From assembly GCF_017726655.1 (NCBI RefSeq), contig NZ_CP072309.1:1236501-1300500 (forward strand): DNA of 64,000 nt. Reading direction: 5' to 3'. Both the position numbers and the translations under genes were made by a program. Source of the DNA: Agrobacterium tumefaciens (GTDB lineage: Bacteria > Pseudomonadota > Alphaproteobacteria > Rhizobiales > Rhizobiaceae). Below are positions 1-64,000 of the stretch, piece by piece (position 1 is the first letter of the stretch; the number at the start of each line of letters is the position of its first letter). The notes under the pieces were generated by a model. That model had not been told where the DNA came from and searched no databases. It worked only from the letters and a program-made list of their open reading frames with translations.

Positions 1-1625
1 GCGAATGCGCCGAGCATCGCGGCATGTGCTACGGGCTGGTTGCACCGCTTTACGAATCGGCGCGTGTGCTCGCGGACCGGCTGTGTGGCGGCTCGGCCGA
101 ATATCACGGCTCCGTCACCAACACGAAACTGAAAGTTACCGGCATCAACCTGTTTTCCGCCGGCGATTTCGCAGAAGGCGACGACCGCGAGGAAATCGTG
201 CTGCGCGACGCCACCGCCGGTGTCTACAAGCGCCTGATCCTCAAGGAAAACCGCATCATCGGCGCGGTTCTTTACGGCGAGACGGCGGACGGATCGTGGT
301 TCTTCGACCTGATGAAGAAATCGACCGATATTTCCGCCATGCGCGAAACCCTGATCTTCGGTCAGGCCTATCAGGGAGGGTCGCCGCTGGACCCTATGGC
401 GGCCGTTGCAGCCTTGCCGGATGATGCGGAAATCTGCGGCTGCAACGGCGTCTGCAAGGGCAAGATCACGTCGGCAATCACGTCCAAGGGGCTGACGTCG
501 CTCGACGATGTGCGCGCCCACACCAAGGCGTCCGCCTCCTGCGGCAATTGCACCGGCCTTGTCGAGCAGCTGATGACGATAACGCTCGGCGGCAGCTACA
601 ATCCCGCTGCCGTGCAGCCCATGTGCAAATGTACCGATCTCGGCCATGACGATGTGCGCCTGCTTATCAAGGCCAAGGGCCTGAAGACCATTCCCGCCGT
701 GATGCAGGAATTGGAATGGAAGACCTCCTGCGGCTGCGCCAAGTGCCGGCCGGCGCTCAATTATTATCTCGTCTGCGATTTTCCGGACGAATATGCCGAT
801 GATTACCAGTCGCGTTACATCAATGAGCGCGTTCACGCCAATATCCAGAAGGACGGCACCTATTCCGTCGTGCCGCGCATGTGGGGCGGCGTCACCTCCT
901 CCTCCGAGCTTCGGGCGATTGCCGATGTGGTCGACAAGTTCGATATTCCGATGGTGAAGGTGACGGGCGGCCAGCGTATCGACCTTCTCGGCATCGAGAA
1001 GGAGGATCTGCCCGCCGTCTGGGCCGATCTCGGCAAGGCCGGCTTCATTTCCGGTCAGGCCTATGCCAAGGGCTTGCGCACGGTCAAAACCTGCGTCGGC
1101 CAGCAATGGTGCCGTTTCGGCACGCAGGATTCCACCGGGCTCGGCATCCGCATCGAAAAATTCATGTGGGGCTCGTGGACGCCCGCCAAGCTGAAGCTCG
1201 CCGTTTCCGGCTGTCCGCGCAACTGCGCGGAGGCCACCTGCAAGGATATCGGCGTCATCTGCGTCGATTCCGGTTTCGAGATCCATTTCGCCGGCGCCGC
1301 CGGTCTCGATATCAAGGGCACGGAAGTGCTCGGTCTCGTCCATACCGAGGACGAGGCGCTGGAACATATCGTCGCGCTGACGCAGATGTATCGCGAACAG
1401 GCGCGCTATCTCGAGCGCATCTACAAATGGGCCAAGCGCATCGGTTACGACGAGGTGCGCCGCCAGATCATGGAGGATGCCGACAAGCGCCGGGCCTATT
1501 TCGAGCGCTTCGTCTTCAGTCAGCAATTCGCGCAGGTCGATCCCTGGTCGGAACGGGTGTCCGGCCGCGACAAGCATGAGTTCAGGCCCATGGCGGCGAT
1601 CGGTTTCAGCGAGGCGGCGGAGTGA
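1..1625 (+). CDS. nirB: Nitrite reductase [NAD(P)H] large subunit, C-terminal part
   Basis: Assimilatory siroheme nitrite reductase, reducing nitrite to ammonium in the cytoplasm with NAD(P)H. The 5' end lies outside the window: the open frame runs from base 3 (ECAEHRGM...), so most of the N-terminal FAD/NAD-binding region is missing. What remains contains a BFD-like [2Fe-2S] domain (CGCNGVCKG followed by SCGNC), then the ferredoxin-like and siroheme/4Fe-4S half-domains. The siroheme-4Fe-4S ligands are visible as CVGQQWC (C-x5-C) and GCPRNC (C-x3-C), the standard pattern of sulfite/nitrite reductases. It is followed after 5 bases by nirD and further on by nasA and cysG, so it is the head or middle of a nitrate-assimilation operon. 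Identification is firm; only the missing start is uncertain. Confidence 0.96.
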   Translation, partial: ECAEHRGMCYGLVAPLYESARVLADRLCGGSAEYHGSVTNTKLKVTGINLFSAGDFAEGDDREEIVLRDATAGVYKRLILKENRIIGAVLYGETADGSWFFDLMKKSTDISAMRETLIFGQAYQGGSPLDPMAAVAALPDDAEICGCNGVCKGKITSAITSKGLTSLDDVRAHTKASASCGNCTGLVEQLMTITLGGSYNPAAVQPMCKCTDLGHDDVRLLIKAKGLKTIPAVMQELEWKTSCGCAKCRPALNYYLVCDFPDEYADDYQSRYINERVHANIQKDGTYSVVPRMWGGVTSSSELRAIADVVDKFDIPMVKVTGGQRIDLLGIEKEDLPAVWADLGKAGFISGQAYAKGLRTVKTCVGQQWCRFGTQDSTGLGIRIEKFMWGSWTPAKLKLAVSGCPRNCAEATCKDIGVICVDSGFEIHFAGAAGLDIKGTEVLGLVHTEDEALEHIVALTQMYREQARYLERIYKWAKRIGYDEVRRQIMEDADKRRAYFERFVFSQQFAQVDPWSERVSGRDKHEFRPMAAIGFSEAAE

Positions 1626-1630
1626 GGACG

Positions 1631-1966
1631 ATGGACAGCAACTGGATCGATATTGGCGATATCTCCGACATCCCGTTGCGCGGCGCGCGCTGCGTGAAAA
1701 CCCCGATGGGCAAGATCGCCGTGTTCCGCACGGCGGAAAATCAGGTCTTCGCGATTGAGGACCATTGCCCGCATAAGGGCGGGCCGCTCTCCCAGGGCAT
1801 CGTGCATGGGGCTTCAGTGACGTGTCCCTTGCACAATTGGGTTATTTCGCTGGAGACCGGCAAGGCGCTGGGGGCTGATGAGGGCGAGGTGAGGACGATT
1901 CCGATACGCAATCTCGACGGAAGGCTTTCGATAGCGCTCGAAACTTTGATGATAGCGGCGGAGTGA
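1631..1966 (+). CDS. nirD: Nitrite reductase small subunit (Rieske-type)
   Basis: Small subunit of the assimilatory nitrite reductase, 111 aa. It has a Rieske fold with C-x-H (DHCPHKGG) and C-x2-H (CPLHNW) motifs about 17 residues apart, so unlike some enterobacterial NirD proteins it keeps all four putative [2Fe-2S] ligands. The ATG at 1631 is chosen because it lies 5 bases after the nirB stop; an in-frame GTG at 1622 would overlap nirB and has no better ribosome site. Partner: NirB immediately upstream. Confidence 0.93.
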   Translation: MDSNWIDIGDISDIPLRGARCVKTPMGKIAVFRTAENQVFAIEDHCPHKGGPLSQGIVHGASVTCPLHNWVISLETGKALGADEGEVRTIPIRNLDGRLSIALETLMIAAE

Positions 1967-1985
1967 ATGGCGATGGCAGTGAGGT

Positions 1986-2152
1986 TACCCCCTTCTGTCC
2001 TGCCGGGCATCTCCCCCTCAAGGGGGGAGATCGACAAGCGGCAGACTTTCCGCTTCATCTCTACGGTCGGCGACCTAAACTGTGAAACGAAGTCCGTGCC
2101 GCAAGTGATCTCCCCCTTGAGGGGAAGATGTCCGGCAGGACCGAGGGGGGTA
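1986..2152. repeat. Rhizobial intergenic mosaic-type inverted repeat
   Basis: Two arms of about 46 bases are near inverse copies of each other: the left arm (1986-2031) contains CCTGCCGGGCATCTCCCCCT and the right arm (2107-2152) contains CTTGAGGGGAAGATGTCCGG. Each arm also carries its own small C-rich/G-rich hairpin. About 75 bases of unrelated sequence separate them. This is the layout of RIME-type elements common between genes in Rhizobium and Agrobacterium. It fills most of the 237-base gap between nirD and nasA. The short open frame across it (1967-2191) is not a credible gene. Confidence 0.75.
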
Positions 2153-2203
2153 AGCGCCACATACCGAGGCGGGGTAAACAGTACTCACTGAGAGGGCAAA
2201 CCC

Positions 2204-4852
2204 ATGCCCGTTGAAACCAAGACTACCTGTCCCTATTGCGGCGTCGGCTGCGGCGTCATCGCCACCGTCAATGATTCCGGCGTCGTTTCCGTCAAAGGCG
2301 ATCCGGATCACCCCGCCAATTTCGGCCGCCTGTGTTCCAAAGGCTCGGCTCTGGCCGAAACCATCGATCTCGATGGCCGCCTTCTTCATCCTGAAATTCA
2401 CGGAAAACCGGCCGCATGGCACGAGGCACTCGATCTCGTCGCTTCCCGGTTTTCTCAAGCCATCGCCGAACACGGCCCGGATTCGGTCGCCTTTTACGTC
2501 TCCGGCCAATTGCTGACCGAGGATTATTATCTCGCCAACAAGCTGATGAAGGGTTTCATCGGCTCGGCCAACATCGATACCAATTCCAGGCTCTGCATGT
2601 CGTCTTCCGTCGCCGGCCATCGCCGTGCCTTCGGGGCCGATACGGTGCCGGGCACCTATGAGGATATGGAGCTTGCCGATCTGGTGATCCTCACCGGTTC
2701 CAATCTCGGCTGGTGCCATCCAGTACTTTACCAAAGGCTTGCGGCGGCAAAGGCGGCGCGGCCGGACATGAAAGTCGTTGTCATCGATCCGCGTCGGACG
2801 ATGAGCGCCGATATTGCCGATATGCACCTCGCCATCCGCCCGGATGGAGATGTGGCGCTGTTCACCGGCTTGCTGGCGCATCTTTCCGATAGTCCTGCAA
2901 TCGATCGCGGTTATGTGGAAAATCACACGCTCGGTTTTGATGCAGCGATGCAGGCAGCAAGCGAGCATAGCCTGCCGGAGATCGCCGAAGCCACCGGCTT
3001 GGCGATTGCCGAACTGATTTCCTTTTACGAATTGTTCGAACGCACCGAAAAAACCGTCACCTGCTACAGCCAAGGCGTCAACCAGTCACAAAGCGGCACC
3101 GACAAGGTCAACGCTATCATCAATTGCCACCTTGCCACCGGCCGCATCGGCAGGCCGGGCATGGGTCCCTTTTCGCTGACCGGCCAGCCGAACGCCATGG
3201 GCGGACGCGAAGTCGGCGGGCTGGCCAACATGCTGGCCGCCCATATGGCTATCGAAAATGCCGAGGATCGCGACCGCGTGCGACGCTTCTGGGCCTCGCC
3301 CGCCATTGCGGAAAAACCCGGACTGAAGGCGGTGGACATGTTCAGGGCCGTGGCCGACGGTCGCATAAAGGCGCTGTGGATCATGGCCACCAATCCGGTG
3401 GTTTCCATGCCGGATGCCGGCGCCGTCGAGGCGGCCATCAAGGCCTGTCCTTTCGTCGTGGTGTCCGATGTCATGGCGAGTACCGATACGGCCCGCCATG
3501 CGCATGTGCTTCTGCCATCGCTTGGCTGGGGTGAAAAGGACGGCACTGTCACCAATTCCGAGCGGTGCATTTCCCGCCAGCGCGGTTTTCTCGATGCGCC
3601 GGGCGAAGCGAAAGCGGACTGGTGGCAGATGGCGGAAGTGGCCCGGCGCATGGGCTTCGCCGCCGCCTTCGCTTTTCGTCAGCCATCGGAGATTTTTGCC
3701 GAACATGCCGCTCTTTCCGCTTTCGAAAATGCCGGAAGCCGCGATTTCGATATCGGCGGGATCGACCGGGATGGCTACGATACGATGACACCCTTCCAAT
3801 GGCCAAAAGCCGAGGCGGGCAAGGCCGAGGTGACGCGCTTTTTCGCGAACGGCCGGTTTTACCATGCCGATGGCCGGGCAAGGCTCATCGCCACCGCCTT
3901 GCCGCAGACAGACAGGACATCGGCGGATTTCCCGCTGACGCTGAATACCGGCCGCATCCGCGACCAATGGCACACGATGACGCGCACCGGCAAAAGCGCC
4001 CGCCTCACCGCCCATATCGCCGAGCCGTTCGCCGAACTTCACCCGCGCGATGCGCAGGCGCTCGACATAAAAAGCGCCGATCTGGTGGAACTGGAAAGCC
4101 CGCATGGCAGGGTGCTGCTGCGGGCGCTGGTGAGCGAAAGACAGGCGCGCGGCTCGGTCTTCGTGCCGATGCATTGGAACGACCGGTTTGCCTCGAAGGC
4201 GCGGATCGACGTGGTGGTCGCGCCGGTAACGGACCCGCATTCCGGCCAGCCGGCTTCGAAGAATGTGGGCGTTCGGGCAAGGCGTTACGAAGCAAAAGCT
4301 TACGGCTTCGCCATTTCCCGCACCCGGCCAGATGTGCCCGATTGCGCCTATTGGGCGATTGCCAAGGCGCATGGGGGCTATCGCATGGAGCTGGCCTTCG
4401 CTGAAGTGCCGCGGGACTGGACGCTCTGGGCGCGGCGGGTTTTCGGCATCGAGGCGCGCGTCGAGCCGCTGGGATATAGCGACCGGCAGACCGGCGATCT
4501 GCGCCTGGCTTTCTTTAACGGCGACACTCTTCTGGCGGCGCTGTTCATCGCCGAAGAGCCTGTGGCCGTTGCCCGCAACTGGGCGATCGCGCAATTGACC
4601 GAACGCCATGAGGATTTGCGTCTGCGTTTTGCGCTGGTGGCCGGGCGTCCGGGGGCAGGGCGGTCCGATCCGGGCGCTACCGTCTGCTCCTGCTTCAATG
4701 TCGGGGTGAACCAGATCACCGCCGCCATCCGTGATGGTTGCCACAGCGTCGAAGCCATCGGCAAGGCGTTGAACGCCGGAACCAATTGCGGCTCCTGCCG
4801 CGCCGAAATCAGGGGGATCATCGATGGATGCCTTAAAACCGCAGCGGAATGA
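2204..4852 (+). CDS. nasA: Assimilatory nitrate reductase, molybdopterin catalytic subunit
   Basis: Reduces nitrate to nitrite in the cytoplasm, 882 aa. The N-terminus carries the 4Fe-4S motif C-x2-C-x3-C (CPYCGVGC, Cys9/12/16) with the fourth ligand in RLCSKG. SRLCMSSS supplies the likely Mo-ligating cysteine of the bis-MGD centre. The body is a typical molybdopterin oxidoreductase plus dinucleotide-binding domain. The last ~60 residues form a BFD-like [2Fe-2S] domain (VCSCFNVG ... GTNCGSCRAEI), found in NasA proteins that receive electrons without a separate small iron-sulphur subunit. Start ATG 2204 follows a purine-rich stretch (agaggg) 7 bases upstream. Downstream cysG overlaps its 3' end by 29 bases, suggesting translational coupling. 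Confidence 0.95.
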   Translation: MPVETKTTCPYCGVGCGVIATVNDSGVVSVKGDPDHPANFGRLCSKGSALAETIDLDGRLLHPEIHGKPAAWHEALDLVASRFSQAIAEHGPDSVAFYVSGQLLTEDYYLANKLMKGFIGSANIDTNSRLCMSSSVAGHRRAFGADTVPGTYEDMELADLVILTGSNLGWCHPVLYQRLAAAKAARPDMKVVVIDPRRTMSADIADMHLAIRPDGDVALFTGLLAHLSDSPAIDRGYVENHTLGFDAAMQAASEHSLPEIAEATGLAIAELISFYELFERTEKTVTCYSQGVNQSQSGTDKVNAIINCHLATGRIGRPGMGPFSLTGQPNAMGGREVGGLANMLAAHMAIENAEDRDRVRRFWASPAIAEKPGLKAVDMFRAVADGRIKALWIMATNPVVSMPDAGAVEAAIKACPFVVVSDVMASTDTARHAHVLLPSLGWGEKDGTVTNSERCISRQRGFLDAPGEAKADWWQMAEVARRMGFAAAFAFRQPSEIFAEHAALSAFENAGSRDFDIGGIDRDGYDTMTPFQWPKAEAGKAEVTRFFANGRFYHADGRARLIATALPQTDRTSADFPLTLNTGRIRDQWHTMTRTGKSARLTAHIAEPFAELHPRDAQALDIKSADLVELESPHGRVLLRALVSERQARGSVFVPMHWNDRFASKARIDVVVAPVTDPHSGQPASKNVGVRARRYEAKAYGFAISRTRPDVPDCAYWAIAKAHGGYRMELAFAEVPRDWTLWARRVFGIEARVEPLGYSDRQTGDLRLAFFNGDTLLAALFIAEEPVAVARNWAIAQLTERHEDLRLRFALVAGRPGAGRSDPGATVCSCFNVGVNQITAAIRDGCHSVEAIGKALNAGTNCGSCRAEIRGIIDGCLKTAAE

Positions 4853-6302
4853 ACCGGCCCGCATGGAAAAGCTCGCGACGTTGCCCATTTTTTGGGGGCT
4901 AGAGAACAAGCGCGTTGTGCTGGCTGGCGGATCGGATGCCGCCGCCTGGAAGGCGGAGCTGCTGCTCGCCTGCGGCGCTGAGCTTCATCTGTATTGCAAG
5001 GAGCGCGAGCTTTCGCAATGCCTGATCTCGCTGATGGCAAAGAGCGCGCGGCTGACATGGCACGACTGTTGCTGGAACGAAGACAGTTTGGCGGGCGCGG
5101 AACTGGCGCTGGCGGATTGCGAGACCCTGTGCGAGGCCGAGCGGTTTTATCAGGCGGCGCGCGCGGCAGGCGTTCCCGTCAACATCATCGACAAGCCGGA
5201 ATTCTGCCAGTTCCAGTTTGGGTCGATCGTCAATCGCTCACCGGTCGTGGTGTCGATTTCCACCGATGGGGCAGCCCCCATCCTGGCGCAGGCCATTCGT
5301 CGCCGGATCGAGACATTGCTGCCGCGCTCCCTGAAGGACTGGGCGGCACTTGCGGCGTCTATCCGCGAGCGTGTCAACATGCGGCTCTCGCCTGGCAGCG
5401 CGCGGCGTTCGTTCTGGGAAAAATTCGTCGATCGAGCCTTCACGGAGCGTCTTGATGACGACAGTGAGGAGCGCTTGCTCGCCGATCTCGGGACACAAGC
5501 TGCTCGGACGGCGGCCACCGTCGGGTCGGTTACGCTTGTGGGCGCGGGGCCGGGCGATGCCGAGCTTTTAACCCTGAAAGCGGTGCGCGCCCTGCAGGCG
5601 GCCGACGTCATCCTGTTCGATGATCTCGTCTCGGCGGAGGTGCTGGAACTGGCGCGGCGGGAGGCCAAGCGGATGCTGGTCGGCAAGCGCGGCGGTCGGG
5701 AAAGCTGTAAACAGGAAGACATCAACGACATGATGATCACGCTTGCCAAGGCCGGCAAGAGAGTGGTGCGGCTGAAGTCAGGCGATCCGATGATTTTCGG
5801 GCGCGCCGGTGAGGAGATCGCCGCGCTGGAAGCGGAAAACATCCCCGTCGAGGTCGTGCCCGGCATCACCGCCGCAAGCGCCATGGCCTTACGCCTCGGC
5901 GTTTCTTTGACGCATCGCGATCACGCCCAGTCGGTCCGCTTCGTCACCGGCCATTCACGACAGGGAAAACTGCCGGACAATATCGACTGGCCGGCCCTTT
6001 CGAACCCGTCAGTAACAACTATTTTCTACATGGGCGGACGAACCGCGGCGGATATTCAGGCATCATTGATTGCCAATGGAATGCCCGCCGCGACGCCGGT
6101 GGTGGTGATGGTTTCCGTCAGTCGTCACAATGAGAAACGCTGGTGCGGTTCGCTTGCGCAACTGGCAGAGGGCGTGACGGGATTAGGCGTGAATGAGCCT
6201 GTTCTTATCGGCATCGGTGATACGTTTCATGCCGCACGTACGGCGCCTGCGGCTGAACACGCAAAGACAGCGGATGCCGCTCCAATACGAATAGCTGGCT
6301 AA
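4824..6302 (+). CDS. cysG: Siroheme synthase (precorrin-2 dehydrogenase / uroporphyrinogen-III methyltransferase)
   Basis: Makes siroheme for NirB. 492 aa in two parts: residues ~14-210 are the NAD-dependent precorrin-2 dehydrogenase/ferrochelatase module, and residues ~230-480 are the SAM uroporphyrinogen-III C-methyltransferase (VTLVGAGPGDAELLTLKA, VVRLKSGDPMIFGRAGEE, VVPGITAASA, signature blocks of the CobA/SumT family). The Rossmann loop is GGSDAA instead of the usual GGGxVA. The ATG at 4824 overlaps nasA by 29 bases and is preceded by an AGGGGG run; an internal ATG at 4863 would begin right at the conserved LPIFW segment and is a possible alternative start. It ends the nitrate-assimilation gene set. 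Confidence 0.93.
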   Translation: MDALKPQRNEPARMEKLATLPIFWGLENKRVVLAGGSDAAAWKAELLLACGAELHLYCKERELSQCLISLMAKSARLTWHDCCWNEDSLAGAELALADCETLCEAERFYQAARAAGVPVNIIDKPEFCQFQFGSIVNRSPVVVSISTDGAAPILAQAIRRRIETLLPRSLKDWAALAASIRERVNMRLSPGSARRSFWEKFVDRAFTERLDDDSEERLLADLGTQAARTAATVGSVTLVGAGPGDAELLTLKAVRALQAADVILFDDLVSAEVLELARREAKRMLVGKRGGRESCKQEDINDMMITLAKAGKRVVRLKSGDPMIFGRAGEEIAALEAENIPVEVVPGITAASAMALRLGVSLTHRDHAQSVRFVTGHSRQGKLPDNIDWPALSNPSVTTIFYMGGRTAADIQASLIANGMPAATPVVVMVSVSRHNEKRWCGSLAQLAEGVTGLGVNEPVLIGIGDTFHAARTAPAAEHAKTADAAPIRIAG

Positions 6303-6332
6303 AGGGATTTTCGGCCGTTCCGGTAAAAGCAG

Positions 6333-6345
6333 GCGCCTCCGGCGC
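6333..6345 (+). terminator. Small GC hairpin after cysG
   Basis: GCGCC-TCC-GGCGC stem-loop 30 bases after the cysG stop. There is no T-run, so if it terminates transcription it is not a classical intrinsic terminator. Confidence 0.3.
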
Positions 6346-6357
6346 TCAACCGTACCT

Positions 6358-6386
6358 TGACATTGGTTTTTCCTTCGCTCTTCAAT
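6358..6386 (+). promoter_or_regulatory. Putative promoter of glpR
   Basis: TTGACA (6358-6363) is a perfect -35 hexamer. With a 17-base spacer the -10 would be TTCAAT (6381-6386). TTCG (6374-6377) and CGAA (6391-6394) lie in and just after the spacer, the same core tetramer repeated at the glpD promoter, which would fit autoregulation by GlpR. Confidence 0.5.
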
Positions 6387-6420
6387 AAAACGAAAAAATT
6401 GAAAGAGGAGGGAGGGTGAA

Positions 6421-7194
6421 ATGCTGCTTACACCGCGTCAGGATGAAATCGTTGCGCTGGCAAAAGCGAATGGGCGGGTGCTGGTTGACGAGCTGGCGGC
6501 GCGGTTTTCGGTGACACCCCAGACGATCCGTAAGGACCTCAACGATCTCTGCGATACGCGCGTCCTGACGCGTATTCATGGCGGCGCGCTTTTCCCCAGC
6601 GGCAATGAAAACGTCAAATATGAAGCGCGTCGGGCGATTGCTTCTATTGAAAAGCAGGCCATTGGCGCTGCCGCCGCAGCGCTCATCCCGAACAACTCGT
6701 CGCTTTTCATCAATATCGGCACGACCACGGAGGCGGTGGGCGAAGCCCTTGCGGACCATCACGAACTGATGGTGATCACCAATAATATCAATGTTGCTAA
6801 CAGGTTACGGGTGTTCCCGGGCATTGAAGTGGTGATTGCCGGCGGCGTCGTGCGTGGTTCCGATGGAGGTATCGTCGGGGAAGCAGCAGTGGATTTCATT
6901 CGCCAGTTCAAGGTCGATTTTGCCGTGATCGGCGTTTCAGCTATCGATGAAGACGGGGCTTTACTGGATTTCGACTTCCGCGAGGTCAAGGTCGCGCAGG
7001 CGATCATCTCCAATGCCCGTCATGTGATTCTCGTATCGGATTCACTGAAATTCGAGCGCACGGCCCCGGTGCGGATCGGCCATCTCTCTCAGGTCCACAC
7101 ATTTATTACGGACCATTGTCCGGTCGATTCCATCCGCAGCATCTGCGCAGATCACGATGTCCGCCTGATCGAAACCGAGGCGCAGGACGGCTGA
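6421..7194 (+). CDS. glpR: DeoR-family repressor of glycerol-3-phosphate utilisation
   Basis: 257-aa DeoR-type repressor. The N-terminal winged helix has the family signature (LAARFSVTPQTIRKDLNDL, residues ~24-42), then the DeoRC sensor domain resembling ISOCOT sugar-phosphate isomerases (NIGTTTEAVGEAL and GGVVRGSDGGIVG blocks). The inducer is expected to be glycerol-3-phosphate. Start ATG 6421 follows a strong purine-rich site (gaggagggaggg). It stands directly before glpD and the glycerol importer in the same orientation, which is the basis for calling it GlpR and not another DeoR protein. Phased TTCG motifs before glpD are its likely operator. Confidence 0.88.
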   Translation: MLLTPRQDEIVALAKANGRVLVDELAARFSVTPQTIRKDLNDLCDTRVLTRIHGGALFPSGNENVKYEARRAIASIEKQAIGAAAAALIPNNSSLFINIGTTTEAVGEALADHHELMVITNNINVANRLRVFPGIEVVIAGGVVRGSDGGIVGEAAVDFIRQFKVDFAVIGVSAIDEDGALLDFDFREVKVAQAIISNARHVILVSDSLKFERTAPVRIGHLSQVHTFITDHCPVDSIRSICADHDVRLIETEAQDG

Positions 7195-7210
7195 CCTAGC
7201 GACTTCCGAA

Positions 7211-7245
7211 TTTCGTTTGACATTCGTTTTGTCTTCGAATTAGAT
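7211..7245 (+). promoter_or_regulatory. glpD promoter with phased GlpR-type operator
   Basis: The TTCG core occurs at 7212, 7223 and 7234, exactly 11 bases apart, as the direct repeats TTTCGTTT, ATTCGTTTT and CTTCGAAT. They overlap a promoter with -35 TTGACA (7217-7222), a 17-base spacer and -10 TTAGAT (7240-7245). Repeated TTCG half-sites are typical of DeoR-family operators, so repressor binding here would block RNA polymerase directly. Confidence 0.7.
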
Positions 7246-7301
7246 GGCCATGCTTTCAAAATATCGATGGGGAGAGCATCGATGAAAGCGCGGGAGGGGC
7301 G

Positions 7302-8825
7302 ATGTCTGACGAGGCAATCCACGATATTTTCGTGATCGGCGGCGGCATCAATGGCTGCGGCATCGCGCGGGACGCTGTCGGGCGCGGCTATTCCGTTGCG
7401 CTTGCGGAAATGAACGACTTTGCCTCCGGTACGTCTTCGGCTGCCACGAAGCTGATCCATGGCGGCCTGCGTTATCTCGAACATTACGAATTCCGTCTGG
7501 TGCGCGAAGCGCTCATGGAACGCGAGGTTCTGTGGGCCATGGCGCCGCACATTATCTGGCCCATGCGCTTCGTGCTGCCGTTTCAGAAAGGTGGTGTTCG
7601 TCCCGCCTGGCTCGTGCGCCTGGGGCTTTTCCTTTACGACCATCTTGGTGGCCGCAAGCTTCTGCCCGCGACCCGCTCGCTCGACCTTCGCCGTGACCCA
7701 GCTGGAAAACCGCTGAAGCCGATTTTTGCCCGCGCTTTCGAATATTCCGATGGCTGGGTGGATGATGCCCGTCTTGTCGTGTTGAACGCCCGCGATGCCG
7801 CTGATCGAGGCGCCCTGATCCTCAACCGTACGCAAGTGGTTTCCGCCAGGCGGGAAGGCGCGTTCTGGCGGATAGAAACAAAAAACGCGGGTGGAGAAAC
7901 GAAGTCTTACAAGTCGCGAATGCTGGTGAATGCCGCCGGCCCGTGGGTCGACCAGGTGCTGTCGCGGACGTTCGGTAAAAACAACGTCCACAATGTCCGC
8001 CTCGTACAGGGCAGCCATATTATCGTTCGCAAAAAGTTTTCTGATCCGCGCGCCTATTTCTTTCAGAACCCGGACGGCCGCATCATTTTCGCCATTCCTT
8101 ATGAGCAGGATTTCACCCTGATCGGCACCACGGATCGCGACTATACCGCCGATCCTCGGTCCGTTAAGATCAGCGACGAGGAAATCAGCTATCTCTGCAA
8201 TGCGGCGAGTGAATATTTTGCTGAGCCGGTGAAGGCGGAGGATATCGTCTGGACCTATTCCGGCGTGCGCCCGCTCTTTGACGATGGTGCTTCCAAGGCG
8301 CAGGAAGCAACCCGCGACTACGTGCTGAAAACCGAGGGGACGGAAGGCGAAGCACCACTGCTCAACGTCTTTGGCGGCAAGCTTACGACATACCGGCGGC
8401 TTGCCGAACATGCTCTTGAAAAAATCAGCGATGCGCTGGGGGAAAAGGGTGTTCCATGGACGGCAGGCTCCCATTTGCCGGGGGGTAACTTCGGCGTGGA
8501 GGAATACGCGGCGCAAGTGTCCGCATTACGATCCCGTTATCCCTTTCTCGATCAGCGTCATGCCGAGCGGCTGGTGCGCTGCTACGGTACCGATGCAGTT
8601 TCGATGCTCGGTTCTGCGACGGACACCTCTGCGCTGGGGCGGCACTTCGGCGGTACGCTCTACGAGGTCGAGGTTCGCTGGCTGATGGCGAGGGAATGGG
8701 CGGCGACGGCGGAGGATATCCTGTGGCGCCGCACCAAGCAGGGGCTGTTCTTGAGCGCCGACGAGGTGCGTGCTCTGGAGGACTATATCGATGACATTGC
8801 AGGTGGACGCTTGAAGGCAATCTGA
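7302..8825 (+). CDS. glpD: Aerobic glycerol-3-phosphate dehydrogenase
   Basis: FAD enzyme at the inner membrane that oxidises glycerol-3-phosphate to dihydroxyacetone phosphate and passes electrons to quinone. 507 aa, normal for the family. The Rossmann FAD motif is at residues ~6-33 (VIGGGINGCGIARDAVGRGY), followed by the GlpD signature (FASGTSSAATKLIHGGLRYLE) and later FGGKLTTYRRLAE. The C-terminal DAO_C helical domain is present. First structural gene of the glp operon, 37 bases before glpS. Confidence 0.96.
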   Translation: MSDEAIHDIFVIGGGINGCGIARDAVGRGYSVALAEMNDFASGTSSAATKLIHGGLRYLEHYEFRLVREALMEREVLWAMAPHIIWPMRFVLPFQKGGVRPAWLVRLGLFLYDHLGGRKLLPATRSLDLRRDPAGKPLKPIFARAFEYSDGWVDDARLVVLNARDAADRGALILNRTQVVSARREGAFWRIETKNAGGETKSYKSRMLVNAAGPWVDQVLSRTFGKNNVHNVRLVQGSHIIVRKKFSDPRAYFFQNPDGRIIFAIPYEQDFTLIGTTDRDYTADPRSVKISDEEISYLCNAASEYFAEPVKAEDIVWTYSGVRPLFDDGASKAQEATRDYVLKTEGTEGEAPLLNVFGGKLTTYRRLAEHALEKISDALGEKGVPWTAGSHLPGGNFGVEEYAAQVSALRSRYPFLDQRHAERLVRCYGTDAVSMLGSATDTSALGRHFGGTLYEVEVRWLMAREWAATAEDILWRRTKQGLFLSADEVRALEDYIDDIAGGRLKAI

Positions 8826-8862
8826 CGATCCGATCGAAAAGCGGAGGAGGCTTTGGATCACC

Positions 8863-9933
8863 ATGCTTGAATTGCGAAACGTCTCGAAAATGGTGGGGGG
8901 TGACTATCATATTCACCCGACCGATCTGACGTTGCAGCGCGGAAGCCTGAACGTTCTGCTTGGACCGACGCTTTCGGGCAAGACGTCGCTGATGCGACTG
9001 ATGGCGGGGCTGGACAAGCCAAGCAGCGGGTCGATCCTCTTCAATGGAGAGGATGTAACCGGCTGGCCGGTGCAGAAGCGCAACGTCGCGATGGTCTACC
9101 AGCAGTTCATCAACTATCCGGCGCTGAGCGTTTACGAAAACATTGCCTCGCCGATGCGCGTTGCTGGCAAGGATCAGTCGACCATCGACCGGGAGGTGAA
9201 GAAGGCCGCCGAACTTCTGCGGCTCACGCCTTATCTCGACCGCACGCCGCTCAATCTTTCCGGCGGCCAGCAGCAGCGCACGGCACTCGCCCGCGCCATC
9301 GTCAAAAACGCCAATCTGGTGCTGCTCGATGAACCGCTCGCCAATCTCGATTACAAGCTGCGCGAAGAGTTGCGCGAGGAACTGCCGCGTATCTTCGCGG
9401 AGTCGGGCGCGATCTTTGTTTACGCCACCACGGAGCCTTCAGAGGCGCTGCTTCTGGGCGGCAATACCGCAACGCTTAACGAAGGAAGAGTGACGCAGTT
9501 CAGCCGTACGATCGAGGTTTACCGGCAGCCGGTTGATATCGTGACCGCGGAAATTTTTGCCGATCCGCCGCTCAACACCATTGAGGTCATCAAGGCGGGT
9601 AACGCTTTTACGCGCGCCGACCAGACGGTGGTTGCCGTGCCGGCGCATCTTGCCGCTGTACCGGATGGGCCTTTGACCATCGCTTTCCAGCCACATCATC
9701 TTTTCCCGCAGGCGAAGGGCGAAGCGCGGCAATCCATAAGGGCGCGCACGCTGATTTCGGAAATCGCGGGGTCGGAAAGCTTCGTGCATGTGGAGTTTTC
9801 CGGCAAGCGATGGGTCATGCTGGCGCACGGCATCCACGACATCGAGCCGGACAGGGACATTGAGCTGTTTCTCGATACAAAACACCTGATGGCCTTTGAC
9901 GCGAATGGCCGCGCCATTGGCGAAGCGGCGTAA
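8863..9933 (+). CDS. glpS: Glycerol ABC importer, ATPase GlpS
   Basis: 356-aa ATP-binding subunit of the MalK/UgpC (CUT1) type. The Walker A is non-canonical: LGPTLSGKTSLM has T-L-S-GKT where most relatives have S/T-G-C-GKT. LSGGQQQR signature, Walker B LVLLDEPLAN and a C-terminal TOBE-like regulatory domain are present. The H-loop position reads ATTEPSEAL instead of the usual VTHD, so the switch histidine is missing; this suggests an asymmetric ATPase pair with GlpT. In Rhizobium leguminosarum the orthologous glpSTPQUV system takes up glycerol. Confidence 0.9.
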   Translation: MLELRNVSKMVGGDYHIHPTDLTLQRGSLNVLLGPTLSGKTSLMRLMAGLDKPSSGSILFNGEDVTGWPVQKRNVAMVYQQFINYPALSVYENIASPMRVAGKDQSTIDREVKKAAELLRLTPYLDRTPLNLSGGQQQRTALARAIVKNANLVLLDEPLANLDYKLREELREELPRIFAESGAIFVYATTEPSEALLLGGNTATLNEGRVTQFSRTIEVYRQPVDIVTAEIFADPPLNTIEVIKAGNAFTRADQTVVAVPAHLAAVPDGPLTIAFQPHHLFPQAKGEARQSIRARTLISEIAGSESFVHVEFSGKRWVMLAHGIHDIEPDRDIELFLDTKHLMAFDANGRAIGEAA

Positions 9934-9946
9934 GGGGAGATCGGTC

Positions 9947-11017
9947 ATGGCACGCATCACCCTCGATCACATCCGCCACGCCTATAACGCCAAGGCGCAG
10001 GCTGCAGGCGATTATGCCCTGAAGGAAGTCCATCACGAATGGGAAGATGGCGGTGCCTATGCACTTCTCGGCCCTTCCGGTTGTGGCAAGACCACGTTGC
10101 TCAACATTATTTCCGGCCTGCTGCGCCCGTCCGAAGGCCGCATCGCTTTCGACGGAACAGACGTGACGGATTTTGCGACTGAAGACCGCAACATCGCGCA
10201 GGTGTTCCAGTTTCCGGTCGTTTACGACACGATGACGGTTTACGACAATCTGGCCTTTCCGCTGCGAAACCGGCATGTGCCGGAAGCCGAAGTGGAGCGC
10301 CGCGTGCGGGAAATCCTCGAGATGACCGACCTTTCCGGCATGGCCAAACGCAGGGCCCGCGGATTGACGGCGGACCAGAAGCAGAAGATTTCGTTGGCGC
10401 GTGGCCTCGTACGCTCCGACGTCAACGCAATCCTGTTCGATGAGCCGCTAACGGTCATCGATCCGCATATGAAATGGGTGCTACGCTCACAGTTGAAACG
10501 GCTACACCGGCAATCGGGTTTCACCATGGTCTACGTCACGCACGACCAGACCGAAGCGCTGACCTTCGCCGACAAGGTGGTTGTCATGTATGACGGGCAG
10601 ATCGTTCAGATCGGCACGCCGGCCGAGCTATTCGAGCGGCCGGGGCATACATTCGTCGGTTATTTCATCGGCTCGCCGGGCATGAACGTGCTGCCAGCCA
10701 ATATTGAGGGGACGACGGCTGTGGTCGGCGGTCTTGGTGTGCCGCTGGCAGGTGCGCCAAAAGTTGATGGAGCGCAGCGCATCGAAATCGGCATCCGCCC
10801 GGAATTCGTCCGGCTGGAGCGCGGCGGCATGCCGATCAGCATCGACAAGGTCGAGGATATCGGCCGCCAGAAGATCGTCCGTGCCCGCTTTGCCGGCCAG
10901 AAACTGGCGATTGTCGTTGCCGAGGACGAGGAAATCCCGGCGGAGGCGGGTGTGCGCTTCGACCCGGCCGCCATCGGCGTTTTCGCTGATTCCTGGCGTG
11001 TGAAGATGGGGGCCTGA
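9947..11017 (+). CDS. glpT: Glycerol ABC importer, ATPase GlpT
   Basis: 356-aa second ATPase of the glycerol importer. Walker A LGPSGCGKTTLL and a canonical H-loop (YVTHDQTEAL) are present, but the C-loop reads LTADQKQKISLARGL instead of LSGGQ, so the signature motif is degenerate here while the H-loop is degenerate in GlpS: together the two make one intact set. The ATG at 9947 (13 bases after the glpS stop, preceded by ggggag) is preferred over an upstream in-frame start inside glpS. Confidence 0.9.
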   Translation: MARITLDHIRHAYNAKAQAAGDYALKEVHHEWEDGGAYALLGPSGCGKTTLLNIISGLLRPSEGRIAFDGTDVTDFATEDRNIAQVFQFPVVYDTMTVYDNLAFPLRNRHVPEAEVERRVREILEMTDLSGMAKRRARGLTADQKQKISLARGLVRSDVNAILFDEPLTVIDPHMKWVLRSQLKRLHRQSGFTMVYVTHDQTEALTFADKVVVMYDGQIVQIGTPAELFERPGHTFVGYFIGSPGMNVLPANIEGTTAVVGGLGVPLAGAPKVDGAQRIEIGIRPEFVRLERGGMPISIDKVEDIGRQKIVRARFAGQKLAIVVAEDEEIPAEAGVRFDPAAIGVFADSWRVKMGA

Positions 11018-11019
11018 CC

Positions 11020-11886
11020 ATGGAAAAAAGCTGGAACAACAAGGCATGGTTCATGGTGCTGCCGGTGCTGGTGCTGGTCGCCTTTTCGGCCGTCATTCCG
11101 CTGATGACCGTCGTGAATTATTCGGTGCAGGACACTTTCGGCAACAATCAGTTTTTCTGGGCAGGAACACAATGGTTCGAGGAAATCCTGGCGTCGGACC
11201 GTTTCTGGGATGCCCTGGGGCGCAACCTGCTATTCTCCGGCATCATCCTGGCCATTGAAATCCCGCTCGGCATCTTTATTGCGCTCAAAATGCCGAAGTC
11301 CGGCATCGGCGTGCCCATCTGCCTCGTCACCATGGCGTTGCCGCTGCTGGTCCCGTGGAACGTCGTCGGCACGATCTGGCAGGTTTTCGGCCGCAGCGAT
11401 ATCGGGCTCCTCGGTTATTATGCCAATCAACTCGGGCTTGACTATAACTATGTCAACGATCCCATCGACGCATGGATTACCGTCGTCATCATGGATGTCT
11501 GGCACTGGACGAGCCTTGTCGTGCTCTTGTGTTATGCCAGCCTCGTTTCCATTCCGGACGCCTATTATCAGGCGGCAAGGATCGACGGCGCGTCGCGTTT
11601 CGCGGTGTTCCGGTTCATCCAGCTGCCGAAGATGAAGCGGGTCCTGCTTATTGCCTTCCTGCTGCGCTTCATGGACAGTTTCATGATCTATACCGAGCCT
11701 TTCGTCGTCACCGGGGGCGGCCCGGGCAATTCCACAACCTTCCTGTCCATCGATCTCGTCAAGGTGGCGCTCGGCCAGTTCGATCTCGGCCCGGCAGCAG
11801 CCATGTCGCTGATCTACTTCCTCATCATCCTGCTGTTGTCCTGGGTGTTCTACACCGTGATGACCAGCCACGACGCGGAGACCTGA
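11020..11886 (+). CDS. glpP: Glycerol ABC importer, permease GlpP
   Basis: 288-aa inner-membrane permease of the MalF/UgpA type with about six hydrophobic segments. The EAA loop for ATPase docking is recognisable (YYQAARIDGASRFAVFRFIQ, residues ~183-202). Begins 2 bases after the glpT stop; the next permease gene starts 1 base after its own stop, a tightly coupled operon. Confidence 0.92.
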   Translation: MEKSWNNKAWFMVLPVLVLVAFSAVIPLMTVVNYSVQDTFGNNQFFWAGTQWFEEILASDRFWDALGRNLLFSGIILAIEIPLGIFIALKMPKSGIGVPICLVTMALPLLVPWNVVGTIWQVFGRSDIGLLGYYANQLGLDYNYVNDPIDAWITVVIMDVWHWTSLVVLLCYASLVSIPDAYYQAARIDGASRFAVFRFIQLPKMKRVLLIAFLLRFMDSFMIYTEPFVVTGGGPGNSTTFLSIDLVKVALGQFDLGPAAAMSLIYFLIILLLSWVFYTVMTSHDAET

Positions 11887-11887
11887 G

Positions 11888-12802
11888 ATGAGCGCTTCCA
11901 ATGTCACGACCGGGGTGGAACGTAATGGCCTGAATGCAGGCTCCGCGGTGTCGGTGCGGCCGAGCTTCGCCGCGACAGCGCGGTCACGCCGCCACCATGG
12001 ACCATCACGCTTTTCCTGGCTGGTGCCGACGATCTATATTCTGCTTCTGCTGGTCCCGATCTATTGGCTTATCAATATGAGCTTCAAGACGAATGCGGAA
12101 ATCGTCTCATCCATGACGCTCTATCCGCACGAGCCGACGCTGCAGAACTATCGGACGATCTTCAACGATTCATCCTGGTATTCCGGGTATATCAATTCGA
12201 TCACCTATGTCGTCATGAACATGGTGATCTCCGTCGCTGTCGCGCTGCCAGCAGCCTATGCCTTTTCGCGCTACCGTTTTCTCGGCGACAAGCATCTGTT
12301 CTTCTGGCTTTTGACCAACCGCATGGCGCCGCCCGCCGTCTTTGCGCTGCCGTTCTTCCAGCTTTACTCTGCATTCGGACTGATCGACACCCACATTGCC
12401 GTGGCGCTCGCGCATTGCCTGTTCAACGTCCCGTTGGCGGTGTGGATCCTCGAAGGTTTCATGTCCGGTGTGCCGAAGGAAATCGACGAGACCGCTTATA
12501 TTGACGGTTATTCCTTCCCGAAATTCTTCGTGAAGATTTTCATGCCGCTCATCGCTTCCGGCATCGGCGTCGCCTGCTTCTTCAGCTTCATGTTCTCGTG
12601 GGTCGAGCTTCTGATCGCCCGCACTCTGACGACGACGGACGCAAAACCGATTGCCGCGACGATGACACGCACTGTTTCCGCCGCCGGCATGGACTGGGGG
12701 CTTCTTGCAGCCGCCGGTGTGCTGACGTTGATACCGGGCGCGCTGGTGATCTGGTTCGTGCGCAATTACATCGCCAAGGGCTTCGCGCTGGGGAGGGTTT
12801 GA
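11888..12802 (+). CDS. glpQ: Glycerol ABC importer, permease GlpQ
   Basis: 304-aa permease of the MalG/UgpE type. A polar N-terminal tail of ~40 residues comes before the first membrane segment (IYILLLLVPIYWLINMSF). The EAA loop is present (IDETAYIDGYSFPKFFVKIF). Pairs with GlpP to form the transmembrane channel. Note that this GlpQ is a permease, not the glycerophosphodiesterase that has the same name in E. coli. Confidence 0.92.
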   Translation: MSASNVTTGVERNGLNAGSAVSVRPSFAATARSRRHHGPSRFSWLVPTIYILLLLVPIYWLINMSFKTNAEIVSSMTLYPHEPTLQNYRTIFNDSSWYSGYINSITYVVMNMVISVAVALPAAYAFSRYRFLGDKHLFFWLLTNRMAPPAVFALPFFQLYSAFGLIDTHIAVALAHCLFNVPLAVWILEGFMSGVPKEIDETAYIDGYSFPKFFVKIFMPLIASGIGVACFFSFMFSWVELLIARTLTTTDAKPIAATMTRTVSAAGMDWGLLAAAGVLTLIPGALVIWFVRNYIAKGFALGRV

Positions 12803-12804
12803 CC

Positions 12805-13098
12805 ATGACGAAGATGCCCGACTTCACCTGGATGGCATGGACCTGGCAGACGGCGGCCTTCTTCTGCACCATCGCCGTCCTGCTGGTCGGCATGTGGCTA
12901 TGGGAACGTTTGTCGCCCGGCGGCAATCCCCGCTTCGGTCTGTTGCGCTTCGAGACGACGCGTGGGGACAGGCTGTTCATCTCGCTGCTCGGCAGCGCGT
13001 TTATTCATCTCGCATGGCTCGGGCTGGTCGGCCCGAACCTGTGGTGGGCTCTCGCTCTATCTCTGGTCTACGCCATCGGCGTTTTCCGTTTTGTATAG
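12805..13098 (+). CDS. glpU: Small membrane protein of the glycerol importer (DUF2160-like)
   Basis: 97-aa protein with two to three hydrophobic segments (residues ~11-32, ~55-72 and ~76-96), starting at ATG 12805, 2 bases after the glpQ stop. It sits between permease and binding-protein genes exactly where rhizobial glycerol operons carry GlpU, a small membrane protein of unknown function. Its place implies a role in assembly or stability of the importer, but no motif shows a mechanism. Confidence 0.8.
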   Translation: MTKMPDFTWMAWTWQTAAFFCTIAVLLVGMWLWERLSPGGNPRFGLLRFETTRGDRLFISLLGSAFIHLAWLGLVGPNLWWALALSLVYAIGVFRFV

Positions 13099-13172
13099 AG
13101 CAGGAAAAGGTGCGGACGAGGAAAACCGCACTTGCAGACTTCATGCAATCGCAACCTTTGGGAGGGAATGAC

Positions 13173-14894
13173 ATGCGACGGCATCTGATGACGACGACGG
13201 CAGCCATGCTGCTGGCAATGACAGGTTCGGCTTTTGCCGGAATGGAGGAAGCAAAGCAGTTTCTGGACAAGGAAATCGGCGACATGTCGGCGCTTTCCCG
13301 TGCGGAGCAGGAAAAGGAAGTGCAATGGTTCATCGATGCCGCGAAGCCTTTCGCGGGCATGGAGATCAAGGTTGTTTCCGAATCTCTCACCACCCACGAG
13401 TATGAATCAAAGGTTCTGGCTCCGGCCTTTACCGCCATTACCGGCATCAAGGTGACGCACGACCTCATCCAGGAAGGTGACGTTGTCGAAAAGATCCAGA
13501 CCCAGATGCAGACCGGCCAGAACCTCTACGATGGCTGGGTCAATGACAGCGACCTCATCGGCACCCACTGGCGTTACCAGCAGGTCCGCAACCTGACCGA
13601 CTTCATGGCCAATGAAGGCAAGGACGTCACCAATCCTGGTCTCGACCTCAAGGACTTCATCGGCAGCGCGTTCACGACGGCGCCGGACAAGAAGCTCTAC
13701 CAGCTTCCTGACCAGCAATTCGCGAACCTCTACTGGTTCCGTTACGACTGGTTCAACGACGACAAGAACAAGGCTGACTTCAAGGCCAAGTACGGCTACG
13801 ACCTCGGCGTTCCCGTCAACTGGTCGGCCTATGAGGACATCGCCGAATTCTTCACCGGCCGCGATGTCGGCGGCAAGAAGGTCTTTGGCCATATGGACTA
13901 CGGCAAGAAGGACCCCTCGCTTGGCTGGCGTTTCACCGATGCCTGGCTTTCCATGGCCGGCAACGGCGACAAGGGCCTGCCAAACGGCCTGCCGGTCGAT
14001 GAATGGGGCATCAAGGTCAATGACAAGTCGCAGCCGGTGGGTTCCTGCGTAGCGCGCGGCGGCGATACCAATGGCCCGGCCTCGGTCTATTCCATCGAGA
14101 AATATCTTGAGTGGCTGAAGAAATATGCGCCGCCGGAAGCACAGGGCATGACCTTCTCCGAGTCCGGACCGGTGCCTGCACAGGGCAACATTGCTCAGCA
14201 GATCTTCTGGTACACGGCGTTCACGGCCGATATGGCCAAGCCGGGCTTGCCTGTCGTGAACGAGGACGGGTCGCCGAAATGGCGTGTCGCCCCCTCGCCA
14301 CATGGCGTCTACTGGAAGAACGGCATGAAGCTTGGTTATCAGGATGTGGGTTCCTGGACGCTGATGAAATCCACGCCTGACGACCGAGCCAAGGCCGCAT
14401 GGCTTTATGCACAGTTCGTGACCTCGAAAACCGTGGATGTGAAGAAGAGCCACGTCGGTCTCACCTTCATTCGTGACAGCACCATCCATCACAAGAGCTT
14501 CTCGGACCGTGCCTCCAAGCTCGGTGGTCTCGTCGAGTTCTATCGCTCGCCGGCCCGCGTCCAATGGTCGCCGACGGGGACGAACGTTCCTGACTATCCA
14601 AAGCTGGCGCAGCTGTGGTGGCAGGCAATCGGCGATGCGTCGTCGGGTGCCAAAACCGCTCAGGCAGCGATGGACTCGCTCTGCGCCGAGCAGGAAAAGG
14701 TCATGGGCCGTCTGGAACGTGCCGGCGTGCAGGGCGATATCGGCCCGAAGCTGGCGGAAGAGCATGATATTGAATACTGGAACAAGGACGCCGTTTCCAA
14801 GGGCAATCTGGCGCCGCAGCTGAAGATTGCCAACGAAAAGGAAAAGCCGGTCACCGTCAATTACGACGAACTGGTCAAAAGCTGGCAGAAGTAA
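13173..14894 (+). CDS. glpV: Glycerol ABC importer, periplasmic binding protein GlpV
   Basis: 573-aa solute-binding protein. The start is ATG 13173, preceded by gggaggg, giving a clean Sec signal peptide (residues 1-22, ending SAFA before GMEEA); longer upstream extensions in the same frame read through glpU in another frame and are rejected. It is much larger than usual CUT1 binding proteins (about 400-450 aa), a feature of the rhizobial glycerol-binding GlpV family. Delivers glycerol to GlpPQ/ST. Confidence 0.9.
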   Translation: MRRHLMTTTAAMLLAMTGSAFAGMEEAKQFLDKEIGDMSALSRAEQEKEVQWFIDAAKPFAGMEIKVVSESLTTHEYESKVLAPAFTAITGIKVTHDLIQEGDVVEKIQTQMQTGQNLYDGWVNDSDLIGTHWRYQQVRNLTDFMANEGKDVTNPGLDLKDFIGSAFTTAPDKKLYQLPDQQFANLYWFRYDWFNDDKNKADFKAKYGYDLGVPVNWSAYEDIAEFFTGRDVGGKKVFGHMDYGKKDPSLGWRFTDAWLSMAGNGDKGLPNGLPVDEWGIKVNDKSQPVGSCVARGGDTNGPASVYSIEKYLEWLKKYAPPEAQGMTFSESGPVPAQGNIAQQIFWYTAFTADMAKPGLPVVNEDGSPKWRVAPSPHGVYWKNGMKLGYQDVGSWTLMKSTPDDRAKAAWLYAQFVTSKTVDVKKSHVGLTFIRDSTIHHKSFSDRASKLGGLVEFYRSPARVQWSPTGTNVPDYPKLAQLWWQAIGDASSGAKTAQAAMDSLCAEQEKVMGRLERAGVQGDIGPKLAEEHDIEYWNKDAVSKGNLAPQLKIANEKEKPVTVNYDELVKSWQK

Positions 14895-14917
14895 TGTCTG
14901 CCTAAAATCGTGAAACC

Positions 14918-14936
14918 GGGGCGGCTCTGCCGCCCC
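14918..14936 (+). terminator. GC-rich hairpin between glpV and glpK
   Basis: Perfect 8-bp stem GGGGCGGC-TCT-GCCGCCCC starting 24 bases after the glpV stop. No T-run follows, so it is more likely an mRNA-stabilising or partial attenuation hairpin, perhaps explaining separate expression of transporter and kinase. Confidence 0.45.
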
Positions 14937-14964
14937 GTCATTGCGTTTGAAAGGGAGTTACATA

Positions 14965-16464
14965 ATGGGCGGTTATATTCTGGCGATCGACCAGGGCACG
15001 ACATCGACGAGGTCGATGGTCTTTGATGGCGACATGCGGGTCATCGGTGTCGGCCAGCGAGAATTTCCGCAGCATTTCCCTGCCTCCGGCTGGGTCGAAC
15101 ATGATGCCGAGGATATCTGGAAAAGCGTACTCGAAACCATCCGGCTGGCGCTTGCCGATGCCGGCATTGCCGCCTCCGATATTGCGGCAATAGGCATCAC
15201 CAACCAGCGCGAAACGACGGTGCTGTGGGACCGCAATACCGGCGAGGCGGTGCATCGCGCCGTGGTCTGGCAGGATCGGCGCGCCGCGCCCATCTGCGAG
15301 GATCTGAAACGCCGCGGACTGGAGCCGCTCTTTTCAAAAAAGACCGGGCTGCTGCTTGACCCTTATTTCTCCGGTACCAAGCTGAAATGGCTTCTCGATA
15401 GCGTCAGCGGCCTTCGTGAAAAAGCCGTGAAGGGCGACATCTGCTTCGGCACCGTTGACAGCTTTCTGATCTATCGCCTCACCGGCGGTCGTCGCCATGT
15501 GACCGACGCCACCAATGCTTCGCGCACGTTGATCTATAATATCGAAGACAATGCCTGGGATGACGAGTTGCTGTCGATCCTGGATATTCCGCGCGCCATG
15601 CTGCCGGAAGTTCTGGATTGCGCCGCGGATTTTGGTGTGACGGACAAGTCGCTGCTGGGTGCGGAAATTCCGATCCTGGGTGTGGCCGGCGATCAGCAGG
15701 CGGCCGTGATCGGCAATGCCTGCTTTGAGCCGGGCATGATGAAATCCACCTATGGCACCGGCTGTTTCGCGCTTCTCAATACTGGTACCGACCGGGTTAC
15801 ATCCACCAACCGCCTGCTGACCACGATTGCTTACCGCCTCGATGGCGTGACGACCTATGCACTTGAAGGCTCGATCTTTATTGCCGGTGCCGCCGTGCAG
15901 TGGCTGCGTGACGAGCTTGGGTTCATCTCTGTCGCATCTGAAGTCAGCGCGCTTGCCGAAAAAGCCGATCCCAAGCAGCGGGTTTATCTCGTGCCGGCCT
16001 TCACCGGTCTTGGCGCGCCCTATTGGGATGCCGAAGCGCGCGGTGCGATTTTCGGCCTGACGCGGGGCACCGGGCCGGCGGAATTTGCCCGCGCGGCGCT
16101 GGAAAGCGTCGCCTATCAGACGTTTGATCTGCTGGATGCCATGCGCAAGGACTGGGCGGGTGACAATGGCAAAACGGTGCTGAGGGTCGACGGCGGCATG
16201 GTCGCTTCCAATTGGACCATGCAGCGGCTGGCGGATATTCTCGCTGCGCCCGTCGATAGACCTGTCTTTCTGGAGACGACCATCCTGGGTGCCGCTTGGC
16301 TTGCGGCCTCACGCGCAGGCATCTGGCCGGACCGCAAGGCTTTCGCTGACCATTGGCGACGCGACCGCCGCTTCAGCCCCGAGATGGACGAGGGGGAGCG
16401 AAAAAACGCGATCGCCGGTTGGCGTGACAGCGTCGGCCGCTGCCTGTCAAACCGGACGAATTAA
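14965..16464 (+). CDS. glpK: Glycerol kinase
   Basis: Phosphorylates glycerol to glycerol-3-phosphate, trapping it after import; 499 aa (E. coli enzyme 502). FGGY-family motifs: [18 protein letters not shown] at the N-terminus, [14 protein letters not shown], and the ATP-site segment [19 protein letters not shown] 14965 is preceded by aagggag 8 bases upstream; an earlier in-frame TTG at 14941 lacks a ribosome site. Last gene of the glycerol module; the LysR gene on the other strand ends 7 bases later. Confidence 0.95.
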
Positions 16465-16470
16465 GGCGCG

Positions 16471-17331
16471 TTAGACAAAGCTGCCGGGTGCGATGCTCTT
16501 GCTCGACACGAGGTCGGAAAGGGCGCGCACCAGCTTCGCATCGACGCCCTTGCTCGGCTGAAGCACAAATTCGACATCCTCAAGGACGGGTAACACGCCG
16601 GCGGTAATCTCCTTAAGACCGGCCGGTGCCATGCTGCGCGGCTGCACCAGAATACCCATGCCCGCCCTTGCCGCAGCAGTAAGTCCGCTCAGGCTGCCGC
16701 AGGTGCATACGATTCGCCAAGAAAGTCCGGCGCGGTCCAATGCTTCCTGTGCGGCCTTTCTGGTAATGCTCGGCGGCGGGAAGGCGATCAACGGCAGGGC
16801 ATCCGGCTGGTTCAGCATGCGTTCGGGGTCGCGCGCCAGCCAGACGAGTGGCTCACGGTAAAGGAAATGGCCAAGCTTGTCGCCCAGGCGACGTTTTGCC
16901 AGTACCACATCCAGCTCACCATTATCCTGCATCTGGTAAAGCACCCCACTCAGCGAAACCGTCAGCTCCAGATCAACAAGGGGATAAAGGCGGATGAATT
17001 CCTCCAGGATGGCCGTGAGCCGGCTCGCGACGAAATCCTCCGACACGCCAAGCCGTAGCCGCCCACGCAGACGACTTTCGGTGAAGAGCGACGACACTTT
17101 GCTGTCGATTTCGAGCATGTTGCGGGCGTAACCAAGCAATGCCTCACCCTCGCCAGTCAGCTTCACCTGATGCGTGTTGCGTGCGATCAGTCGCCGGCCA
17201 AGCGATGCCTCAAGCCTTTGAATATGCTGGCTGACGGTAGATTGCCCAATGCCGAGCCGTTCGGCGGCGAGGGTGAAACTGCCGGTTTGCTGCAACATGA
17301 CGAAGCTGGCAAGATGTTGAAGGTTCAGCAT
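16471..17331 (-). CDS. LysR-family regulator
   Basis: 286-aa LysR-type regulator: N-terminal helix-turn-helix (LNLQHLASFVMLQQTGSF ... AAERLGIGQSTVSQHIQRLE, residues 1-45) and a C-terminal substrate-binding domain. It is transcribed away from the neighbouring bile-acid-symporter-family gene, with 80 bases between them holding a direct repeat that fits a LysR site, so it probably controls that transporter. The effector is unknown. Confidence 0.85.
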   Translation of the reverse strand: MLNLQHLASFVMLQQTGSFTLAAERLGIGQSTVSQHIQRLEASLGRRLIARNTHQVKLTGEGEALLGYARNMLEIDSKVSSLFTESRLRGRLRLGVSEDFVASRLTAILEEFIRLYPLVDLELTVSLSGVLYQMQDNGELDVVLAKRRLGDKLGHFLYREPLVWLARDPERMLNQPDALPLIAFPPPSITRKAAQEALDRAGLSWRIVCTCGSLSGLTAAARAGMGILVQPRSMAPAGLKEITAGVLPVLEDVEFVLQPSKGVDAKLVRALSDLVSSKSIAPGSFV

Positions 17332-17337
17332 TATCTC

Positions 17338-17378
17338 AAATCATGATAACTGTTAGTCTTTGCATCCGAAATCATGAT
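17338..17378. promoter_or_regulatory. Direct repeat in LysR/transporter intergenic region
   Basis: AAATCATGAT occurs at 17338-17347 and again at 17369-17378 (31 bases, about three helical turns, apart); each copy contains the palindrome ATCATGAT. Two binding blocks between divergent genes is the usual arrangement for a LysR regulator and its target. Confidence 0.55.
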
Positions 17379-17411
17379 GATGGATAGTGGCGGGCGTTTC
17401 AAGCAAAACCA

Positions 17412-18449
17412 ATGCCGGAAAGACGTCCCATGACCCGCTTCTTACCCGACCGTTTCACCATGATGCTGGTGGCCACCGTAATTCTGGCTTCCATTCTGCC
17501 GATCAGTGGCGAGCCGGCTGAATATTTCGGGCTTGCGACGAAACTTGCCATCGCCCTGCTGTTCTTCCTGCATGGCGCGCGCCTTTCGCGCGATGTGGTC
17601 ATCGCGGGCATTCTGCACTGGCGCCTGCATCTGGCGATTCTGCTCGTCACCTTCGGCCTTTTCCCGCTTCTCGGTGTGGCGATCGGCTTCATTCCCGAAA
17701 GCATCCTTCCGGCACCGCTCTATATGGGCGTACTGTTTCTCTGCGTGCTGCCATCCACCGTGCAGTCCTCCATCGCCTTCACGTCAATGGCGGGCGGAAA
17801 CGTGCCGGCGGCAATCTGTTCGGCCTCGGCATCGAACATTTTCGGCATGTTCCTGACGCCACTCCTCGTCGGTCTGTTGTTTTCGGTCGGGGGCCACGGC
17901 GGTGGATTTTCGCTGGACGCGTTCCTGCAAATCTTCCTGCAATTGCTTCTGCCCTTTATCGCCGGCCAGGTGCTGCAGCCCTGGATCGGCGACTGGATCC
18001 GGGCGCGCAAGAAACTTCTGTCACCTGTCGATCGCGGCTCGATCCTGATGGTGGTCTATCTGGCGTTTTCCGATGCGGTCATCGAGGGCATCTGGCACAC
18101 GTTTTCCATCAGGGATATCGGCGTCGTCGTCGTCATCAACATCGTGCTTCTGGCGTTGGTTCTCTGCGCGACAATGTTCGGCAGCCGTCTGCTTGGTTTC
18201 GATAAGGCGGATGAAATCACCATCACCTTCTGTGGTTCGAAGAAGAGCCTTGCGAGCGGCGTGCCGATGGCGGGCGCGATCTTCGCAGGGCAGAGCATCG
18301 GCGCGATAGTTCTGCCGATCATGCTGTTCCACCAGATCCAGTTGATGGTCTGCGCGGTTCTCGCCCAGCGTTACGCCCGAAAGGCGCATGAAAAGGCGGC
18401 GGTAGCCGAAGCGGCTGCAGCAGAAGGCGCCGTAGCCTCCGCTCGATAA
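17412..18449 (+). CDS. Bile acid:sodium symporter family (SBF/YfeH-like) transporter
   Basis: 345-aa inner-membrane protein with about ten hydrophobic segments and the family-typical pattern of short helices and conserved polar stretches (LFFLHGARLSRD, LPSTVQSSIAFTSMAGGN, FCGSKKSLASGVPMA). It belongs to the YfeH-like branch, whose substrates are mostly unknown organic anions. An alternative ATG at 17430 would shorten the tail by six residues. The C-terminus is an Ala/Glu-rich cytoplasmic tail (~25 residues). Confidence 0.85.
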   Translation: MPERRPMTRFLPDRFTMMLVATVILASILPISGEPAEYFGLATKLAIALLFFLHGARLSRDVVIAGILHWRLHLAILLVTFGLFPLLGVAIGFIPESILPAPLYMGVLFLCVLPSTVQSSIAFTSMAGGNVPAAICSASASNIFGMFLTPLLVGLLFSVGGHGGGFSLDAFLQIFLQLLLPFIAGQVLQPWIGDWIRARKKLLSPVDRGSILMVVYLAFSDAVIEGIWHTFSIRDIGVVVVINIVLLALVLCATMFGSRLLGFDKADEITITFCGSKKSLASGVPMAGAIFAGQSIGAIVLPIMLFHQIQLMVCAVLAQRYARKAHEKAAVAEAAAAEGAVASAR

Positions 18450-18464
18450 AGCGCTCTCCCATAA

Positions 18465-18489
18465 CAAAAACGGCCCCGCGAGGGGCCGT
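18465..18489 (-). terminator. Intrinsic terminator of the hsp20 gene
   Basis: On the minus strand ACGGCCCC-TCGC-GGGGCCGT is followed by TTTTTG: an 8-bp stem and T-run 22 bases past the hsp20 stop. It can also act as a hairpin for the convergent transporter gene. Confidence 0.8.
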
Positions 18490-18510
18490 CCGTCTTGCCT
18501 GTCGGAATCC

Positions 18511-18993
18511 TTAGTTGACCTGAGCCGGGGTAACCTGAGCTTCGATCGTCTTCGGCGCATCGGCGCTGTCGGACGAGATCGCGATGCGGCGCGGCTTCAT
18601 GGCTTCCGGAATATTGCGAACGAGGTCGATGTGAAGCAGCCCGTTCTTCAGGGAAGCGGTCTGCACTTCGACGTGGTCTGCAAGCTGGAAGCGGCGTTCA
18701 AAAGCGCGGGTCGCGATGCCGCGATACAGGAACTCGCCTTCGGTCGTTTTGTCGTCCGTGGCCTTTTCAGCTTTCACTGTCAGCGCATTGGCGCGGGATT
18801 CAATGCTAAGTTCGGTTTCATCGAAACCGGCAACCGCCATGGTGATGCGATAGGTATTTTCGCCAGTCCGTTCGATATTATAGGGCGGATAGGACTGAGC
18901 CTGCTCGGGCTGGCCAAGGCCGTCAAGCATCGAAAAAAGACGGTCGAAGCCGACGGTGGAGCGATAGAGAGGGGAAAAATCAACGTGGCGCAT
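18511..18993 (-). CDS. Small heat shock protein, Hsp20/alpha-crystallin family (IbpA-like)
   Basis: ATP-independent holdase chaperone that keeps unfolded proteins soluble in heat; 160 aa. The alpha-crystallin domain spans residues ~32-125 (PPYNIERTGENTYRITMAVA at its start) and the C-terminal tail carries the assembly motif R-I-A-I (PRRIAIS). The start is the ATG at 18993, 5 bases after AGGAGG; upstream in-frame codons belong to the regulatory leader. Expression is probably controlled twice: by a sigma-32 promoter and a ROSE-like leader (see the next two entries). Confidence 0.93.
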   Translation of the reverse strand: MRHVDFSPLYRSTVGFDRLFSMLDGLGQPEQAQSYPPYNIERTGENTYRITMAVAGFDETELSIESRANALTVKAEKATDDKTTEGEFLYRGIATRAFERRFQLADHVEVQTASLKNGLLHIDLVRNIPEAMKPRRIAISSDSADAPKTIEAQVTPAQVN

Positions 18994-19089
18994 GGTGTCC
19001 TCCTTAAGAAGCGACTGTTTGCGGTTAGGTCCACCACCCCGTTCTGGCGATGGTTGGACATTTGGCGCGGCCCCGTTCTGGCGACCGCA
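18994..19089 (-). ncRNA. ROSE-like RNA thermometer (5' UTR of hsp20)
   Basis: About 96 bases of leader lie between the predicted transcription start and the hsp20 ATG. Just before the start codon the minus strand reads TCGCTTCTTAAGGAGG: a U[U/C]GCU element (19010-19014) next to the Shine-Dalgarno AGGAGG (18999-19004), the pairing that defines ROSE thermometers, with the hairpin melting on heat. The upstream leader holds the 14-base direct repeat TCGCCAGAACGGGG twice (19037-19050 and 19071-19084) and further GC stems. ROSE elements are established before rhizobial and Agrobacterium small heat shock genes; the assignment here rests on motif and position. Confidence 0.72.
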
Positions 19090-19095
19090 TGAATG

Positions 19096-19124
19096 AGATG
19101 GGAATGCTGACACGCGTCGTCAAG
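19096..19124 (-). promoter_or_regulatory. RpoH (sigma-32) type promoter of hsp20
   Basis: Minus-strand CTTGAC (19119-19124), a 17-base spacer and CCATCT (19096-19101) match the alphaproteobacterial heat-shock promoter form CTTGAC-N17-C[C/T][T/A]TNT. It places transcription start near 19089. Confidence 0.65.
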
Positions 19125-19371
19125 AGGCGCGAAAAGACGAAAGCAATATGAACCATGGCTGAACATCCGGTTCCGGGATCGTTCAGTTTGAGCGCCATAA
19201 AACTGCGGTCATCGGAGGCATCCTCCGTCGGCAGAAGCAATAACGTCCCTTCTTCTTCTGTCTTACTGGCCGGAACCGCGACTGCTTTAACCGACGGTTC
19301 CGGCAATTTTTTCTTTGACCTTCCCGCGCCGCCGACCTATCCCGAAAGGGCAGAAAAGCCGGAAAAGACCG

Positions 19372-20313
19372 ATGATCGAAGCCACCTTGCGCGCCAGTGA
19401 AGACAACCCGGTTCCCGGCAACCATACCGTCGGATATTTTACCGGACATGGCGGCAAACAGCTTCGATATGCGATCTTCCGTTCCAGCCGCTCTCTTGCC
19501 CGCGGAACGGTGGTTCTGCTTCACGGCCGGAACGAATGTATCGAGAAATATTTCGAGACTGTCGCCGACCTGACAGCCATGGGCTTCTGGGTCGCGACCT
19601 TCGATACAAGGGGGCAGGGCGGATCGGAACGGCTCCTGAAGAAACCGGGTGTCGGGCATGTACGGCGATTTTCGGACTACACGCGCGATATTAGCCTGTT
19701 TCTTGAGCAGGTTGTGCTGCCGGATACGCGGCTGCCCTTCTTCATGATCGCCCACTCCACCGGCGCGCTTGCGGCCCTTGCTGCCGCTCCCGGCTTGGCC
19801 AATCGTATCGACCGCCTTGCCTTGTGCTCGCCCTTCATCGAACTCGACAGCCAGCAGTCCGTCCCTTCATGGGTCATCAAGCTGGTTGCAACGATGTTCA
19901 GCATCCTTGGACTGGGTCGAATTCAACTCGGAAGAGACCAGCGGGAGCGCGACTTTGACGGCAACCCGCTCACTTCAGACGCCACGCGTTTTTCCAGGAA
20001 TCTGACCCTGCACCGGCAGTTTCCCGAACTATTCATCGGCGCGCCCACGGCACGCTGGGTCTACGAGGCGCTGAAGACGATGCGGCGTGTCACGCGTCAG
20101 GAGCACCTCACAAATATCATGGTGCCGACGCTCGTTCTGGCGCCCATGCTGGACACAATCACGCCCTATAAGGCGCAGGAGGAACTCTCACGCAATTTCC
20201 GGGCAGCGCAGCTTCTTCCGATCACCGGCGCGCGCCACGAATTGTTGCATGAGCGTGACGTTTTCCGCAAACAGGCGCTGGCGGCCATCGATGCGTTTTT
20301 CGCGCCGGAGTGA
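19372..20313 (+). CDS. Alpha/beta hydrolase, lysophospholipase / monoacylglycerol lipase-like
   Basis: 313-aa serine hydrolase of the PldB/Hydrolase_4 group. The oxyanion motif is LLHGRNE, the nucleophile elbow A-H-S-T-G (IAHSTGALAA), and candidate acid and base are in APMLDTITP and GARHELLHE. No signal peptide, so it is probably cytoplasmic or membrane-peripheral, acting on lysophospholipids or monoacylglycerols. ATG 19372 is preferred; longer in-frame extension to 19315 is Arg/Pro-rich and unlikely. It converges on hisN. Confidence 0.82.
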   Translation: MIEATLRASEDNPVPGNHTVGYFTGHGGKQLRYAIFRSSRSLARGTVVLLHGRNECIEKYFETVADLTAMGFWVATFDTRGQGGSERLLKKPGVGHVRRFSDYTRDISLFLEQVVLPDTRLPFFMIAHSTGALAALAAAPGLANRIDRLALCSPFIELDSQQSVPSWVIKLVATMFSILGLGRIQLGRDQRERDFDGNPLTSDATRFSRNLTLHRQFPELFIGAPTARWVYEALKTMRRVTRQEHLTNIMVPTLVLAPMLDTITPYKAQEELSRNFRAAQLLPITGARHELLHERDVFRKQALAAIDAFFAPE

Positions 20314-20334
20314 TGGCCGCTTAAGCGGGCTGCC

Positions 20335-21111
20335 TCAGAGTTTTGAGAGAATGGCGAGCGCCTGTTCGTGCACCGCTTTTGAGCCAGCCGCCAGGATGCG
20401 TCCGCCATTTTCCGGACGTCCCCCGTCCCACGTGGTCATGATGCCACCGGCCTGTTCGATGACAGGTATCAAGGCGCCGACGTCATAGGGCTTCAGGCCA
20501 GATTCGATCACGAGATCGACGTGACCGGCGGCGAGGAGGCAGTAGGCGTAACAATCCACGCCGTAACGGAAAAGCCGAACCTGGTCCTGGACTTTCTCGT
20601 AAACGGGCTTTTCTTCCTCGGTAAAGATGTGCGGCGTCGTGGTGAACAGAACGGCATCCGAAAGCGAGGTACAATTGCGCGTGCGTATTTTTCGTTCGCC
20701 ATCCGGTCCGAAATACCAGGCAGCCTCGCCATCGGCGAAATAGCGTTCCTTGGTAAAGGGTTGGTCCATCATGCCCATTCTTGCGCGACCACCCGACTGG
20801 AACCCGATCAGCGTGCCCCAGACCGGCACGCCCGAAATGAACGCGCGTGTGCCGTCGATCGGGTCTATGACCCAGATGTGGTCGCGGTCGAGACCGACAT
20901 TGCCGTGTTCTTCTCCAAGGATGCCGTGCTGCGGAAAACGCTGCTCGATAAGCGTACGAATGGCGGTTTCTGCTGCCTGATCGCCCTCCGTCACCGGATC
21001 ATAGCCACCATCCTCCTTGTTCGTGACGGCTATGCCCGTGCGAAAGCGAGGAAGCGTTTCGGCGCTGGCGGCATCGGCAAGTTTAAAGAAGAAATCCCGA
21101 TCGGGCAGCAT
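20335..21111 (-). CDS. hisN: Histidinol-phosphatase, inositol monophosphatase family
   Basis: 258-aa Mg-dependent phosphatase. It has the metal-binding motif set of the inositol-monophosphatase fold: GEEHG (residues ~66-70), D-P-I-D-G-T-R (83-89), and the C-terminal GLKPYDVGAL block in place of the usual W-D-x-A. The latter variant and the overall length are typical of the HisN-type histidinol-phosphatase of alphaproteobacteria, which performs the penultimate step of histidine synthesis. A SuhB-like inositol phosphatase is the alternative, less likely because of that block. It is transcribed away from the small RNA gene beginning ~180 bases upstream. Confidence 0.8.
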   Translation of the reverse strand: MLPDRDFFFKLADAASAETLPRFRTGIAVTNKEDGGYDPVTEGDQAAETAIRTLIEQRFPQHGILGEEHGNVGLDRDHIWVIDPIDGTRAFISGVPVWGTLIGFQSGGRARMGMMDQPFTKERYFADGEAAWYFGPDGERKIRTRNCTSLSDAVLFTTTPHIFTEEEKPVYEKVQDQVRLFRYGVDCYAYCLLAAGHVDLVIESGLKPYDVGALIPVIEQAGGIMTTWDGGRPENGGRILAAGSKAVHEQALAILSKL

Positions 21112-21255
21112 GCTAAACCTCGTCGCTGGAAGAGTAATCAGTTTGGTGCCTCATCCTTAAACCGGAATGTCATCTGCCGTCCACCCGAATGCTTCTGACC
21201 GCACGGTTTCTAAATTTTCAGCAAAAGTTCAATAAATAGGCAAATAATAAAATGA

Positions 21256-21284
21256 TTGACAATTAGGCATGGGCGGCGTAGCTT
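21256..21284 (+). promoter_or_regulatory. Promoter of the suhB/alpha-r14-like small RNA
   Basis: -35 TTGACA (21256-21261), a 17-base spacer and -10 TAGCTT (21279-21284), giving a start near 21291. No open frame follows, only a hairpin series ending in a terminator. Confidence 0.65.
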
Positions 21285-21290
21285 CATTCT

Positions 21291-21366
21291 ACAGTCTTTG
21301 ACTGTAAATACCCTCCTTGGGTGTTTCCTCCCTAGACTTGACCGCGCCAAGGCGCGGTTTTTTTTG
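21291..21366 (+). ncRNA. Small regulatory RNA, suhB / alpha-r14 family type
   Basis: A predicted transcript of about 76 nt folds into three hairpins in series: ACAGTC-TTT-GACTGT, ACCC-TCCTT-GGGT, and a strong terminator. The unpaired stretch TTTCCTCCCTAGACTTG is an anti-Shine-Dalgarno type, C/U-rich segment. This architecture and the CCTCCC core are those of the suhB/alpha-r14 trans-acting sRNAs of rhizobia, first named for lying beside an inositol-monophosphatase gene, as here (hisN). Inference: it pairs with ribosome-binding sites of several mRNAs. A covariance-model search with Rfam suhB would settle it. Confidence 0.68.
21342..21366 (+). terminator. Rho-independent terminator of the small RNA
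   Basis: CCGCGCC-AA-GGCGCGG followed by eight T residues, the cleanest intrinsic terminator in the window. Confidence 0.92.
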
Positions 21367-21424
21367 CCCGGTTTGGGAACCGGACGAGAGAGGCGGGGCC
21401 TGAAACAGTTTGTTAGCTGGTGGG

Positions 21425-22309
21425 TTATTCGGCGGCGAGAGACGTCTCGATCGCATATTCCGAAACAAACGCGCCGAGTTGGCGCATGAAGATTTCCAGC
21501 GATGCCTGAATGACGGGGAAATCACGTTTTTTCAGAAGCGTTTTTTCATCGACATAAAGGCCACGATTGACTTCGATCTGCAACGCATGCAGCGAACGGA
21601 TCGGCCGGCCATAATGCTCGGTGATGAAGCCGCCGGCATAGGGCTTGTTGCAGGTGGCGACGAAGCCCAGCTCCTCCAGGAAATGCAGGGCGGCGCGGGA
21701 GACCTCCTGCGACGCGCTGGTTCCGTAGCGGTCGCCGATGATCACGTCCGGCCTGAGGTTGGAACCGGCGACACGGATATTACCGGGCATGGAATGACAA
21801 TCGATCAGGACCGCCATGCCGAAATGGGCATGGGTGCGCGATAACAGGCGGCGCAGGCAGGCATGATAAGGTTTATAGATCGTCTCGATCCGCGAAAGCG
21901 CCTCCTCGACAGGCAGGCGGTGCGCGTAAATATCCATGTTTTCGGCGACGATGCGAGGCACCGTCCCAAGGCCACCGGCGACACGCATGGAACCGATATT
22001 GGCATAGGGCGGCAGCGTGCCGTCGAACATGCGCGGATCGAGTTCGTAAGGCTCGCGATTGACGTCGAGATAGGCGCGCGGGAAGTTGGCTTTCAGAAGC
22101 GGTGCGCCAATTTCTGGCGCCGCCTCGAAGAGCTCATCGACGAAATGATCTTCGGAGCGACGGATGTCGTGCGAATCGAGCCGTGCCGACTCGAGGAAGG
22201 AGATGGGATAGCAGCGGCCGCTATGGGGGGAATTATAGACAAATGGCAGGGTCTGGACGGCAGGTTCCGTTACTTCAAACAGCTCGTATTCACCCGTCAC
22301 CCAGTCCAT
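21425..22309 (-). CDS. N-formylglutamate amidohydrolase family protein
   Basis: 294-aa Zn-dependent amidohydrolase of the HutG/N-formylglutamate deformylase family. Typical blocks are NSPHSGR near residue 27, REPYELDPRMFDG, and LIDCHSMPG. In rhizobia this gene is regularly found just upstream of cpdR, as here (divergent, 178 bases apart). No other hut genes are near, so a role in histidine breakdown is not shown; it may act on another N-acyl amino acid. Confidence 0.85.
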   Translation of the reverse strand: MDWVTGEYELFEVTEPAVQTLPFVYNSPHSGRCYPISFLESARLDSHDIRRSEDHFVDELFEAAPEIGAPLLKANFPRAYLDVNREPYELDPRMFDGTLPPYANIGSMRVAGGLGTVPRIVAENMDIYAHRLPVEEALSRIETIYKPYHACLRRLLSRTHAHFGMAVLIDCHSMPGNIRVAGSNLRPDVIIGDRYGTSASQEVSRAALHFLEELGFVATCNKPYAGGFITEHYGRPIRSLHALQIEVNRGLYVDEKTLLKKRDFPVIQASLEIFMRQLGAFVSEYAIETSLAAE

Positions 22310-22487
22310 TCAGTACCATTTACCATGTCGTAAACTATCAGGAGGTTCATGTTGCCAGTTACGGTGCGGCAAGTCCATACTATCGCCCAAACAGCGCTAT
22401 ACCGATTCACGCGTTCACAGGATATTTACCGTGAAAATCCTATAATCGGGCTAGGGTATTCCAAACATTGAGCAGTTACGGTCACTT

Positions 22488-22853
22488 ATGATGAATCAGA
22501 AAATTCTTCTCGCTGAAGACGACAACGATATGCGCCGCTTCCTCGTGAAAGCGCTGGAAAAAGCCGGTTACAAGGTTTCTTCCTTCGACAATGGCGCCAG
22601 CGCCTATGACCGGCTTCGCGAAGAGCCATTTTCGTTACTGCTGACCGATATCGTGATGCCTGAAATGGATGGCATCGAGCTCGCACGTCGCGCGACCGAA
22701 CTCGATCCTGACCTGAAAGTCATGTTCATCACCGGCTTTGCAGCCGTTGCGCTGAACGCCGATTCGAAGGCTCCGAAGGATGCCAAGGTGCTTTCCAAGC
22801 CGTTCCATCTGCGCGATCTCGTGGATGAGGTGAACAAACTCCTTGTGGCGTAA
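22488..22853 (+). CDS. cpdR: Single-domain response regulator CpdR
   Basis: 121-aa receiver-only protein; the start KILLAEDDNDMRRFLVKALE is close to identical to rhizobial CpdR. Phosphoacceptor Asp54 lies in LLTDIVMPEMDG, with Thr (FITGF) and Lys (LSKPF) at the expected positions. CpdR is an adaptor for ClpXP that, when unphosphorylated, directs cell-cycle proteins for destruction under control of the CckA-ChpT relay. Two ATGs stand in tandem (22488, 22491). A TATAAT at 22441-22446 is the best visible -10 upstream. Confidence 0.93.
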   Translation: MMNQKILLAEDDNDMRRFLVKALEKAGYKVSSFDNGASAYDRLREEPFSLLLTDIVMPEMDGIELARRATELDPDLKVMFITGFAAVALNADSKAPKDAKVLSKPFHLRDLVDEVNKLLVA

Positions 22854-22892
22854 GGCCTCTCAAAAAACCTTCACAAAACCGAAAAAAAGCAG

Positions 22893-22922
22893 TTGACGCA
22901 TGAACCGGTTTTGTGGTCTATC
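22893..22922 (+). promoter_or_regulatory. Promoter of tRNA-Val
   Basis: TTGACG (22893-22898), 18-base spacer, TCTATC (22917-22922), 12 bases before the mature tRNA 5' end. Confidence 0.5.
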
Positions 22923-22934
22923 CGCCGCAACGGA

Positions 22935-23009
<75 letters not shown>

Positions 23010-23028
23010 TCCGAATTCTTTATGTATC

Positions 23029-23059
23029 AAGGCCTTGCGATAAATCGCAGGGCCTTTTT
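23029..23059 (+). terminator. Terminator after tRNA-Val
   Basis: AAGGCCTTGCGA-TAAA-TCGCAGGGCCTT with a T-run, about 20 bases past the tRNA. Confidence 0.85.
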
Positions 23060-23167
23060 GCTTACTGGGCTCGAGCCATGAGTCGAACGGCGCCGCGGTG
23101 GATTGGTAGGCAGTCCTCATCGGGCCAACCTTCTCCATCTCCACCTCTCGCGCCGCGCCGATCCGCC

Positions 23168-25204
23168 TCAAATATTCTTGGCCAGGCGCAATGCATCGTA
23201 GATTGCCGCATGCGTATTGCGCGCAGCGATGGCGTCGCCGATGCGGAAGAGCTGGTATGTGCCTTCAGGGTTGCGCTCCACCTTCTGGGATTTCCCAGCA
23301 AGCAGGTCGTCGTATGAAACTTCGCCAAGGTTCTTTGAACCAGGCTTGAGTTCAAAATAGAGGTCATCCAGCGGAACGGTGCCGTGATTGATGACGATCT
23401 GGTCCACCATCCTCGATTTCATCACGCCACCATAGTCGCTGCCGATATGGGCGATAAGCTGGTTACCTTGCTTCTCGGCCGCTTCCAGCCGATAGGTTAC
23501 GGTGAAGGTGACATCCAGCTTTTGCAGGGAGCGCATATAGGGAACGAGGTTCATGGCCATGACCTCCGGCGCGAAAGCGCGGTCCGGCGTCATGATTTCC
23601 ACCTTTGCCCCCGCTTTGGCGAGAAATTCTGCGGCCTGTAGTCCGGCGTGGTCGCCGGCGTCGTCGTAAACCAGCACGCTCGTGCCCGGCTTCACGTCTC
23701 CCGAGATGATATCCCATGCAGAGACGACAAGGTCGTTGCCTTTGGACAGGACGTCCGTATGTGGCAATCCGCCTGTCGCAATAATGACGACGTCGGGTTT
23801 TTCGGAAAGCACCGTGTCCGCTTCTGCCCAGCTGTTGAAATTAAAAGTGACCCCTAGCCTCTCGCATTGGGCCATACGCCAGTCGATGATGCTGATCATT
23901 TCCCGACGCCGCTCGCTCTGCGCGGTCAGGCGGATCTGCCCCCCTGCATTGTTGGCAGCCTCGAAAACGACTACCTCATGCCCCCGTTCGGCGCAGACAC
24001 GCGCGGCCTCCAGCCCTGCCGGCCCGGCACCGACGATCACCACTTTTCGGCGTTCTGTCGCCTTTGATATCTCGTGCGGCATGGTCTCCTCACGGCCTGT
24101 TGCCGCATTGTGGATGCAGAAGGCAAGGCCACCCTGATAGATCCGGTCGAGACAATAATTCGCGCCCACGCAGGGCCGGATATCGTCCTCGCGTTTCTGC
24201 ATGATCTTTCGCACGATATGGGGGTCGGTCATGTGGGCGCGCGTCATGCCCACCATGTCCAGCTTGCCGGACGCGATCGCGTGACGGGCGGTCGCGACGT
24301 CCTGGATCTTGGCGGCGTGAAAAGTCGGGAAATTCGTCGCGGCGCGGATTTCGCCGGCGAAATCGAGATGCGGCGCATTGGCCATGCCCTGGATAGGAAT
24401 GACATCGGTCAGGCCGGGATCGGTGTCTATATGGCCTCTGATGACATTGAGATAATCGATCAGTCCGCTGTCCTTCAGCCGTCTGGCGATTTCGATTCCG
24501 TCAGCCTTTTCCGTGCCGCCCTCAAGACATTCGTCGGCTGTATAGCGGACACCGAGAATGAAATCGTCGCCCACGCGTTCGCGCATCGCCCTGAAAACAT
24601 CGAGACAGAAGCGCATCCGGTTTTCAAGCGGGCCGCCATAGGGGCCATCGAGCTCATTCGTCAATGGCGAGACGAACTGGTCGATGAGATGACCATAGGC
24701 CTCCAGCTCCACACCATCCATCCCGCCAGCCTTCATCCGCTCGGCGGCATCGGCGAAATCCTTGATGATACGCTCGATGTCCCAATCCTCTATCTTCTTC
24801 GGAAATGCCCGGTGCGCTGCTTCGCGATGATGCGACGGCGCAAGGATTGGCAGCCAGTCGCCTTTGTCCCAGCGGGTACGTCGTCCAAGATGGGTCAACT
24901 GGATCATGATCGCAGCACCCTGTTCATGCACGGCGTCGGTCATGTCCCGGATCCAGGGAACGATCTCATCCTTGTAGGCGAGCAGATTGTTGAAGACGGG
25001 CGGGCTGTCCTTCGATACGGCCGCGGAACCCGCCGTCATTGTCAACGCGACACCACCTTTGGCGCGCTCTACCGTGTAGGCGCGATAGCGCCCCTTCGGC
25101 ATGCCGTCTTCCGGATAGGCGGGCTCGTGCGAGGTGACGATGATGCGGTTGCGCAAGGTGAGGTGTTTCAGCTGATAGGGCTGCAGAAGGGGATCGCTCG
25201 ACAT
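23168..25204 (-). CDS. NADH:flavin oxidoreductase, TMADH/N-methylproline demethylase-like
   Basis: 678-aa two-part flavoenzyme. Residues ~1-370 form an old-yellow-enzyme FMN barrel, followed by an iron-sulphur motif, then an FAD/NAD module (VVIVGAGPAGLEAARVCAER at ~390). The family includes trimethylamine/dimethylamine dehydrogenases, dienoyl-CoA reductase and the N-methylproline (stachydrine) demethylases of rhizobia, which it resembles most in the segment CVGANYCLDRIYQGG. The usual four-Cys cluster is altered: Cys345, Ala348 (normally Cys), Cys351, Cys363. Start ATG 25204 has GGAG 10 bases upstream. Faces a TetR gene over a palindromic operator, so it is probably induced by its substrate, an N-methylated compound by inference. 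Confidence 0.82.
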   Translation of the reverse strand: MSSDPLLQPYQLKHLTLRNRIIVTSHEPAYPEDGMPKGRYRAYTVERAKGGVALTMTAGSAAVSKDSPPVFNNLLAYKDEIVPWIRDMTDAVHEQGAAIMIQLTHLGRRTRWDKGDWLPILAPSHHREAAHRAFPKKIEDWDIERIIKDFADAAERMKAGGMDGVELEAYGHLIDQFVSPLTNELDGPYGGPLENRMRFCLDVFRAMRERVGDDFILGVRYTADECLEGGTEKADGIEIARRLKDSGLIDYLNVIRGHIDTDPGLTDVIPIQGMANAPHLDFAGEIRAATNFPTFHAAKIQDVATARHAIASGKLDMVGMTRAHMTDPHIVRKIMQKREDDIRPCVGANYCLDRIYQGGLAFCIHNAATGREETMPHEISKATERRKVVIVGAGPAGLEAARVCAERGHEVVVFEAANNAGGQIRLTAQSERRREMISIIDWRMAQCERLGVTFNFNSWAEADTVLSEKPDVVIIATGGLPHTDVLSKGNDLVVSAWDIISGDVKPGTSVLVYDDAGDHAGLQAAEFLAKAGAKVEIMTPDRAFAPEVMAMNLVPYMRSLQKLDVTFTVTYRLEAAEKQGNQLIAHIGSDYGGVMKSRMVDQIVINHGTVPLDDLYFELKPGSKNLGEVSYDDLLAGKSQKVERNPEGTYQLFRIGDAIAARNTHAAIYDALRLAKNI

Positions 25205-25249
25205 GGCCTGCTCCAAAGAGAATATTCCGACCGAGGCTAAATGCGAATG

Positions 25250-25282
25250 TACACCTATGTCAATTTACAAAACATATGTGTA
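25250..25282. promoter_or_regulatory. Inverted-repeat operator between demethylase and TetR genes
   Basis: TACACCTATGT (25250-25260) and ACATATGTGTA (25272-25282) are inverse with one mismatch; a further half-copy GGGTGTAC lies at 25297-25304. The site stands in the 141 bases between the divergent genes, as expected for the TetR-family protein. Confidence 0.65.
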
Positions 25283-25345
25283 TAGAGATTTGACGTGGGT
25301 GTACTTTTTCTTGTCGCGCAGAGGCCAGTTTGCTAGAAACCTGTC

Positions 25346-25978
25346 ATGGAAGCGACAATAAACGAAAACGGTTGGCGCGGTTCGCAGGAGGGGTGGCTGG
25401 GCGCCGCCTATCAGGCGTTGCTGGAATCCGGGGTCGACTCCGTGAAAATCCTGCCCCTGGCGAAAAAGCTCAACGTGTCCCGCACAAGCTTTTACTGGTT
25501 CTTTAAGGACCGGGAGGAATTACTGGCTGCGCTCGTCGCCCGCTGGCGGGAGAAAAATACAGGCAGCATCCTCCGGCAGTCGGAGGCCTACGCGGAGACA
25601 CTGGCGGAGGCCATGCTGAATGTGTTCGATTGCTGGCTCGATCCATCGCTGTTTGATAGCCGATTTGAATTTGCGGTAAGAAGCTGGGCTCTTCAATCCG
25701 ACGAAATTCTCGCGGAGGTCCGTAAGGCCGATGAGGCAAGAATGGGGGCACTCTCCCGCATGTTCGTGCGGTTCGGCCACAGCGAAAGCACGGCGGATGT
25801 GCGCGCACGCACCACCTATCTGGTGCAGATCGGCTATATTTCCATGCAATCCGAAGAAGATATCTCGGTACGCATGCAACGAATTCCGGATTATATTGCC
25901 ATCTACACCGGCGAACAGCCGCAGCCGCGCGAGCTTGACCGGTTTCACGCGAGGCACGGCTACAAGCCCGTCAGGTGA
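25346..25978 (+). CDS. TetR-family regulator
   Basis: 210-aa TetR/AcrR-type protein: helix-turn-helix at residues ~15-60 (GVDSVKILPLAKKLNVSRTS, then FYWFFKDREELLAALV) and a ligand-binding C-terminal domain without close recognisable relatives. The gene is divergent from the flavin oxidoreductase gene and very probably regulates it through the palindrome in between. Confidence 0.85.
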   Translation: MEATINENGWRGSQEGWLGAAYQALLESGVDSVKILPLAKKLNVSRTSFYWFFKDREELLAALVARWREKNTGSILRQSEAYAETLAEAMLNVFDCWLDPSLFDSRFEFAVRSWALQSDEILAEVRKADEARMGALSRMFVRFGHSESTADVRARTTYLVQIGYISMQSEEDISVRMQRIPDYIAIYTGEQPQPRELDRFHARHGYKPVR

Positions 25979-26147
25979 TGGGGAAGTCTCAGCGCCTCTG
26001 TTGATTTCCAGGTCTTGCCACACGCTCCGCCATCGGCTTTTGATCGGCATGCGGTAGGATATCGATTGTCTGACGATGATCCTGCAATGTTGCTGTAACA
26101 TTCACGGATGAGTGGAGGGGATGGCATAGTCCATCGGGGAAACGGCA

Positions 26148-26822
26148 TTGCGAATCTTGCTTCTGGAGGATGAACCGGAAATGGCACGCGCGCTTCTGGA
26201 AGCGCTACGCCGCCGCGACGTCCTCGCCGACCATGTCAGCACAATCAGCGATGCGGACGCGTTGGCGAGGGACGGCTCCTATGATGTGCTTGTGCTTGAT
26301 CGCCGTCTTCCTGATGGGGAAGGGCTGAACCTGGTGGCTTCGCTGCGCAAGAGCAGGCAGTCCGTACCGATCCTTGTGCTCACTGCACTCGGCAGTGTCG
26401 ATCATCGTGTCGATGGCCTCGATGCCGGTGCCGACGATTATCTTGCCAAGCCCTTCGCCATCGAAGAATTGCTCGCGCGCCTCAGGGCTCTCCACAGACG
26501 CGGACCCTCGCTGTCTGAAAGATGCGCCCAGTTCGGAAATCTCTGCCTTGATCCGCGCAGCAATGAAGTGAGCATCGGTAACTCCATCATCGAATTGCGG
26601 CGTCGCGAATACCTCGTTCTCGAAGCGCTGATGCGGCGACCGAACCGCATCGTCACGCGGTCGAACCTGATCGACGCGGTCTATACGCTCGATGACGAGA
26701 TCGAGTCCAATGCCCTCGATGCGCATATTTCCCGCATCAGGAAGAAATTGCTGCAGGCTGGGGCCACGGTGGAAATAAGAGCCGTGCGTAATATCGGGTA
26801 TCTCATCCGGTTGAAGGCATGA
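26148..26822 (+). CDS. Two-component response regulator, OmpR/PhoB family
   Basis: 224 aa: receiver domain (residues 1-112; acidic pocket EDE at 7-9, phosphoacceptor Asp51 in VLVLDRRLPDG, Lys in LAKPFA) and a winged-helix DNA-binding domain (~125-222). The start is a TTG at 26148, the only codon that gives the complete beta-1 strand MRILLLEDEPE, preceded by GGGGA. Its stop overlaps the start of the kinase gene by 4 bases. The regulated genes and signal are unknown; QseB/PmrA-like proteins are the closest type. Confidence 0.88.
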   Translation: MRILLLEDEPEMARALLEALRRRDVLADHVSTISDADALARDGSYDVLVLDRRLPDGEGLNLVASLRKSRQSVPILVLTALGSVDHRVDGLDAGADDYLAKPFAIEELLARLRALHRRGPSLSERCAQFGNLCLDPRSNEVSIGNSIIELRRREYLVLEALMRRPNRIVTRSNLIDAVYTLDDEIESNALDAHISRIRKKLLQAGATVEIRAVRNIGYLIRLKA

Positions 26823-28255
26823 AGACGGCGCGCAATCGATCCCTGCGGTGGGGGCTGATGAAGCGGCTTTTCGCGTTACAGGCCTTCCTGCTCATCCTCT
26901 TCGTTATCCTCTTCATCGGTTGGATCTGGATCATCGATCCACGTCTTGAAGGTGCGAATGAAGAGGCCGCCCGGATTGTCGCGGAGAGTGTGACAAAGGA
27001 TGGGCAAGGCAGGCCGCAACTGCCAGCGACGCCTGAACTGACGGAGCTGAAGCGGCGCTATCCAAACCTCTGGTTCGTCGTGCGCGACGCCAACGGCGTC
27101 GTCCTGCAATTCGGCGCTGTCCCGCCACCGGCCCTTTCCGCTATCTTTCCCTGGAGCTTTGATCGTGCGCGTCTGGATGCGGCCGGGACGTTGCGTGCCA
27201 CTGTCGAGAACCGCGATACCGCGGCGGGCCGCCTCCAGTTCATTGCGGGTACTGAGGATGGAATGCCGAATGACGGCCTCAGCATCTGGATCAATGTCCA
27301 GCTGGATCTGGAAAAGGATGCCAATGGCTCGATCCGCTGGTTCAAGGTGCTGCCCGCGCTGGGCTTTATTATTCTCATCGCTGTTGTGCCGATGCTGATT
27401 TTGACGGGTATCGCGACACTGCTGGTGACGCCGAGGGCAGTCGGCCGTTCTCTCGGCGGGCTGATGGATACAGTCAAGCAGGCTGAGTCCATCGATTTCG
27501 ACAACCGGTCAGAGCGGATCGACCGGTCGAAGGTTCCCGTTGAACTCATTCCGCTGGTGGATGCCTTCAACATTGCGCTGTCGCGGCTTGATGACGGCTA
27601 TAACCGCCGTAACCGTTTTCTCGCCGATGCGGCACATGAGCTGAGAACGCCTATTGCGATCGTGCGGACCAGAGCCGATCTTTTGCCGGATAACGCGCTG
27701 AGCCGTCAGATCCGGGCGGATATCGATCGCCTCACCCGCGTTGCGCATCAGCTGCTGGAAATGCAGGCGGTGGGCGCTGTCGAACTGCCGGCGGAGCCGT
27801 GCGATCTCAATCAACTTGTTGAGCGCATCGCGACCGACCTTGCCCCGATTGCGCTGGACGCCGGTTACGATTTCGATTTCGAGCCGAGCGCGGGTCCCGC
27901 CATTTTTACCATGCAGGCGTCGATCATCGAGATGGCGGTCGTCAACCTCGTTCGCAATGCGATCGATCATGCCGGCGGCAAGGGTGCAATCACAATTCGG
28001 ATTGACGCGGCCGGGGCTATCGAGGTCTGTGATGAAGGGCCAGGCATACCCGTTGCGGAGCGCGGTCAGGTCTTCGAGCCCTTTCATCGCATCAACACAA
28101 ATTCGCCGGGCGCAGGCCTTGGGTTAAATCTGGTCCAGAAGGCCGCCGAGCTTCATCGTGGCCGTGTTCTGTTCCTTGATTTGAACCCCGGCTTCTGCGT
28201 TCGGTTGGAAGTCCGTTCGGTCGTTCCAAGAGCGGTCGCGTCCGACAATGGTTAA
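26819..28255 (+). CDS. Two-component sensor histidine kinase
   Basis: 478 aa. Membrane segments at ~17-39 and ~178-202 enclose a periplasmic sensor region of ~135 residues. HAMP-like linker, phosphoacceptor His273 (ADAAHELRTPIA), N box NLVRNAIDHA, G1 DEGPGIP, G2 GAGLGL. ATG overlaps the regulator stop (ATGA), so the two are translated together. The immediate downstream gene is an outer-membrane protein, but a 239-base gap makes co-transcription unsure. Confidence 0.9.
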   Translation: MKTARNRSLRWGLMKRLFALQAFLLILFVILFIGWIWIIDPRLEGANEEAARIVAESVTKDGQGRPQLPATPELTELKRRYPNLWFVVRDANGVVLQFGAVPPPALSAIFPWSFDRARLDAAGTLRATVENRDTAAGRLQFIAGTEDGMPNDGLSIWINVQLDLEKDANGSIRWFKVLPALGFIILIAVVPMLILTGIATLLVTPRAVGRSLGGLMDTVKQAESIDFDNRSERIDRSKVPVELIPLVDAFNIALSRLDDGYNRRNRFLADAAHELRTPIAIVRTRADLLPDNALSRQIRADIDRLTRVAHQLLEMQAVGAVELPAEPCDLNQLVERIATDLAPIALDAGYDFDFEPSAGPAIFTMQASIIEMAVVNLVRNAIDHAGGKGAITIRIDAAGAIEVCDEGPGIPVAERGQVFEPFHRINTNSPGAGLGLNLVQKAAELHRGRVLFLDLNPGFCVRLEVRSVVPRAVASDNG

Positions 28256-28412
28256 GATACAGTTAAATAAAATCCTCTAACTATATTAAATAAATCAATT
28301 ATTTATAGTCAAATTGGTCGCGTGCAATGCAGGCGTAATTCTCGTGGGGAAGATGCCCTTATCTGCTGAGCTCATCGGCATGTCATGCCGATTGGGCGCA
28401 GGAGACGAACGG

Positions 28413-28429
28413 GAACCGGTTTCCGGTTC
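28413..28429. promoter_or_regulatory. Perfect inverted repeat before the porin gene
   Basis: GAACCGG-TTT-CCGGTTC, 66 bases before the omp start, in a gap (28256-28494) that is otherwise AT-rich in its first 60 bases. It may be an operator or an mRNA leader hairpin. Confidence 0.4.
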
Positions 28430-28494
28430 TTCAACGCGAACTGAAACCTTGCGGGCGCCAGGCCTTGGCGCAGCGGTTTCGTCTGGAGCCATTC

Positions 28495-29121
28495 ATGTCG
28501 ATCATCAAGAAATCACTTGCCGCCGTCATTATTGCCGTCGCGGTCGCGGGTAACGCTTATTCCGCCGATCTCACCAACTACAATCAGCAATCCTTCAACT
28601 ACGGCAATCAGCCGGCTTTCTCATGGAGCGGGGCCTATGTCGGTGCCCATGGCGGTGTCGCCTCTCCGAAGTTCAGTCCACTGGCCAGCGGCCGTGGCCT
28701 GACGGGTGGCGTTCAGGCGGGGTACAATTTCCAGTTCGGCTCCGGTGTCGTCGGTGCAGAAGTGGAAGGCTCCTATCTCGGAAACGATGCCCGTGTGCCG
28801 AACGGCCGGTTGCGCGAGCGTTTCCGGGGTGCGGCCAAACTGAAGGCAGGTGTGGCTCTGGATCAAACGCTTCTTTATGGAACCGCGGGCCTGACCACCA
28901 CAAGGTTCAAGGATGGTAACGGTGTGACCGGGCCTGATCGGTGGAAACAGGGCTACCTCCTGGGTGCAGGTGTAGAGCAGAGTTTCGGCGGCGGTCTTTC
29001 GGCAAAGTTCGAGTATAATTATGTGAATACGGGAGATGTGGCGACGACCACGGCGAGTGGCAGGTCGAAGACCGATATCAGCGATCACGTCTTCAAGGCC
29101 GGCGTGAACTATCGCTTCTGA
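28495..29121 (+). CDS. Outer membrane beta-barrel protein, Omp25/RopB-like
   Basis: 208 aa. Signal peptide residues 1-24 (MSIIKKSLAAVIIAVAVAGN, cleavage after AYSA), then alternating strands of an eight-stranded barrel (SWSGAYVGAHGG, GVQAGYNFQFGSG, GAEVEGSYLG, AGLTTTRFKDG, AKFEYNYVNTGD) and terminal phenylalanine (VNYRF), the outer-membrane assembly signal. Typical of the Omp25/Omp31 family abundant in Rhizobiales. An in-frame extension upstream of ATG 28495 would spoil the signal peptide. Confidence 0.88.
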   Translation: MSIIKKSLAAVIIAVAVAGNAYSADLTNYNQQSFNYGNQPAFSWSGAYVGAHGGVASPKFSPLASGRGLTGGVQAGYNFQFGSGVVGAEVEGSYLGNDARVPNGRLRERFRGAAKLKAGVALDQTLLYGTAGLTTTRFKDGNGVTGPDRWKQGYLLGAGVEQSFGGGLSAKFEYNYVNTGDVATTTASGRSKTDISDHVFKAGVNYRF

Positions 29122-29235
29122 TCGGCTCAAAAATGAAGGCGAACAGGGAGACGGAAAGCCGCCGCTTTCAACGCGGAAGCGGTGGCCGACCAACGGGAAT
29201 TATGCCGCAAGCGGCGGCCTGAAAGTCGTAAACAC

Positions 29236-29625
29236 TCACTCGCATTCTAGAGATGGCTGCCTGAAGTCCGTGACATACCAGTCGCTGCCTGAGCTGCGGG
29301 TGTAGAACGTGTAAAAACAATCAATGCGCTCTACATAGCCGGGCGTTTCGGAGACTTCATACCGCTCGCCCTGACTCGTTGTGCGCATTTCGCCGTTCGA
29401 GGATCCGGGAAAGACCTGTGTCTTGTTTTTTCGCCATTGGTAGGCCTGCTGGCCCGGGCCAAGGCTGTAGATGTTGTCCGGCGGTCCATAATCCAGCATC
29501 ACATTGGTGATGGGCGCGCCGATGTAACTCTTCATGGTCGTCGAGGCGCAGGCGGTAAGCAGCGCGGATGCGCTGGCGACGGCCAATATTGCAGACCGGA
29601 TGGTTACTGACGATCGCTTGGTCAT
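29236..29625 (-). CDS. Small lipoprotein of unknown function
   Basis: 129 aa. Basic N-terminus, hydrophobic core and lipobox L-T-A-C (residues ~23-26) mark a lipoprotein exported by Sec. The mature part contains GAPITNVMLDYGPPDNIYSL and YQWRKNK, weakly like SmpA/BamE-type small lipoproteins but without clear membership. Start at 29625; upstream in-frame residues would block the signal peptide. Confidence 0.72.
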   Translation of the reverse strand: MTKRSSVTIRSAILAVASASALLTACASTTMKSYIGAPITNVMLDYGPPDNIYSLGPGQQAYQWRKNKTQVFPGSSNGEMRTTSQGERYEVSETPGYVERIDCFYTFYTRSSGSDWYVTDFRQPSLECE

Positions 29626-29757
29626 GGGATTCCTTTCATCCGCGTAAGGTTTCGCAAGAATAGGAATCCGCCATTGCAGAAACATTGCATGCCCTGGGCC
29701 TGGAGAGCTCTGGCTTGCTGGTTCCGCCTCCAGCGATTGAGCGCCCTGACGCCGCTC

Positions 29758-30189
29758 TCAGAGACCGGCGATATTCAGGCCGATATGGCGCAGGATGCTC
29801 TTGAAAAGCTTCACCTCGGCCGGGTCGAGGCCCTCGATCGCGGTTTTTTCAAACATGGCCGCGATAGGCATGAGCTCGTCGGCAAGTTCCTCGCCTTTTG
29901 TTGTCAGGGTGATACGCACGATGCGGGCGTTGTCGGCCGGCCGCTCGCGGCTGACGAGATTGCGCCGCACCATCAGCCCTACCAGTCGCGACAAGGTGGA
30001 AATTTCCACCGACACCATGTCCGAAAGCTCGGTCAGCGTTTTGCTTTCCTGTTGTCGGAGCGTCGCCAGCACGCGGTACATGGGCAGCGTGATGCCGTAG
30101 GACGTCAGTCTCACGGAAAAACGCTCGCCCAGTCGAACGCCCACCCAGTTGAGCAGGTAGGGTACCGAGTCGGTGAACTGATAAGACAC
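29758..30189 (-). CDS. graR: MarR-family regulator of resorcylate catabolism
   Basis: MarR-type winged helix protein (LTELSDMVSVEISTLSRLVG recognition region, then wing RRNLVSRERPADNARIVRIT). The GTG at 30189 gives 143 aa, the usual MarR length, and has AGGGA 8 bases upstream; an ATG at 30261 would add 24 unconserved residues. The gene is divergent from graD. A palindrome that recurs only before graD and before graK is its probable operator, so GraR is expected to repress the cluster until gamma-resorcylate or a related aromatic binds. Confidence 0.82.
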   Translation of the reverse strand: MSYQFTDSVPYLLNWVGVRLGERFSVRLTSYGITLPMYRVLATLRQQESKTLTELSDMVSVEISTLSRLVGLMVRRNLVSRERPADNARIVRITLTTKGEELADELMPIAAMFEKTAIEGLDPAEVKLFKSILRHIGLNIAGL

Positions 30190-30327
30190 AAGCAAATCCC
30201 TGTTTGAGAACCATGCGCCAGATCCAGATGTGCGCCTATCGGCTGTACCGGCACAATCCATCGGTTTCAAGAGTGTCGCGCCACAACGCCGGGAAGAGCA
30301 GGCCCTCTGGCGAAAAATGACGTAAAA

Positions 30328-30354
30328 CATTTGCATTGACAAATGTTGCAAATG
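30328..30354. promoter_or_regulatory. GraR-type operator before graD
   Basis: CATTTGCA (30328-30335) and TGCAAATG (30347-30354) are perfect inverse arms; an inner CATTTG...CAAATG pair overlaps. Lies 35 bases before the graD start in the graR-graD gap. Confidence 0.72.
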
Positions 30355-30388
30355 AAAATAAACAAGAACCAGGATTTGGGAGGATCTC

Positions 30389-30928
30389 ATGACATCAGCA
30401 TTGTTTGGCCTGAGCAGTCTTGCGCCTGAAGGCGTCGGCCAGAATTTCCGTTCGACGATGCGGCGTTTCCCGGCAACTGTAACTGTTATCACCGCCTGCG
30501 CCGCCGGTGATCAGCGCGATCACGGCATGACGGTCACGGCCGTCACCTCGGTTTCGATGGAGCCGCCGTCTCTGCTGGTCTGTCTGAACAATCGTACCCT
30601 TCTGCATGAATTGCTGCTGTGCCGACCCGATTTCATCGTCAACGTGCTGACGCAGGACCAGATCGCGCTTTCGGATGGCTTCAGCGGCAAGCTGCCGCCG
30701 GAGGAGCGTTTCCGTGACGGCAGTTGGCAGCGCCACGAGAATGGCGTCCTTTATTTGCCCACGGCCCATGCTGCCATCGCCTGCCGCCGGGTTGCGGCCA
30801 TGCCCTATGGAACCCATACCGTCTTCATCGGACAGGTGGTCTCGGCCGATGTCAGCGAGACGACGCGGCCGCTGCTTTACGAAAACGCCCAATATTGCGC
30901 GGCAAGCCCCGCGCACGAACCCGCCTGA
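30389..30928 (+). CDS. graD: Resorcinol hydroxylase, flavin reductase component
   Basis: 179-aa NAD(P)H:flavin reductase of the HpaC family (FRSTMRRFPATVTVITA at ~20-36, then GMTVTAVTSVSMEPPSLLVC, the flavin-binding segment). It supplies reduced FAD to GraA. First gene of the gra operon, 35 bases after the operator; position and order match the graRDAFCBEK cluster described in Rhizobium sp. MTP-10005. Confidence 0.88.
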   Translation: MTSALFGLSSLAPEGVGQNFRSTMRRFPATVTVITACAAGDQRDHGMTVTAVTSVSMEPPSLLVCLNNRTLLHELLLCRPDFIVNVLTQDQIALSDGFSGKLPPEERFRDGSWQRHENGVLYLPTAHAAIACRRVAAMPYGTHTVFIGQVVSADVSETTRPLLYENAQYCAASPAHEPA

Positions 30929-30965
30929 ATTTCCGCGGTCAGAGCATTCCCGCAAGGAGACAATC

Positions 30966-32195
30966 ATGAACGATATGAGCCATGCGCCGCAGCCGGTGCA
31001 AACGAACCCGCATGTCCGCCTCGCCAGCCGCGTTGTCGGCATAGCCGATCTTTTCCGCTCCAGCGCGAGACAGACGGAGGAGGCGCGGCGCGTGCCTGCG
31101 AGCCATATAGAGGCGCTGCGTGGCATCGGTTATTTCGATGTCGTCAAGCCCCGCGCCTTTAACGGCAAGGGTGGCGATTTTGCCGAGTTGGTGGAGGCCA
31201 ATATAGAGCTTTCGGCGGCCTGTGCATCGACAGGCTGGGTCGCCGGCCTGCTGTCCGCCCATCAATGGCTGCTGGCGATGTTTCCGGAACAGGCGCAGGC
31301 TGATGTCTGGGGTGAAAATCCCGATGCTCTGCTGTGCGGTTCCTATGCGCCGGTGAAGATGGCGGAGGCTGCCGATGGCGGCTATCGCCTCAGCGGCAAA
31401 TGGGCCTTCGCCTCCGGCTGCGAAAACGCACAATGGTCTCTCTGCGCCGCCATTCTGCCGCCGAAGGGTGAAGGAAAGCCGGTTCCCGCCTTTCTGCTCG
31501 TTCCCGCCAGCGAATATGTCATTGAAGACACCTGGCATGTGGTTGGGCTGGCCGGCACCGGTTCCAAGACGCTGGTTCTCGATGACGTCTTTGTACCCGA
31601 ACACCGGGTTCTCACCTTTCCGGACGCAACCAGCGGGCACACGCCGGGTGGGCGCTATTATGCGCATGAGGGCCTGTTCAACATGCCGCTTCTGACCGGC
31701 ATCCCCTCCTGTCTCGCGGCGGCCGGCGTCGGCGCGGCCAAGGGGGCGCTTGCCGCCTATGTCGATCATGTCGGTGGCCGGGTTACGCGCGGCGCGGTGG
31801 CGGGCGGCAATAACCGCATGGCCGAATTCCCGACCATCCAGCTGCGCGTCGCGGAAGCGGCGGCGAGTGTTGACGCAGCCTGCGAAATCTTGCTGCGCGA
31901 CGTCTCGCGCGCTCAGGCGCTGGCACAGTCCCGCATCGAGGGTCGCTCGGAGTTTACCGTGGACGATCGCCTTCTGAGCCGCCGTGGCCAGTCCTTTGCT
32001 GTGTCTCTCTCGTTGCGTGCGGTACAGGCGCTGAATGACTCCACCGGCGGCGTCGGGCTCGATCTGGCGAACCCGGTGCAGCGCGCCTGGCGGGATGCCA
32101 ATGCGGTTGGCCGCCACATCAGCATGAACTGGGATGCCGTCGGCACCATGATCGGCCAGAGCATGCTCGGCCTCGAACCCAAGGGCCAATATTGA
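30966..32195 (+). CDS. graA: Resorcinol hydroxylase, FADH2-dependent oxygenase component
   Basis: 409-aa acyl-CoA-dehydrogenase-fold monooxygenase (HsaA/HpaB class D type) that hydroxylates resorcinol to hydroxyquinol using FADH2 from GraD. Recognisable blocks: GYFDVVKPRAFNGKGGDFAE, ACASTGWVAGLLSAHQW, GKWAFASGCENAQW, HVVGLAGTGSKTLVLDDVFV. Start ATG 30966 follows AAGGAGA; longer frames upstream run inside graD in another frame. Confidence 0.9.
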   Translation: MNDMSHAPQPVQTNPHVRLASRVVGIADLFRSSARQTEEARRVPASHIEALRGIGYFDVVKPRAFNGKGGDFAELVEANIELSAACASTGWVAGLLSAHQWLLAMFPEQAQADVWGENPDALLCGSYAPVKMAEAADGGYRLSGKWAFASGCENAQWSLCAAILPPKGEGKPVPAFLLVPASEYVIEDTWHVVGLAGTGSKTLVLDDVFVPEHRVLTFPDATSGHTPGGRYYAHEGLFNMPLLTGIPSCLAAAGVGAAKGALAAYVDHVGGRVTRGAVAGGNNRMAEFPTIQLRVAEAAASVDAACEILLRDVSRAQALAQSRIEGRSEFTVDDRLLSRRGQSFAVSLSLRAVQALNDSTGGVGLDLANPVQRAWRDANAVGRHISMNWDAVGTMIGQSMLGLEPKGQY

Positions 32196-32241
32196 CCGCC
32201 ATTCAGGCGGCAAACCAACAGCGCAATTCGGAGGAAACTAC

Positions 32242-33225
32242 ATGCAAGGCAAGGTCGCTCTCGAGGAGCATTTCGCAATCCCGGAAACACTTCAGGATTC
32301 GGCCGGTTTCGTCCCCGGCGACTACTGGAAGGAACTACAGCACCGCCTGCTCGACATTCAGGATACGCGCCTGAAGCTGATGGATGCGCATGGCATCGAG
32401 ACCATGATCCTGTCGCTGAATGCCCCGGCGGTGCAGGCCATTCCCGACAAGAACAAGGCGATCGAGATCGCACGTCGCGCCAATGACGTGCTTGCGGAAG
32501 AATGCGCCAAGCGGCCAGATCGCTTCCTCGCCTTCGCCGCCCTGCCTTTGCAGGACCCCGATGCGGCGACGCAGGAATTGCAGCGCTGCGTCAACGATCT
32601 TGGTTTCGTCGGCGCGCTCGTCAACGGTTTCAGCCAGGAGGGGGATGGCCAGACCCCGCTTTATTACGACCTGCCGCAATATCGTCCCTTCTGGGGCGAG
32701 GTCGAGAAGCTCGACGTGCCTTTCTACCTGCATCCGCGCAACCCGCTGCCGCAGGATTCACGCATCTATGACGGCCATCCCTGGCTGCTCGGCCCCACCT
32801 GGGCCTTTGCACAGGAAACGGCTGTCCATGCGCTCCGCCTCATGGCATCAGGCCTGTTCGATGAACATCCGCGTCTCAACATCATTCTCGGCCATATGGG
32901 CGAGGGCCTGCCCTACATGATGTGGCGTATCGACCATCGGAATGCCTGGGTGAAGCTGCCGCCGCGTTACCCGGCTAAGCGCCGTTTCGTGGATTACTTC
33001 AACGAAAATTTCCACATTACCACATCGGGCAATTTCCGTACCCAGACGCTGATCGATGCCATTCTGGAAATCGGTGCCGATCGCATTCTGTTCTCCACCG
33101 ATTGGCCCTTCGAGAATATCGACCATGCCTCCGACTGGTTCCACGCGACGAGTATCGCGGAGGCGGATCGAGTGAAGATCGGTCGTACCAATGCGCGCCG
33201 CCTGTTCAAGCTCGACGCGGCCTGA
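32242..33225 (+). CDS. graF: Gamma-resorcylate (2,6-dihydroxybenzoate) decarboxylase
   Basis: 327 aa, exactly the length of known gamma-resorcylate decarboxylases. Amidohydrolase-superfamily enzyme that removes CO2 from 2,6-dihydroxybenzoate without oxygen, giving resorcinol. Metal ligands are at canonical places: Glu8 and His10 (VALEEHF), His164 (FYLHPRNP), Asp287 (FSTDWPF), plus active-site His218 (LGHMGEG). It feeds GraDA. Confidence 0.95.
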   Translation: MQGKVALEEHFAIPETLQDSAGFVPGDYWKELQHRLLDIQDTRLKLMDAHGIETMILSLNAPAVQAIPDKNKAIEIARRANDVLAEECAKRPDRFLAFAALPLQDPDAATQELQRCVNDLGFVGALVNGFSQEGDGQTPLYYDLPQYRPFWGEVEKLDVPFYLHPRNPLPQDSRIYDGHPWLLGPTWAFAQETAVHALRLMASGLFDEHPRLNIILGHMGEGLPYMMWRIDHRNAWVKLPPRYPAKRRFVDYFNENFHITTSGNFRTQTLIDAILEIGADRILFSTDWPFENIDHASDWFHATSIAEADRVKIGRTNARRLFKLDAA

Positions 33226-33228
33226 GCC

Positions 33229-34284
33229 ATGGAGCCGTTCGTCTACACGGCCGCACCTGCCCGCATCGTTTTCGGGGCGGGCAGCCTGGCGGATGTGGTG
33301 CAGGAGATCAGCCGTCTCGGCCTCACGCGAGCGTTGGTGCTTTCCACACCACAGCAAAAAGGAGACGCCGAGGCGCTTTCCGCCCGTCTCGGCCCATTTG
33401 CTGCTGGGGTCTTTTCCAATGCGACCATGCATACGCCGGTCGCGGTGACGAGGGATGCGGTCGATGCCTATCGCGCTGCGGGTGCGGATTGCGTTGTGGC
33501 GTTGGGAGGCGGTTCCACCACCGGTCTCGGCAAGGCCGTTGCGCTACGAACGAAAGCGGCGCAGATCGTGATCCCGACCACCTATGCCGGTTCCGAGGTG
33601 ACGCCCATTCTTGGCCAGACGGAAAACGGCGTGAAAACCACTATACGCGGGCCGGAAATCCTGCCGGAAGTGGTGATCTATGATGCTGAACTCACACTTG
33701 GATTGCCGGTCTCGATCAGCATGACGAGTGGTCTCAACGCCATGGCACATGCGGCGGAAGCGCTTTATGCTCGGGATCGTAACCCCATTGCCAGCCTGAT
33801 GGCGGTGGACGGGCTGCGGGCAATGATCGATGCGCTTCCGGTCATTCGGGAAGCGCCGCACGATATCGACGCGCGCGAGACGGCACTTTATGGCGCTTGG
33901 CTTTGCGGCACGGTGCTGGGTGCGGTCGGCATGTCGTTGCATCACAAGCTTTGCCACACGCTCGGCGGTAGTCTCGATCTGCCGCACGCGGAAACGCATG
34001 CGGTGCTTCTGCCACATACCATCGCCTATGTGGAGGAAGCCGCGCCGGATCTGCTCGCGCCATTGGCTGCACTGGTTGGCGGCCGGGCCGGACCGGGGCT
34101 TTACGATTTTGCCGCGCGGCTCGGCGCGCCTTCAAGCCTGGCGGCCCTTGGCGTTGGGGCTGACGATCTCGACCCCATGGCCGAGCTTGCGACGGCCAAT
34201 CCTTACTGGTGCCCGCGGGCGATTGAAAAAAACGCGATCCGGGACCTGCTGCAGCGCGCCTTCGAGGGCTCGCGGCCGGACTGA
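33229..34284 (+). CDS. graC: Maleylacetate reductase
   Basis: 351-aa iron-type alcohol dehydrogenase family enzyme, reducing maleylacetate to 3-oxoadipate with NAD(P)H. The nucleotide site is GGGSTTGLGKA (~89-99), then PTTYAGSEVTPILGQTE, the maleylacetate-reductase block; later HHKLCHTLGG. Starts 3 bases after graF. Its product enters the 3-oxoadipate pathway, whose genes are not in this window. Confidence 0.93.
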   Translation: MEPFVYTAAPARIVFGAGSLADVVQEISRLGLTRALVLSTPQQKGDAEALSARLGPFAAGVFSNATMHTPVAVTRDAVDAYRAAGADCVVALGGGSTTGLGKAVALRTKAAQIVIPTTYAGSEVTPILGQTENGVKTTIRGPEILPEVVIYDAELTLGLPVSISMTSGLNAMAHAAEALYARDRNPIASLMAVDGLRAMIDALPVIREAPHDIDARETALYGAWLCGTVLGAVGMSLHHKLCHTLGGSLDLPHAETHAVLLPHTIAYVEEAAPDLLAPLAALVGGRAGPGLYDFAARLGAPSSLAALGVGADDLDPMAELATANPYWCPRAIEKNAIRDLLQRAFEGSRPD

Positions 34285-34296
34285 TGGGAGGAAATT

Positions 34297-35187
34297 ATGG
34301 ATATGAAGATGACCAGCGACGACGGCTATTTCGTCGAGGAACGCTCCGCGGAAACCGTGATTGCCCGCATGCGCGATTGTGACGATCCGCGGCTCAAGGA
34401 GATCATGGCGGTCGTGACCCGCAAGCTGCATGAGGCGGTGAAGGAAATCGAGCCGACCGAGGAGGAGTGGATGAAGGCCATTCATTTCCTTACCGAAGTG
34501 GGCCAGATCTGTAACGAGTGGCGGCAGGAATGGATCCTGTTTTCCGATATTCTCGGTGTTTCCATGCTGGTCGATGCCATCAACCACCGCAAGCCGAGCG
34601 GCGCATCCGAATCCACCGTTCTTGGTCCCTTCCATGTGGCCGATGCGCCGGAAATGCCGATGGGTGCCAATATCTGTCTTGACGGTAAGGGCGAGGATAT
34701 GGTCGTCGCCGGCCGCATTCTCGATACCGAAGGCGCGCCGGTCGCGGGCGCGCGCATCGATGTCTGGCAGGCCAATGACGAGGGCTTTTATGACGTGCAG
34801 CAAAAGGGTATCCAGCCCGATTTCAACCTGCGCGGCGTCTTTGTTACCGGCGAAGACGGGCGATACTGGTTCCGGGCGACGAAACCCAAATATTACCCGA
34901 TACCGGATGACGGCCCGGTGGGGCGGCTGTTGCGGGCGATGGGGCGGCATCCGTACCGCCCGGCGCATCTGCACTACATCGTTTCGGCCGAGAGCTTCAC
35001 GACGCTCGTCACCCATATTTTCGATCCGGACGATCCTTACATTCGCTCCGATGCGGTATTTGGCGTGAAGGAAAGCCTGCTGGCGAATTTCGAGCGGGTC
35101 GAGGATCGGGAGAAGGCACGGGAGTTGGGTTTTGTCGGTGACTGGTTCTGGTCCGTGAACCACGATTTCGTGCTTGCCCATGAGTGA
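34297..35187 (+). CDS. graB: Hydroxyquinol 1,2-dioxygenase
   Basis: 296-aa intradiol ring-cleavage dioxygenase with Fe(III), opening hydroxyquinol to maleylacetate. The N-terminal helical linker domain (residues ~25-105) is followed by the catalytic domain with the four iron ligands Tyr165 (GFYDVQ), Tyr200 (YYPIPDDGPVG), His224 and His226 (PAHLHY). Preceded by GGGAGGAAATT; graE starts within its last codons. Confidence 0.94.
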   Translation: MDMKMTSDDGYFVEERSAETVIARMRDCDDPRLKEIMAVVTRKLHEAVKEIEPTEEEWMKAIHFLTEVGQICNEWRQEWILFSDILGVSMLVDAINHRKPSGASESTVLGPFHVADAPEMPMGANICLDGKGEDMVVAGRILDTEGAPVAGARIDVWQANDEGFYDVQQKGIQPDFNLRGVFVTGEDGRYWFRATKPKYYPIPDDGPVGRLLRAMGRHPYRPAHLHYIVSAESFTTLVTHIFDPDDPYIRSDAVFGVKESLLANFERVEDREKARELGFVGDWFWSVNHDFVLAHE

Positions 35188-35518
35188 ACGGAGCAATCTA
35201 CCGAAGCTTTACGTGCGCTTTGCCGAAAGCGATGCCGGCGCCGCTGAGCAGCGGGCGGCGCAGATGGAGGCGCACAAGGCCCATTTGCGCAATGGTGAAG
35301 GGAAGCCAGAAGGGTTTCGTATCCTGGCGTCCGGGCCGATGAGCGCTGGTGACGGTGGTCCGCCCGCGGCGCTCGTCATCGCCGAGGCGCATTCTCTCGA
35401 GGACGTTATCGCCTTCAGCGACGCCGATCCCTTCGTTGTTCACGGGGTCTATAATCGCATTCGCATTTTGAACTGGACGCCGACGCTGTCAACGATTTCC
35501 GGGCTGGAATCCCGCTGA
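35180..35518 (+). CDS. graE: YCII-domain protein of the gra operon
   Basis: 112-aa protein of the YCII/dimeric alpha-beta barrel type (AQMEAHKAHLRNGEG, RILASGPMSAGDGG, FSDADPFVVHGVYNRI). The ATG at 35180 overlaps the graB stop by 8 bases. The function is unproven; relatives of muconolactone-isomerase fold suggest a role in handling a pathway intermediate. Its place as GraE is from gene order. Confidence 0.8.
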   Translation: MSERSNLPKLYVRFAESDAGAAEQRAAQMEAHKAHLRNGEGKPEGFRILASGPMSAGDGGPPAALVIAEAHSLEDVIAFSDADPFVVHGVYNRIRILNWTPTLSTISGLESR

Positions 35519-35557
35519 TTTCAGCCGTCGCCAGGCGACCGGCATTTATCAATATTT

Positions 35558-35578
35558 CATTTGCAATTTTTGCAAATG
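35558..35578. promoter_or_regulatory. GraR-type operator before graK
   Basis: Perfect palindrome CATTTGCAA-TTT-TTGCAAATG, 160 bases before graK. It shares CATTTGCA...TGCAAATG with the site before graD, arguing that one MarR protein controls both the enzyme operon and the transporter. Confidence 0.75.
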
Positions 35579-35738
35579 CAACATTTAATCGACAGTGAGT
35601 GATATCGGCGACGTGTGGCTTGACAGGAGCAGGGCACATATCAGGGTGGAGCCTGCCGGGCACTCAAGCAGGATAATGCAGGGACGGGGAGACGCTAATC
35701 CGTACCGGATGGCGCGTTCATGCGTGAAAGGGAGGAAT

Positions 35739-37025
35739 ATGTCCGCGAATTATCTGAGCGCCGCTTCCGTGCGGACGAAGAACCCGGCCGGCGTCATCGC
35801 GACATGCGGCCTCATGATCATGTTCGACGGCTACGATCTGGTCGTTTATGGCGCGGTCGCACCGGCGCTGCTGAAAGAAGGCGCCTGGGCGCTTAACCCG
35901 GCCATGGTCGGGCGCGCGGCCGCCCTGACGCTGGTCGGCATGCTGCTCGGCGCACTGTTTGCCGGCACCATGGCCGATCGCATCGGCCGGCGGAAGGTGG
36001 TGCTTCTCAGCCTCGCCGGTTTTTCGGCGATGATGATTGCCTCGGCCATGACGCCGAATTTTTTGGCCTTCGAAATCACCCGATTCTTCGCTGGTCTTGG
36101 CCTCGGCGCATTGTTACCGACGGTGACCGCGCTGGTGCTGGAATTTTCACCGCCGCAGCGCAGGGCGCAGGCCAATTCCCTGTCCTTCCTGGGTTACCTT
36201 ATCGGCGGCATCATTTCCGGCGTCATGGGCATGCTGCTTCTGGAAAGTTATGGCTGGCGACCGTTGATGCTGATCGGCGGCCTGCCGCTGATCCTGCTGC
36301 CGATCTTCATGCGGTTCCTGCCGGAATCGCCGGAGTGGCTGGCGAGTAAAGGCCGGCAGGCGGAGGCTGACGGCATCTGCGACAGTTATGGTCTGCAACG
36401 CATCGTGCCGCACGCAAAAATGCAGAAGGGTGGCGTCGTTTCGTTGTTCTCGGAAGGCAGACTGGCCTCGACGCTGAATGCATGGGGGATTCACTTCTGC
36501 TCGCTGCTGCTCACCTTCGGCATGGTCAACTGGCTGCCCACCATCATGAACAAGATGGGTTATGACATCAGCTCGGCGCTCAGCTTCGCCGTCATGCTCA
36601 ATGTCGGTGCCGCAATCGGCATCCTTATTGGCGGACGTTTTGCAGACAAGGGCAACGTCAAGGTGGTGGTGGCGATCCTGTTTGCCATCGGCGCTGCATC
36701 GATCTTCGCCCTGACTGTCAACAAGGGTCCGCTTCTTTATGCCCTCGTCGCCCTTGCGGGTGCCGGCACCATCGGAACCCAGATACTGGCCAATGTCCTG
36801 GTCGGGCGGCTTTATCCTGTCCATATTCGCGGCACGGGTCTCGGCTTCTCGCTGGCGGTCGGGCGGCTTGGCGGGATTGCCGGACCGATGATCGGCGGGC
36901 TGGTGTTGCAAAGGGGGCTGGCGCCGGAGTGGAATTTCTACATTTTCGGCTCGGTCGCGCTCGTCGGGTTGATGCTCACCGTTTTGACCCTGCTTTACCG
37001 CACGTCCGGCGACGCGCAGGCTTGA
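35739..37025 (+). CDS. graK: MFS transporter for aromatic acid (AAHS family)
   Basis: 428 aa, twelve membrane segments. The aromatic acid:H+ symporter signature is clear: MIMFDGYDLVVYGAVAPAL in TM1 (the D-G-Y-D motif) and GTMADRIGRRKVV in the loop between TM2 and TM3. Likely imports gamma-resorcylate. Start ATG 35739 with GGGAGG 5 bases upstream; the in-frame stretch back to 35595 is leader sequence. Confidence 0.9.
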   Translation: MSANYLSAASVRTKNPAGVIATCGLMIMFDGYDLVVYGAVAPALLKEGAWALNPAMVGRAAALTLVGMLLGALFAGTMADRIGRRKVVLLSLAGFSAMMIASAMTPNFLAFEITRFFAGLGLGALLPTVTALVLEFSPPQRRAQANSLSFLGYLIGGIISGVMGMLLLESYGWRPLMLIGGLPLILLPIFMRFLPESPEWLASKGRQAEADGICDSYGLQRIVPHAKMQKGGVVSLFSEGRLASTLNAWGIHFCSLLLTFGMVNWLPTIMNKMGYDISSALSFAVMLNVGAAIGILIGGRFADKGNVKVVVAILFAIGAASIFALTVNKGPLLYALVALAGAGTIGTQILANVLVGRLYPVHIRGTGLGFSLAVGRLGGIAGPMIGGLVLQRGLAPEWNFYIFGSVALVGLMLTVLTLLYRTSGDAQA

Positions 37026-37040
37026 CGAATAGAACTGCTG

Positions 37041-37064
37041 GCCGCGGGACTGAAAATCCGCGGC
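37041..37064. terminator. Hairpin between convergent graK and telA
   Basis: GCCGCGG-N10-CCGCGGC stem in the 46-base gap between the two converging genes. No T-run on either side. Confidence 0.35.
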
Positions 37065-37071
37065 TGGCCGC

Positions 37072-38400
37072 TCATCCCCGACGGGACACCGGCGCGATCG
37101 TCGCCATCTGCTGTAATGTCCGCTCATTGGTCCGTTTCAAGCGTGCCAACGCGTCGTCGCGATCTTCCGGCAGCGTGTAGGTCATATAGGACAGCGAGGT
37201 CTCGAGGTCGTTATTGTTATGGCCGAGGATAGCGGCGAAATAGCTGTTCTTGGTGACGTGCGGCGGCGCGAAATTGTGATAGGCGACTTCCGCATAGAGG
37301 TGTCTGAGACCATAGGGCTTGGGAAGCTCTTCCTTTGGCCAGATATCCTCGAAGAGGTTAAAAACCGTGTCGCGCAGCAGCAGGCGTGTTTCTGACGAAA
37401 AATCGTCGATCGACATGCCATACCACAATTTTCCCTGCCCGCTTTCACGCAGGCGCTTATACGCTGCCAGAATGGTTTCCGATCGGGCAAGCACCGGAAT
37501 TTCGTACGTCACCCCGAATTTCGTCCCCTCGCCTTGCTTCGTCTTCGCCTGACCGTTGAAGAGAATGCTCCATTTCGAAACACCCTTGCCATAGGGGGCA
37601 GGTGAAAATTCCGCCTGAGTGAAGACCTCATACGGGCGGCGCCCTGTCATGCCGATCAGGCCGATGCCGATCATCAGGGGATCGGCCGACAGGAGTTTAT
37701 CGGCGCAAATCTTTAGAACCTGCTCGTAGTTCTCGAAGGTGATCAGCGCGCCGTGTTTTCTGGCGATCTTCTCCATCTTGACCCGGCGTGCCTCGTCATA
37801 CATCGCGGCATCACCGGTGGCGATCTTGAGCATCGGATGGTCGTCGCCGAAGGCTTCGCGGATCGCGTTCCTATATTTGGTGATGTAGGAAATGATCGTC
37901 GTTTGCGCTCGGCCCTTCATCATCGCGATTTCGGCGTCCCACAAGGCCTGCATGTCCTGCTTCGCGCCCATGCCATTCATCGCGGCAATGAAATCGGCGA
38001 TGCGAAGGAGAACAGTGGGTTTGCGGCCGGCAGTGTTGAATTCCGCCCGCTCGATTTTTTCGACAATCGATGTCGCCACGCCGGTCTTTGGGTAATCGCC
38101 GCGGGCGATGTAGGTGTTCAACCGCTCCCGCAGCTTCTTCATGTTGCAGATGGCAAGCGGGGTGCTCTTCGGGCCGAACTCGGCCTTCAGCGCATTGCGA
38201 TATTTCATGATGTAAAGTTCGAGTGTCTTTTCCGTGCGACCATTGTCGAAATGATAGCGGACTTCGGCATCCCAGAGATCGCGGATTTTCCTGTTTCGCG
38301 AAGCGTCGTCACTTTTCATCGCCTTTTTGACCTGGCAGACGAATTGATCGATGCGTTCCACGAGGACCGGGGTTTTTGTTTTTCGTTTTGCGGCGAGCAT
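37072..38400 (-). CDS. telA: Protelomerase (telomere resolvase) TelA
   Basis: 442-aa tyrosine-recombinase relative that cuts the replicated telomere junction of the linear chromosome and reseals each side as a covalently closed hairpin. Starting at the ATG at 38400 (MLAAKRKTKTPV) the length equals Agrobacterium TelA, and active-site residues fall at the known places: Arg255 (MTGRRPYEVF), Lys286 (GQAKTKQGEG), Arg366 (YGLRHLYAE), His394 (ILGHNNND) and nucleophile Tyr405 (TSLSYMTYTL). Tyr201, Asp202 and Arg205 (AMYDEAR), implicated in DNA refolding, are also there. N-terminal and muzzle-like helices hold two related blocks (LYIMKYRNALKAEFG, ISYITKYRNAIREAFG). An upstream in-frame ATG at 38439 is less likely. 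A general phage integrase is excluded by these features. Confidence 0.96.
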   Translation of the reverse strand: MLAAKRKTKTPVLVERIDQFVCQVKKAMKSDDASRNRKIRDLWDAEVRYHFDNGRTEKTLELYIMKYRNALKAEFGPKSTPLAICNMKKLRERLNTYIARGDYPKTGVATSIVEKIERAEFNTAGRKPTVLLRIADFIAAMNGMGAKQDMQALWDAEIAMMKGRAQTTIISYITKYRNAIREAFGDDHPMLKIATGDAAMYDEARRVKMEKIARKHGALITFENYEQVLKICADKLLSADPLMIGIGLIGMTGRRPYEVFTQAEFSPAPYGKGVSKWSILFNGQAKTKQGEGTKFGVTYEIPVLARSETILAAYKRLRESGQGKLWYGMSIDDFSSETRLLLRDTVFNLFEDIWPKEELPKPYGLRHLYAEVAYHNFAPPHVTKNSYFAAILGHNNNDLETSLSYMTYTLPEDRDDALARLKRTNERTLQQMATIAPVSRRG

Positions 38401-38559
38401 GGGGCGGCTCCCTGAACCGGTCCGGAAATGTAAATCCATGGTTGGCGATCAACGACAGAACGGTTGCGGGAATGTGATGAACATTCGCCGCAGGCCGGTT
38501 TCTTTTGAATAATAGTTTGATCGATTCCGCAAGCTTCACTGCCAGCGGGAACTAGCGGA

Positions 38560-39930
38560 TTATTTCGCCAGCCTGGTTTTCAGCGAGGTGACGATGCGTT
38601 TGGCAAGCGCCTCGTAATCCTCGTCGAAATGGTGCCCGCCTTCGATGCCGATGGTTTCGACACCCTTTGCCTTGAGGCCGGGGCACGGGTCTTCATCCTC
38701 TTCCTCGGTGCCATAAACGCATTGCACCAGCTTGGGATCGATCTTGGCGATGTCATCGACGGTCTTGCCGCCTTTGCCTTCGCCAGCCACGCCCAGCCAT
38801 CCCTGAACGGAGATTTCGAAATCCACTTCGTTGGAAAGGCCGAGCAGCGAAAGCTGGGCAACGGAAGATTTCACCCGGTCGGGCAGGAGGTTGTAGGTGG
38901 CGGGAATGATGTCGGCGCCGAAGGAGTAACCGATCAGCACGACATTGCGAACTTTCCATTCCTTGCGATAGGTCTCAATAATGCGGGCGAGGTCACTCGC
39001 CACTTCCTTCGGTTCTTTCTCCTTCCAGAAATACCTGAGAGCATCGACGCCGATGACCGGCACGCCTTGTTTCTGAAGGGCGCTGCCGACTTCCTCGTCC
39101 AGGTCGCGCCAGCCGCCATCGCCCGAATAGATCACGGCCATGGTATCCATCACAGGTTTCGCTTCCAGAACGGTGATTGGAAGCCCGAGCGGGTTGTCGC
39201 TGTCTCCGGCCGCATCGACCTTGTCGGAAAGGGTCTGGGTCAGCACCTCGTCCGCTTTGTCGGTAACGTCTGTGACGTCGATGTCGGAATGCAGTTTTAC
39301 AAGCGCGTTGACGTGGTCGCGCCCTTTCTGGTCGGCGTCAGGGGTGAAGATGACGCTGACCGGTGCCGGAAGCGGACCATCTGTGAGGCCATAGACGGTT
39401 TCACCATCCACCTTGTCCTTGGTTGCCGGGGTGCAGAGAATTTTTTCCAGGGGCAGGCCCGCCTTCGGGTCCACCGCCACCGCCTCGCGGACGGTGGAAA
39501 CCGGGCTTTGCGCGATCATGGCGAGCGCAAGCGTGCCGCCCTTGCCGATGCCCGTGACGATCGGCTGGCGATAACTGCCTGTGCCGGCGGTACGCTGGAT
39601 CTGCTGCGACAGCGATTCGATGTCCGAGATCATGTAGATGCACTCGTCATCATCGGCCTCCAGCGCCTTAAGATATTCCTTGAAGTCGATACCGACGACG
39701 GCGGCGCCTTTTTCGACGAGCGCCTTGGCGCGGGTCTCGTCGGCATCCGTCCAGCCATTGGCATCGGAGATCAGGAAGATGCTGGCCTGAATATCCCCAT
39801 CGGGCACCATCATGTGGTCGGCCGGGATCATGCCCGTTTCGTAAGCCGGCTTATCCTGGGAAAAGGCGGCCGACGAGGAGAGTAACGTCGAGGCGGCAAT
39901 GAATGCCCCTATCAGGTTGCGTTTCATCAT
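38560..39930 (-). CDS. acvB: Lysyl-phosphatidylglycerol hydrolase, virulence protein AcvB
   Basis: 456-aa periplasmic protein with signal peptide (residues 1-24, ending AAFS). It hydrolyses lysyl-phosphatidylglycerol made by LpiA; loss of acvB in A. tumefaciens raises that lipid and abolishes virulence. Two VirJ-like halves are visible: the N-terminal half has a degenerate GIGKGG elbow, the C-terminal half the intact serine elbow GYSFGA with Ser336, plus GGHHFDED providing the histidine. The start overlaps the lpiA stop by 4 bases. Telomere resolvase gene telA follows 160 bases downstream in the same orientation. Confidence 0.95.
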   Translation of the reverse strand: MMKRNLIGAFIAASTLLSSSAAFSQDKPAYETGMIPADHMMVPDGDIQASIFLISDANGWTDADETRAKALVEKGAAVVGIDFKEYLKALEADDDECIYMISDIESLSQQIQRTAGTGSYRQPIVTGIGKGGTLALAMIAQSPVSTVREAVAVDPKAGLPLEKILCTPATKDKVDGETVYGLTDGPLPAPVSVIFTPDADQKGRDHVNALVKLHSDIDVTDVTDKADEVLTQTLSDKVDAAGDSDNPLGLPITVLEAKPVMDTMAVIYSGDGGWRDLDEEVGSALQKQGVPVIGVDALRYFWKEKEPKEVASDLARIIETYRKEWKVRNVVLIGYSFGADIIPATYNLLPDRVKSSVAQLSLLGLSNEVDFEISVQGWLGVAGEGKGGKTVDDIAKIDPKLVQCVYGTEEEDEDPCPGLKAKGVETIGIEGGHHFDEDYEALAKRIVTSLKTRLAK

Positions 39931-42527
39931 TTGCCGATCACTCCTCTGACGCCGCCGCTAATCAGAACCGTCGCATCCATCAGCGCCAGAGCGGCGTCTG
40001 CGCCATTCTGCACGGCAAGGTAACGCGGTTCCCATTTCGGGTGGAACTTTGCCTTGAAGGCGCGAAGTCCCTTGAAGTTGTAGAAACGTTCGCCGTGTTC
40101 GAACAGCGTGCTGCCGATACGGTCCCAGACGGGTGCGGCATCACGCTTCGACATGCCGGACATCGGCGCCATGCCGAGGTTGAAGCTCTGGTAGCCCGTT
40201 TCCTTGAGATGCTGCATGATGCTGACGAACAGGAAGTCCATCGCGCCGCGCGGCGCGTCGGGCGCAAACCGCATGAGATCGATGGTCGCTTCCTTTTTGG
40301 TGTCCGTCACCATGAGATTGGCGAAAGCGGTGATCTTGCCGTCCTTGCGCAAGACCGCGACCGGCTGCGAAAGAATGTAGGCGGGTTCGAAAGCACCGAG
40401 CGAGAAGCGTTTCTCGCGGGTATTGTGATGCTCAAGCCAGCCGTCCGACACCTGCTTCAGATCATCGAGAACGGTCGGAACATCGGCCTTTTCGATCAAT
40501 TCGAAGCTCAACCCGTCGCGTGCGCCACGGCTCAGAGACTGGCGAAGTGTCGCGAGCTTGCCGCCTTTAAGCTCGAACGTGGTGAGATCGACAAGGGCGA
40601 GCTCCCCAAGCTTGAAGGCGCGCAGGCCCGCATCGGCACAATGGGACAGAAGCGAAGGCGATATTTGATAGAAGGCCGCACGGGCGCCGGCTCCGCGGGC
40701 AGATTCCACGAATTGCCAGACGAGATCGGGGAAATCCTCCTCGTCACCGACAGGATCGGCAAAGGCGATCCACGAGCGGCCCTGAATGCCGTACATGATG
40801 AAGGCATTGCCGGTCTCCGAAAACATCACATGCTTGTCGCCCATGCGCACCAGATTGGCGTCCGCGGCGTCCTGCGTCATGACGATCTCCGTCGCCTTGG
40901 CAATATCGTCCGCCTCGACGGCATCCGGGCGGAAACGGACCGGGCGCATGAGGCTAAAAATGGCGATGGTCGAGGAGGCAAGGACGAGGCCGAGAAGGGC
41001 GCGCAAGCCGCGCGGCGCTTCTTCCGAAAACTCGAATTCCCACCACAGCGTGTGGCTGTAATCCGTATCGCGGTACACGAAAAGCAGAATGGTTGCCGCG
41101 CCCGCAATGATCACCATCATCGCGGCGATCCAGCTTGGACCGAGCGCCTGTTTTACCAGCGAGGCGTGACGGTTGAAGCTACGCATGTTGAAGGCGAGTG
41201 CCACGATGAAGAGGCCGAGGAAGATCGCTTCAAAGACAGCGATGGCCTTAAGTATCGAGAGGATAAGGGCGAGGGAGGCCGCAACCAGTGCGATCCACCA
41301 CGCGCCGTCCAGTCTCTGCCCGAGGCCGCGGGAGGCGACGACGAGGCCGAGGCCGAGAATGCTCGTCAGGAAGTGTGCGCCTTCGATGATGGGCAATGGC
41401 ACGAAATTCGAGAGGAAATCGAGATTGCTGTCCGGCGTCGGCGTCACGCTCGAAAAGATCAGCATGGTGCCGAGAATGAGGGCGAAGGTGGAAAGCAGCG
41501 GTGGAGCGAGCCTGACGGCAAGCTGGCTGATATCCGACACAACGGGTTTGGCCGCGAACTGTTTCGTCTCGGAAACGATCATGACCAGAATCGCGACCAC
41601 CAGCGGCAGCACATGGTAAATCACGCGGTAAAGAACGAGGCTTCCGAGCAGCTGATCGACGCTGATGGCATTGCCGAGCCCCGCCACCATGACGGTTTCG
41701 AAAACACCGAGGCCTGCGGGCACATGGCTGAGAACGCCGAGACCGACGGCAGTGGCGTAAATGGCGAAGAAGGTCGGCCAGCCGAGATGGGTTTCCGGCA
41801 AAAGCACATAGAGCACGGAGGCTGAAGCGGCGATGTCAAACGCGGAGACAAGAAATTGCTGTGACGAGGTGCGGCTATCGGGCAGGCGCAGCCGCCACTT
41901 TCCGAGCTTGATGACCTTGCCGTTGCGTCCGATATAGGCCGTGGTCACGAGCACGGCGATGATCGCGAGCGAAACGCCACGCAGAACGGCCGGATCGACG
42001 TTGATAATCGAGGCGATGCGCGGCGCGACGATGAAGGTGGAGATCGCGCTGACCGAGAGCAGCCCGAGGCCGAAAGAAAGCGTGACGAAAGCGATGACAC
42101 GGGCGATATCACCCGGCGAAAGACCGAGTCGGGAATAGGCGCGAAAGCGGATGGCGCCGCCGCTCAGCGGACCGAAGCCGGCCGTATTGCCGATGGCATA
42201 GGCCGCGAAGGCCGTGACCGCCATCGATGGAAAACGGACTTTCTTGCCGACATATTCGATGGCATTCGCATCGTAGAAGATCAGTGCGACGAAGCTTAGT
42301 GCGGTAAAGACGATTGCCAGCAGGACGGCGGAAAACGACGTGCCAAGAAGAGCAGCGATGACATCGTCATATCGTACTTCCGATGTGAGACGGTAAATCG
42401 CAAACGTCATCATCACAAAGATGAGCGTTATGGCGATGGCCGTCAGATAGGGCCGGTTTCTGGCGAAAAAGCTTTCAACCGGGGATTCTGTAATATCCGT
42501 CTCTATAACTTCGCTCTTGTCTGCCAT
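39927..42527 (-). CDS. lpiA: Lysylphosphatidylglycerol synthetase/flippase LpiA (MprF-like)
   Basis: 866-aa inner-membrane enzyme. The N-terminal ~520 residues contain about 14 hydrophobic helices (flippase part). The C-terminal ~300 residues form the cytoplasmic aminoacyl-transferase domain that moves lysine from Lys-tRNA to phosphatidylglycerol (blocks DKHVMFSETGNAFIMYGIQG, REKRFSLGAFEPAYIL, LMRFAPDAPRGAMDFLFV). The change in membrane charge helps resist acid and cationic peptides; in rhizobia lpiA is acid-induced. Operon with acvB, an enzyme that undoes its product. The 277 bases upstream hold no other gene and presumably the promoter. Confidence 0.95.
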   Translation of the reverse strand: MADKSEVIETDITESPVESFFARNRPYLTAIAITLIFVMMTFAIYRLTSEVRYDDVIAALLGTSFSAVLLAIVFTALSFVALIFYDANAIEYVGKKVRFPSMAVTAFAAYAIGNTAGFGPLSGGAIRFRAYSRLGLSPGDIARVIAFVTLSFGLGLLSVSAISTFIVAPRIASIINVDPAVLRGVSLAIIAVLVTTAYIGRNGKVIKLGKWRLRLPDSRTSSQQFLVSAFDIAASASVLYVLLPETHLGWPTFFAIYATAVGLGVLSHVPAGLGVFETVMVAGLGNAISVDQLLGSLVLYRVIYHVLPLVVAILVMIVSETKQFAAKPVVSDISQLAVRLAPPLLSTFALILGTMLIFSSVTPTPDSNLDFLSNFVPLPIIEGAHFLTSILGLGLVVASRGLGQRLDGAWWIALVAASLALILSILKAIAVFEAIFLGLFIVALAFNMRSFNRHASLVKQALGPSWIAAMMVIIAGAATILLFVYRDTDYSHTLWWEFEFSEEAPRGLRALLGLVLASSTIAIFSLMRPVRFRPDAVEADDIAKATEIVMTQDAADANLVRMGDKHVMFSETGNAFIMYGIQGRSWIAFADPVGDEEDFPDLVWQFVESARGAGARAAFYQISPSLLSHCADAGLRAFKLGELALVDLTTFELKGGKLATLRQSLSRGARDGLSFELIEKADVPTVLDDLKQVSDGWLEHHNTREKRFSLGAFEPAYILSQPVAVLRKDGKITAFANLMVTDTKKEATIDLMRFAPDAPRGAMDFLFVSIMQHLKETGYQSFNLGMAPMSGMSKRDAAPVWDRIGSTLFEHGERFYNFKGLRAFKAKFHPKWEPRYLAVQNGADAALALMDATVLISGGVRGVIGK

Positions 42528-42804
42528 CTACTTTTTCCAGCGCCAATCCCGTTGGTTGGCGAACCACAGGATTGTGTCGCTAATTCGTTTCGGTTGAGGA
42601 AATTTGCTTAGCAGAATTGCGTGACGTGTCGATGTGAAGTTTGTGCAGGTTGTCGCCAGATTTTGACAAATTTAACAGCCGGAATGCAACTTGAAAATGT
42701 GGAAGTATCCTCGCCTGCTAAAACATCAATAAATTAAACGCGGCGGTTGCTTGGTGGTGGCATTTAATGCAACTACACGCTCCTTTCGATGGAAGGAGAT
42801 GCAT

Positions 42805-43098
42805 ATGAACATGCCGACTAGAATAGCGATTGCGCTCGTCGTCGCCCTCGTGGCAGGAGGCGGTTACATGACGTTCGACAAGATGCGTGGGGCCGAGTGG
42901 GTGGTTTCGCCACAACAGATTGCCGAGGCGCAGGCGAAAGGTCAGACGGGCTATGAATCGCGTCCGGGTACCGTGACGGTGCGGCCGATCCGCAGCGAGA
43001 CAGCAGACGTACTGCCGATGAAATGGGCTCTGATCGGTCTTATTGCCGGACTTTTCGCGTTTCGTGCCACGGGCAAGAAAAAAGCGGCCAAGGTCTGA
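42805..43098 (+). CDS. Small membrane protein, unknown function
   Basis: 97 aa with an N-terminal membrane segment or uncleaved signal (residues ~4-22, TRIAIALVVALVAGGGYMTF), a polar ~45-residue loop (VSPQQIAEAQAKGQTGYES) and a second hydrophobic segment near the end (MKWALIGLIAGLFAF) with a basic tail. Start chosen at 42805 for its ribosome site GGAAGGAG, 6 bases upstream; ATGs at 42799 and 42811 are alternatives. Not recognised; divergent from lpiA. Confidence 0.7.
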   Translation: MNMPTRIAIALVVALVAGGGYMTFDKMRGAEWVVSPQQIAEAQAKGQTGYESRPGTVTVRPIRSETADVLPMKWALIGLIAGLFAFRATGKKKAAKV

Positions 43099-43116
43099 GA
43101 CCTCGCCGCTCTAGAC

Positions 43117-43137
43117 CTCCGGCGCATAGCGCCGGAG
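43117..43137. terminator. Hairpin between converging genes
   Basis: Perfect 9-bp stem CTCCGGCGC-ATA-GCGCCGGAG between the small membrane protein gene and the dipeptidase gene; TGCAAAA follows on the plus strand. Confidence 0.6.
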
Positions 43138-43153
43138 TGCAAAACTGGAAGCG

Positions 43154-44200
43154 TTAAGCGCCCCAGGTTCTTTCCAATACGCGAATCCAGTTGCCGTGGC
43201 AGATTTTGGCCAGTGCCTCATCGTCATAACCACCCTTGCGCAGGGCTTCAACCAGCAACGGCAGGTCGCCCGCATCCTTCATGGCGGCGGGAATAGTGGT
43301 GCCATCAAAATCCGAACCGAGCGCGACGTGGTCTATTCCGATCCGGTTGACGATATAGTCCACATGGCGGACGAGTTCGTTGAGATCGGTATCCGGGTTC
43401 TTCACGCCGTCCTGGCGCAGGAACAAGACACCAAAGTTGATACCAGCGAGGCCACCCGTATCGCGGATGGCGTCCAGCTGACGATCCGTCAAGTTACGGC
43501 TGTGGTTGCAGATTGCGTAAGCGTTGGAGTGCGATGCCACCAGCGGTGCGTCTGATATCTTGGCGATATCCCAGAAACCCTGTTCGTTCATGTGTGACAG
43601 ATCGACCATGATCTTCAGCTCGTTACAGGTCTTCACCAGCCGCTTGCCTGCATCGGTGAGGCCGGGGCCGATATCCGGTGTCGAGGGGAAGCGGAAGGGA
43701 ACGCCATAAGCGAAGATGTTCGGGCGGCTCCAGACCGGCCCGAGCGTGCGCAGGCCCGCCTCATGCAGAACGTGCAGCGCATCCAGATCGGCGCCGATCG
43801 CTTCCGCGCCCTCGATGTGAAAAACGGAGGCGAAGGCGCCTTTGGCCATGGCGCTGCGGATATCGGCCGCCGTGCGGCAGACTTTCAGCGCACCATTGGA
43901 TTGTTTCTCGGCGCGGAACAGCAGCGCCGCCATGGCAAGCGTCGCTTTCAGCGCGTCGGCTTCGGCCGGTGTCGGGAAATCACCATTGGCATCCTTTTCC
44001 ATGTTGGGCGACGGCACGTACATGGCGCAGAGGCCGCCGGCGAGGCCACCTTTTTTGGCACGAGGCAGATCGATATGGCCGACGGTGTCGCCTTCGATCA
44101 GAAGCGTTTCGGGGGAGGCGTTGCCCGATTTCCATAACCGCAGAAGTACATCGTTGTGACCGTCGAAGACGGGTACGGTTTTTAGATCGGTCATGGTCAT
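43154..44200 (-). CDS. Membrane dipeptidase (renal dipeptidase family M19)
   Basis: 348-aa Zn dipeptidase. Metal-binding H-x-D near the N-terminus (FDGHNDVLLRLW), bridging Glu in FHIEGAEAIG, then MVDLSHMNEQGFWD and VASHSNAYAICNHSRNL, with Asp in LGSDFDGTT. The family cleaves dipeptides, often tolerating a D-amino acid at the C-terminal position. No signal peptide. Divergent from the peptide ABC operon, sharing a 226-base gap; a joint role in peptide use is inferred. ATG 44194 is an alternative start. Confidence 0.92.
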   Translation of the reverse strand: MTMTDLKTVPVFDGHNDVLLRLWKSGNASPETLLIEGDTVGHIDLPRAKKGGLAGGLCAMYVPSPNMEKDANGDFPTPAEADALKATLAMAALLFRAEKQSNGALKVCRTAADIRSAMAKGAFASVFHIEGAEAIGADLDALHVLHEAGLRTLGPVWSRPNIFAYGVPFRFPSTPDIGPGLTDAGKRLVKTCNELKIMVDLSHMNEQGFWDIAKISDAPLVASHSNAYAICNHSRNLTDRQLDAIRDTGGLAGINFGVLFLRQDGVKNPDTDLNELVRHVDYIVNRIGIDHVALGSDFDGTTIPAAMKDAGDLPLLVEALRKGGYDDEALAKICHGNWIRVLERTWGA

Positions 44201-44426
44201 TCACCTTCGGAAACGGGGTTGCGCGGACGCGCCTGCGGGAGAGTTTTCAGAATTGGTAGAGGAAAGGTCAAGCCGGGAGCAAATGCAATCCGTGCATAGG
44301 CTCTGCCAAATTTGGAATTGGTCGGGCCTCGTTGGCTCATGGTAATCGCGGGAAACATAAAAAAAACGACTGGATTGGGGCAAACCCACCATTTTCCGAA
44401 AAATAAGGTCCGAAAGGGGATTTTCG

Positions 44427-46022
44427 ATGATTTCAAGACGCAACCTGTTGATTGCCGGCGCTGCCGTTCCGTTCCTGTCCTATGCGCGCATTCCGGCATT
44501 TGCCGCGACCCCGAAGGACATTCTGGTCGTTGCCCAGCAGCTGGACAATATGACGAGCCTTGACCCGCATGAAGGTTTCGAGGCTGTCGGCGGTGAAATC
44601 ATCTCCAACATGTATCAAAAGCTGGTGCGCGCCAACCGTGAGGATTCCACCAAGGTCGATCCGGTTATAGCAAAATCCTGGGAAGCCGATGCCGACAGCA
44701 AGGTCTTTACCTTCGTGATCGGTGACGATGCGACCTTCGCGAGCGGTGCGAAAGTGACGGCGGAAGACGTTGCGTTCTCGCTGCAGCGCGCCATCAAGAT
44801 GAACAAGAGCCCGGCCTTCATCATCGGCCAGTTCGGCTTCACGCCTGAAAACGCCGAAACGACCATTGTTGCCGCCGACGACAAGACGGTAAAGCTGACG
44901 ACGGCAAAGCCGACCGCCATCTCCTTCCTGCTTTATTGCCTTTCCGCCAATATCGGCGCGATCGTCGAAAAGAAGGCCGTTCTTGCCAATGCTTCCGGTG
45001 AAGACCTTGGCAATGGCTGGCTGCAGAAGAACAGCGCGGGTTCGGGCGATTTCATGCTTCAGGCCTGGAAGCCGAGCGAAAGCGTCGCTCTGACGGTCAA
45101 CCCGAATGGGCCCTACAAGGGCAATATCAAGCGCGTCATCCTGCGTCACGTTACCGATCCGTCTTCCCAGCTTCTGATGCTGCAGAAGGGCGATATCGAC
45201 ATCGCCCGCGACCTGACGTCGGAGCAGCTGCGCACCGTCAAGGACGACGCCAACATCGAGCTGGAGCGTAAGTCCATTGCCTCGCTGGTCTTGATTTCGC
45301 TCAACCAGGGCAATGAGAACCTTGCGAAGCCGCAGGTGTGGCAGGCGATCAAGTGGGCGCTGGACTATAAGGGCATGCAGGAAAACATCGTGCCGCTGAC
45401 GCACGAAATCCACCAGAGCTTCGAGCCGAAGGGCTTCCCCGGCGCCGTTAACGACATTCCGTTCCAGCGCGATGTCGAGAAGGCCAAGGCGCTGATGGCC
45501 GAAGCCGGCCTTGCCGATGGTTTCGAAATCAGCATGGACCACTATTCCGCCCAGCCTTATCCGGATCTGGCGCAGGCCATCCAGGCAAACCTTGCCGATA
45601 TCGGCATCAAGGTGCGCCTGCAGTCGGCCGAAAACCGCCAGGTCCTGACCAAGATGCGCGCCCGCGAACACCAGATGGCGCTCTCCGCATGGGGCACGGA
45701 TTATTTCGATCCGCATTCCAACGCCGATGTTTTCAACATCAACAAGGACAATGGCGACGACGCCAAGTCGAAGCCCTTCCTGTGGCGTTCGCGCTTCAAG
45801 AACGACGACTTTGCCGCCAAGGCGGAAGCCGCGCGTGACGAGAAGGATCCTGCAAAGCGCGTGGAGCTTTATGAAGCCCTGCAGCGCGAGCACATGGAAA
45901 ACAGCCCCTTCGTGTTCATGTTCCAGACCACGAAGACGGCCGCCTTCCGCAAGGGCGTGTCCGGCTTCGAACTCGGCGTTCTCTCCGAGGGCAATTCCTA
46001 CCACGATGCGAAGAAAGCGTGA
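44427..46022 (+). CDS. Peptide ABC transporter, periplasmic binding protein
   Basis: 531-aa SBP family 5 (DppA/OppA type) protein. The N-terminus SRRNLLIAGAAVPFLS looks like a Tat-type export signal, with mature start after AFAA. Family blocks: DPHEGFEAVGGEIISNMYQ, FVIGDDATFASGAKVTAEDV, YSAQPYPDLAQAIQANLADI, AWGTDYFDPHSNAD. First gene of a five-gene importer operon. The 226 bases before it include palindrome CCAAATTTGG (44306-44315), purpose unknown. Confidence 0.92.
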   Translation: MISRRNLLIAGAAVPFLSYARIPAFAATPKDILVVAQQLDNMTSLDPHEGFEAVGGEIISNMYQKLVRANREDSTKVDPVIAKSWEADADSKVFTFVIGDDATFASGAKVTAEDVAFSLQRAIKMNKSPAFIIGQFGFTPENAETTIVAADDKTVKLTTAKPTAISFLLYCLSANIGAIVEKKAVLANASGEDLGNGWLQKNSAGSGDFMLQAWKPSESVALTVNPNGPYKGNIKRVILRHVTDPSSQLLMLQKGDIDIARDLTSEQLRTVKDDANIELERKSIASLVLISLNQGNENLAKPQVWQAIKWALDYKGMQENIVPLTHEIHQSFEPKGFPGAVNDIPFQRDVEKAKALMAEAGLADGFEISMDHYSAQPYPDLAQAIQANLADIGIKVRLQSAENRQVLTKMRAREHQMALSAWGTDYFDPHSNADVFNINKDNGDDAKSKPFLWRSRFKNDDFAAKAEAARDEKDPAKRVELYEALQREHMENSPFVFMFQTTKTAAFRKGVSGFELGVLSEGNSYHDAKKA

Positions 46023-47038
46023 CATTGAACAAGCGCGTTAAAAGCATATCGTCGATACTGAGCAGCGTCCTCCTGACGCTGTTCGGTTTGATGATCATCA
46101 CCTTCATGATCGGGCGCGTCATGCCGGTCGATCCCGTCATCGCGGCGGTTGGCGATAATGCGCCTGAAGACGTCATCGTGCGGGTCCGGGCCGAAATGGG
46201 TCTCGACCAGCCGCTGGTCGTGCAGTTCTTCCATTATGTCTGGCAGGTTCTGCATGGCGATTTCGGCAATTCGATCCTGACCCGCAATCCGGTCTGGATC
46301 GATATCAAGCGCGTTTTCCCCGCCACATTCGAGCTTGCCACCGCAGCGCTTATCCTCGCTGCACTGATTGGCATTCCGCTTGGTGTCTGGGCCGCCGTGA
46401 GGCAGGGCAAGCTCACCGATCAGGTCGTCCGCGTCGTCTGCCTTGCCGGCCACTCCGTGCCCGTCTTCATGCTGGCGCTGATTTCGCTGCTGGTCTTTTA
46501 CGCCACGCTTGGCGTTGCACCCGGACCCGGCAGGCAGGACATCATCTATGACGGCATGATCACGCAGGTGACCGGCCTGATGACGGTCGATACGCTGCTT
46601 GCGGGCGACTGGGACGCCTTTTACGATGCCATCGCCCATATGGTGCAGCCTGTCTGTATTCTCGCCTATTTCAGCATGGCCTATATTACCCGCATGACGC
46701 GCGCCTTTATGATCGACGCGCTGAAGGGTGAATATGTCATCACCGCCCGCGCCAAGGGGCTTTCGGCTATGACCGTGATCTGGGGACACGCCTTCCCGAC
46801 GGTCGCCGTGCAGCTCGTCACGGTTCTCGCGCTCACCTATGCCGGCCTTCTCGAAGGTGCGGTGGTGACGGAAACCGTCTTCAGCTGGCCGGGCCTTGGC
46901 CAATATCTCACCGTCTCGCTCATGAACGCGGACATGAACCCCGTCGTCGGCGCAACCCTGTTGATCGGCTTCATCTATGTCGCCCTCAACCTGCTTGCAG
47001 ACGTGCTTTACAGAGTTATGGATCCTCGCGTTCGATGA
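46019..47038 (+). CDS. Peptide ABC transporter, permease 1 (DppB-like)
   Basis: 339-aa inner-membrane permease with six predicted helices; EAA-type loop at the cytoplasmic side (MIDALKGEYVITARAKGLSA). Start is GTG 46019 overlapping the binding-protein stop by 4 bases; TTG 46025 is the only near alternative. N-terminal block RVMPVDPVIAAVGDNAP is typical of the DppB/OppB type. Confidence 0.92.
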   Translation: MTLNKRVKSISSILSSVLLTLFGLMIITFMIGRVMPVDPVIAAVGDNAPEDVIVRVRAEMGLDQPLVVQFFHYVWQVLHGDFGNSILTRNPVWIDIKRVFPATFELATAALILAALIGIPLGVWAAVRQGKLTDQVVRVVCLAGHSVPVFMLALISLLVFYATLGVAPGPGRQDIIYDGMITQVTGLMTVDTLLAGDWDAFYDAIAHMVQPVCILAYFSMAYITRMTRAFMIDALKGEYVITARAKGLSAMTVIWGHAFPTVAVQLVTVLALTYAGLLEGAVVTETVFSWPGLGQYLTVSLMNADMNPVVGATLLIGFIYVALNLLADVLYRVMDPRVR

Positions 47039-47937
47039 TGTTAGCTAATTTCAGAAACTGGGCGCTGGATGAAACGCCGCATTCGCGAACACAGGCTGCC
47101 TGGGGCAACCGATATCGCATCTGGCTCAACCTCAAGTCCAATCCGCTGGCGGTGATCGGTCTGACCATCATCGTCCTCTTCATTGCGCTGTCGCTGCTGG
47201 CGCCGCTGCTTGCGCCCTACGACCCGGCGACGCAGAATCTCGGCAATCGCCTGGCATTCCCGAGCGCCGAACACTGGTTCGGCACGGATGAGCTGGGCCG
47301 CGACATTCTCTCGCGCATTCTCTATGGCGGCCGCGTCACACTCGGCATGGTCATTGCCGTCGTCGTTCTCGTGGCACCCATTGGCCTCGCCATCGGCTGC
47401 ATCGCCGGTTATTTCGGCGGCATTGTCGATACGGTGCTGATGCGGGTAACGGATGTGTTCCTGGCCTTTCCGCGCCTCATCCTCGCGCTGGCCTTTGTTG
47501 CGGCGCTGAAGCCCGGCGTTGAAAGCGCCATTCTCGCCATCGCGCTCACTGCATGGCCACCCTATGCGCGTCTTGCCCGCGCCGAGACCATGACGGTGCG
47601 CGGCAGCGACTTCGTGGCGGCCTACCGGCTGACCGGCGCTTCCGCCTGGCGCATCATCGCCCGGCATATCGCGCCGCTCTGCGTGCCGAGCCTTATCGTG
47701 CGCATCACGCTCGACATGAGCTCGATCATCATCACCGCCGCCAGCCTCGGCTTCCTCGGCATGGGCGCACAGCCGCCTTCGCCGGAATGGGGTGCGATGA
47801 TTGCGACGGCCAAGCGCTTCATCTTCGAACAATGGTGGGTCGCCACCATTCCCGGCATCGCCATCTTCCTCGTTTCGCTCGCCTTCAACTTCCTCGGCGA
47901 TGGCCTGCGCGACGTTCTCGACCCGAAGGGACATTGA
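47035..47937 (+). CDS. Peptide ABC transporter, permease 2 (DppC-like)
   Basis: 300-aa permease of the DppC/OppC type: N-terminal OppC_N helix (NPLAVIGLTIIVLFIALSLL), then the block HWFGTDELGRDILSRILYGG, EAA loop SDFVAAYRLTGASAWRIIAR, C-terminal FLGDGLRDVLDPK. Start overlaps the previous stop by 4 bases (ATGATG). Confidence 0.93.
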   Translation: MMLANFRNWALDETPHSRTQAAWGNRYRIWLNLKSNPLAVIGLTIIVLFIALSLLAPLLAPYDPATQNLGNRLAFPSAEHWFGTDELGRDILSRILYGGRVTLGMVIAVVVLVAPIGLAIGCIAGYFGGIVDTVLMRVTDVFLAFPRLILALAFVAALKPGVESAILAIALTAWPPYARLARAETMTVRGSDFVAAYRLTGASAWRIIARHIAPLCVPSLIVRITLDMSSIIITAASLGFLGMGAQPPSPEWGAMIATAKRFIFEQWWVATIPGIAIFLVSLAFNFLGDGLRDVLDPKGH

Positions 47938-47940
47938 GCC

Positions 47941-48771
47941 ATGCTGGTCGAAATCGAAAATCTGAAGATCGCTTTCCAGACCCGCACCAGCCGTTTCGAG
48001 GCGGTGCGTGGTGTTTCCATGAAGCTCGGCACTGAGAAGCTTGGCATCGTCGGCGAGTCCGGTTCGGGCAAGAGCCTGACGGCGCGTGCGCTGATGAAGC
48101 TTCTGCCCTCCAATGCCGATATCCGCGCCGACAAGCTCGCATTCGACGGCATCGACGTGTTGTCCGCCAGCGAAAGGCAGATGCGCCAGATCCGCGGCAA
48201 GCGGGCGGGCTTCATCCTGCAGGACCCGAAATATTCGCTGAACCCGGTAAAGACCATCGGCGCGCAGGTGGCTGAAGCCTGGCGCACCCACAAGGGCGGC
48301 AGCAAGCGTGCCGCCATGGAAGCGGCCATCGCCCTGCTCGATCAGGTGAAAATCCGCAATCCGCGTCAGGTGGCTTCATCCTACGCGCATGAGGTTTCCG
48401 GCGGCATGGGCCAGCGCGTCATGATCGCCATGATGCTCGCCCCCGATCCGGAATTGCTGATCGCCGACGAGCCGACCAGCGCACTTGACGCCACGGTGCA
48501 GGCGGAAATCCTGCGGCTGATCGAGGAGCTGGTGTCGGAGCGTGGCATGGGCCTCATCCTCATCAGCCACGACCTGCCGCTCGTTTCGCATTTCTGCGAC
48601 CGCGTCGCCGTCATGTATTCCGGCCGGGTGATGGAGGAGCTGAAGGCTTCCGAACTGCTGAAAGCCGAACATCCCTATACAAAGGGACTTCTGAACTGCA
48701 TTCCCTCGCTGACGCACCCGCGCGAGCGTCTTCCCGTTCTCAACCGTGATGCAGCGTGGTCCAGCCAATGA
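47941..48771 (+). CDS. Peptide ABC transporter, ATPase 1 (DppD-like)
   Basis: 276 aa with Walker A GESGSGKSLTAR, signature here VSGGMGQRVMIAMML (first residues variant), Walker B LLIADEPTSALD and H-loop LISHDLP. The C-terminal oligopeptide domain is short (PYTKGLLNCIPSL), and the iron-sulphur Cys cluster of many DppD proteins is not complete. Confidence 0.91.
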   Translation: MLVEIENLKIAFQTRTSRFEAVRGVSMKLGTEKLGIVGESGSGKSLTARALMKLLPSNADIRADKLAFDGIDVLSASERQMRQIRGKRAGFILQDPKYSLNPVKTIGAQVAEAWRTHKGGSKRAAMEAAIALLDQVKIRNPRQVASSYAHEVSGGMGQRVMIAMMLAPDPELLIADEPTSALDATVQAEILRLIEELVSERGMGLILISHDLPLVSHFCDRVAVMYSGRVMEELKASELLKAEHPYTKGLLNCIPSLTHPRERLPVLNRDAAWSSQ

Positions 48772-49508
48772 TCGACGTCGAAAACCTCCGTATCAAGTTC
48801 GGTGACCGCGAAGTGGTGAAGGGCGTGTCCTTTTCGGTGGAGAAGGGCGGCAGCTTCGGCATCGTCGGCGAAAGCGGCTCGGGCAAATCCACCATCCTGC
48901 GCGCCATGGCGGGCCTCAACGAAAGCTGGGAAGGGCGCATCGCCTTTGCCGGCAAGGATGCCCCTCTGCGTCGTACGCCGGAATTCTTCCGGCAGGTGCA
49001 GATGGTGTTTCAGGACCCCTATGGCTCACTGCATCCGCGCCAGACCATCGACCGTATTCTCAGCGAATTGCCGTTGGTGCACGGCATGGACAACATCGAA
49101 AAACGCATCCAGCAGGCTTTGTCCGACGTGGCGCTGCCGCAGGCGGTCCGTTTCCGTTTCCCGCATCAGCTTTCCGGTGGCCAGCGCCAGCGCGTGGCGA
49201 TTGCTCGTGCGCTGATCGCCGATCCGCAGGTGCTGCTGCTCGACGAGCCGACGTCGGCGCTGGATGTCTCGGTGCAGGCGGAAATTCTGAACCTGTTGCA
49301 GGACCTGCGTGCGGCGCGCAATCTCACCTATATTCTTGTCAGCCACAATCTTGCTGTCATTGCGCATCTTTGCCCGCAGGTGGGCGTGATGTTGAATGGC
49401 GAGATGGTGGAACAGTTGAGCGCGGGTGATCTGCGCGAGGGACGGACGAAACATCCGCATACGGAAGAGCTGCGCAGCCTGAGCATCCGGCTGGAAGAGC
49501 CGGCCTGA
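48768..49508 (+). CDS. Peptide ABC transporter, ATPase 2 (DppF-like)
   Basis: 246 aa: Walker A GESGSGKSTIL, LSGGQRQRVAIARAL signature, Walker B LLLDEPTSALD, H-loop VSHNLAV. ATG 48768 overlaps the previous stop; GTG 48756 is an alternative. Shorter than usual DppF (about 320 aa), with little C-terminal extension. Closes the importer operon. Confidence 0.91.
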   Translation: MIDVENLRIKFGDREVVKGVSFSVEKGGSFGIVGESGSGKSTILRAMAGLNESWEGRIAFAGKDAPLRRTPEFFRQVQMVFQDPYGSLHPRQTIDRILSELPLVHGMDNIEKRIQQALSDVALPQAVRFRFPHQLSGGQRQRVAIARALIADPQVLLLDEPTSALDVSVQAEILNLLQDLRAARNLTYILVSHNLAVIAHLCPQVGVMLNGEMVEQLSAGDLREGRTKHPHTEELRSLSIRLEEPA

Positions 49509-49554
49509 GGGCTGGTCACCCGGCCTAAATTACACATGGATCGAGCGGGTGCCG

Positions 49555-49695
49555 CCCGCTTCTTCTCCCCGAGGGGGAGAAGTCCGCGGCAGCGGGATGA
49601 GGGGGCAAGGGTGGGGTCTATCGCTCGCGTTGCCCCCTCATCCGACCCTTCGGGCCACCTTCTCCCCGGCGGGGAGAAGAAACGAGCCGCAGCGT
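49555..49695. repeat. Rhizobial intergenic palindromic (mosaic) element
   Basis: A series of inverted repeats: TTCTCCCCGAGGGGGAGAAG, then ATGAGGGGGCAA pairing with TTGCCCCCTCAT about 30 bases on, then CTTCTCCCCGGCGGGGAGAAG. The outer arms are related to each other. It is a typical intergenic mosaic element of Rhizobium/Agrobacterium, filling the gap between the peptide importer and the D-aminopeptidase-like gene. Other than possible mRNA folding no function can be seen. Confidence 0.8.
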
Positions 49696-49735
49696 CGAGG
49701 CATTCTGCAAAGACGACAAACCACGAGACCGAACC

Positions 49736-51247
49736 ATGCCACAGCAATTCGACTGGAATGCCGCTTCAACCCTTTCGCAAAGCTTCGTCTCACAATGGGC
49801 GGACAATGAGCCGGGCGGGGCGGTCATCGGTTTTGATCTCGATGGCATCCGTTTCGCTCATGCCGGCGGTGTCGAGAGCCTCTCGACCTTCGCATCTTTT
49901 ACGCCGCAGAGCGTGGTGCGGTATGCCTCGGTCACCAAACATGCCTTCTGCGCCATGGTGCTTGCGTATTCCGATCTGATCGGCCTCGATGACCCACTCG
50001 GCAAACATCTGCCGGAGCTGCAATCGCCGCTCCGCGAGGTGACGGTCGGGCAGGCGCTGGATATGAGCGGCGGACTGCCGGATACACGCGAATGCCTGTC
50101 ACTGCTTGGCCTTTCCGTCTATACCGAAACGAAGGCCGGACCGCTGCTCGATTATCTGTCGCGGCTCACCCGGTTGAATTTCCCTGCCGGCAGCGAGGTG
50201 TCCTATTCAAATACGGGTTACCGTCTGGTGGAAGCGGCCCTCGAGCGCCGGGGTCTCCGTTTTGACGATTTCGTGCAGCAGCAGATTGCCGGTCCCTTTG
50301 GTGTGTTTCTGAAAGCGCCTGACGTCTGGAACGATCCGGTTGACAGACTTGTCCCGGGTTACTGGAAGTCTGAAGAGAACTGGCAGCTTTCCGCCGCCGG
50401 CCTGCATATCTCCGCATCCGGCAGCCTTGCGGGCAGTGCCGAAGCACTCACCCGCTGGCTTCAGGGGCTGATGCGGGGCGAGGGCAGCTTCGCGGGTGTT
50501 CTCGACGGGCTTTCGGCTGAGCGGCCGCTCGCTGACGTGCGGATGAGCGAATATGGCCTCGGTCTGCGCTGGTCGCATTTGGGCGACCGCCGGTTTGTCG
50601 GCCACGGCGGTTCGCATCCCGGCTACAAGACTTACTTCCTGCTCGACCCTGAAAATGGCACGGGATTCGTGGTGGTCTCGAACCGCGAGGATACCAACGG
50701 TTTCAAGATCGCGCTGGAAAGCATGGTGGCTTTGACCGGTCTGCCTTTGCCCAAGCCGGCCGCCAGCCTGCCGGAAGGCCTTTATGTGACCGAAAGCGGT
50801 CCGTGGTGGCTTGAGATCAAGGGCAGCACCTCCACCTTCATCGATGGCGACGACACGCTCTATGAAGATGTCGATGGCTGGGTTTCTTCCCGCTCCGCAT
50901 CTTCTCCGATGCGTCTCAGGTTAGATGGCGATGCCATTGTCGGCGAGGCCGGTCACGCCGCCCGTCGTTTCCTGCCTGTCGGAGAGCATACGGTGCCGAA
51001 TGATCTTTCGGGAACATGGCGTTCGGATGAGGGCGCGGAATTTATCATCAGCGGTCCGTCGCTGACGATGGGCATCGGCCCGACGCGTCGCAGCATGCCG
51101 TTGAAGGCGCTCGGCAATGGCCGCTTTCTGTTCACGCTCATCGATGGGCCGTGGACGAAGCGCGTCTGCCTCAACCGTCTCAGCAACGACCGGATCGAAC
51201 TCGTCTCCAGCCGGGCGCGGATGATCGAATATTATCGTAGCCGATAG
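49736..51247 (+). CDS. Serine hydrolase, D-aminopeptidase (DAP)-like
   Basis: 503-aa penicillin-binding-protein-fold hydrolase. S-x-x-K at Ser65-Lys68 (YASVTKHAF), Y-x-N at Tyr157 (SYSNTGY) and H-G-G (FVGHGGSHPG) in place of KTG. These positions and the two extra C-terminal beta-barrel domains (~350-503) match the D-aminopeptidase of Ochrobactrum (about 520 aa; Ser62, Lys65, Tyr153), which releases N-terminal D-amino acids from small peptides. No signal peptide, so it would act in the cytoplasm on imported peptides. Other beta-lactamase-family esterases remain possible. Confidence 0.82.
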   Translation: MPQQFDWNAASTLSQSFVSQWADNEPGGAVIGFDLDGIRFAHAGGVESLSTFASFTPQSVVRYASVTKHAFCAMVLAYSDLIGLDDPLGKHLPELQSPLREVTVGQALDMSGGLPDTRECLSLLGLSVYTETKAGPLLDYLSRLTRLNFPAGSEVSYSNTGYRLVEAALERRGLRFDDFVQQQIAGPFGVFLKAPDVWNDPVDRLVPGYWKSEENWQLSAAGLHISASGSLAGSAEALTRWLQGLMRGEGSFAGVLDGLSAERPLADVRMSEYGLGLRWSHLGDRRFVGHGGSHPGYKTYFLLDPENGTGFVVVSNREDTNGFKIALESMVALTGLPLPKPAASLPEGLYVTESGPWWLEIKGSTSTFIDGDDTLYEDVDGWVSSRSASSPMRLRLDGDAIVGEAGHAARRFLPVGEHTVPNDLSGTWRSDEGAEFIISGPSLTMGIGPTRRSMPLKALGNGRFLFTLIDGPWTKRVCLNRLSNDRIELVSSRARMIEYYRSR

Positions 51248-51253
51248 GTCGTC

Positions 51254-51284
51254 CGCAGACCTGCGATTTGGTCGCAGGTCTGCG
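51254..51284. terminator. Strong hairpin after the D-aminopeptidase-like gene
   Basis: Perfect 13-bp stem CGCAGACCTGCGA-TTTGG-TCGCAGGTCTGCG, 7 bases after the stop; followed by CTTTAC, not a full T-run. Confidence 0.65.
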
Positions 51285-51373
51285 CTTTACAAGAGGGTTT
51301 CTTTCACGCCTCATTGCACCTAATAAAGACGCTTCTGAATAACCGGAAAGATTTTTTGTTGGGAGTATGAGCC

Positions 51374-52270
51374 GTGGAAGTCAAATGGCTCGAGGATTTC
51401 CTGGCGCTGGCCGGAACGCTCAATTTCTCGAAGGCCGCCGATGAACGGCATGTCACGCAGTCCGCCTTCAGCCGGCGCATCAAGCAGCTGGAAGCCTGGG
51501 TGGGTGCGACGCTCGTCGACCGCGCGTCCTATCCATCGCGGCTGACCGAGGCGGGCGTGAAGTTCGTGCCGGTAGCGCAGGAGACGCTGAAACAGCTCTA
51601 CCATGCGCGGCGGACGCTTCTTCAGGAGGAGGGGGCGGATGCTAGGACGGTGCGGCTGACGGCGCTGCATACATTGTCTTTCACCTTCTTTCCCGGCTGG
51701 TTGAAACGGGTGAACGAAAAGGCGGGGCCGCTGTTTTCCGTGCTGCGGCCCGACTCCGGCAGCATGGAGGAAAACCTCAACTCGCTGGTGGACGGGCAGA
51801 GCGATTTCCTGCTGACTTATGCCCATCACGAAGTGCCGATGCTGCTCGATGCGCAGCTTTTCGAGTTTCGGGTGCTCGGTGCGGAAAAGATCATTCCTGT
51901 TTCAGCGCCCGCAAAAGACGGTTCACCGCTGCACGCGCTTCAGCAAGATGCAAAAAAACCCTTCGCCTATCTGGATTATGAAAAAGCGTCGTTCTTCGGG
52001 CCTTTGTTGCGCGATCTCCTGAGCGCGCGGCTGCCCAAATTCGAGCGGGTGCATGAGGGCAGTATGTCGGTGGGGCTGAAAGCCATGGCGATGGCCGGCT
52101 GGGGTGTGGCCTGGGTGCCGGAAAGCCTGATGCGGCAGGAGATGGATAGCGGCGCGCTGGTGCGCGCCGCCGATCCGAGTTTCGACATTTCCGTCGATAT
52201 CAGGCTCTACCGTTCGAGAGAGAACCGCCGGCCCGTTGTCGAGCGCATCTGGGCGGTTCTCGAAGGTTGA
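51374..52270 (+). CDS. LysR-family regulator, HypT/YjiE-like
   Basis: 298 aa. The N-terminal HTH begins KWLEDFLALAGTLNFSKAAD followed by ERHVTQSAFSRRIKQLE, very like E. coli YjiE/HypT. GTG start at 51374 follows GGGAG. Located between the D-aminopeptidase-like gene and the D-amino acid aminotransferase gene, so it may control these peptide and amino-acid genes; the HypT likeness points instead to oxidant stress. The sequence does not decide. Confidence 0.83.
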   Translation: MEVKWLEDFLALAGTLNFSKAADERHVTQSAFSRRIKQLEAWVGATLVDRASYPSRLTEAGVKFVPVAQETLKQLYHARRTLLQEEGADARTVRLTALHTLSFTFFPGWLKRVNEKAGPLFSVLRPDSGSMEENLNSLVDGQSDFLLTYAHHEVPMLLDAQLFEFRVLGAEKIIPVSAPAKDGSPLHALQQDAKKPFAYLDYEKASFFGPLLRDLLSARLPKFERVHEGSMSVGLKAMAMAGWGVAWVPESLMRQEMDSGALVRAADPSFDISVDIRLYRSRENRRPVVERIWAVLEG

Positions 52271-52277
52271 TACCTGC

Positions 52278-53144
52278 TTAAATCGCCGTGCGGCGGGCGT
52301 TTTCGAGATAGAGTTCGCGCAGGCGGCTTACCATCGGGCCGGGCTTGCCGTTACCTACCGGCTTGCCGTCGATCTTCGTGACAGAAACCACGAAGTTGGA
52401 CGCGCTCGTTAGGCAGGCCTCATCGGCGTTCATGGCTTCCTCCAGCGTGAAGGGGCGTTCTTCCAGCGTGAAGCCGGCCTCCTTGGCCAGTTGCAGAGCA
52501 GCAAGGCGTGTGCAGCCGGGCAGAGTCTTGTTGCTGTTACCGCGGGTGATGATCTTCTTGTCTGCAGTGACGATGTAAGCGGTGGAGGAGGCGCCTTCGG
52601 TCACGAACCCGTCCTCGATCATCCACGCCTCGTCACAGCCTTCGGCCTTGGCGATACGCTTCGCCATGACCTGCGGCAGCAGGCAGACGCTCTTGATGTC
52701 GCGGCGTGCCCAGCGCTGGTCGGGAACCGACTTTACGGAGACGCCGGCCTCCTCGACGGGGGTGCCAAGCAGCTTTTTGGCCTGGGTGAACATGACGAGC
52801 GTCGGCTTCAGATCGGCGGAGAACAGGAAGTTGCGGTCCTCGGCGCCACGCGTCAGCTGCAGATAGATCATGCCTTCAACGAGATTGTTGTCGGCGATTA
52901 GGCGGCGTTCGGCCTCAACGATGTCCTTCGTCGTGACCGGCAGGGCCACGTCGATTTCGCGGGCGCTGCGTTCCAGCCGGGCCATATGCAGATCGCTGTC
53001 GATCAGCTTGCCTTCCAGAACCGAGGTGACTTCGTAAATACCGTCGCCGAACAGAAAACCGCGGTCGAAGATGGAAAGGCGGGCGTCCGCTTCGGGCAGA
53101 AATTCGCCGTTGACGTAAACGATGCGGCCGGATGGGCTGGTCAT
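52278..53144 (-). CDS. D-amino acid aminotransferase
   Basis: 288-aa class IV PLP aminotransferase, converting D-amino acids and 2-oxoglutarate to keto acids and D-glutamate (or the reverse). Catalytic Lys151 in RRDIKSVCLLPQV; other marks are FDRGFLFGDGIYEVT, YLQLTRGAEDR, and EGASSTAYIV. The block RxDIKSxxLLPxV is typical for D-alanine aminotransferases and not for branched-chain enzymes. Start ATG 53144; 19 bases downstream of the DmpA-type gene, same strand, so the two probably form an operon. Confidence 0.9.
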   Translation of the reverse strand: MTSPSGRIVYVNGEFLPEADARLSIFDRGFLFGDGIYEVTSVLEGKLIDSDLHMARLERSAREIDVALPVTTKDIVEAERRLIADNNLVEGMIYLQLTRGAEDRNFLFSADLKPTLVMFTQAKKLLGTPVEEAGVSVKSVPDQRWARRDIKSVCLLPQVMAKRIAKAEGCDEAWMIEDGFVTEGASSTAYIVTADKKIITRGNSNKTLPGCTRLAALQLAKEAGFTLEERPFTLEEAMNADEACLTSASNFVVSVTKIDGKPVGNGKPGPMVSRLRELYLENARRTAI

Positions 53145-53163
53145 GGAAACTCCGTCTGGAAGG

Positions 53164-54222
53164 TCAGGCTGAAAGAAGGGTTTTAAGGGCGACGATGGAA
53201 ATGGCCTCGACCGTGGACACCTTGCCGGTGCCGGCATTGAAGCCCATGGTCGTGGTCGCTGTGCAGAGCGAATTGAGGATCGCTTCCTCCGTTGCCTCTA
53301 TCGCAGCTTCGAAAAGCGGCGAGACCGCATCGTTGGAAAGCTCAGGATAGTCCGTCACGGCCTTGCGGCGCGCCGGCGTGCGGCAAAGCCACTCATCGGT
53401 GGAAAATGCCAGCGCATAATCGCCGGAGCCATTGCTGAGCGCGGCACCCGTGCGTGCCAGTCCGCCGAAGCTTCTGGCCGCGAGGCGCTTCAGATTGCGG
53501 GAGGAAAGCGGCGCGTCGGTTGCAACAATGATGACGATCGAGCCGTCCTTGTCCTTATGATCAGGGTTCACATAAGGCTTGCCGCAGACCAGCAGATGCC
53601 CGCCATAATTGGACTGTACGAGAATGCCGATGGTATAGGTCTGACCGGAAATGGTGATGCAGCGCGACGCGGTGCCGATACCGCCCTTCATGCCGAAGGC
53701 GACCGTACCGGTTCCGGCGCCAATGCTGCCCTCGGCGACTGGGCCTGTAGTGGCGTTTTTTAGCGCGGCCGAAATTTCTTCAATGGTCGGGCGGCCGGCG
53801 CGGATGTCGTTCAGGCGGGAATCGTTGGTCTCGCCGACGACGGCGTTGATAGAGACGATTTTCTCATTGCCCGGCTGCGTCAGTGTATGGTGGTTGATCG
53901 CTTCGATGGCCCGGCCTGTCGCCAGCGTATTGGTGAGGATGATGGGTGTTTCGAGTTCGCCGAGTTCCTCGATCTGGGTCGAGCCGGCAAACTTGCCGAA
54001 GCCGTTATAGACGGCGAAGGCGGCGGGCACCTTGTCCTGAAACAGATTGCCGCCATGCGGCAGGATCGCGGTTGCGCCGGTGCGTATCTTGTCTCCTTCG
54101 ATGACGGTCGAATGGCCAACGGCTACGCCCGCGACATCGGTGATGGCGTTGAGCGGGCCGGTTTCGAAATGGCCGGGCCGGAAACCGATATCGCGCAGTC
54201 TCGGGCGGGTCGTCTGATGCAT
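53164..54222 (-). CDS. P1-family peptidase, DmpA-like L-aminopeptidase/D-esterase
   Basis: 352-aa N-terminal-nucleophile hydrolase. Autocleavage is expected between Gly265 and Ser266 (ALSNGSGDYALAF), making Ser266 the nucleophile of the beta chain. Other family blocks: NAITDVAGVAVGHST, SIGAGTGTVAFGMKGGIGTA, LVQSNYGG. DmpA of Ochrobactrum frees L-amino acids from amides and peptides but D-amino acids from esters. In an operon with the D-amino acid aminotransferase. Confidence 0.92.
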   Translation of the reverse strand: MHQTTRPRLRDIGFRPGHFETGPLNAITDVAGVAVGHSTVIEGDKIRTGATAILPHGGNLFQDKVPAAFAVYNGFGKFAGSTQIEELGELETPIILTNTLATGRAIEAINHHTLTQPGNEKIVSINAVVGETNDSRLNDIRAGRPTIEEISAALKNATTGPVAEGSIGAGTGTVAFGMKGGIGTASRCITISGQTYTIGILVQSNYGGHLLVCGKPYVNPDHKDKDGSIVIIVATDAPLSSRNLKRLAARSFGGLARTGAALSNGSGDYALAFSTDEWLCRTPARRKAVTDYPELSNDAVSPLFEAAIEATEEAILNSLCTATTTMGFNAGTGKVSTVEAISIVALKTLLSA

Positions 54223-54365
54223 CGGGTGATCACTTTTGCGGAATGCAGGCTAAATGTAAAACGAGCGCGGCTTGCAAAAAGCTTTGCTCTGACTTGACGT
54301 TAGCCTAGTTCGCCGGGAAACGGCATCGCAAAAATGGAATAGTTTCATGCGGGCATTGGATGCCC

Positions 54366-55334
54366 TCAGGAGGCGCGTAGCGCGGGTTCGCCTTCACGCT
54401 CTAGCCATTGCCGCATCGCGTCTTCCGTCTCTTCGCGCGTCGGTGCGCCGGCCCGGCCACCAAAGACTGTGCATTTGAGCGCGGCAGCAACGGAGGAGCG
54501 GCGGATGGCGGCGCGGCTTTCCATGCGCTCAGCCATCGCAAGTGCAAACGTGCCGTGGAAAATATCGCCCGCCGCCAGCGTGTCCACTGCTTCGACCTGC
54601 ATCGTTGACTGGAAATGCACCGTGGGATCACCGGCTTCCGTCCACCAGCAGCCTTGCGGACCGGCGGTGACGGCGAGGAAGGTCTGCGGATAGCGGGCAT
54701 GCAGCACCGGCAGCATGTCCTTCACCGTTTCAAGCCCGCTCAGCCGGGCGGCGGCGGGTTCGGAAAAGACGATGTGGCTCGCGGCTGGCGCAAGCTTCTC
54801 AAGGATTTCGACGGGTGCAACGTCGCCATCCAGAATGGCGGGTTTGCCAAGCGTGCGCGCCACGGTGAGGACATTCAGCGCCAGTTCCGGCCAGCGCACA
54901 TCCACCAGAACGGCGTCGAACGGAGAAATGTCTGCCGGCGTACAGGAGCGTTTTTTCTCGTGCAGCCGCTGATCGTAGAACGGCACGATCAGCCGTTCTC
55001 CCCTGTTATCGATGATGATCGTTGACAGGGCCGAGCGTGCGCCGGCCGCGACCGTCATGCCGCTCGTGTTGATGCCGCTTTCGCTGAGATCGCGCAGGAT
55101 ACGGCTTCCGGTTTCGTCGTCACCAACAGCGCCCCAGAGGCTGGCGCGCCCGCCCATGCGATGCACGGCATAGGCAGCACTGGAAGCCATACCCTCGGCG
55201 ATCTGCAGCATCTCATAGGGCAGGACCTTGCCTTCGCCCCTCGGCATGTCATGCACACGGAACAGCGTGTCCAACACGGCGGCACCCACGCAGAGCACAT
55301 GCTTGCCGCCCTGACTGTCTACCATGCTACTCAC
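54366..55334 (-). CDS. PfkB-family sugar kinase, sulfofructose-kinase-like
   Basis: 322-aa ribokinase-fold kinase, last gene of a sugar ABC operon. The catalytic base is Asp257 in DTLAAGDIFHG (A-A-G-D instead of G-A-G-D). Several blocks recall E. coli YihV (sulfofructose kinase): GEGK with Lys36, DVRW with Arg147, LDGD, FSEPAAARL, AALKCT and GGRAG. I base this on memory of the YihV sequence, not on an alignment. No other sulfoquinovose genes (sulfoquinovosidase, isomerase, YihT-type aldolase) are in the window, so the substrate is open. ATG 55325 is an alternative start. Confidence 0.8.
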   Translation of the reverse strand: MSSMVDSQGGKHVLCVGAAVLDTLFRVHDMPRGEGKVLPYEMLQIAEGMASSAAYAVHRMGGRASLWGAVGDDETGSRILRDLSESGINTSGMTVAAGARSALSTIIIDNRGERLIVPFYDQRLHEKKRSCTPADISPFDAVLVDVRWPELALNVLTVARTLGKPAILDGDVAPVEILEKLAPAASHIVFSEPAAARLSGLETVKDMLPVLHARYPQTFLAVTAGPQGCWWTEAGDPTVHFQSTMQVEAVDTLAAGDIFHGTFALAMAERMESRAAIRRSSVAAALKCTVFGGRAGAPTREETEDAMRQWLEREGEPALRAS

Positions 55335-55345
55335 TCCTGCCGTGT

Positions 55346-56404
<1,059 letters not shown>

Positions 56405-56436
56405 GTGCAGGTTCCCGTATTTCTTTGTTTGATGGT

Positions 56437-57273
56437 TCAGCCGCCCTTGACGGCGCCGGCGGTGAGACCCGCCACGATCTGTTTCTGTGCGAACATGGTC
56501 AGCAGCAGCACTGGCAGCGTCACAATCAACGCGGCTGCGGCCAGGGGACCCCAGCTCACCTGTTCGAAGGAGAGCATGTTGTAGACCGCGACCGGCAGGG
56601 TGCGCGTTTCGCGGCTAGCCAGCACGATGCCGAAGACGAAGTTGTTCCACGAAAAGATGACCGCGAGGATGAAGGAGACGACGATGCCCGGCTTGGCAAT
56701 CGGCAGCGCCACCAGCCGGAACACCTGCCAGGAAGATGCGCCGTCGATGCTTGCGGCCTCTTCCAACTCCTTCGGCGTCGTCTCGAAATAACCGATCATA
56801 ATCCAGACGACGATCGGCACCGTCACGACAAGATGGATGATGATTTGCGGCCAGAGCGTGCCCAAGAGGTTCAGCCATTGGAACAGCAGGAACAGCGGAA
56901 TGAGGAAGGAAAGGCCGGGCGTCATGCGGGCGATCATGATGACGACGGCGGATTTTTCCGCCTTCAGCCTTGCGATGCCGTAGCCGGCAGGCACGCCGAT
57001 GACGAGCGCCAGAATGGTGGCAGCCCCTGTCACGAGAACCGAATTCCAGAAATAGAGGAAGAAATTGTTCTCTTCGAACACCTTCACATAGTTCGACCAG
57101 GCGAAACGTTCGGGAATGAGGATCGGCGGATAGGCGCCGTTGTCGATTTCATATTTCAGCGACAGCGAGATCATCCAGATGAAGAACAGGATGACCGGAG
57201 AGATCATCACCAGCGCCACGAAGAACAGGCCGAGCCGGTCGAGATTTTTACGTTTCAGGATTTTTGCGGACAT
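56437..57273 (-). CDS. Sugar ABC transporter, permease (MalG type)
   Basis: 278 aa, six membrane helices, EAA loop ELEEAASIDGASSWQVFRLV (~180-199). ATG 57273 overlaps the stop of the first permease (ATGA). C-terminus ends in the usual QKQIVAGLTAGAVKG. Confidence 0.93.
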   Translation of the reverse strand: MSAKILKRKNLDRLGLFFVALVMISPVILFFIWMISLSLKYEIDNGAYPPILIPERFAWSNYVKVFEENNFFLYFWNSVLVTGAATILALVIGVPAGYGIARLKAEKSAVVIMIARMTPGLSFLIPLFLLFQWLNLLGTLWPQIIIHLVVTVPIVVWIMIGYFETTPKELEEAASIDGASSWQVFRLVALPIAKPGIVVSFILAVIFSWNNFVFGIVLASRETRTLPVAVYNMLSFEQVSWGPLAAAALIVTLPVLLLTMFAQKQIVAGLTAGAVKGG

Positions 57274-58211
57274 CAGCGATCCTCCATCTCGTTCCATTGC
57301 GACCGCTGGCGCACCATCAGAAGCACGAAGGAAAGCGCCACGATGATGATGAAGAAGACGACGGCCATGGCCGAGCCGTAACCGATGTCGTAATAGGCAA
57401 AGGCCGTATTGTAGAGGTAGATGTTGATGGTTTCCGATGCGGTGCCGGGTCCGCCCTGGGTCATCGCATAGATGATGTCGAAGCTCTTGACGGCATCGAT
57501 CGAGCGGATGATGACGGCGATCATCAGGAACGGCGCGATCATCGGCATGGTGAGATAACGGAACTTCTGCCAGGCATTGGCGCCGTCGATCTCGGCGCTC
57601 TCATAGGGTTCGCGCGGAACGGCGGCGAGACCGCCGAGCACGATCAGCATGACGAGCGGCGTCCATTGCCAGGTTTCGACAAGGACCAGCGAGGGAATGA
57701 CCGTCGACTGATTGTAGATCCATTCCAGCGGGCCAATGCCGATGAAAGACAGGAGATAGTTCAAAACGCCGAGTTGCGGGTGGAACATCATGGTCCAGAC
57801 TAGCGCGATGGCGACCGGGGTCGCCATCATCGGCATGACAAAGACGCCGCGCAGAAAACCACGCAGTGGAAACTGCGCATCGAAAACCAGCGCCGCCAAT
57901 GTTCCGAGAAACAGCGGGGCAACGACCGACAGCACGGTATAAACGAGCGTATGCCACAGCGATTCCCAGAATCTTGCGTCGCTGGCGAGCCTGACGTAGT
58001 TCTCGAAACCGATAAAGCTCTGCTCCTGCCCGAGCGTCCAGCGATGCGCGCTCATCCAGAGGGTGAAGACCCAAGGAAAAACGATAACCGCTGAAATGAC
58101 GACAAGTGCCGGTATGACGAAGGGCCAGTAGTTGGGAGCAAGCCTTGCCGGCCTGCTCCCTTCTTTGCGGCTGACGCCTGTCTTGGTGTTTTCGATGCTC
58201 ACGGAGGCCAT
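57273..58211 (-). CDS. Sugar ABC transporter, permease (MalF type)
   Basis: 312 aa, six membrane helices after a polar N-terminal ~28 residues; EAA loop EPYESAEIDGANAWQKFRYL. Start shares one base with the binding-protein stop (TAATG). Confidence 0.93.
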   Translation of the reverse strand: MASVSIENTKTGVSRKEGSRPARLAPNYWPFVIPALVVISAVIVFPWVFTLWMSAHRWTLGQEQSFIGFENYVRLASDARFWESLWHTLVYTVLSVVAPLFLGTLAALVFDAQFPLRGFLRGVFVMPMMATPVAIALVWTMMFHPQLGVLNYLLSFIGIGPLEWIYNQSTVIPSLVLVETWQWTPLVMLIVLGGLAAVPREPYESAEIDGANAWQKFRYLTMPMIAPFLMIAVIIRSIDAVKSFDIIYAMTQGGPGTASETINIYLYNTAFAYYDIGYGSAMAVVFFIIIVALSFVLLMVRQRSQWNEMEDR

Positions 58212-59539
58212 TATCCCTCGCTACGCGCCAGAACGGGTGTGAATTGTTCCGTTGCCTTCTTGAGTTCCGCCGCGGGGTCGGCGCCGCCGATCATGTTGGT
58301 AAGGCCGACGCCGTAGATGTCGCGGAACTCCGTCACCGGAATGATGACGGGAAGCGCAAGCTGCGAGACCTTGCCGGAACCGACGACGGCATCCAGCCAG
58401 GCGGCCGGCATCTTCACACCATCACGCACCTTCTGGTCTTCGAGGATGGACTGGCGGAACGGAACGCCGGCGCCCGCCTGCAGCAGTCGAGCGCCCATTT
58501 CATGCGAAATCGCCCATTGGCAGAAGAGGTAAGCGGCTTCCTTCTTGCTGCTGGCTTCGACGACGCCGAGACCATCGCCGAACGTGCCCGCTGCCTGGGT
58601 TGCCGGGCCCTTCGGCATGACGCCGTAACCGACCTTGCCGACGACACGGGATTTTTCCGGGTTCTCGATCGGCGGCGCAAAACCGACGCCATCGAACCAC
58701 ATGCCGATCTTGCCCTGCAGGAATGCCGACTGTGCTTCCGCCCAGTTGAAGCCGGAAACGCCGGGAGGGGCGGCTTTCGTCATCAGGCGCTGATAGAGCT
58801 TTGCCGCTTCAACCGCCTCCTTGGATTCAGTGTTGACCTTGCCATCGACGATCGGCTTTGCGCCGTAGCCGAGCATCAGCGAGGTCCATACGGGTGTATT
58901 GGCGTTCTTGAGGCCACGCGCCACGAAACCATAGGTGTTGGTGGAGGGATCGGTGATCTTTTCCGCCGCCGTTACCAGTTCCTCGAAAGTTTCAGGGTAT
59001 TTCAGCCCCTTGGCTTCGAAGAGCTCCTTGTTCCAGTAGACGATCCAGTAATCCACCGAGAAGGGCAGCGAACGCAGCACGCCGTCGCTGTCCTTGGCGA
59101 ACAGCATCCCGGCCTCGGCAAAGTCTTTCTCAACGAGCGACGGATCGGTCAGCGAAGGGTCCTTCAGGAAGCCGCTGATATCGGCCAGCCACTTGCCCTT
59201 TTCGAACTGGCGCTTCTGCACGTGGTAGCTCAGATGCACCACATCGAAGCTCGGCTTGCCCGAGGAAAGTTCGATGACCACCTTCTGACGCTGCTGCTGT
59301 TCCGGCGTTGCTTCGGCATTGACCTTGATGCCGGTCAGTTCTTCGAATTCGCCGAGATATTTAATCAGTGTTTCGCTGCGCGGGCTTTTGACGAGGTTGA
59401 CCTCAAGCGTCGTGCCGGCGTGTTTTTTCCAGTTCACCGCCGCCGATGCCGGTCGAATGCCAAGCACCGCGCTGCTGCCAAGCGCGGCCGTACCGGCAAG
59501 AAACCCGCGGCGCGTCGGGTTGAGCAACCAATTCGTCAT
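58211..59539 (-). CDS. Sugar ABC transporter, periplasmic binding protein
   Basis: 442-aa extracellular solute-binding protein family 1. The N-terminus has a twin-arginine signal (PTRRGFLAGTAALGSSAVLG, cleavage after ASA), unusual beside its cytoplasmic partners and suggesting export in folded form. Mature part with typical FEELTGIKVNAEATPEQQQR segment. ATG 59539 is chosen so that the Tat motif lies near the start. Confidence 0.92.
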   Translation of the reverse strand: MTNWLLNPTRRGFLAGTAALGSSAVLGIRPASAAVNWKKHAGTTLEVNLVKSPRSETLIKYLGEFEELTGIKVNAEATPEQQQRQKVVIELSSGKPSFDVVHLSYHVQKRQFEKGKWLADISGFLKDPSLTDPSLVEKDFAEAGMLFAKDSDGVLRSLPFSVDYWIVYWNKELFEAKGLKYPETFEELVTAAEKITDPSTNTYGFVARGLKNANTPVWTSLMLGYGAKPIVDGKVNTESKEAVEAAKLYQRLMTKAAPPGVSGFNWAEAQSAFLQGKIGMWFDGVGFAPPIENPEKSRVVGKVGYGVMPKGPATQAAGTFGDGLGVVEASSKKEAAYLFCQWAISHEMGARLLQAGAGVPFRQSILEDQKVRDGVKMPAAWLDAVVGSGKVSQLALPVIIPVTEFRDIYGVGLTNMIGGADPAAELKKATEQFTPVLARSEG

Positions 59540-59591
59540 GTCCAGTTCTCCTCCTTGTGCCGGAATTCTCCTCACCCCGGCTTGCTACATT

Positions 59592-60254
59592 TTATACCGC
59601 CAGCGCCCTGTCCCTTGCGTTGCGGATATGGGCGGTCAGCCGCTCCACGGCGTCTTCTACGGAGCGCTTCTCGATGGCTTCGAGAATGGCGAGATGTTCT
59701 TTCATCACTGACTTCACATGACCGGCGATGCGAAAGCGCTCCTGGTTGATGAGGCGCATCTTGATGGAATTGACGCGGTAGGCATTCGAGATGATCGAAT
59801 TGCCGAGCGCATCGATGAAAGCATCGTGCATGCCCCAGTCCACCTGTTGCGCGTGCTGCTCCAGTTCCGGCGACTCTCCACCATTTTCAGCCGCTTCGGC
59901 GACATCACGGTGCTGTTTCAACAGTTTGGCAATAGCTGCGTCTGAGGCAGAACGGGTGAACAGCGCCACGGCTTCCTTTTCGAGGAAGATGCGGAACTGG
60001 AATGCCTCGCGGATGAGGTTGATGTCGATATGGGCGACCTGCAATCCCCGCTGTGGCACGGTCTTGATCAGACCTTCCGCCTCCAGCCGCGGAATTGCCT
60101 CCCGGATTGCACCGAGCGGCAGACCCGTCAGCTCCACAAGGCGGCGCTGCGAGATGAATTGCCCCGGACGAACATCACGCGAGAGAAGGTGATGCGTAAA
60201 GCTCTCATACGCCCGTTCCCGCAATGTCTGTTCGCCGGTATCGTCCATGCTCAA
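59592..60254 (-). CDS. GntR-family regulator (FadR/FCD subfamily)
   Basis: 220 aa: winged helix at ~10-75 (GQFISQRRLVELTGLPLGAI, then REAIPRLEAEGL) and an all-helical FCD ligand domain (~85-215; metal-binding type residues in DWGMHDAFIDA and KEHLAILEAI). Lies inside the operon between the aldolase and binding-protein genes, so it probably autoregulates the operon; a candidate site lies before the aldolase gene. ATG 60248 is an alternative start. Confidence 0.9.
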   Translation of the reverse strand: MSMDDTGEQTLRERAYESFTHHLLSRDVRPGQFISQRRLVELTGLPLGAIREAIPRLEAEGLIKTVPQRGLQVAHIDINLIREAFQFRIFLEKEAVALFTRSASDAAIAKLLKQHRDVAEAAENGGESPELEQHAQQVDWGMHDAFIDALGNSIISNAYRVNSIKMRLINQERFRIAGHVKSVMKEHLAILEAIEKRSVEDAVERLTAHIRNARDRALAV

Positions 60255-60268
60255 CCTTTCAGCTCCGT

Positions 60269-61153
60269 TCAGGCGGCCTGTTTGCGAAACAGCGCGTCGA
60301 ATGCACCTTCGATCTGCCGCCGGCCTTCAGCCGAAATGGCGACGAGAGGCGCGCGCACATCCGACCAGATCGCTTCCCCTGTCGTGTGTGATACCAGCAC
60401 CTTGACGGCGGGTGTAACCGGGAATTTCAGAAGTTCCACAACTAGATCGACGATGCGCTGGTCGTCCTTGCCGTCAACCGCCATGGCCCGCACTTCCTGT
60501 GTGAGGAAGTTCGCAACGCCTGATATCGCACCTTGACCGCCGAGGCGCACGCCTTTCGCCAGATCGCGCTCATCGCCGATCAAGATGGCGAGCTCACCGT
60601 GTTCTTTCAGCAAACGTTCGGTATGGCTCCAGTTGCCGGAGGAATCCTTGACGCCGGTGACGATGCCCGGAAACGCCGCCTTCAGCCGTCCGACCAACTC
60701 GACCGACAACGTCACCATGGTCACGGAGGGGATGTTGTACACGAGGATATCGCGTGCATCTTTGCCAATCATCGAAAAGACCGCTGAGAACCAGGCAAAC
60801 AGGCCGTCGTCACTGACATTCTTGAAATAGGAGGGCGGGGCGAGCAGAATGTTGCGGGCGCCGGCTCTCAATGCTTCGGCCGACTGGTCGGCCGCATCCT
60901 CGATGGAATCGACCAGAACGCCGGTGACGATGCGCGACGGTGCGATGCCCGCCGCAATGAAACCGGAGAGTATCGCCTGCCTTTCACGGCTGCCGACGGA
61001 GCAGCCTTCACCTGTCGTGCCAAAGAGTGTCACGCTGTCGCAGCCGTTCGACAGGCAACGGCGGGCATGGGCGATCATGGCATCGATATCGACTGTTCCG
61101 TCGGTTTTGAAAGGTGTGGTCAAAGCTGCCGAAAGGCCGAATTTCTGGGTCAA
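60269..61153 (-). CDS. Dihydrodipicolinate synthase / N-acetylneuraminate lyase family aldolase
   Basis: 294-aa class I aldolase with Schiff-base Lys169 (VTGVKDSSGNW), Tyr139 (LVYNIPS) and the G-T-T-G-E phosphate/carboxylate loop (LFGTTGEG, ~44-51). It is the first gene of the catabolic operon, so a role in cleaving a 2-keto-3-deoxy acid of the imported sugar is more likely than lysine synthesis. Begins with TTG at 61153, 8 bases after GGAGGAG; no ATG gives a complete N-terminus. Confidence 0.87.
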   Translation of the reverse strand: MTQKFGLSAALTTPFKTDGTVDIDAMIAHARRCLSNGCDSVTLFGTTGEGCSVGSRERQAILSGFIAAGIAPSRIVTGVLVDSIEDAADQSAEALRAGARNILLAPPSYFKNVSDDGLFAWFSAVFSMIGKDARDILVYNIPSVTMVTLSVELVGRLKAAFPGIVTGVKDSSGNWSHTERLLKEHGELAILIGDERDLAKGVRLGGQGAISGVANFLTQEVRAMAVDGKDDQRIVDLVVELLKFPVTPAVKVLVSHTTGEAIWSDVRAPLVAISAEGRRQIEGAFDALFRKQAA

Positions 61154-61193
61154 TTACGATGCTCCTCCAAGGTGACTACGAATTGATGACATA

Positions 61194-61205
61194 CTGACAT
61201 GTTAG
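61194..61205. promoter_or_regulatory. Candidate GntR operator before the aldolase operon
   Basis: CTGACATGTTAG is a near-perfect 12-base palindrome; a second ATGACAT half lies at 61186-61192. It sits ~40 bases before the TTG start, in the 295-base gap shared with the divergent heme oxygenase gene. Confidence 0.4.
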
Positions 61206-61448
61206 TTGTAAAGAGGTAATTGCAGTATGATTGTTTGGAACTGCCGAGCCAGCATCCGCGTCTTGTCGGGCAGGTAACATTACAAGCCGAAGCCGAAGGG
61301 TTGCACAGGACCAGGGCGGGCGCTTCTCCAACGGCACGACGCCAGTGGACGCCCATCGCAGCGCTGGCATGCGCGAAAATAAAATTTGACTGACGCAGTA
61401 AAGATTTTTATCAGGCAATCTGAATATTGGGATAAAGGAACTTTCATC

Positions 61449-62060
61449 ATGACCATTGCGGAGCCGGCAGCGCCTGTAGCAGCGATCGAGCAGAGCCGCG
61501 TCAAGCGCCTGAAGGCAGCGACGCGGGGCGCGCATGGCGATCTGGATGCTTTCATCATGGCGGCAAAGCCGTTTGAGAGCGGCGAGAACTTCGGCAAATT
61601 TGTCGAAACACAATATCTCTTCCACCGCGATCTCGATGTCTTTTTTTCCAATGAAACACTTGACGGCCTGCTTCCAGACCTCAAGGGCCGGCGTCGTCTT
61701 CCCATGATCGAGCAGGACCTTGCCGATCTCGGTCTTGCCATTCCAGAAGCGTCCGCACCGCGCTTTACCGCCGAAACGCCCTTTGATCTGCCGGAGGCCA
61801 TGGGTTGGCTTTACGTGGTCGAAGGCTCCAATCTCGGCGCGGCCTTCCTGCTGAAGGATGCGGCCAAGCTTGGCCTGACTGAAGAATTCGGTGCGCGGCA
61901 TCTGGCCGGCGCACCGGAAGGACGCGGCCTGCACTGGCGCACTTTCACTGCCGCACTGGACGAAATTTCGCTGACCGTTGAAGAGGAAGAGCGGGTTATC
62001 GCGGGTGCCGAGGCGGCATTCCGGGCAGTGCATGCCTATGCCCAGCAGCGGATGGGTTGA
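61449..62060 (+). CDS. Biliverdin-producing heme oxygenase
   Basis: 203-aa bacterial heme oxygenase (HemO/BphO type), opening heme to biliverdin, CO and iron. Proximal His29 in LKAATRGAHGDLDAF, and the distal glycine helix block LYVVEGSNLGAAFLL (~135-149). Start ATG 61449 gives the usual length; the ORF extends in frame upstream to 61386 without support. No phytochrome or heme-uptake gene is beside it, so whether it serves iron recovery or bilin supply cannot be told here. Confidence 0.85.
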   Translation: MTIAEPAAPVAAIEQSRVKRLKAATRGAHGDLDAFIMAAKPFESGENFGKFVETQYLFHRDLDVFFSNETLDGLLPDLKGRRRLPMIEQDLADLGLAIPEASAPRFTAETPFDLPEAMGWLYVVEGSNLGAAFLLKDAAKLGLTEEFGARHLAGAPEGRGLHWRTFTAALDEISLTVEEEERVIAGAEAAFRAVHAYAQQRMG

Positions 62061-62151
62061 GGTTTTGGCATAGCTGCGCGGCCGTTGTCCTCATCGCGCA
62101 GAAATACCCCTTCGCGCGTGCGCATTTGATTGAGTCTTAACTCCCTACCGC

Positions 62152-62266
62152 CGTCACCACGGACTTGATCCGGGTCCAGTGCGATCAAGTCCTTGATCGC
62201 AAAAGATTCTATTTCCCGCGCAGACGCGCCGTGGCGGGATGCCCGATCGGGTCCGGCATAACGGAG
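62152..62266. repeat. Degenerate rhizobial intergenic repeat
   Basis: CACCACGGACTTGATCCGGG and, at the other end, GATGCCCGATCGGGTCCGGC followed by ATAACGGAGG look like the two degenerate ends of the common alphaproteobacterial palindrome (CCGGACTTGATCCGGG ... GGGCATGACGGAGG). Between them is a smaller inverted pair (GATCAAG...CTTGATC, near 62183-62198). Lies in the 459-base gap between heme oxygenase and rutA. Confidence 0.5.
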
Positions 62267-62355
62267 GAGAGCCTTCGAATTTTTAGATCGGTCTGCGATT
62301 GCCGTGAAGGTCACCCACCTTCGACGTATCGTCCTCAATATATGCTGAATAAACA

Positions 62356-62390
62356 GGCAAATATTTTTACCAAATGATAAAAAATTTGCC
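62356..62390. promoter_or_regulatory. Long AT-rich inverted repeat upstream of rutA
   Basis: GGCAAAT (62356-62362) and ATTTGCC (62384-62390) flank TTTTTACCAAATGATAAAAA; the arms pair over about 16 positions with few mismatches. Its core resembles the palindrome at 62419-62439. Either a terminator-like hairpin or, more likely given the second copy, an operator. Confidence 0.5.
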
Positions 62391-62418
62391 TTTCGGTCAA
62401 GGCTCAGTCTGCCCCGAA

Positions 62419-62439
62419 ATTTTATCCATTTGATAAAAT
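62419..62439. promoter_or_regulatory. Palindromic operator near the rut promoter
   Basis: ATTTTATC-CATTT-GATAAAAT, perfect 8-base arms, 15 bases before the sigma-54 promoter. The related core 55 bases upstream suggests a pair of sites for one regulator of pyrimidine breakdown. It does not match the TTGACCA-N2-TGGTCAA form known for RutR. Confidence 0.5.
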
Positions 62440-62453
62440 TATTTTATTTGGTC

Positions 62454-62469
62454 TGGCACAGAACCTGCT
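62454..62469 (+). promoter_or_regulatory. Sigma-54 promoter of the rut operon
   Basis: TGGCACAGAACCTGCT matches the RpoN form TGGCACG-N4-TTGCW with GG at -24 and GC at -12 correctly spaced, 50 bases before rutA. Nitrogen (NtrC/RpoN) control of rut genes is established in E. coli and makes sense for a pathway releasing ammonium. Confidence 0.75.
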
Positions 62470-62519
62470 ACTCTTTTGTCAAGTCAGGAGACACCTGACG
62501 TCAAAAAGGGAACAGTAAA

Positions 62520-63611
62520 ATGGAAGTTGGTGTTTTTATCCCGATCGGGAACAATGGATGGCTTCTTTCCGAAAACGCGCCGCAATACAAGCCGAGCTTC
62601 GATCTCAACAAGGCGATCACGCTGAAGGCCGAGCAATATGGTTTCGACTTTGCGCTGTCGATGATCAAGCTGCGTGGCTTCGGCGGCAAGACCGAGTTCT
62701 GGGATTACAATCTGGAATCCTTCACGCTGATGGCGGGGCTGGCCGCCGTCACCTCCAAGATCAAGCTGTTCGGCACCGCCGCCACGCTGGTCATGCCGCC
62801 GGCTATCGTTGCGCGCATGGCAACCACGATCGATTCCATTTCCGGTGGCCGTTTTGGCATCAACCTGATCACCGGCTGGCAGCGGCCGGAATATAGCCAG
62901 ATGGGGCTTTGGCCGGGTGACGATTATTTCGGCGATCGTTACGAATATCTCGGCGAATATACGACTGTGCTGAAAGAGCTGCTGACGGAAGGGCAGTCGG
63001 ATTTCAAGGGCAAGTTCTTCCAGATGGACGATTGCCGCATGAAGCCGGTGCCGCAGGGTGATGTGAAGCTCATCTGCGCCGGTTCTTCCAATTCCGGCAT
63101 GGCGTTCTCGGCCAAATTCGCGGATTACAGCTTCTGCTTTGGCGTGGGCGTCAATACGCCGAAGGCCTTTGCGCCCACTAATGAGCGCCTGCTGGCGGCA
63201 ACGGAAAAGAGCGGCCGCGAGGTTAAATCCGTTGTGCTGACGATGGTGCTCGCCGAGGAAAAATCCGAGGATGCCTGGGCGAAGTGGGAGCATTACAAGG
63301 CTGGCGCGGATCAGGACGCGATCAAATGGCTTGGCCTGCAGAGCGCCGTCGATACCAAATCCGGCTCCGACACCAATGTACGGCATATGTCCAACCCCGT
63401 TTCTGCGGTCAATATCAATATGGGAACCTTGATCGGCTCCTATGAGGAAGTGGCGGCAATGCTGGATGAAATGAGCGAGGTGCCGGGAACGGGCGGCGTG
63501 ATGCTGACCTTCGATGACTTCCTCGAAGGGGTCGAGAAATTCGGCAAATATGTGCAGCCGCTGATGAAGAGCCGCGCGCATGTTCAAGCGGCACTGGAGG
63601 CAGCGGAATGA
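62520..63611 (+). CDS. rutA: Pyrimidine monooxygenase RutA
   Basis: 363-aa FMN-dependent luciferase-like monooxygenase that opens the uracil ring to ureidoacrylate peracid. The N-terminus [20 protein letters not shown] and the segments [40 protein letters not shown] and [19 protein letters not shown] are those of RutA. Normal length. Its stop overlaps the rutB start (ATGA), the first step of the rut operon. Confidence 0.96.
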
Positions 63612-64000
63612 GCGAAGCCGTCGTGGCGGGTTACAAGGGCCCGGAAACTCGCTCGCAAAGCGTCACGCTGCCTGCAAGGCCGGAGCCGATCACACTGAAA
63701 CCCAGCGAGACCGCCGTTGTTGTGGTCGATATGCAGAACGCCTACTCAACCGAGGGCGGTTACGTCGATCTTGCCGGTTTCGATATATCAGGGGCGAAGG
63801 GGACCATCGCCAACATCAAGAAGACTTTGGATGCGGCGCGGGCGGCAGGCGTTCAGGTCATCTACTTCCAGAATGGCTGGGACAAGGACTATGTCGAGGC
63901 GGGCGGGCCGGGTTCGCCCAACTGGCACAAGTCCAATGCGCTGAAGACCATGCGCAAAAGGCCGGAACTGCAGGGCCAGCTGCTCGCCAAGGGCACATGG
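63608..64000 (+). CDS. rutB: Ureidoacrylate amidohydrolase RutB, N-terminal part
   Basis: First 131 codons of an isochorismatase-family hydrolase that continues beyond the window. Catalytic Asp41 in [15 protein letters not shown]; further family blocks [20 protein letters not shown] and [16 protein letters not shown] are RutB-specific. It hydrolyses the RutA product to aminoacrylate, CO2 and ammonium. ATG 63608 overlaps the rutA stop by 4 bases. Confidence 0.93.

Follow-up and report, generated by a model that had tools for sequence, protein, structure and literature searches.

The stretch of DNA analyzed here, hereafter the window, comprises 64,000 nucleotides and corresponds to positions 1,236,501-1,300,500 of C2, one of the two contigs of the present genome (C1, 2,913,790 bases; C2, 2,168,919 bases). 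It hosts telA, the gene of the TelA protelomerase (hairpin telomere resolvase), at 37,072-38,400 on the minus strand, where an intact frame of 442 aa runs from ATG to stop; the plus-strand reading of the same positions contains 4 stops. An alternative ATG at 38,439 lies in frame and would extend the protein to 455 aa and, since the same upstream stretch is found in G007, which we take to be a C58-like genome, the sequence alone does not decide between the two starts. The crystallized protein (PDB 4dwp) and the NCBIfam TelA model both have the 442-aa start. An earlier sequence-only reading of this DNA had recognized a complete gene matching Agrobacterium TelA, which the comparisons bear out: 423 of 442 residues are identical to G007 TelA, the alignment with 4dwp, the crystallized C58 protelomerase, is full length at 962.7 bits and 95.7% identity, and the NCBIfam TelA equivalog NF052462 is matched with 871.2 bits (cut-off 800) over residues 1-435 of the 436-position model. 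The Pfam telomere resolvase catalytic domain (PF16684) is present. ResT of Borrelia shares this domain family and is matched (structure 8vs5, E 5.6e-08), although the catalytic half alone aligns, and host and telomeres differ. A position closer to ordinary integrases, which the sequence-only reading would have taken as counter-evidence, was not found, the best PDB matches being protelomerases; the TelA tree, built without integrases, groups the protein with G007 and L010 (100/98) deep inside the biovar-1 Agrobacterium clade.

All catalytic and DNA-refolding residues named by the sequence-only reading are in place, as seen in the alignment to G007 TelA, with which Tyr201, Asp202, Arg205, Arg255, Lys286, Tyr363, Arg366, His394, and Tyr405 are shared. 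Across 26 relatives these residues are invariant except for Asp202 (25 of 26). The 19 residues differing from G007 are the same 19 as in the 4dwp alignment and include 226, 233, 235, 237, and 239 as well as 305, 310, and 327, in agreement with the differences noticed beforehand around 222-240 and 305-327. Each of the 19 positions is variable among the 26 relatives, with 13 of the present residues occurring in at least one of them and six (22, 26, 160, 226, 327, 441) in none. The dN/dS against G007 (~0.028/0.463 = 0.06) indicates purifying selection on telA. With 55.7% GC compared with 59.3% for the window, the gene falls at the 6.5th percentile of same-length windows; the base composition, described before as normal, is slightly low and within the non-extreme range. 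No match of TelA to phage records was found. None of nine neighbors scanned against PHROGs fell into a structural or lysis category, which agrees with the earlier observation of a surrounding free of prophage genes; three of the nine (MFS transporter, TetR-like regulator, response regulator) match families mostly of unknown function. In summary, TelA is an ordinary, vertically inherited biovar-1 Agrobacterium protelomerase, an enzyme already known.

The sequence-only reading had confined protelomerases to a few phages, Borrelia, and Agrobacterium, which is outdated considering the annotated proteins on plasmids of Shinella, Xanthobacter, Paracoccus, Phaeobacter, and others. In our searches, plasmid-encoded members of the protelomerase family with 25-35% identity appeared in Agrobacterium, Shinella, Rhizobium, Xanthobacter, Paracoccus, and Phaeobacter, and a plasmid of the cyanobacterium Leptolyngbya carries a match annotated as "hypothetical protein" near the record start. 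Protelomerases are also described on linear plasmids of Rhizobiaceae in PMC13293297. Within the genus, ten extra fragmentary TelA-like matches of 33-47% identity lie on two small contigs of one assembly (G013:C6 and G013:C7) and may stem from a second protelomerase, degenerate or divergent, of the kind found on linear plasmids. Rhizobium sp. RM (L021, ~10001-11317) carries a TelA that is 80% identical and forms the longest branch of its clade; there, telA alone matches the window and acvB-lpiA do not.

The genes around telA belong to two different settings. From 1,083 to 23,018, the window is chromid DNA collinear with G007:C2 999,998-977,951, holding cpdR (22,488-22,853, plus strand; NCBIfam CpdR 198.7 bits, cut-off 180) and, as the final gene on this side, tRNA-Val (GAC) at 22,935-23,009 on the plus strand. 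A left junction follows at 23,019-23,146, where the chromid match stops (23,018-23,020) and the chromosome match starts (23,147-23,168). Everything from 23,147 to 64,000 is part of a 43.6-kb block (C2:1,259,647-1,303,222) that is chromosomal in relatives and extends ~2.7 kb beyond the window end. It opens with a gene of the NADH:flavin oxidoreductase family (23,168-25,216, minus strand; Pfam PF00724) and contains telA, an adjoining AcvB-type VirJ-domain gene, which we take to be acvB (38,560-39,930, minus strand; Pfam PF06057), lpiA/mprF for a lysylphosphatidylglycerol synthetase-flippase (39,927-42,527, minus strand; NCBIfam NF033480 913 bits, cut-off 600) and, towards the far end, rutA (62,520-63,611, plus strand; NCBIfam TIGR03612 700 bits, cut-off 498). 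The earlier list of neighbors (cpdR, tRNA-Val, lpiA-acvB) was correct with regard to their presence, but not in placing them in one chromosomal setting, as the junction separates cpdR and tRNA-Val, which belong to the chromid DNA, from lpiA-acvB in the moved block. Beside telA, at 32,242-37,025, an aromatic-degradation cluster was recorded (maleylacetate-reductase-like dehydrogenase, intradiol dioxygenase, aromatic-acid MFS transporter), with names that are approximate and curated cut-offs unreached.

Extension of the analysis to replicon level showed how unusual this location is. A search of both contigs gave a single RepC match, at C2:1,091,222, which is 50.3% along C2 and ~182 kb away from telA. 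Among 39 Agrobacterium-genus genomes, the present one included, RepC was detected in all 39 and TelA in 38, with G025 as the sole genome lacking a TelA match. PMC13293297 names A. divergens as the species that lacks a linear chromid. Replicon placement was evaluated in the 13 of the other 37 TelA-positive genomes that are assembled in nine contigs or fewer, leaving out 24 more fragmented ones. In all ten biovar-1-like assemblies of this set, defined by a TelA identity of 80% or more (G006, G007, G013, G016, G023, G026, G027, G028, G033, G035), telA is located on C1 and a 429-aa RepC on another contig, and in all three rubi-like assemblies (TelA ~70%; G008, G010, G038) telA and RepC share one contig. 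The present genome is biovar-1-like by sequence, yet both genes lie on C2, so the separation of telA and chromid RepC onto different replicons that characterizes biovar 1 is absent from it. For biovar-1 strains such as C58 and H13-3, telA is placed on the circular chromosome in PMC13293297, and because the resolvase is encoded there, a chromid of this type relies on the other replicon for its ends. The present genome is an exception to this location. The earlier supposition of a telA that probably belongs to the main chromosome and serves another replicon in trans is not borne out, as telA lies on the RepC-bearing C2, within a block that relatives carry on their chromosome. The literature searched, mostly papers outside subscription, yielded no report of a chromid-borne telA in biovar 1.

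Alignment of 464 kb of C2 with 400 kb of G007:C1 delimited the block as one collinear, inverted segment, 85-90% identical per piece, between C2:1,259,647-1,303,222 and G007:C1:2,512,253-2,465,842. The other long matches between these stretches are one of 2.7 kb at C2 1,112,636 beside a masked region and several of ~0.65 kb at 68-71%. At the left junction, DNA queries across the edge switch from chromid to chromosome in all three complete biovar-1 relatives compared (G007, G027, G033). At the right junction, in the same three, the C1 match reaches C2:1,303,222-1,303,226 and the C2 match sets in at 1,303,263-1,303,275. The far edge of the block is joined to the pntAB side in ten of ten drafts checked (G001, G003, G005, G011, G012, G014, G015, G017, G020, G034); the stretch joined there lies on C1 in the present genome and starts with pntB. 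At the near edge, the match ends at C2 1,259,664-667 in five of five drafts, never continuing into the present chromid flank. The chromosomal neighbor on this side varies: tRNA-fMet adjoins the block in G007 but not in the five drafts, in whose 20-kb stretches no tRNA was detected beside the left edge and other DNA lies there. As the edges in relatives join the chromosome, the chromid location of the block is peculiar to the present genome among those examined. The rubi-like G010 is no test of the biovar-1 order because its block-edge stretches are scattered over both contigs. A plasmid search for a second example of the left junction with window positions 18,000-30,000 returned 148 records, none covering 80% of the query. 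In addition, an intergenic repeat of ~90 bp was observed at the boundary of block and pntAB side in G007 (C1 ~2,465,690-2,465,787), with many copies in the present genome and none at its junctions.

The former chromosomal site has been refilled. Collinearity of C1 with G007:C1 breaks off at a masked stretch and tRNA-fMet (C1 ~2,432,180) and resumes at pntB (C1:2,541,959); in between, ~110 kb (C1:2,432,181-2,541,958) are without a match of at least 1.5 kb to G007:C1 2,294,001-2,694,000. The insertion starts with a serine recombinase gene in pieces, its Resolvase and Recombinase domains lying on separate ORFs, and parts of its far end resemble the third contig of G007 (71-78%). A mobile element may reasonably be suspected at the tRNA-fMet site. 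An SMC-like ORF of 1,144 aa was also noted in or near this stretch. We refer to the masked position as rrn based on the masked stretch itself, its conserved flank, and the adjacent tRNA-Met; Rfam returned no rRNA gene match in the present genome, probably because stretches are masked as N. For fused Agrobacterium chromosomes, PMC12153318 reports a 77-kb ICE-like insertion beside the fusion junction of an rrn locus with trnfM. On the chromid, the interval between the two junction points measures ~84 kb in G007, 101 kb in G027, and 114 kb in G033, and 20 kb sampled from this interval in G007 gave few matches elsewhere; considering its differing size and these few matches, the interval represents a variable region. 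The comparison does not show a reciprocal swap with this variable region, the C1 stretch matching G007:C2 880,001-1,000,000 only weakly (65-80%, ~0.4-1.2 kb). Shared repeats at the breakpoints were limited to a longest word of 11 bp, leaving out pairs homologous by descent, and no sequence common to them accounts for the move. As a conjecture, the block may have moved by an exchange linked to the insertion-prone tRNA-fMet site.

Since a telomere-like pattern guessed beforehand proved unproductive, the telomere was read from the chromid ends of relatives instead. Both chromid ends of G007 start with TGATATTGTTATT, and the palindrome AATAACAATATCATGATATTGTTATT is read through at both ends of G028 and, in G033 and G010, fully at one end and partly at one end each; in G008, one chromid end shows it with one mismatch per telomere half. 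According to PMC11271964, the central TCATGA is the wild-type sequence between the scissile phosphates. In a search of 15 genomes, exact half-sites were confined to the last ~100 bases at chromid ends of G007, G028, G033, and G010, and none was found in the other 11, the present genome included. Matching palindromic telomere sites, which the sequence-only reading had proposed to look for, were not recovered here: the search gave no exact half-site in either contig and no terminal palindrome at the C2 ends. Exact half-sites are, however, missing from seven of the ten biovar-1-like assemblies (G006, G013, G016, G023, G026, G027, G035), so that such absence is common. Four relatives, with TelA proteins 96, 95, 91, and 69% identical to the present one, have the same 13-bp half-site. 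The proposal that the substitutions could affect telomere preference finds no backing in these half-sites, and altered specificity is unlikely because relatives down to 69% TelA identity share the same one.

The ends of C2 were compared with the terminal 20-kb stretches of other chromids. A block of 1,062 bp (86%) is shared with the right end of G035, one of 4.1 kb (84%) with the right end of G033, and one of 5.3 kb (83%) with the left end of G016; further blocks, of 113-717 bp, are shared between the C2 ends and G028, G035, and G033. None of four internal control stretches shared blocks with chromid terminal regions. The end blocks are partly short, mixed in left and right, and variable in their distance from the end, as in fast-changing subtelomeres. 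Because the ends share terminal blocks with other chromids and RepC is central, C2 is probably a linear chromid whose last bases are unassembled. The host with a linear chromosome claimed by the sequence-only reading stands in the form of a chromid of the linear kind, its linearity drawn from the shared end blocks and the central RepC, and the absence of any linear replicon, which would have spoken against that claim, is not what these ends suggest.

Taken together, we consider it highly probable that the enzyme is a normal TelA and that the 43.6-kb chromosomal block carrying its gene moved into the linear chromid, which now carries its own end-making enzyme. The telA gene, its contig, both junctions, and the refilled chromosomal site were read directly from the assembly; we infer a correct assembly, a linear C2, and a move that is recent in comparison with the relatives sampled. 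The reading of a moved block concerns one assembly of one strain. The block, which starts with the NADH:flavin oxidoreductase gene, includes telA-acvB-lpiA and rutA, and stops just short of pntB, would have been transferred from chromosome to chromid and, because it sits there, the linear replicon would hold its own end-making enzyme. Replication of the linear chromid through its hairpins would give a fused palindromic telomere, which a TelA dimer would cut via Tyr405 at sites six bases apart; Tyr201 and Arg205 would refold the overhangs, and resealing by TelA would leave two hairpins. This chemistry, namely Tyr405 cleavage six base pairs apart, Tyr201/Arg205 refolding, and hairpin resealing, is described for C58 TelA in PMC3558466 and PMC10686437, and because of the sequence identity it very likely applies to the present TelA. 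With roughly even chances, telA-acvB-lpiA may have changed replicon more than once, residing on the chromid in rubi, on the chromosome in biovar 1, and on the chromid again here, with the tRNA-fMet site by rrn maybe used.

Other explanations have to be weighed against this move. If the assembly were chimeric, the block would truly be chromosomal next to pntB and TelA would act in trans, in line with the chromosomal arrangement in all biovar-1-like relatives examined, the present arrangement being known from the assembly alone. We regard such a chimera as unlikely: it needs several misjoins, all of them in intergenic DNA that is not repeated elsewhere. The 7-kb stretch at the C1 edge has itself as sole match in the genome, the right junction stretch has no second match at the joint, and the left one is without other copies among the matches listed. 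Moreover, the chromosomal place of the block is filled by other DNA, and the assembly consists of only two contigs. Likewise, C2 might be circularized or telomere-less in this strain, with TelA as a leftover, as the missing exact half-site and terminal palindrome would allow. Blocks shared with linear chromid ends, the central RepC, purifying selection at a dN/dS of ~0.06, and the frequency of half-site absence (seven of ten biovar-1-like assemblies) all speak against this, and we hold it to be highly improbable; the dN/dS spans the whole divergence from G007, so a recent loss would be invisible in it.

The chromid location could also be ancestral as in the rubi clade, kept here and lost in other biovar-1 lineages. 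Such retention would accord with telA on the RepC contig in three of three rubi-like assemblies with nine contigs or fewer, and with the telA-acvB-lpiA block and some genes beyond shared by 12 of 12 rubi-like loci. The present telA, however, lies deep inside biovar 1, its gene order is that of the biovar-1 chromosome, flanked on either side by chromid DNA, and retention would call for repeated parallel relocations to one and the same chromosomal position; this makes it scarcely credible. We give just as little credence to a changed telomere preference of the present TelA through its substitutions. Five of the 19 cluster at 226-239, six of the 19 residues are unseen in 26 relatives, and the present telomere is unassembled, but the named catalytic and DNA-refolding residues are unchanged and half-sites are the same across relatives down to 69% TelA identity.

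In comparison with known systems, the move of the block from chromosome to chromid results in an arrangement of its own. TelA of A. tumefaciens/fabrum C58 (Atu_2523; 4dwp) has the same catalytic and refolding residues and the same expected telomere at 95.7% identity, but its gene is on the circular chromosome according to PMC13293297, in contrast to the chromid contig here. According to the same source, the protelomerase genes of the A. rubi sub-clade and of A. larrymoorei reside on the linear chromid, and they have acvB-lpiA as neighbors, as in the present genome; their TelA is ~70% identical and the surrounding block different, making ours a separate arrangement within biovar 1. Linear plasmids of Rhizobiaceae, again in PMC13293297, also encode their resolvase on the linear replicon itself, but they are small with distinct proteins, and the present two-contig genome is without such a plasmid contig. 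The chromosome-chromid fusions of natural Agrobacterium isolates (PMC12153318) are likewise exchanges between the two large replicons, with the junction at an rrn locus with trnfM and the ICE-like insertion alongside. Here, the replicons are separate, one block is relocated, and neither chromid junction is at an rrn locus.

The enzyme and chromid-borne protelomerases being already known, the useful part of this finding is the change of replicon. If true, it would link the move of telA to the kind of site that features in chromosome fusions (PMC12153318), and it would caution against using the location of telA as a marker of the circular chromosome. Furthermore, a linear chromid would have its replication genes and its telomere enzyme together on one replicon, providing a natural experiment on the need for a resolvase supply from the main chromosome. 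The dependence of the chromid on another replicon for its ends would not be fixed.
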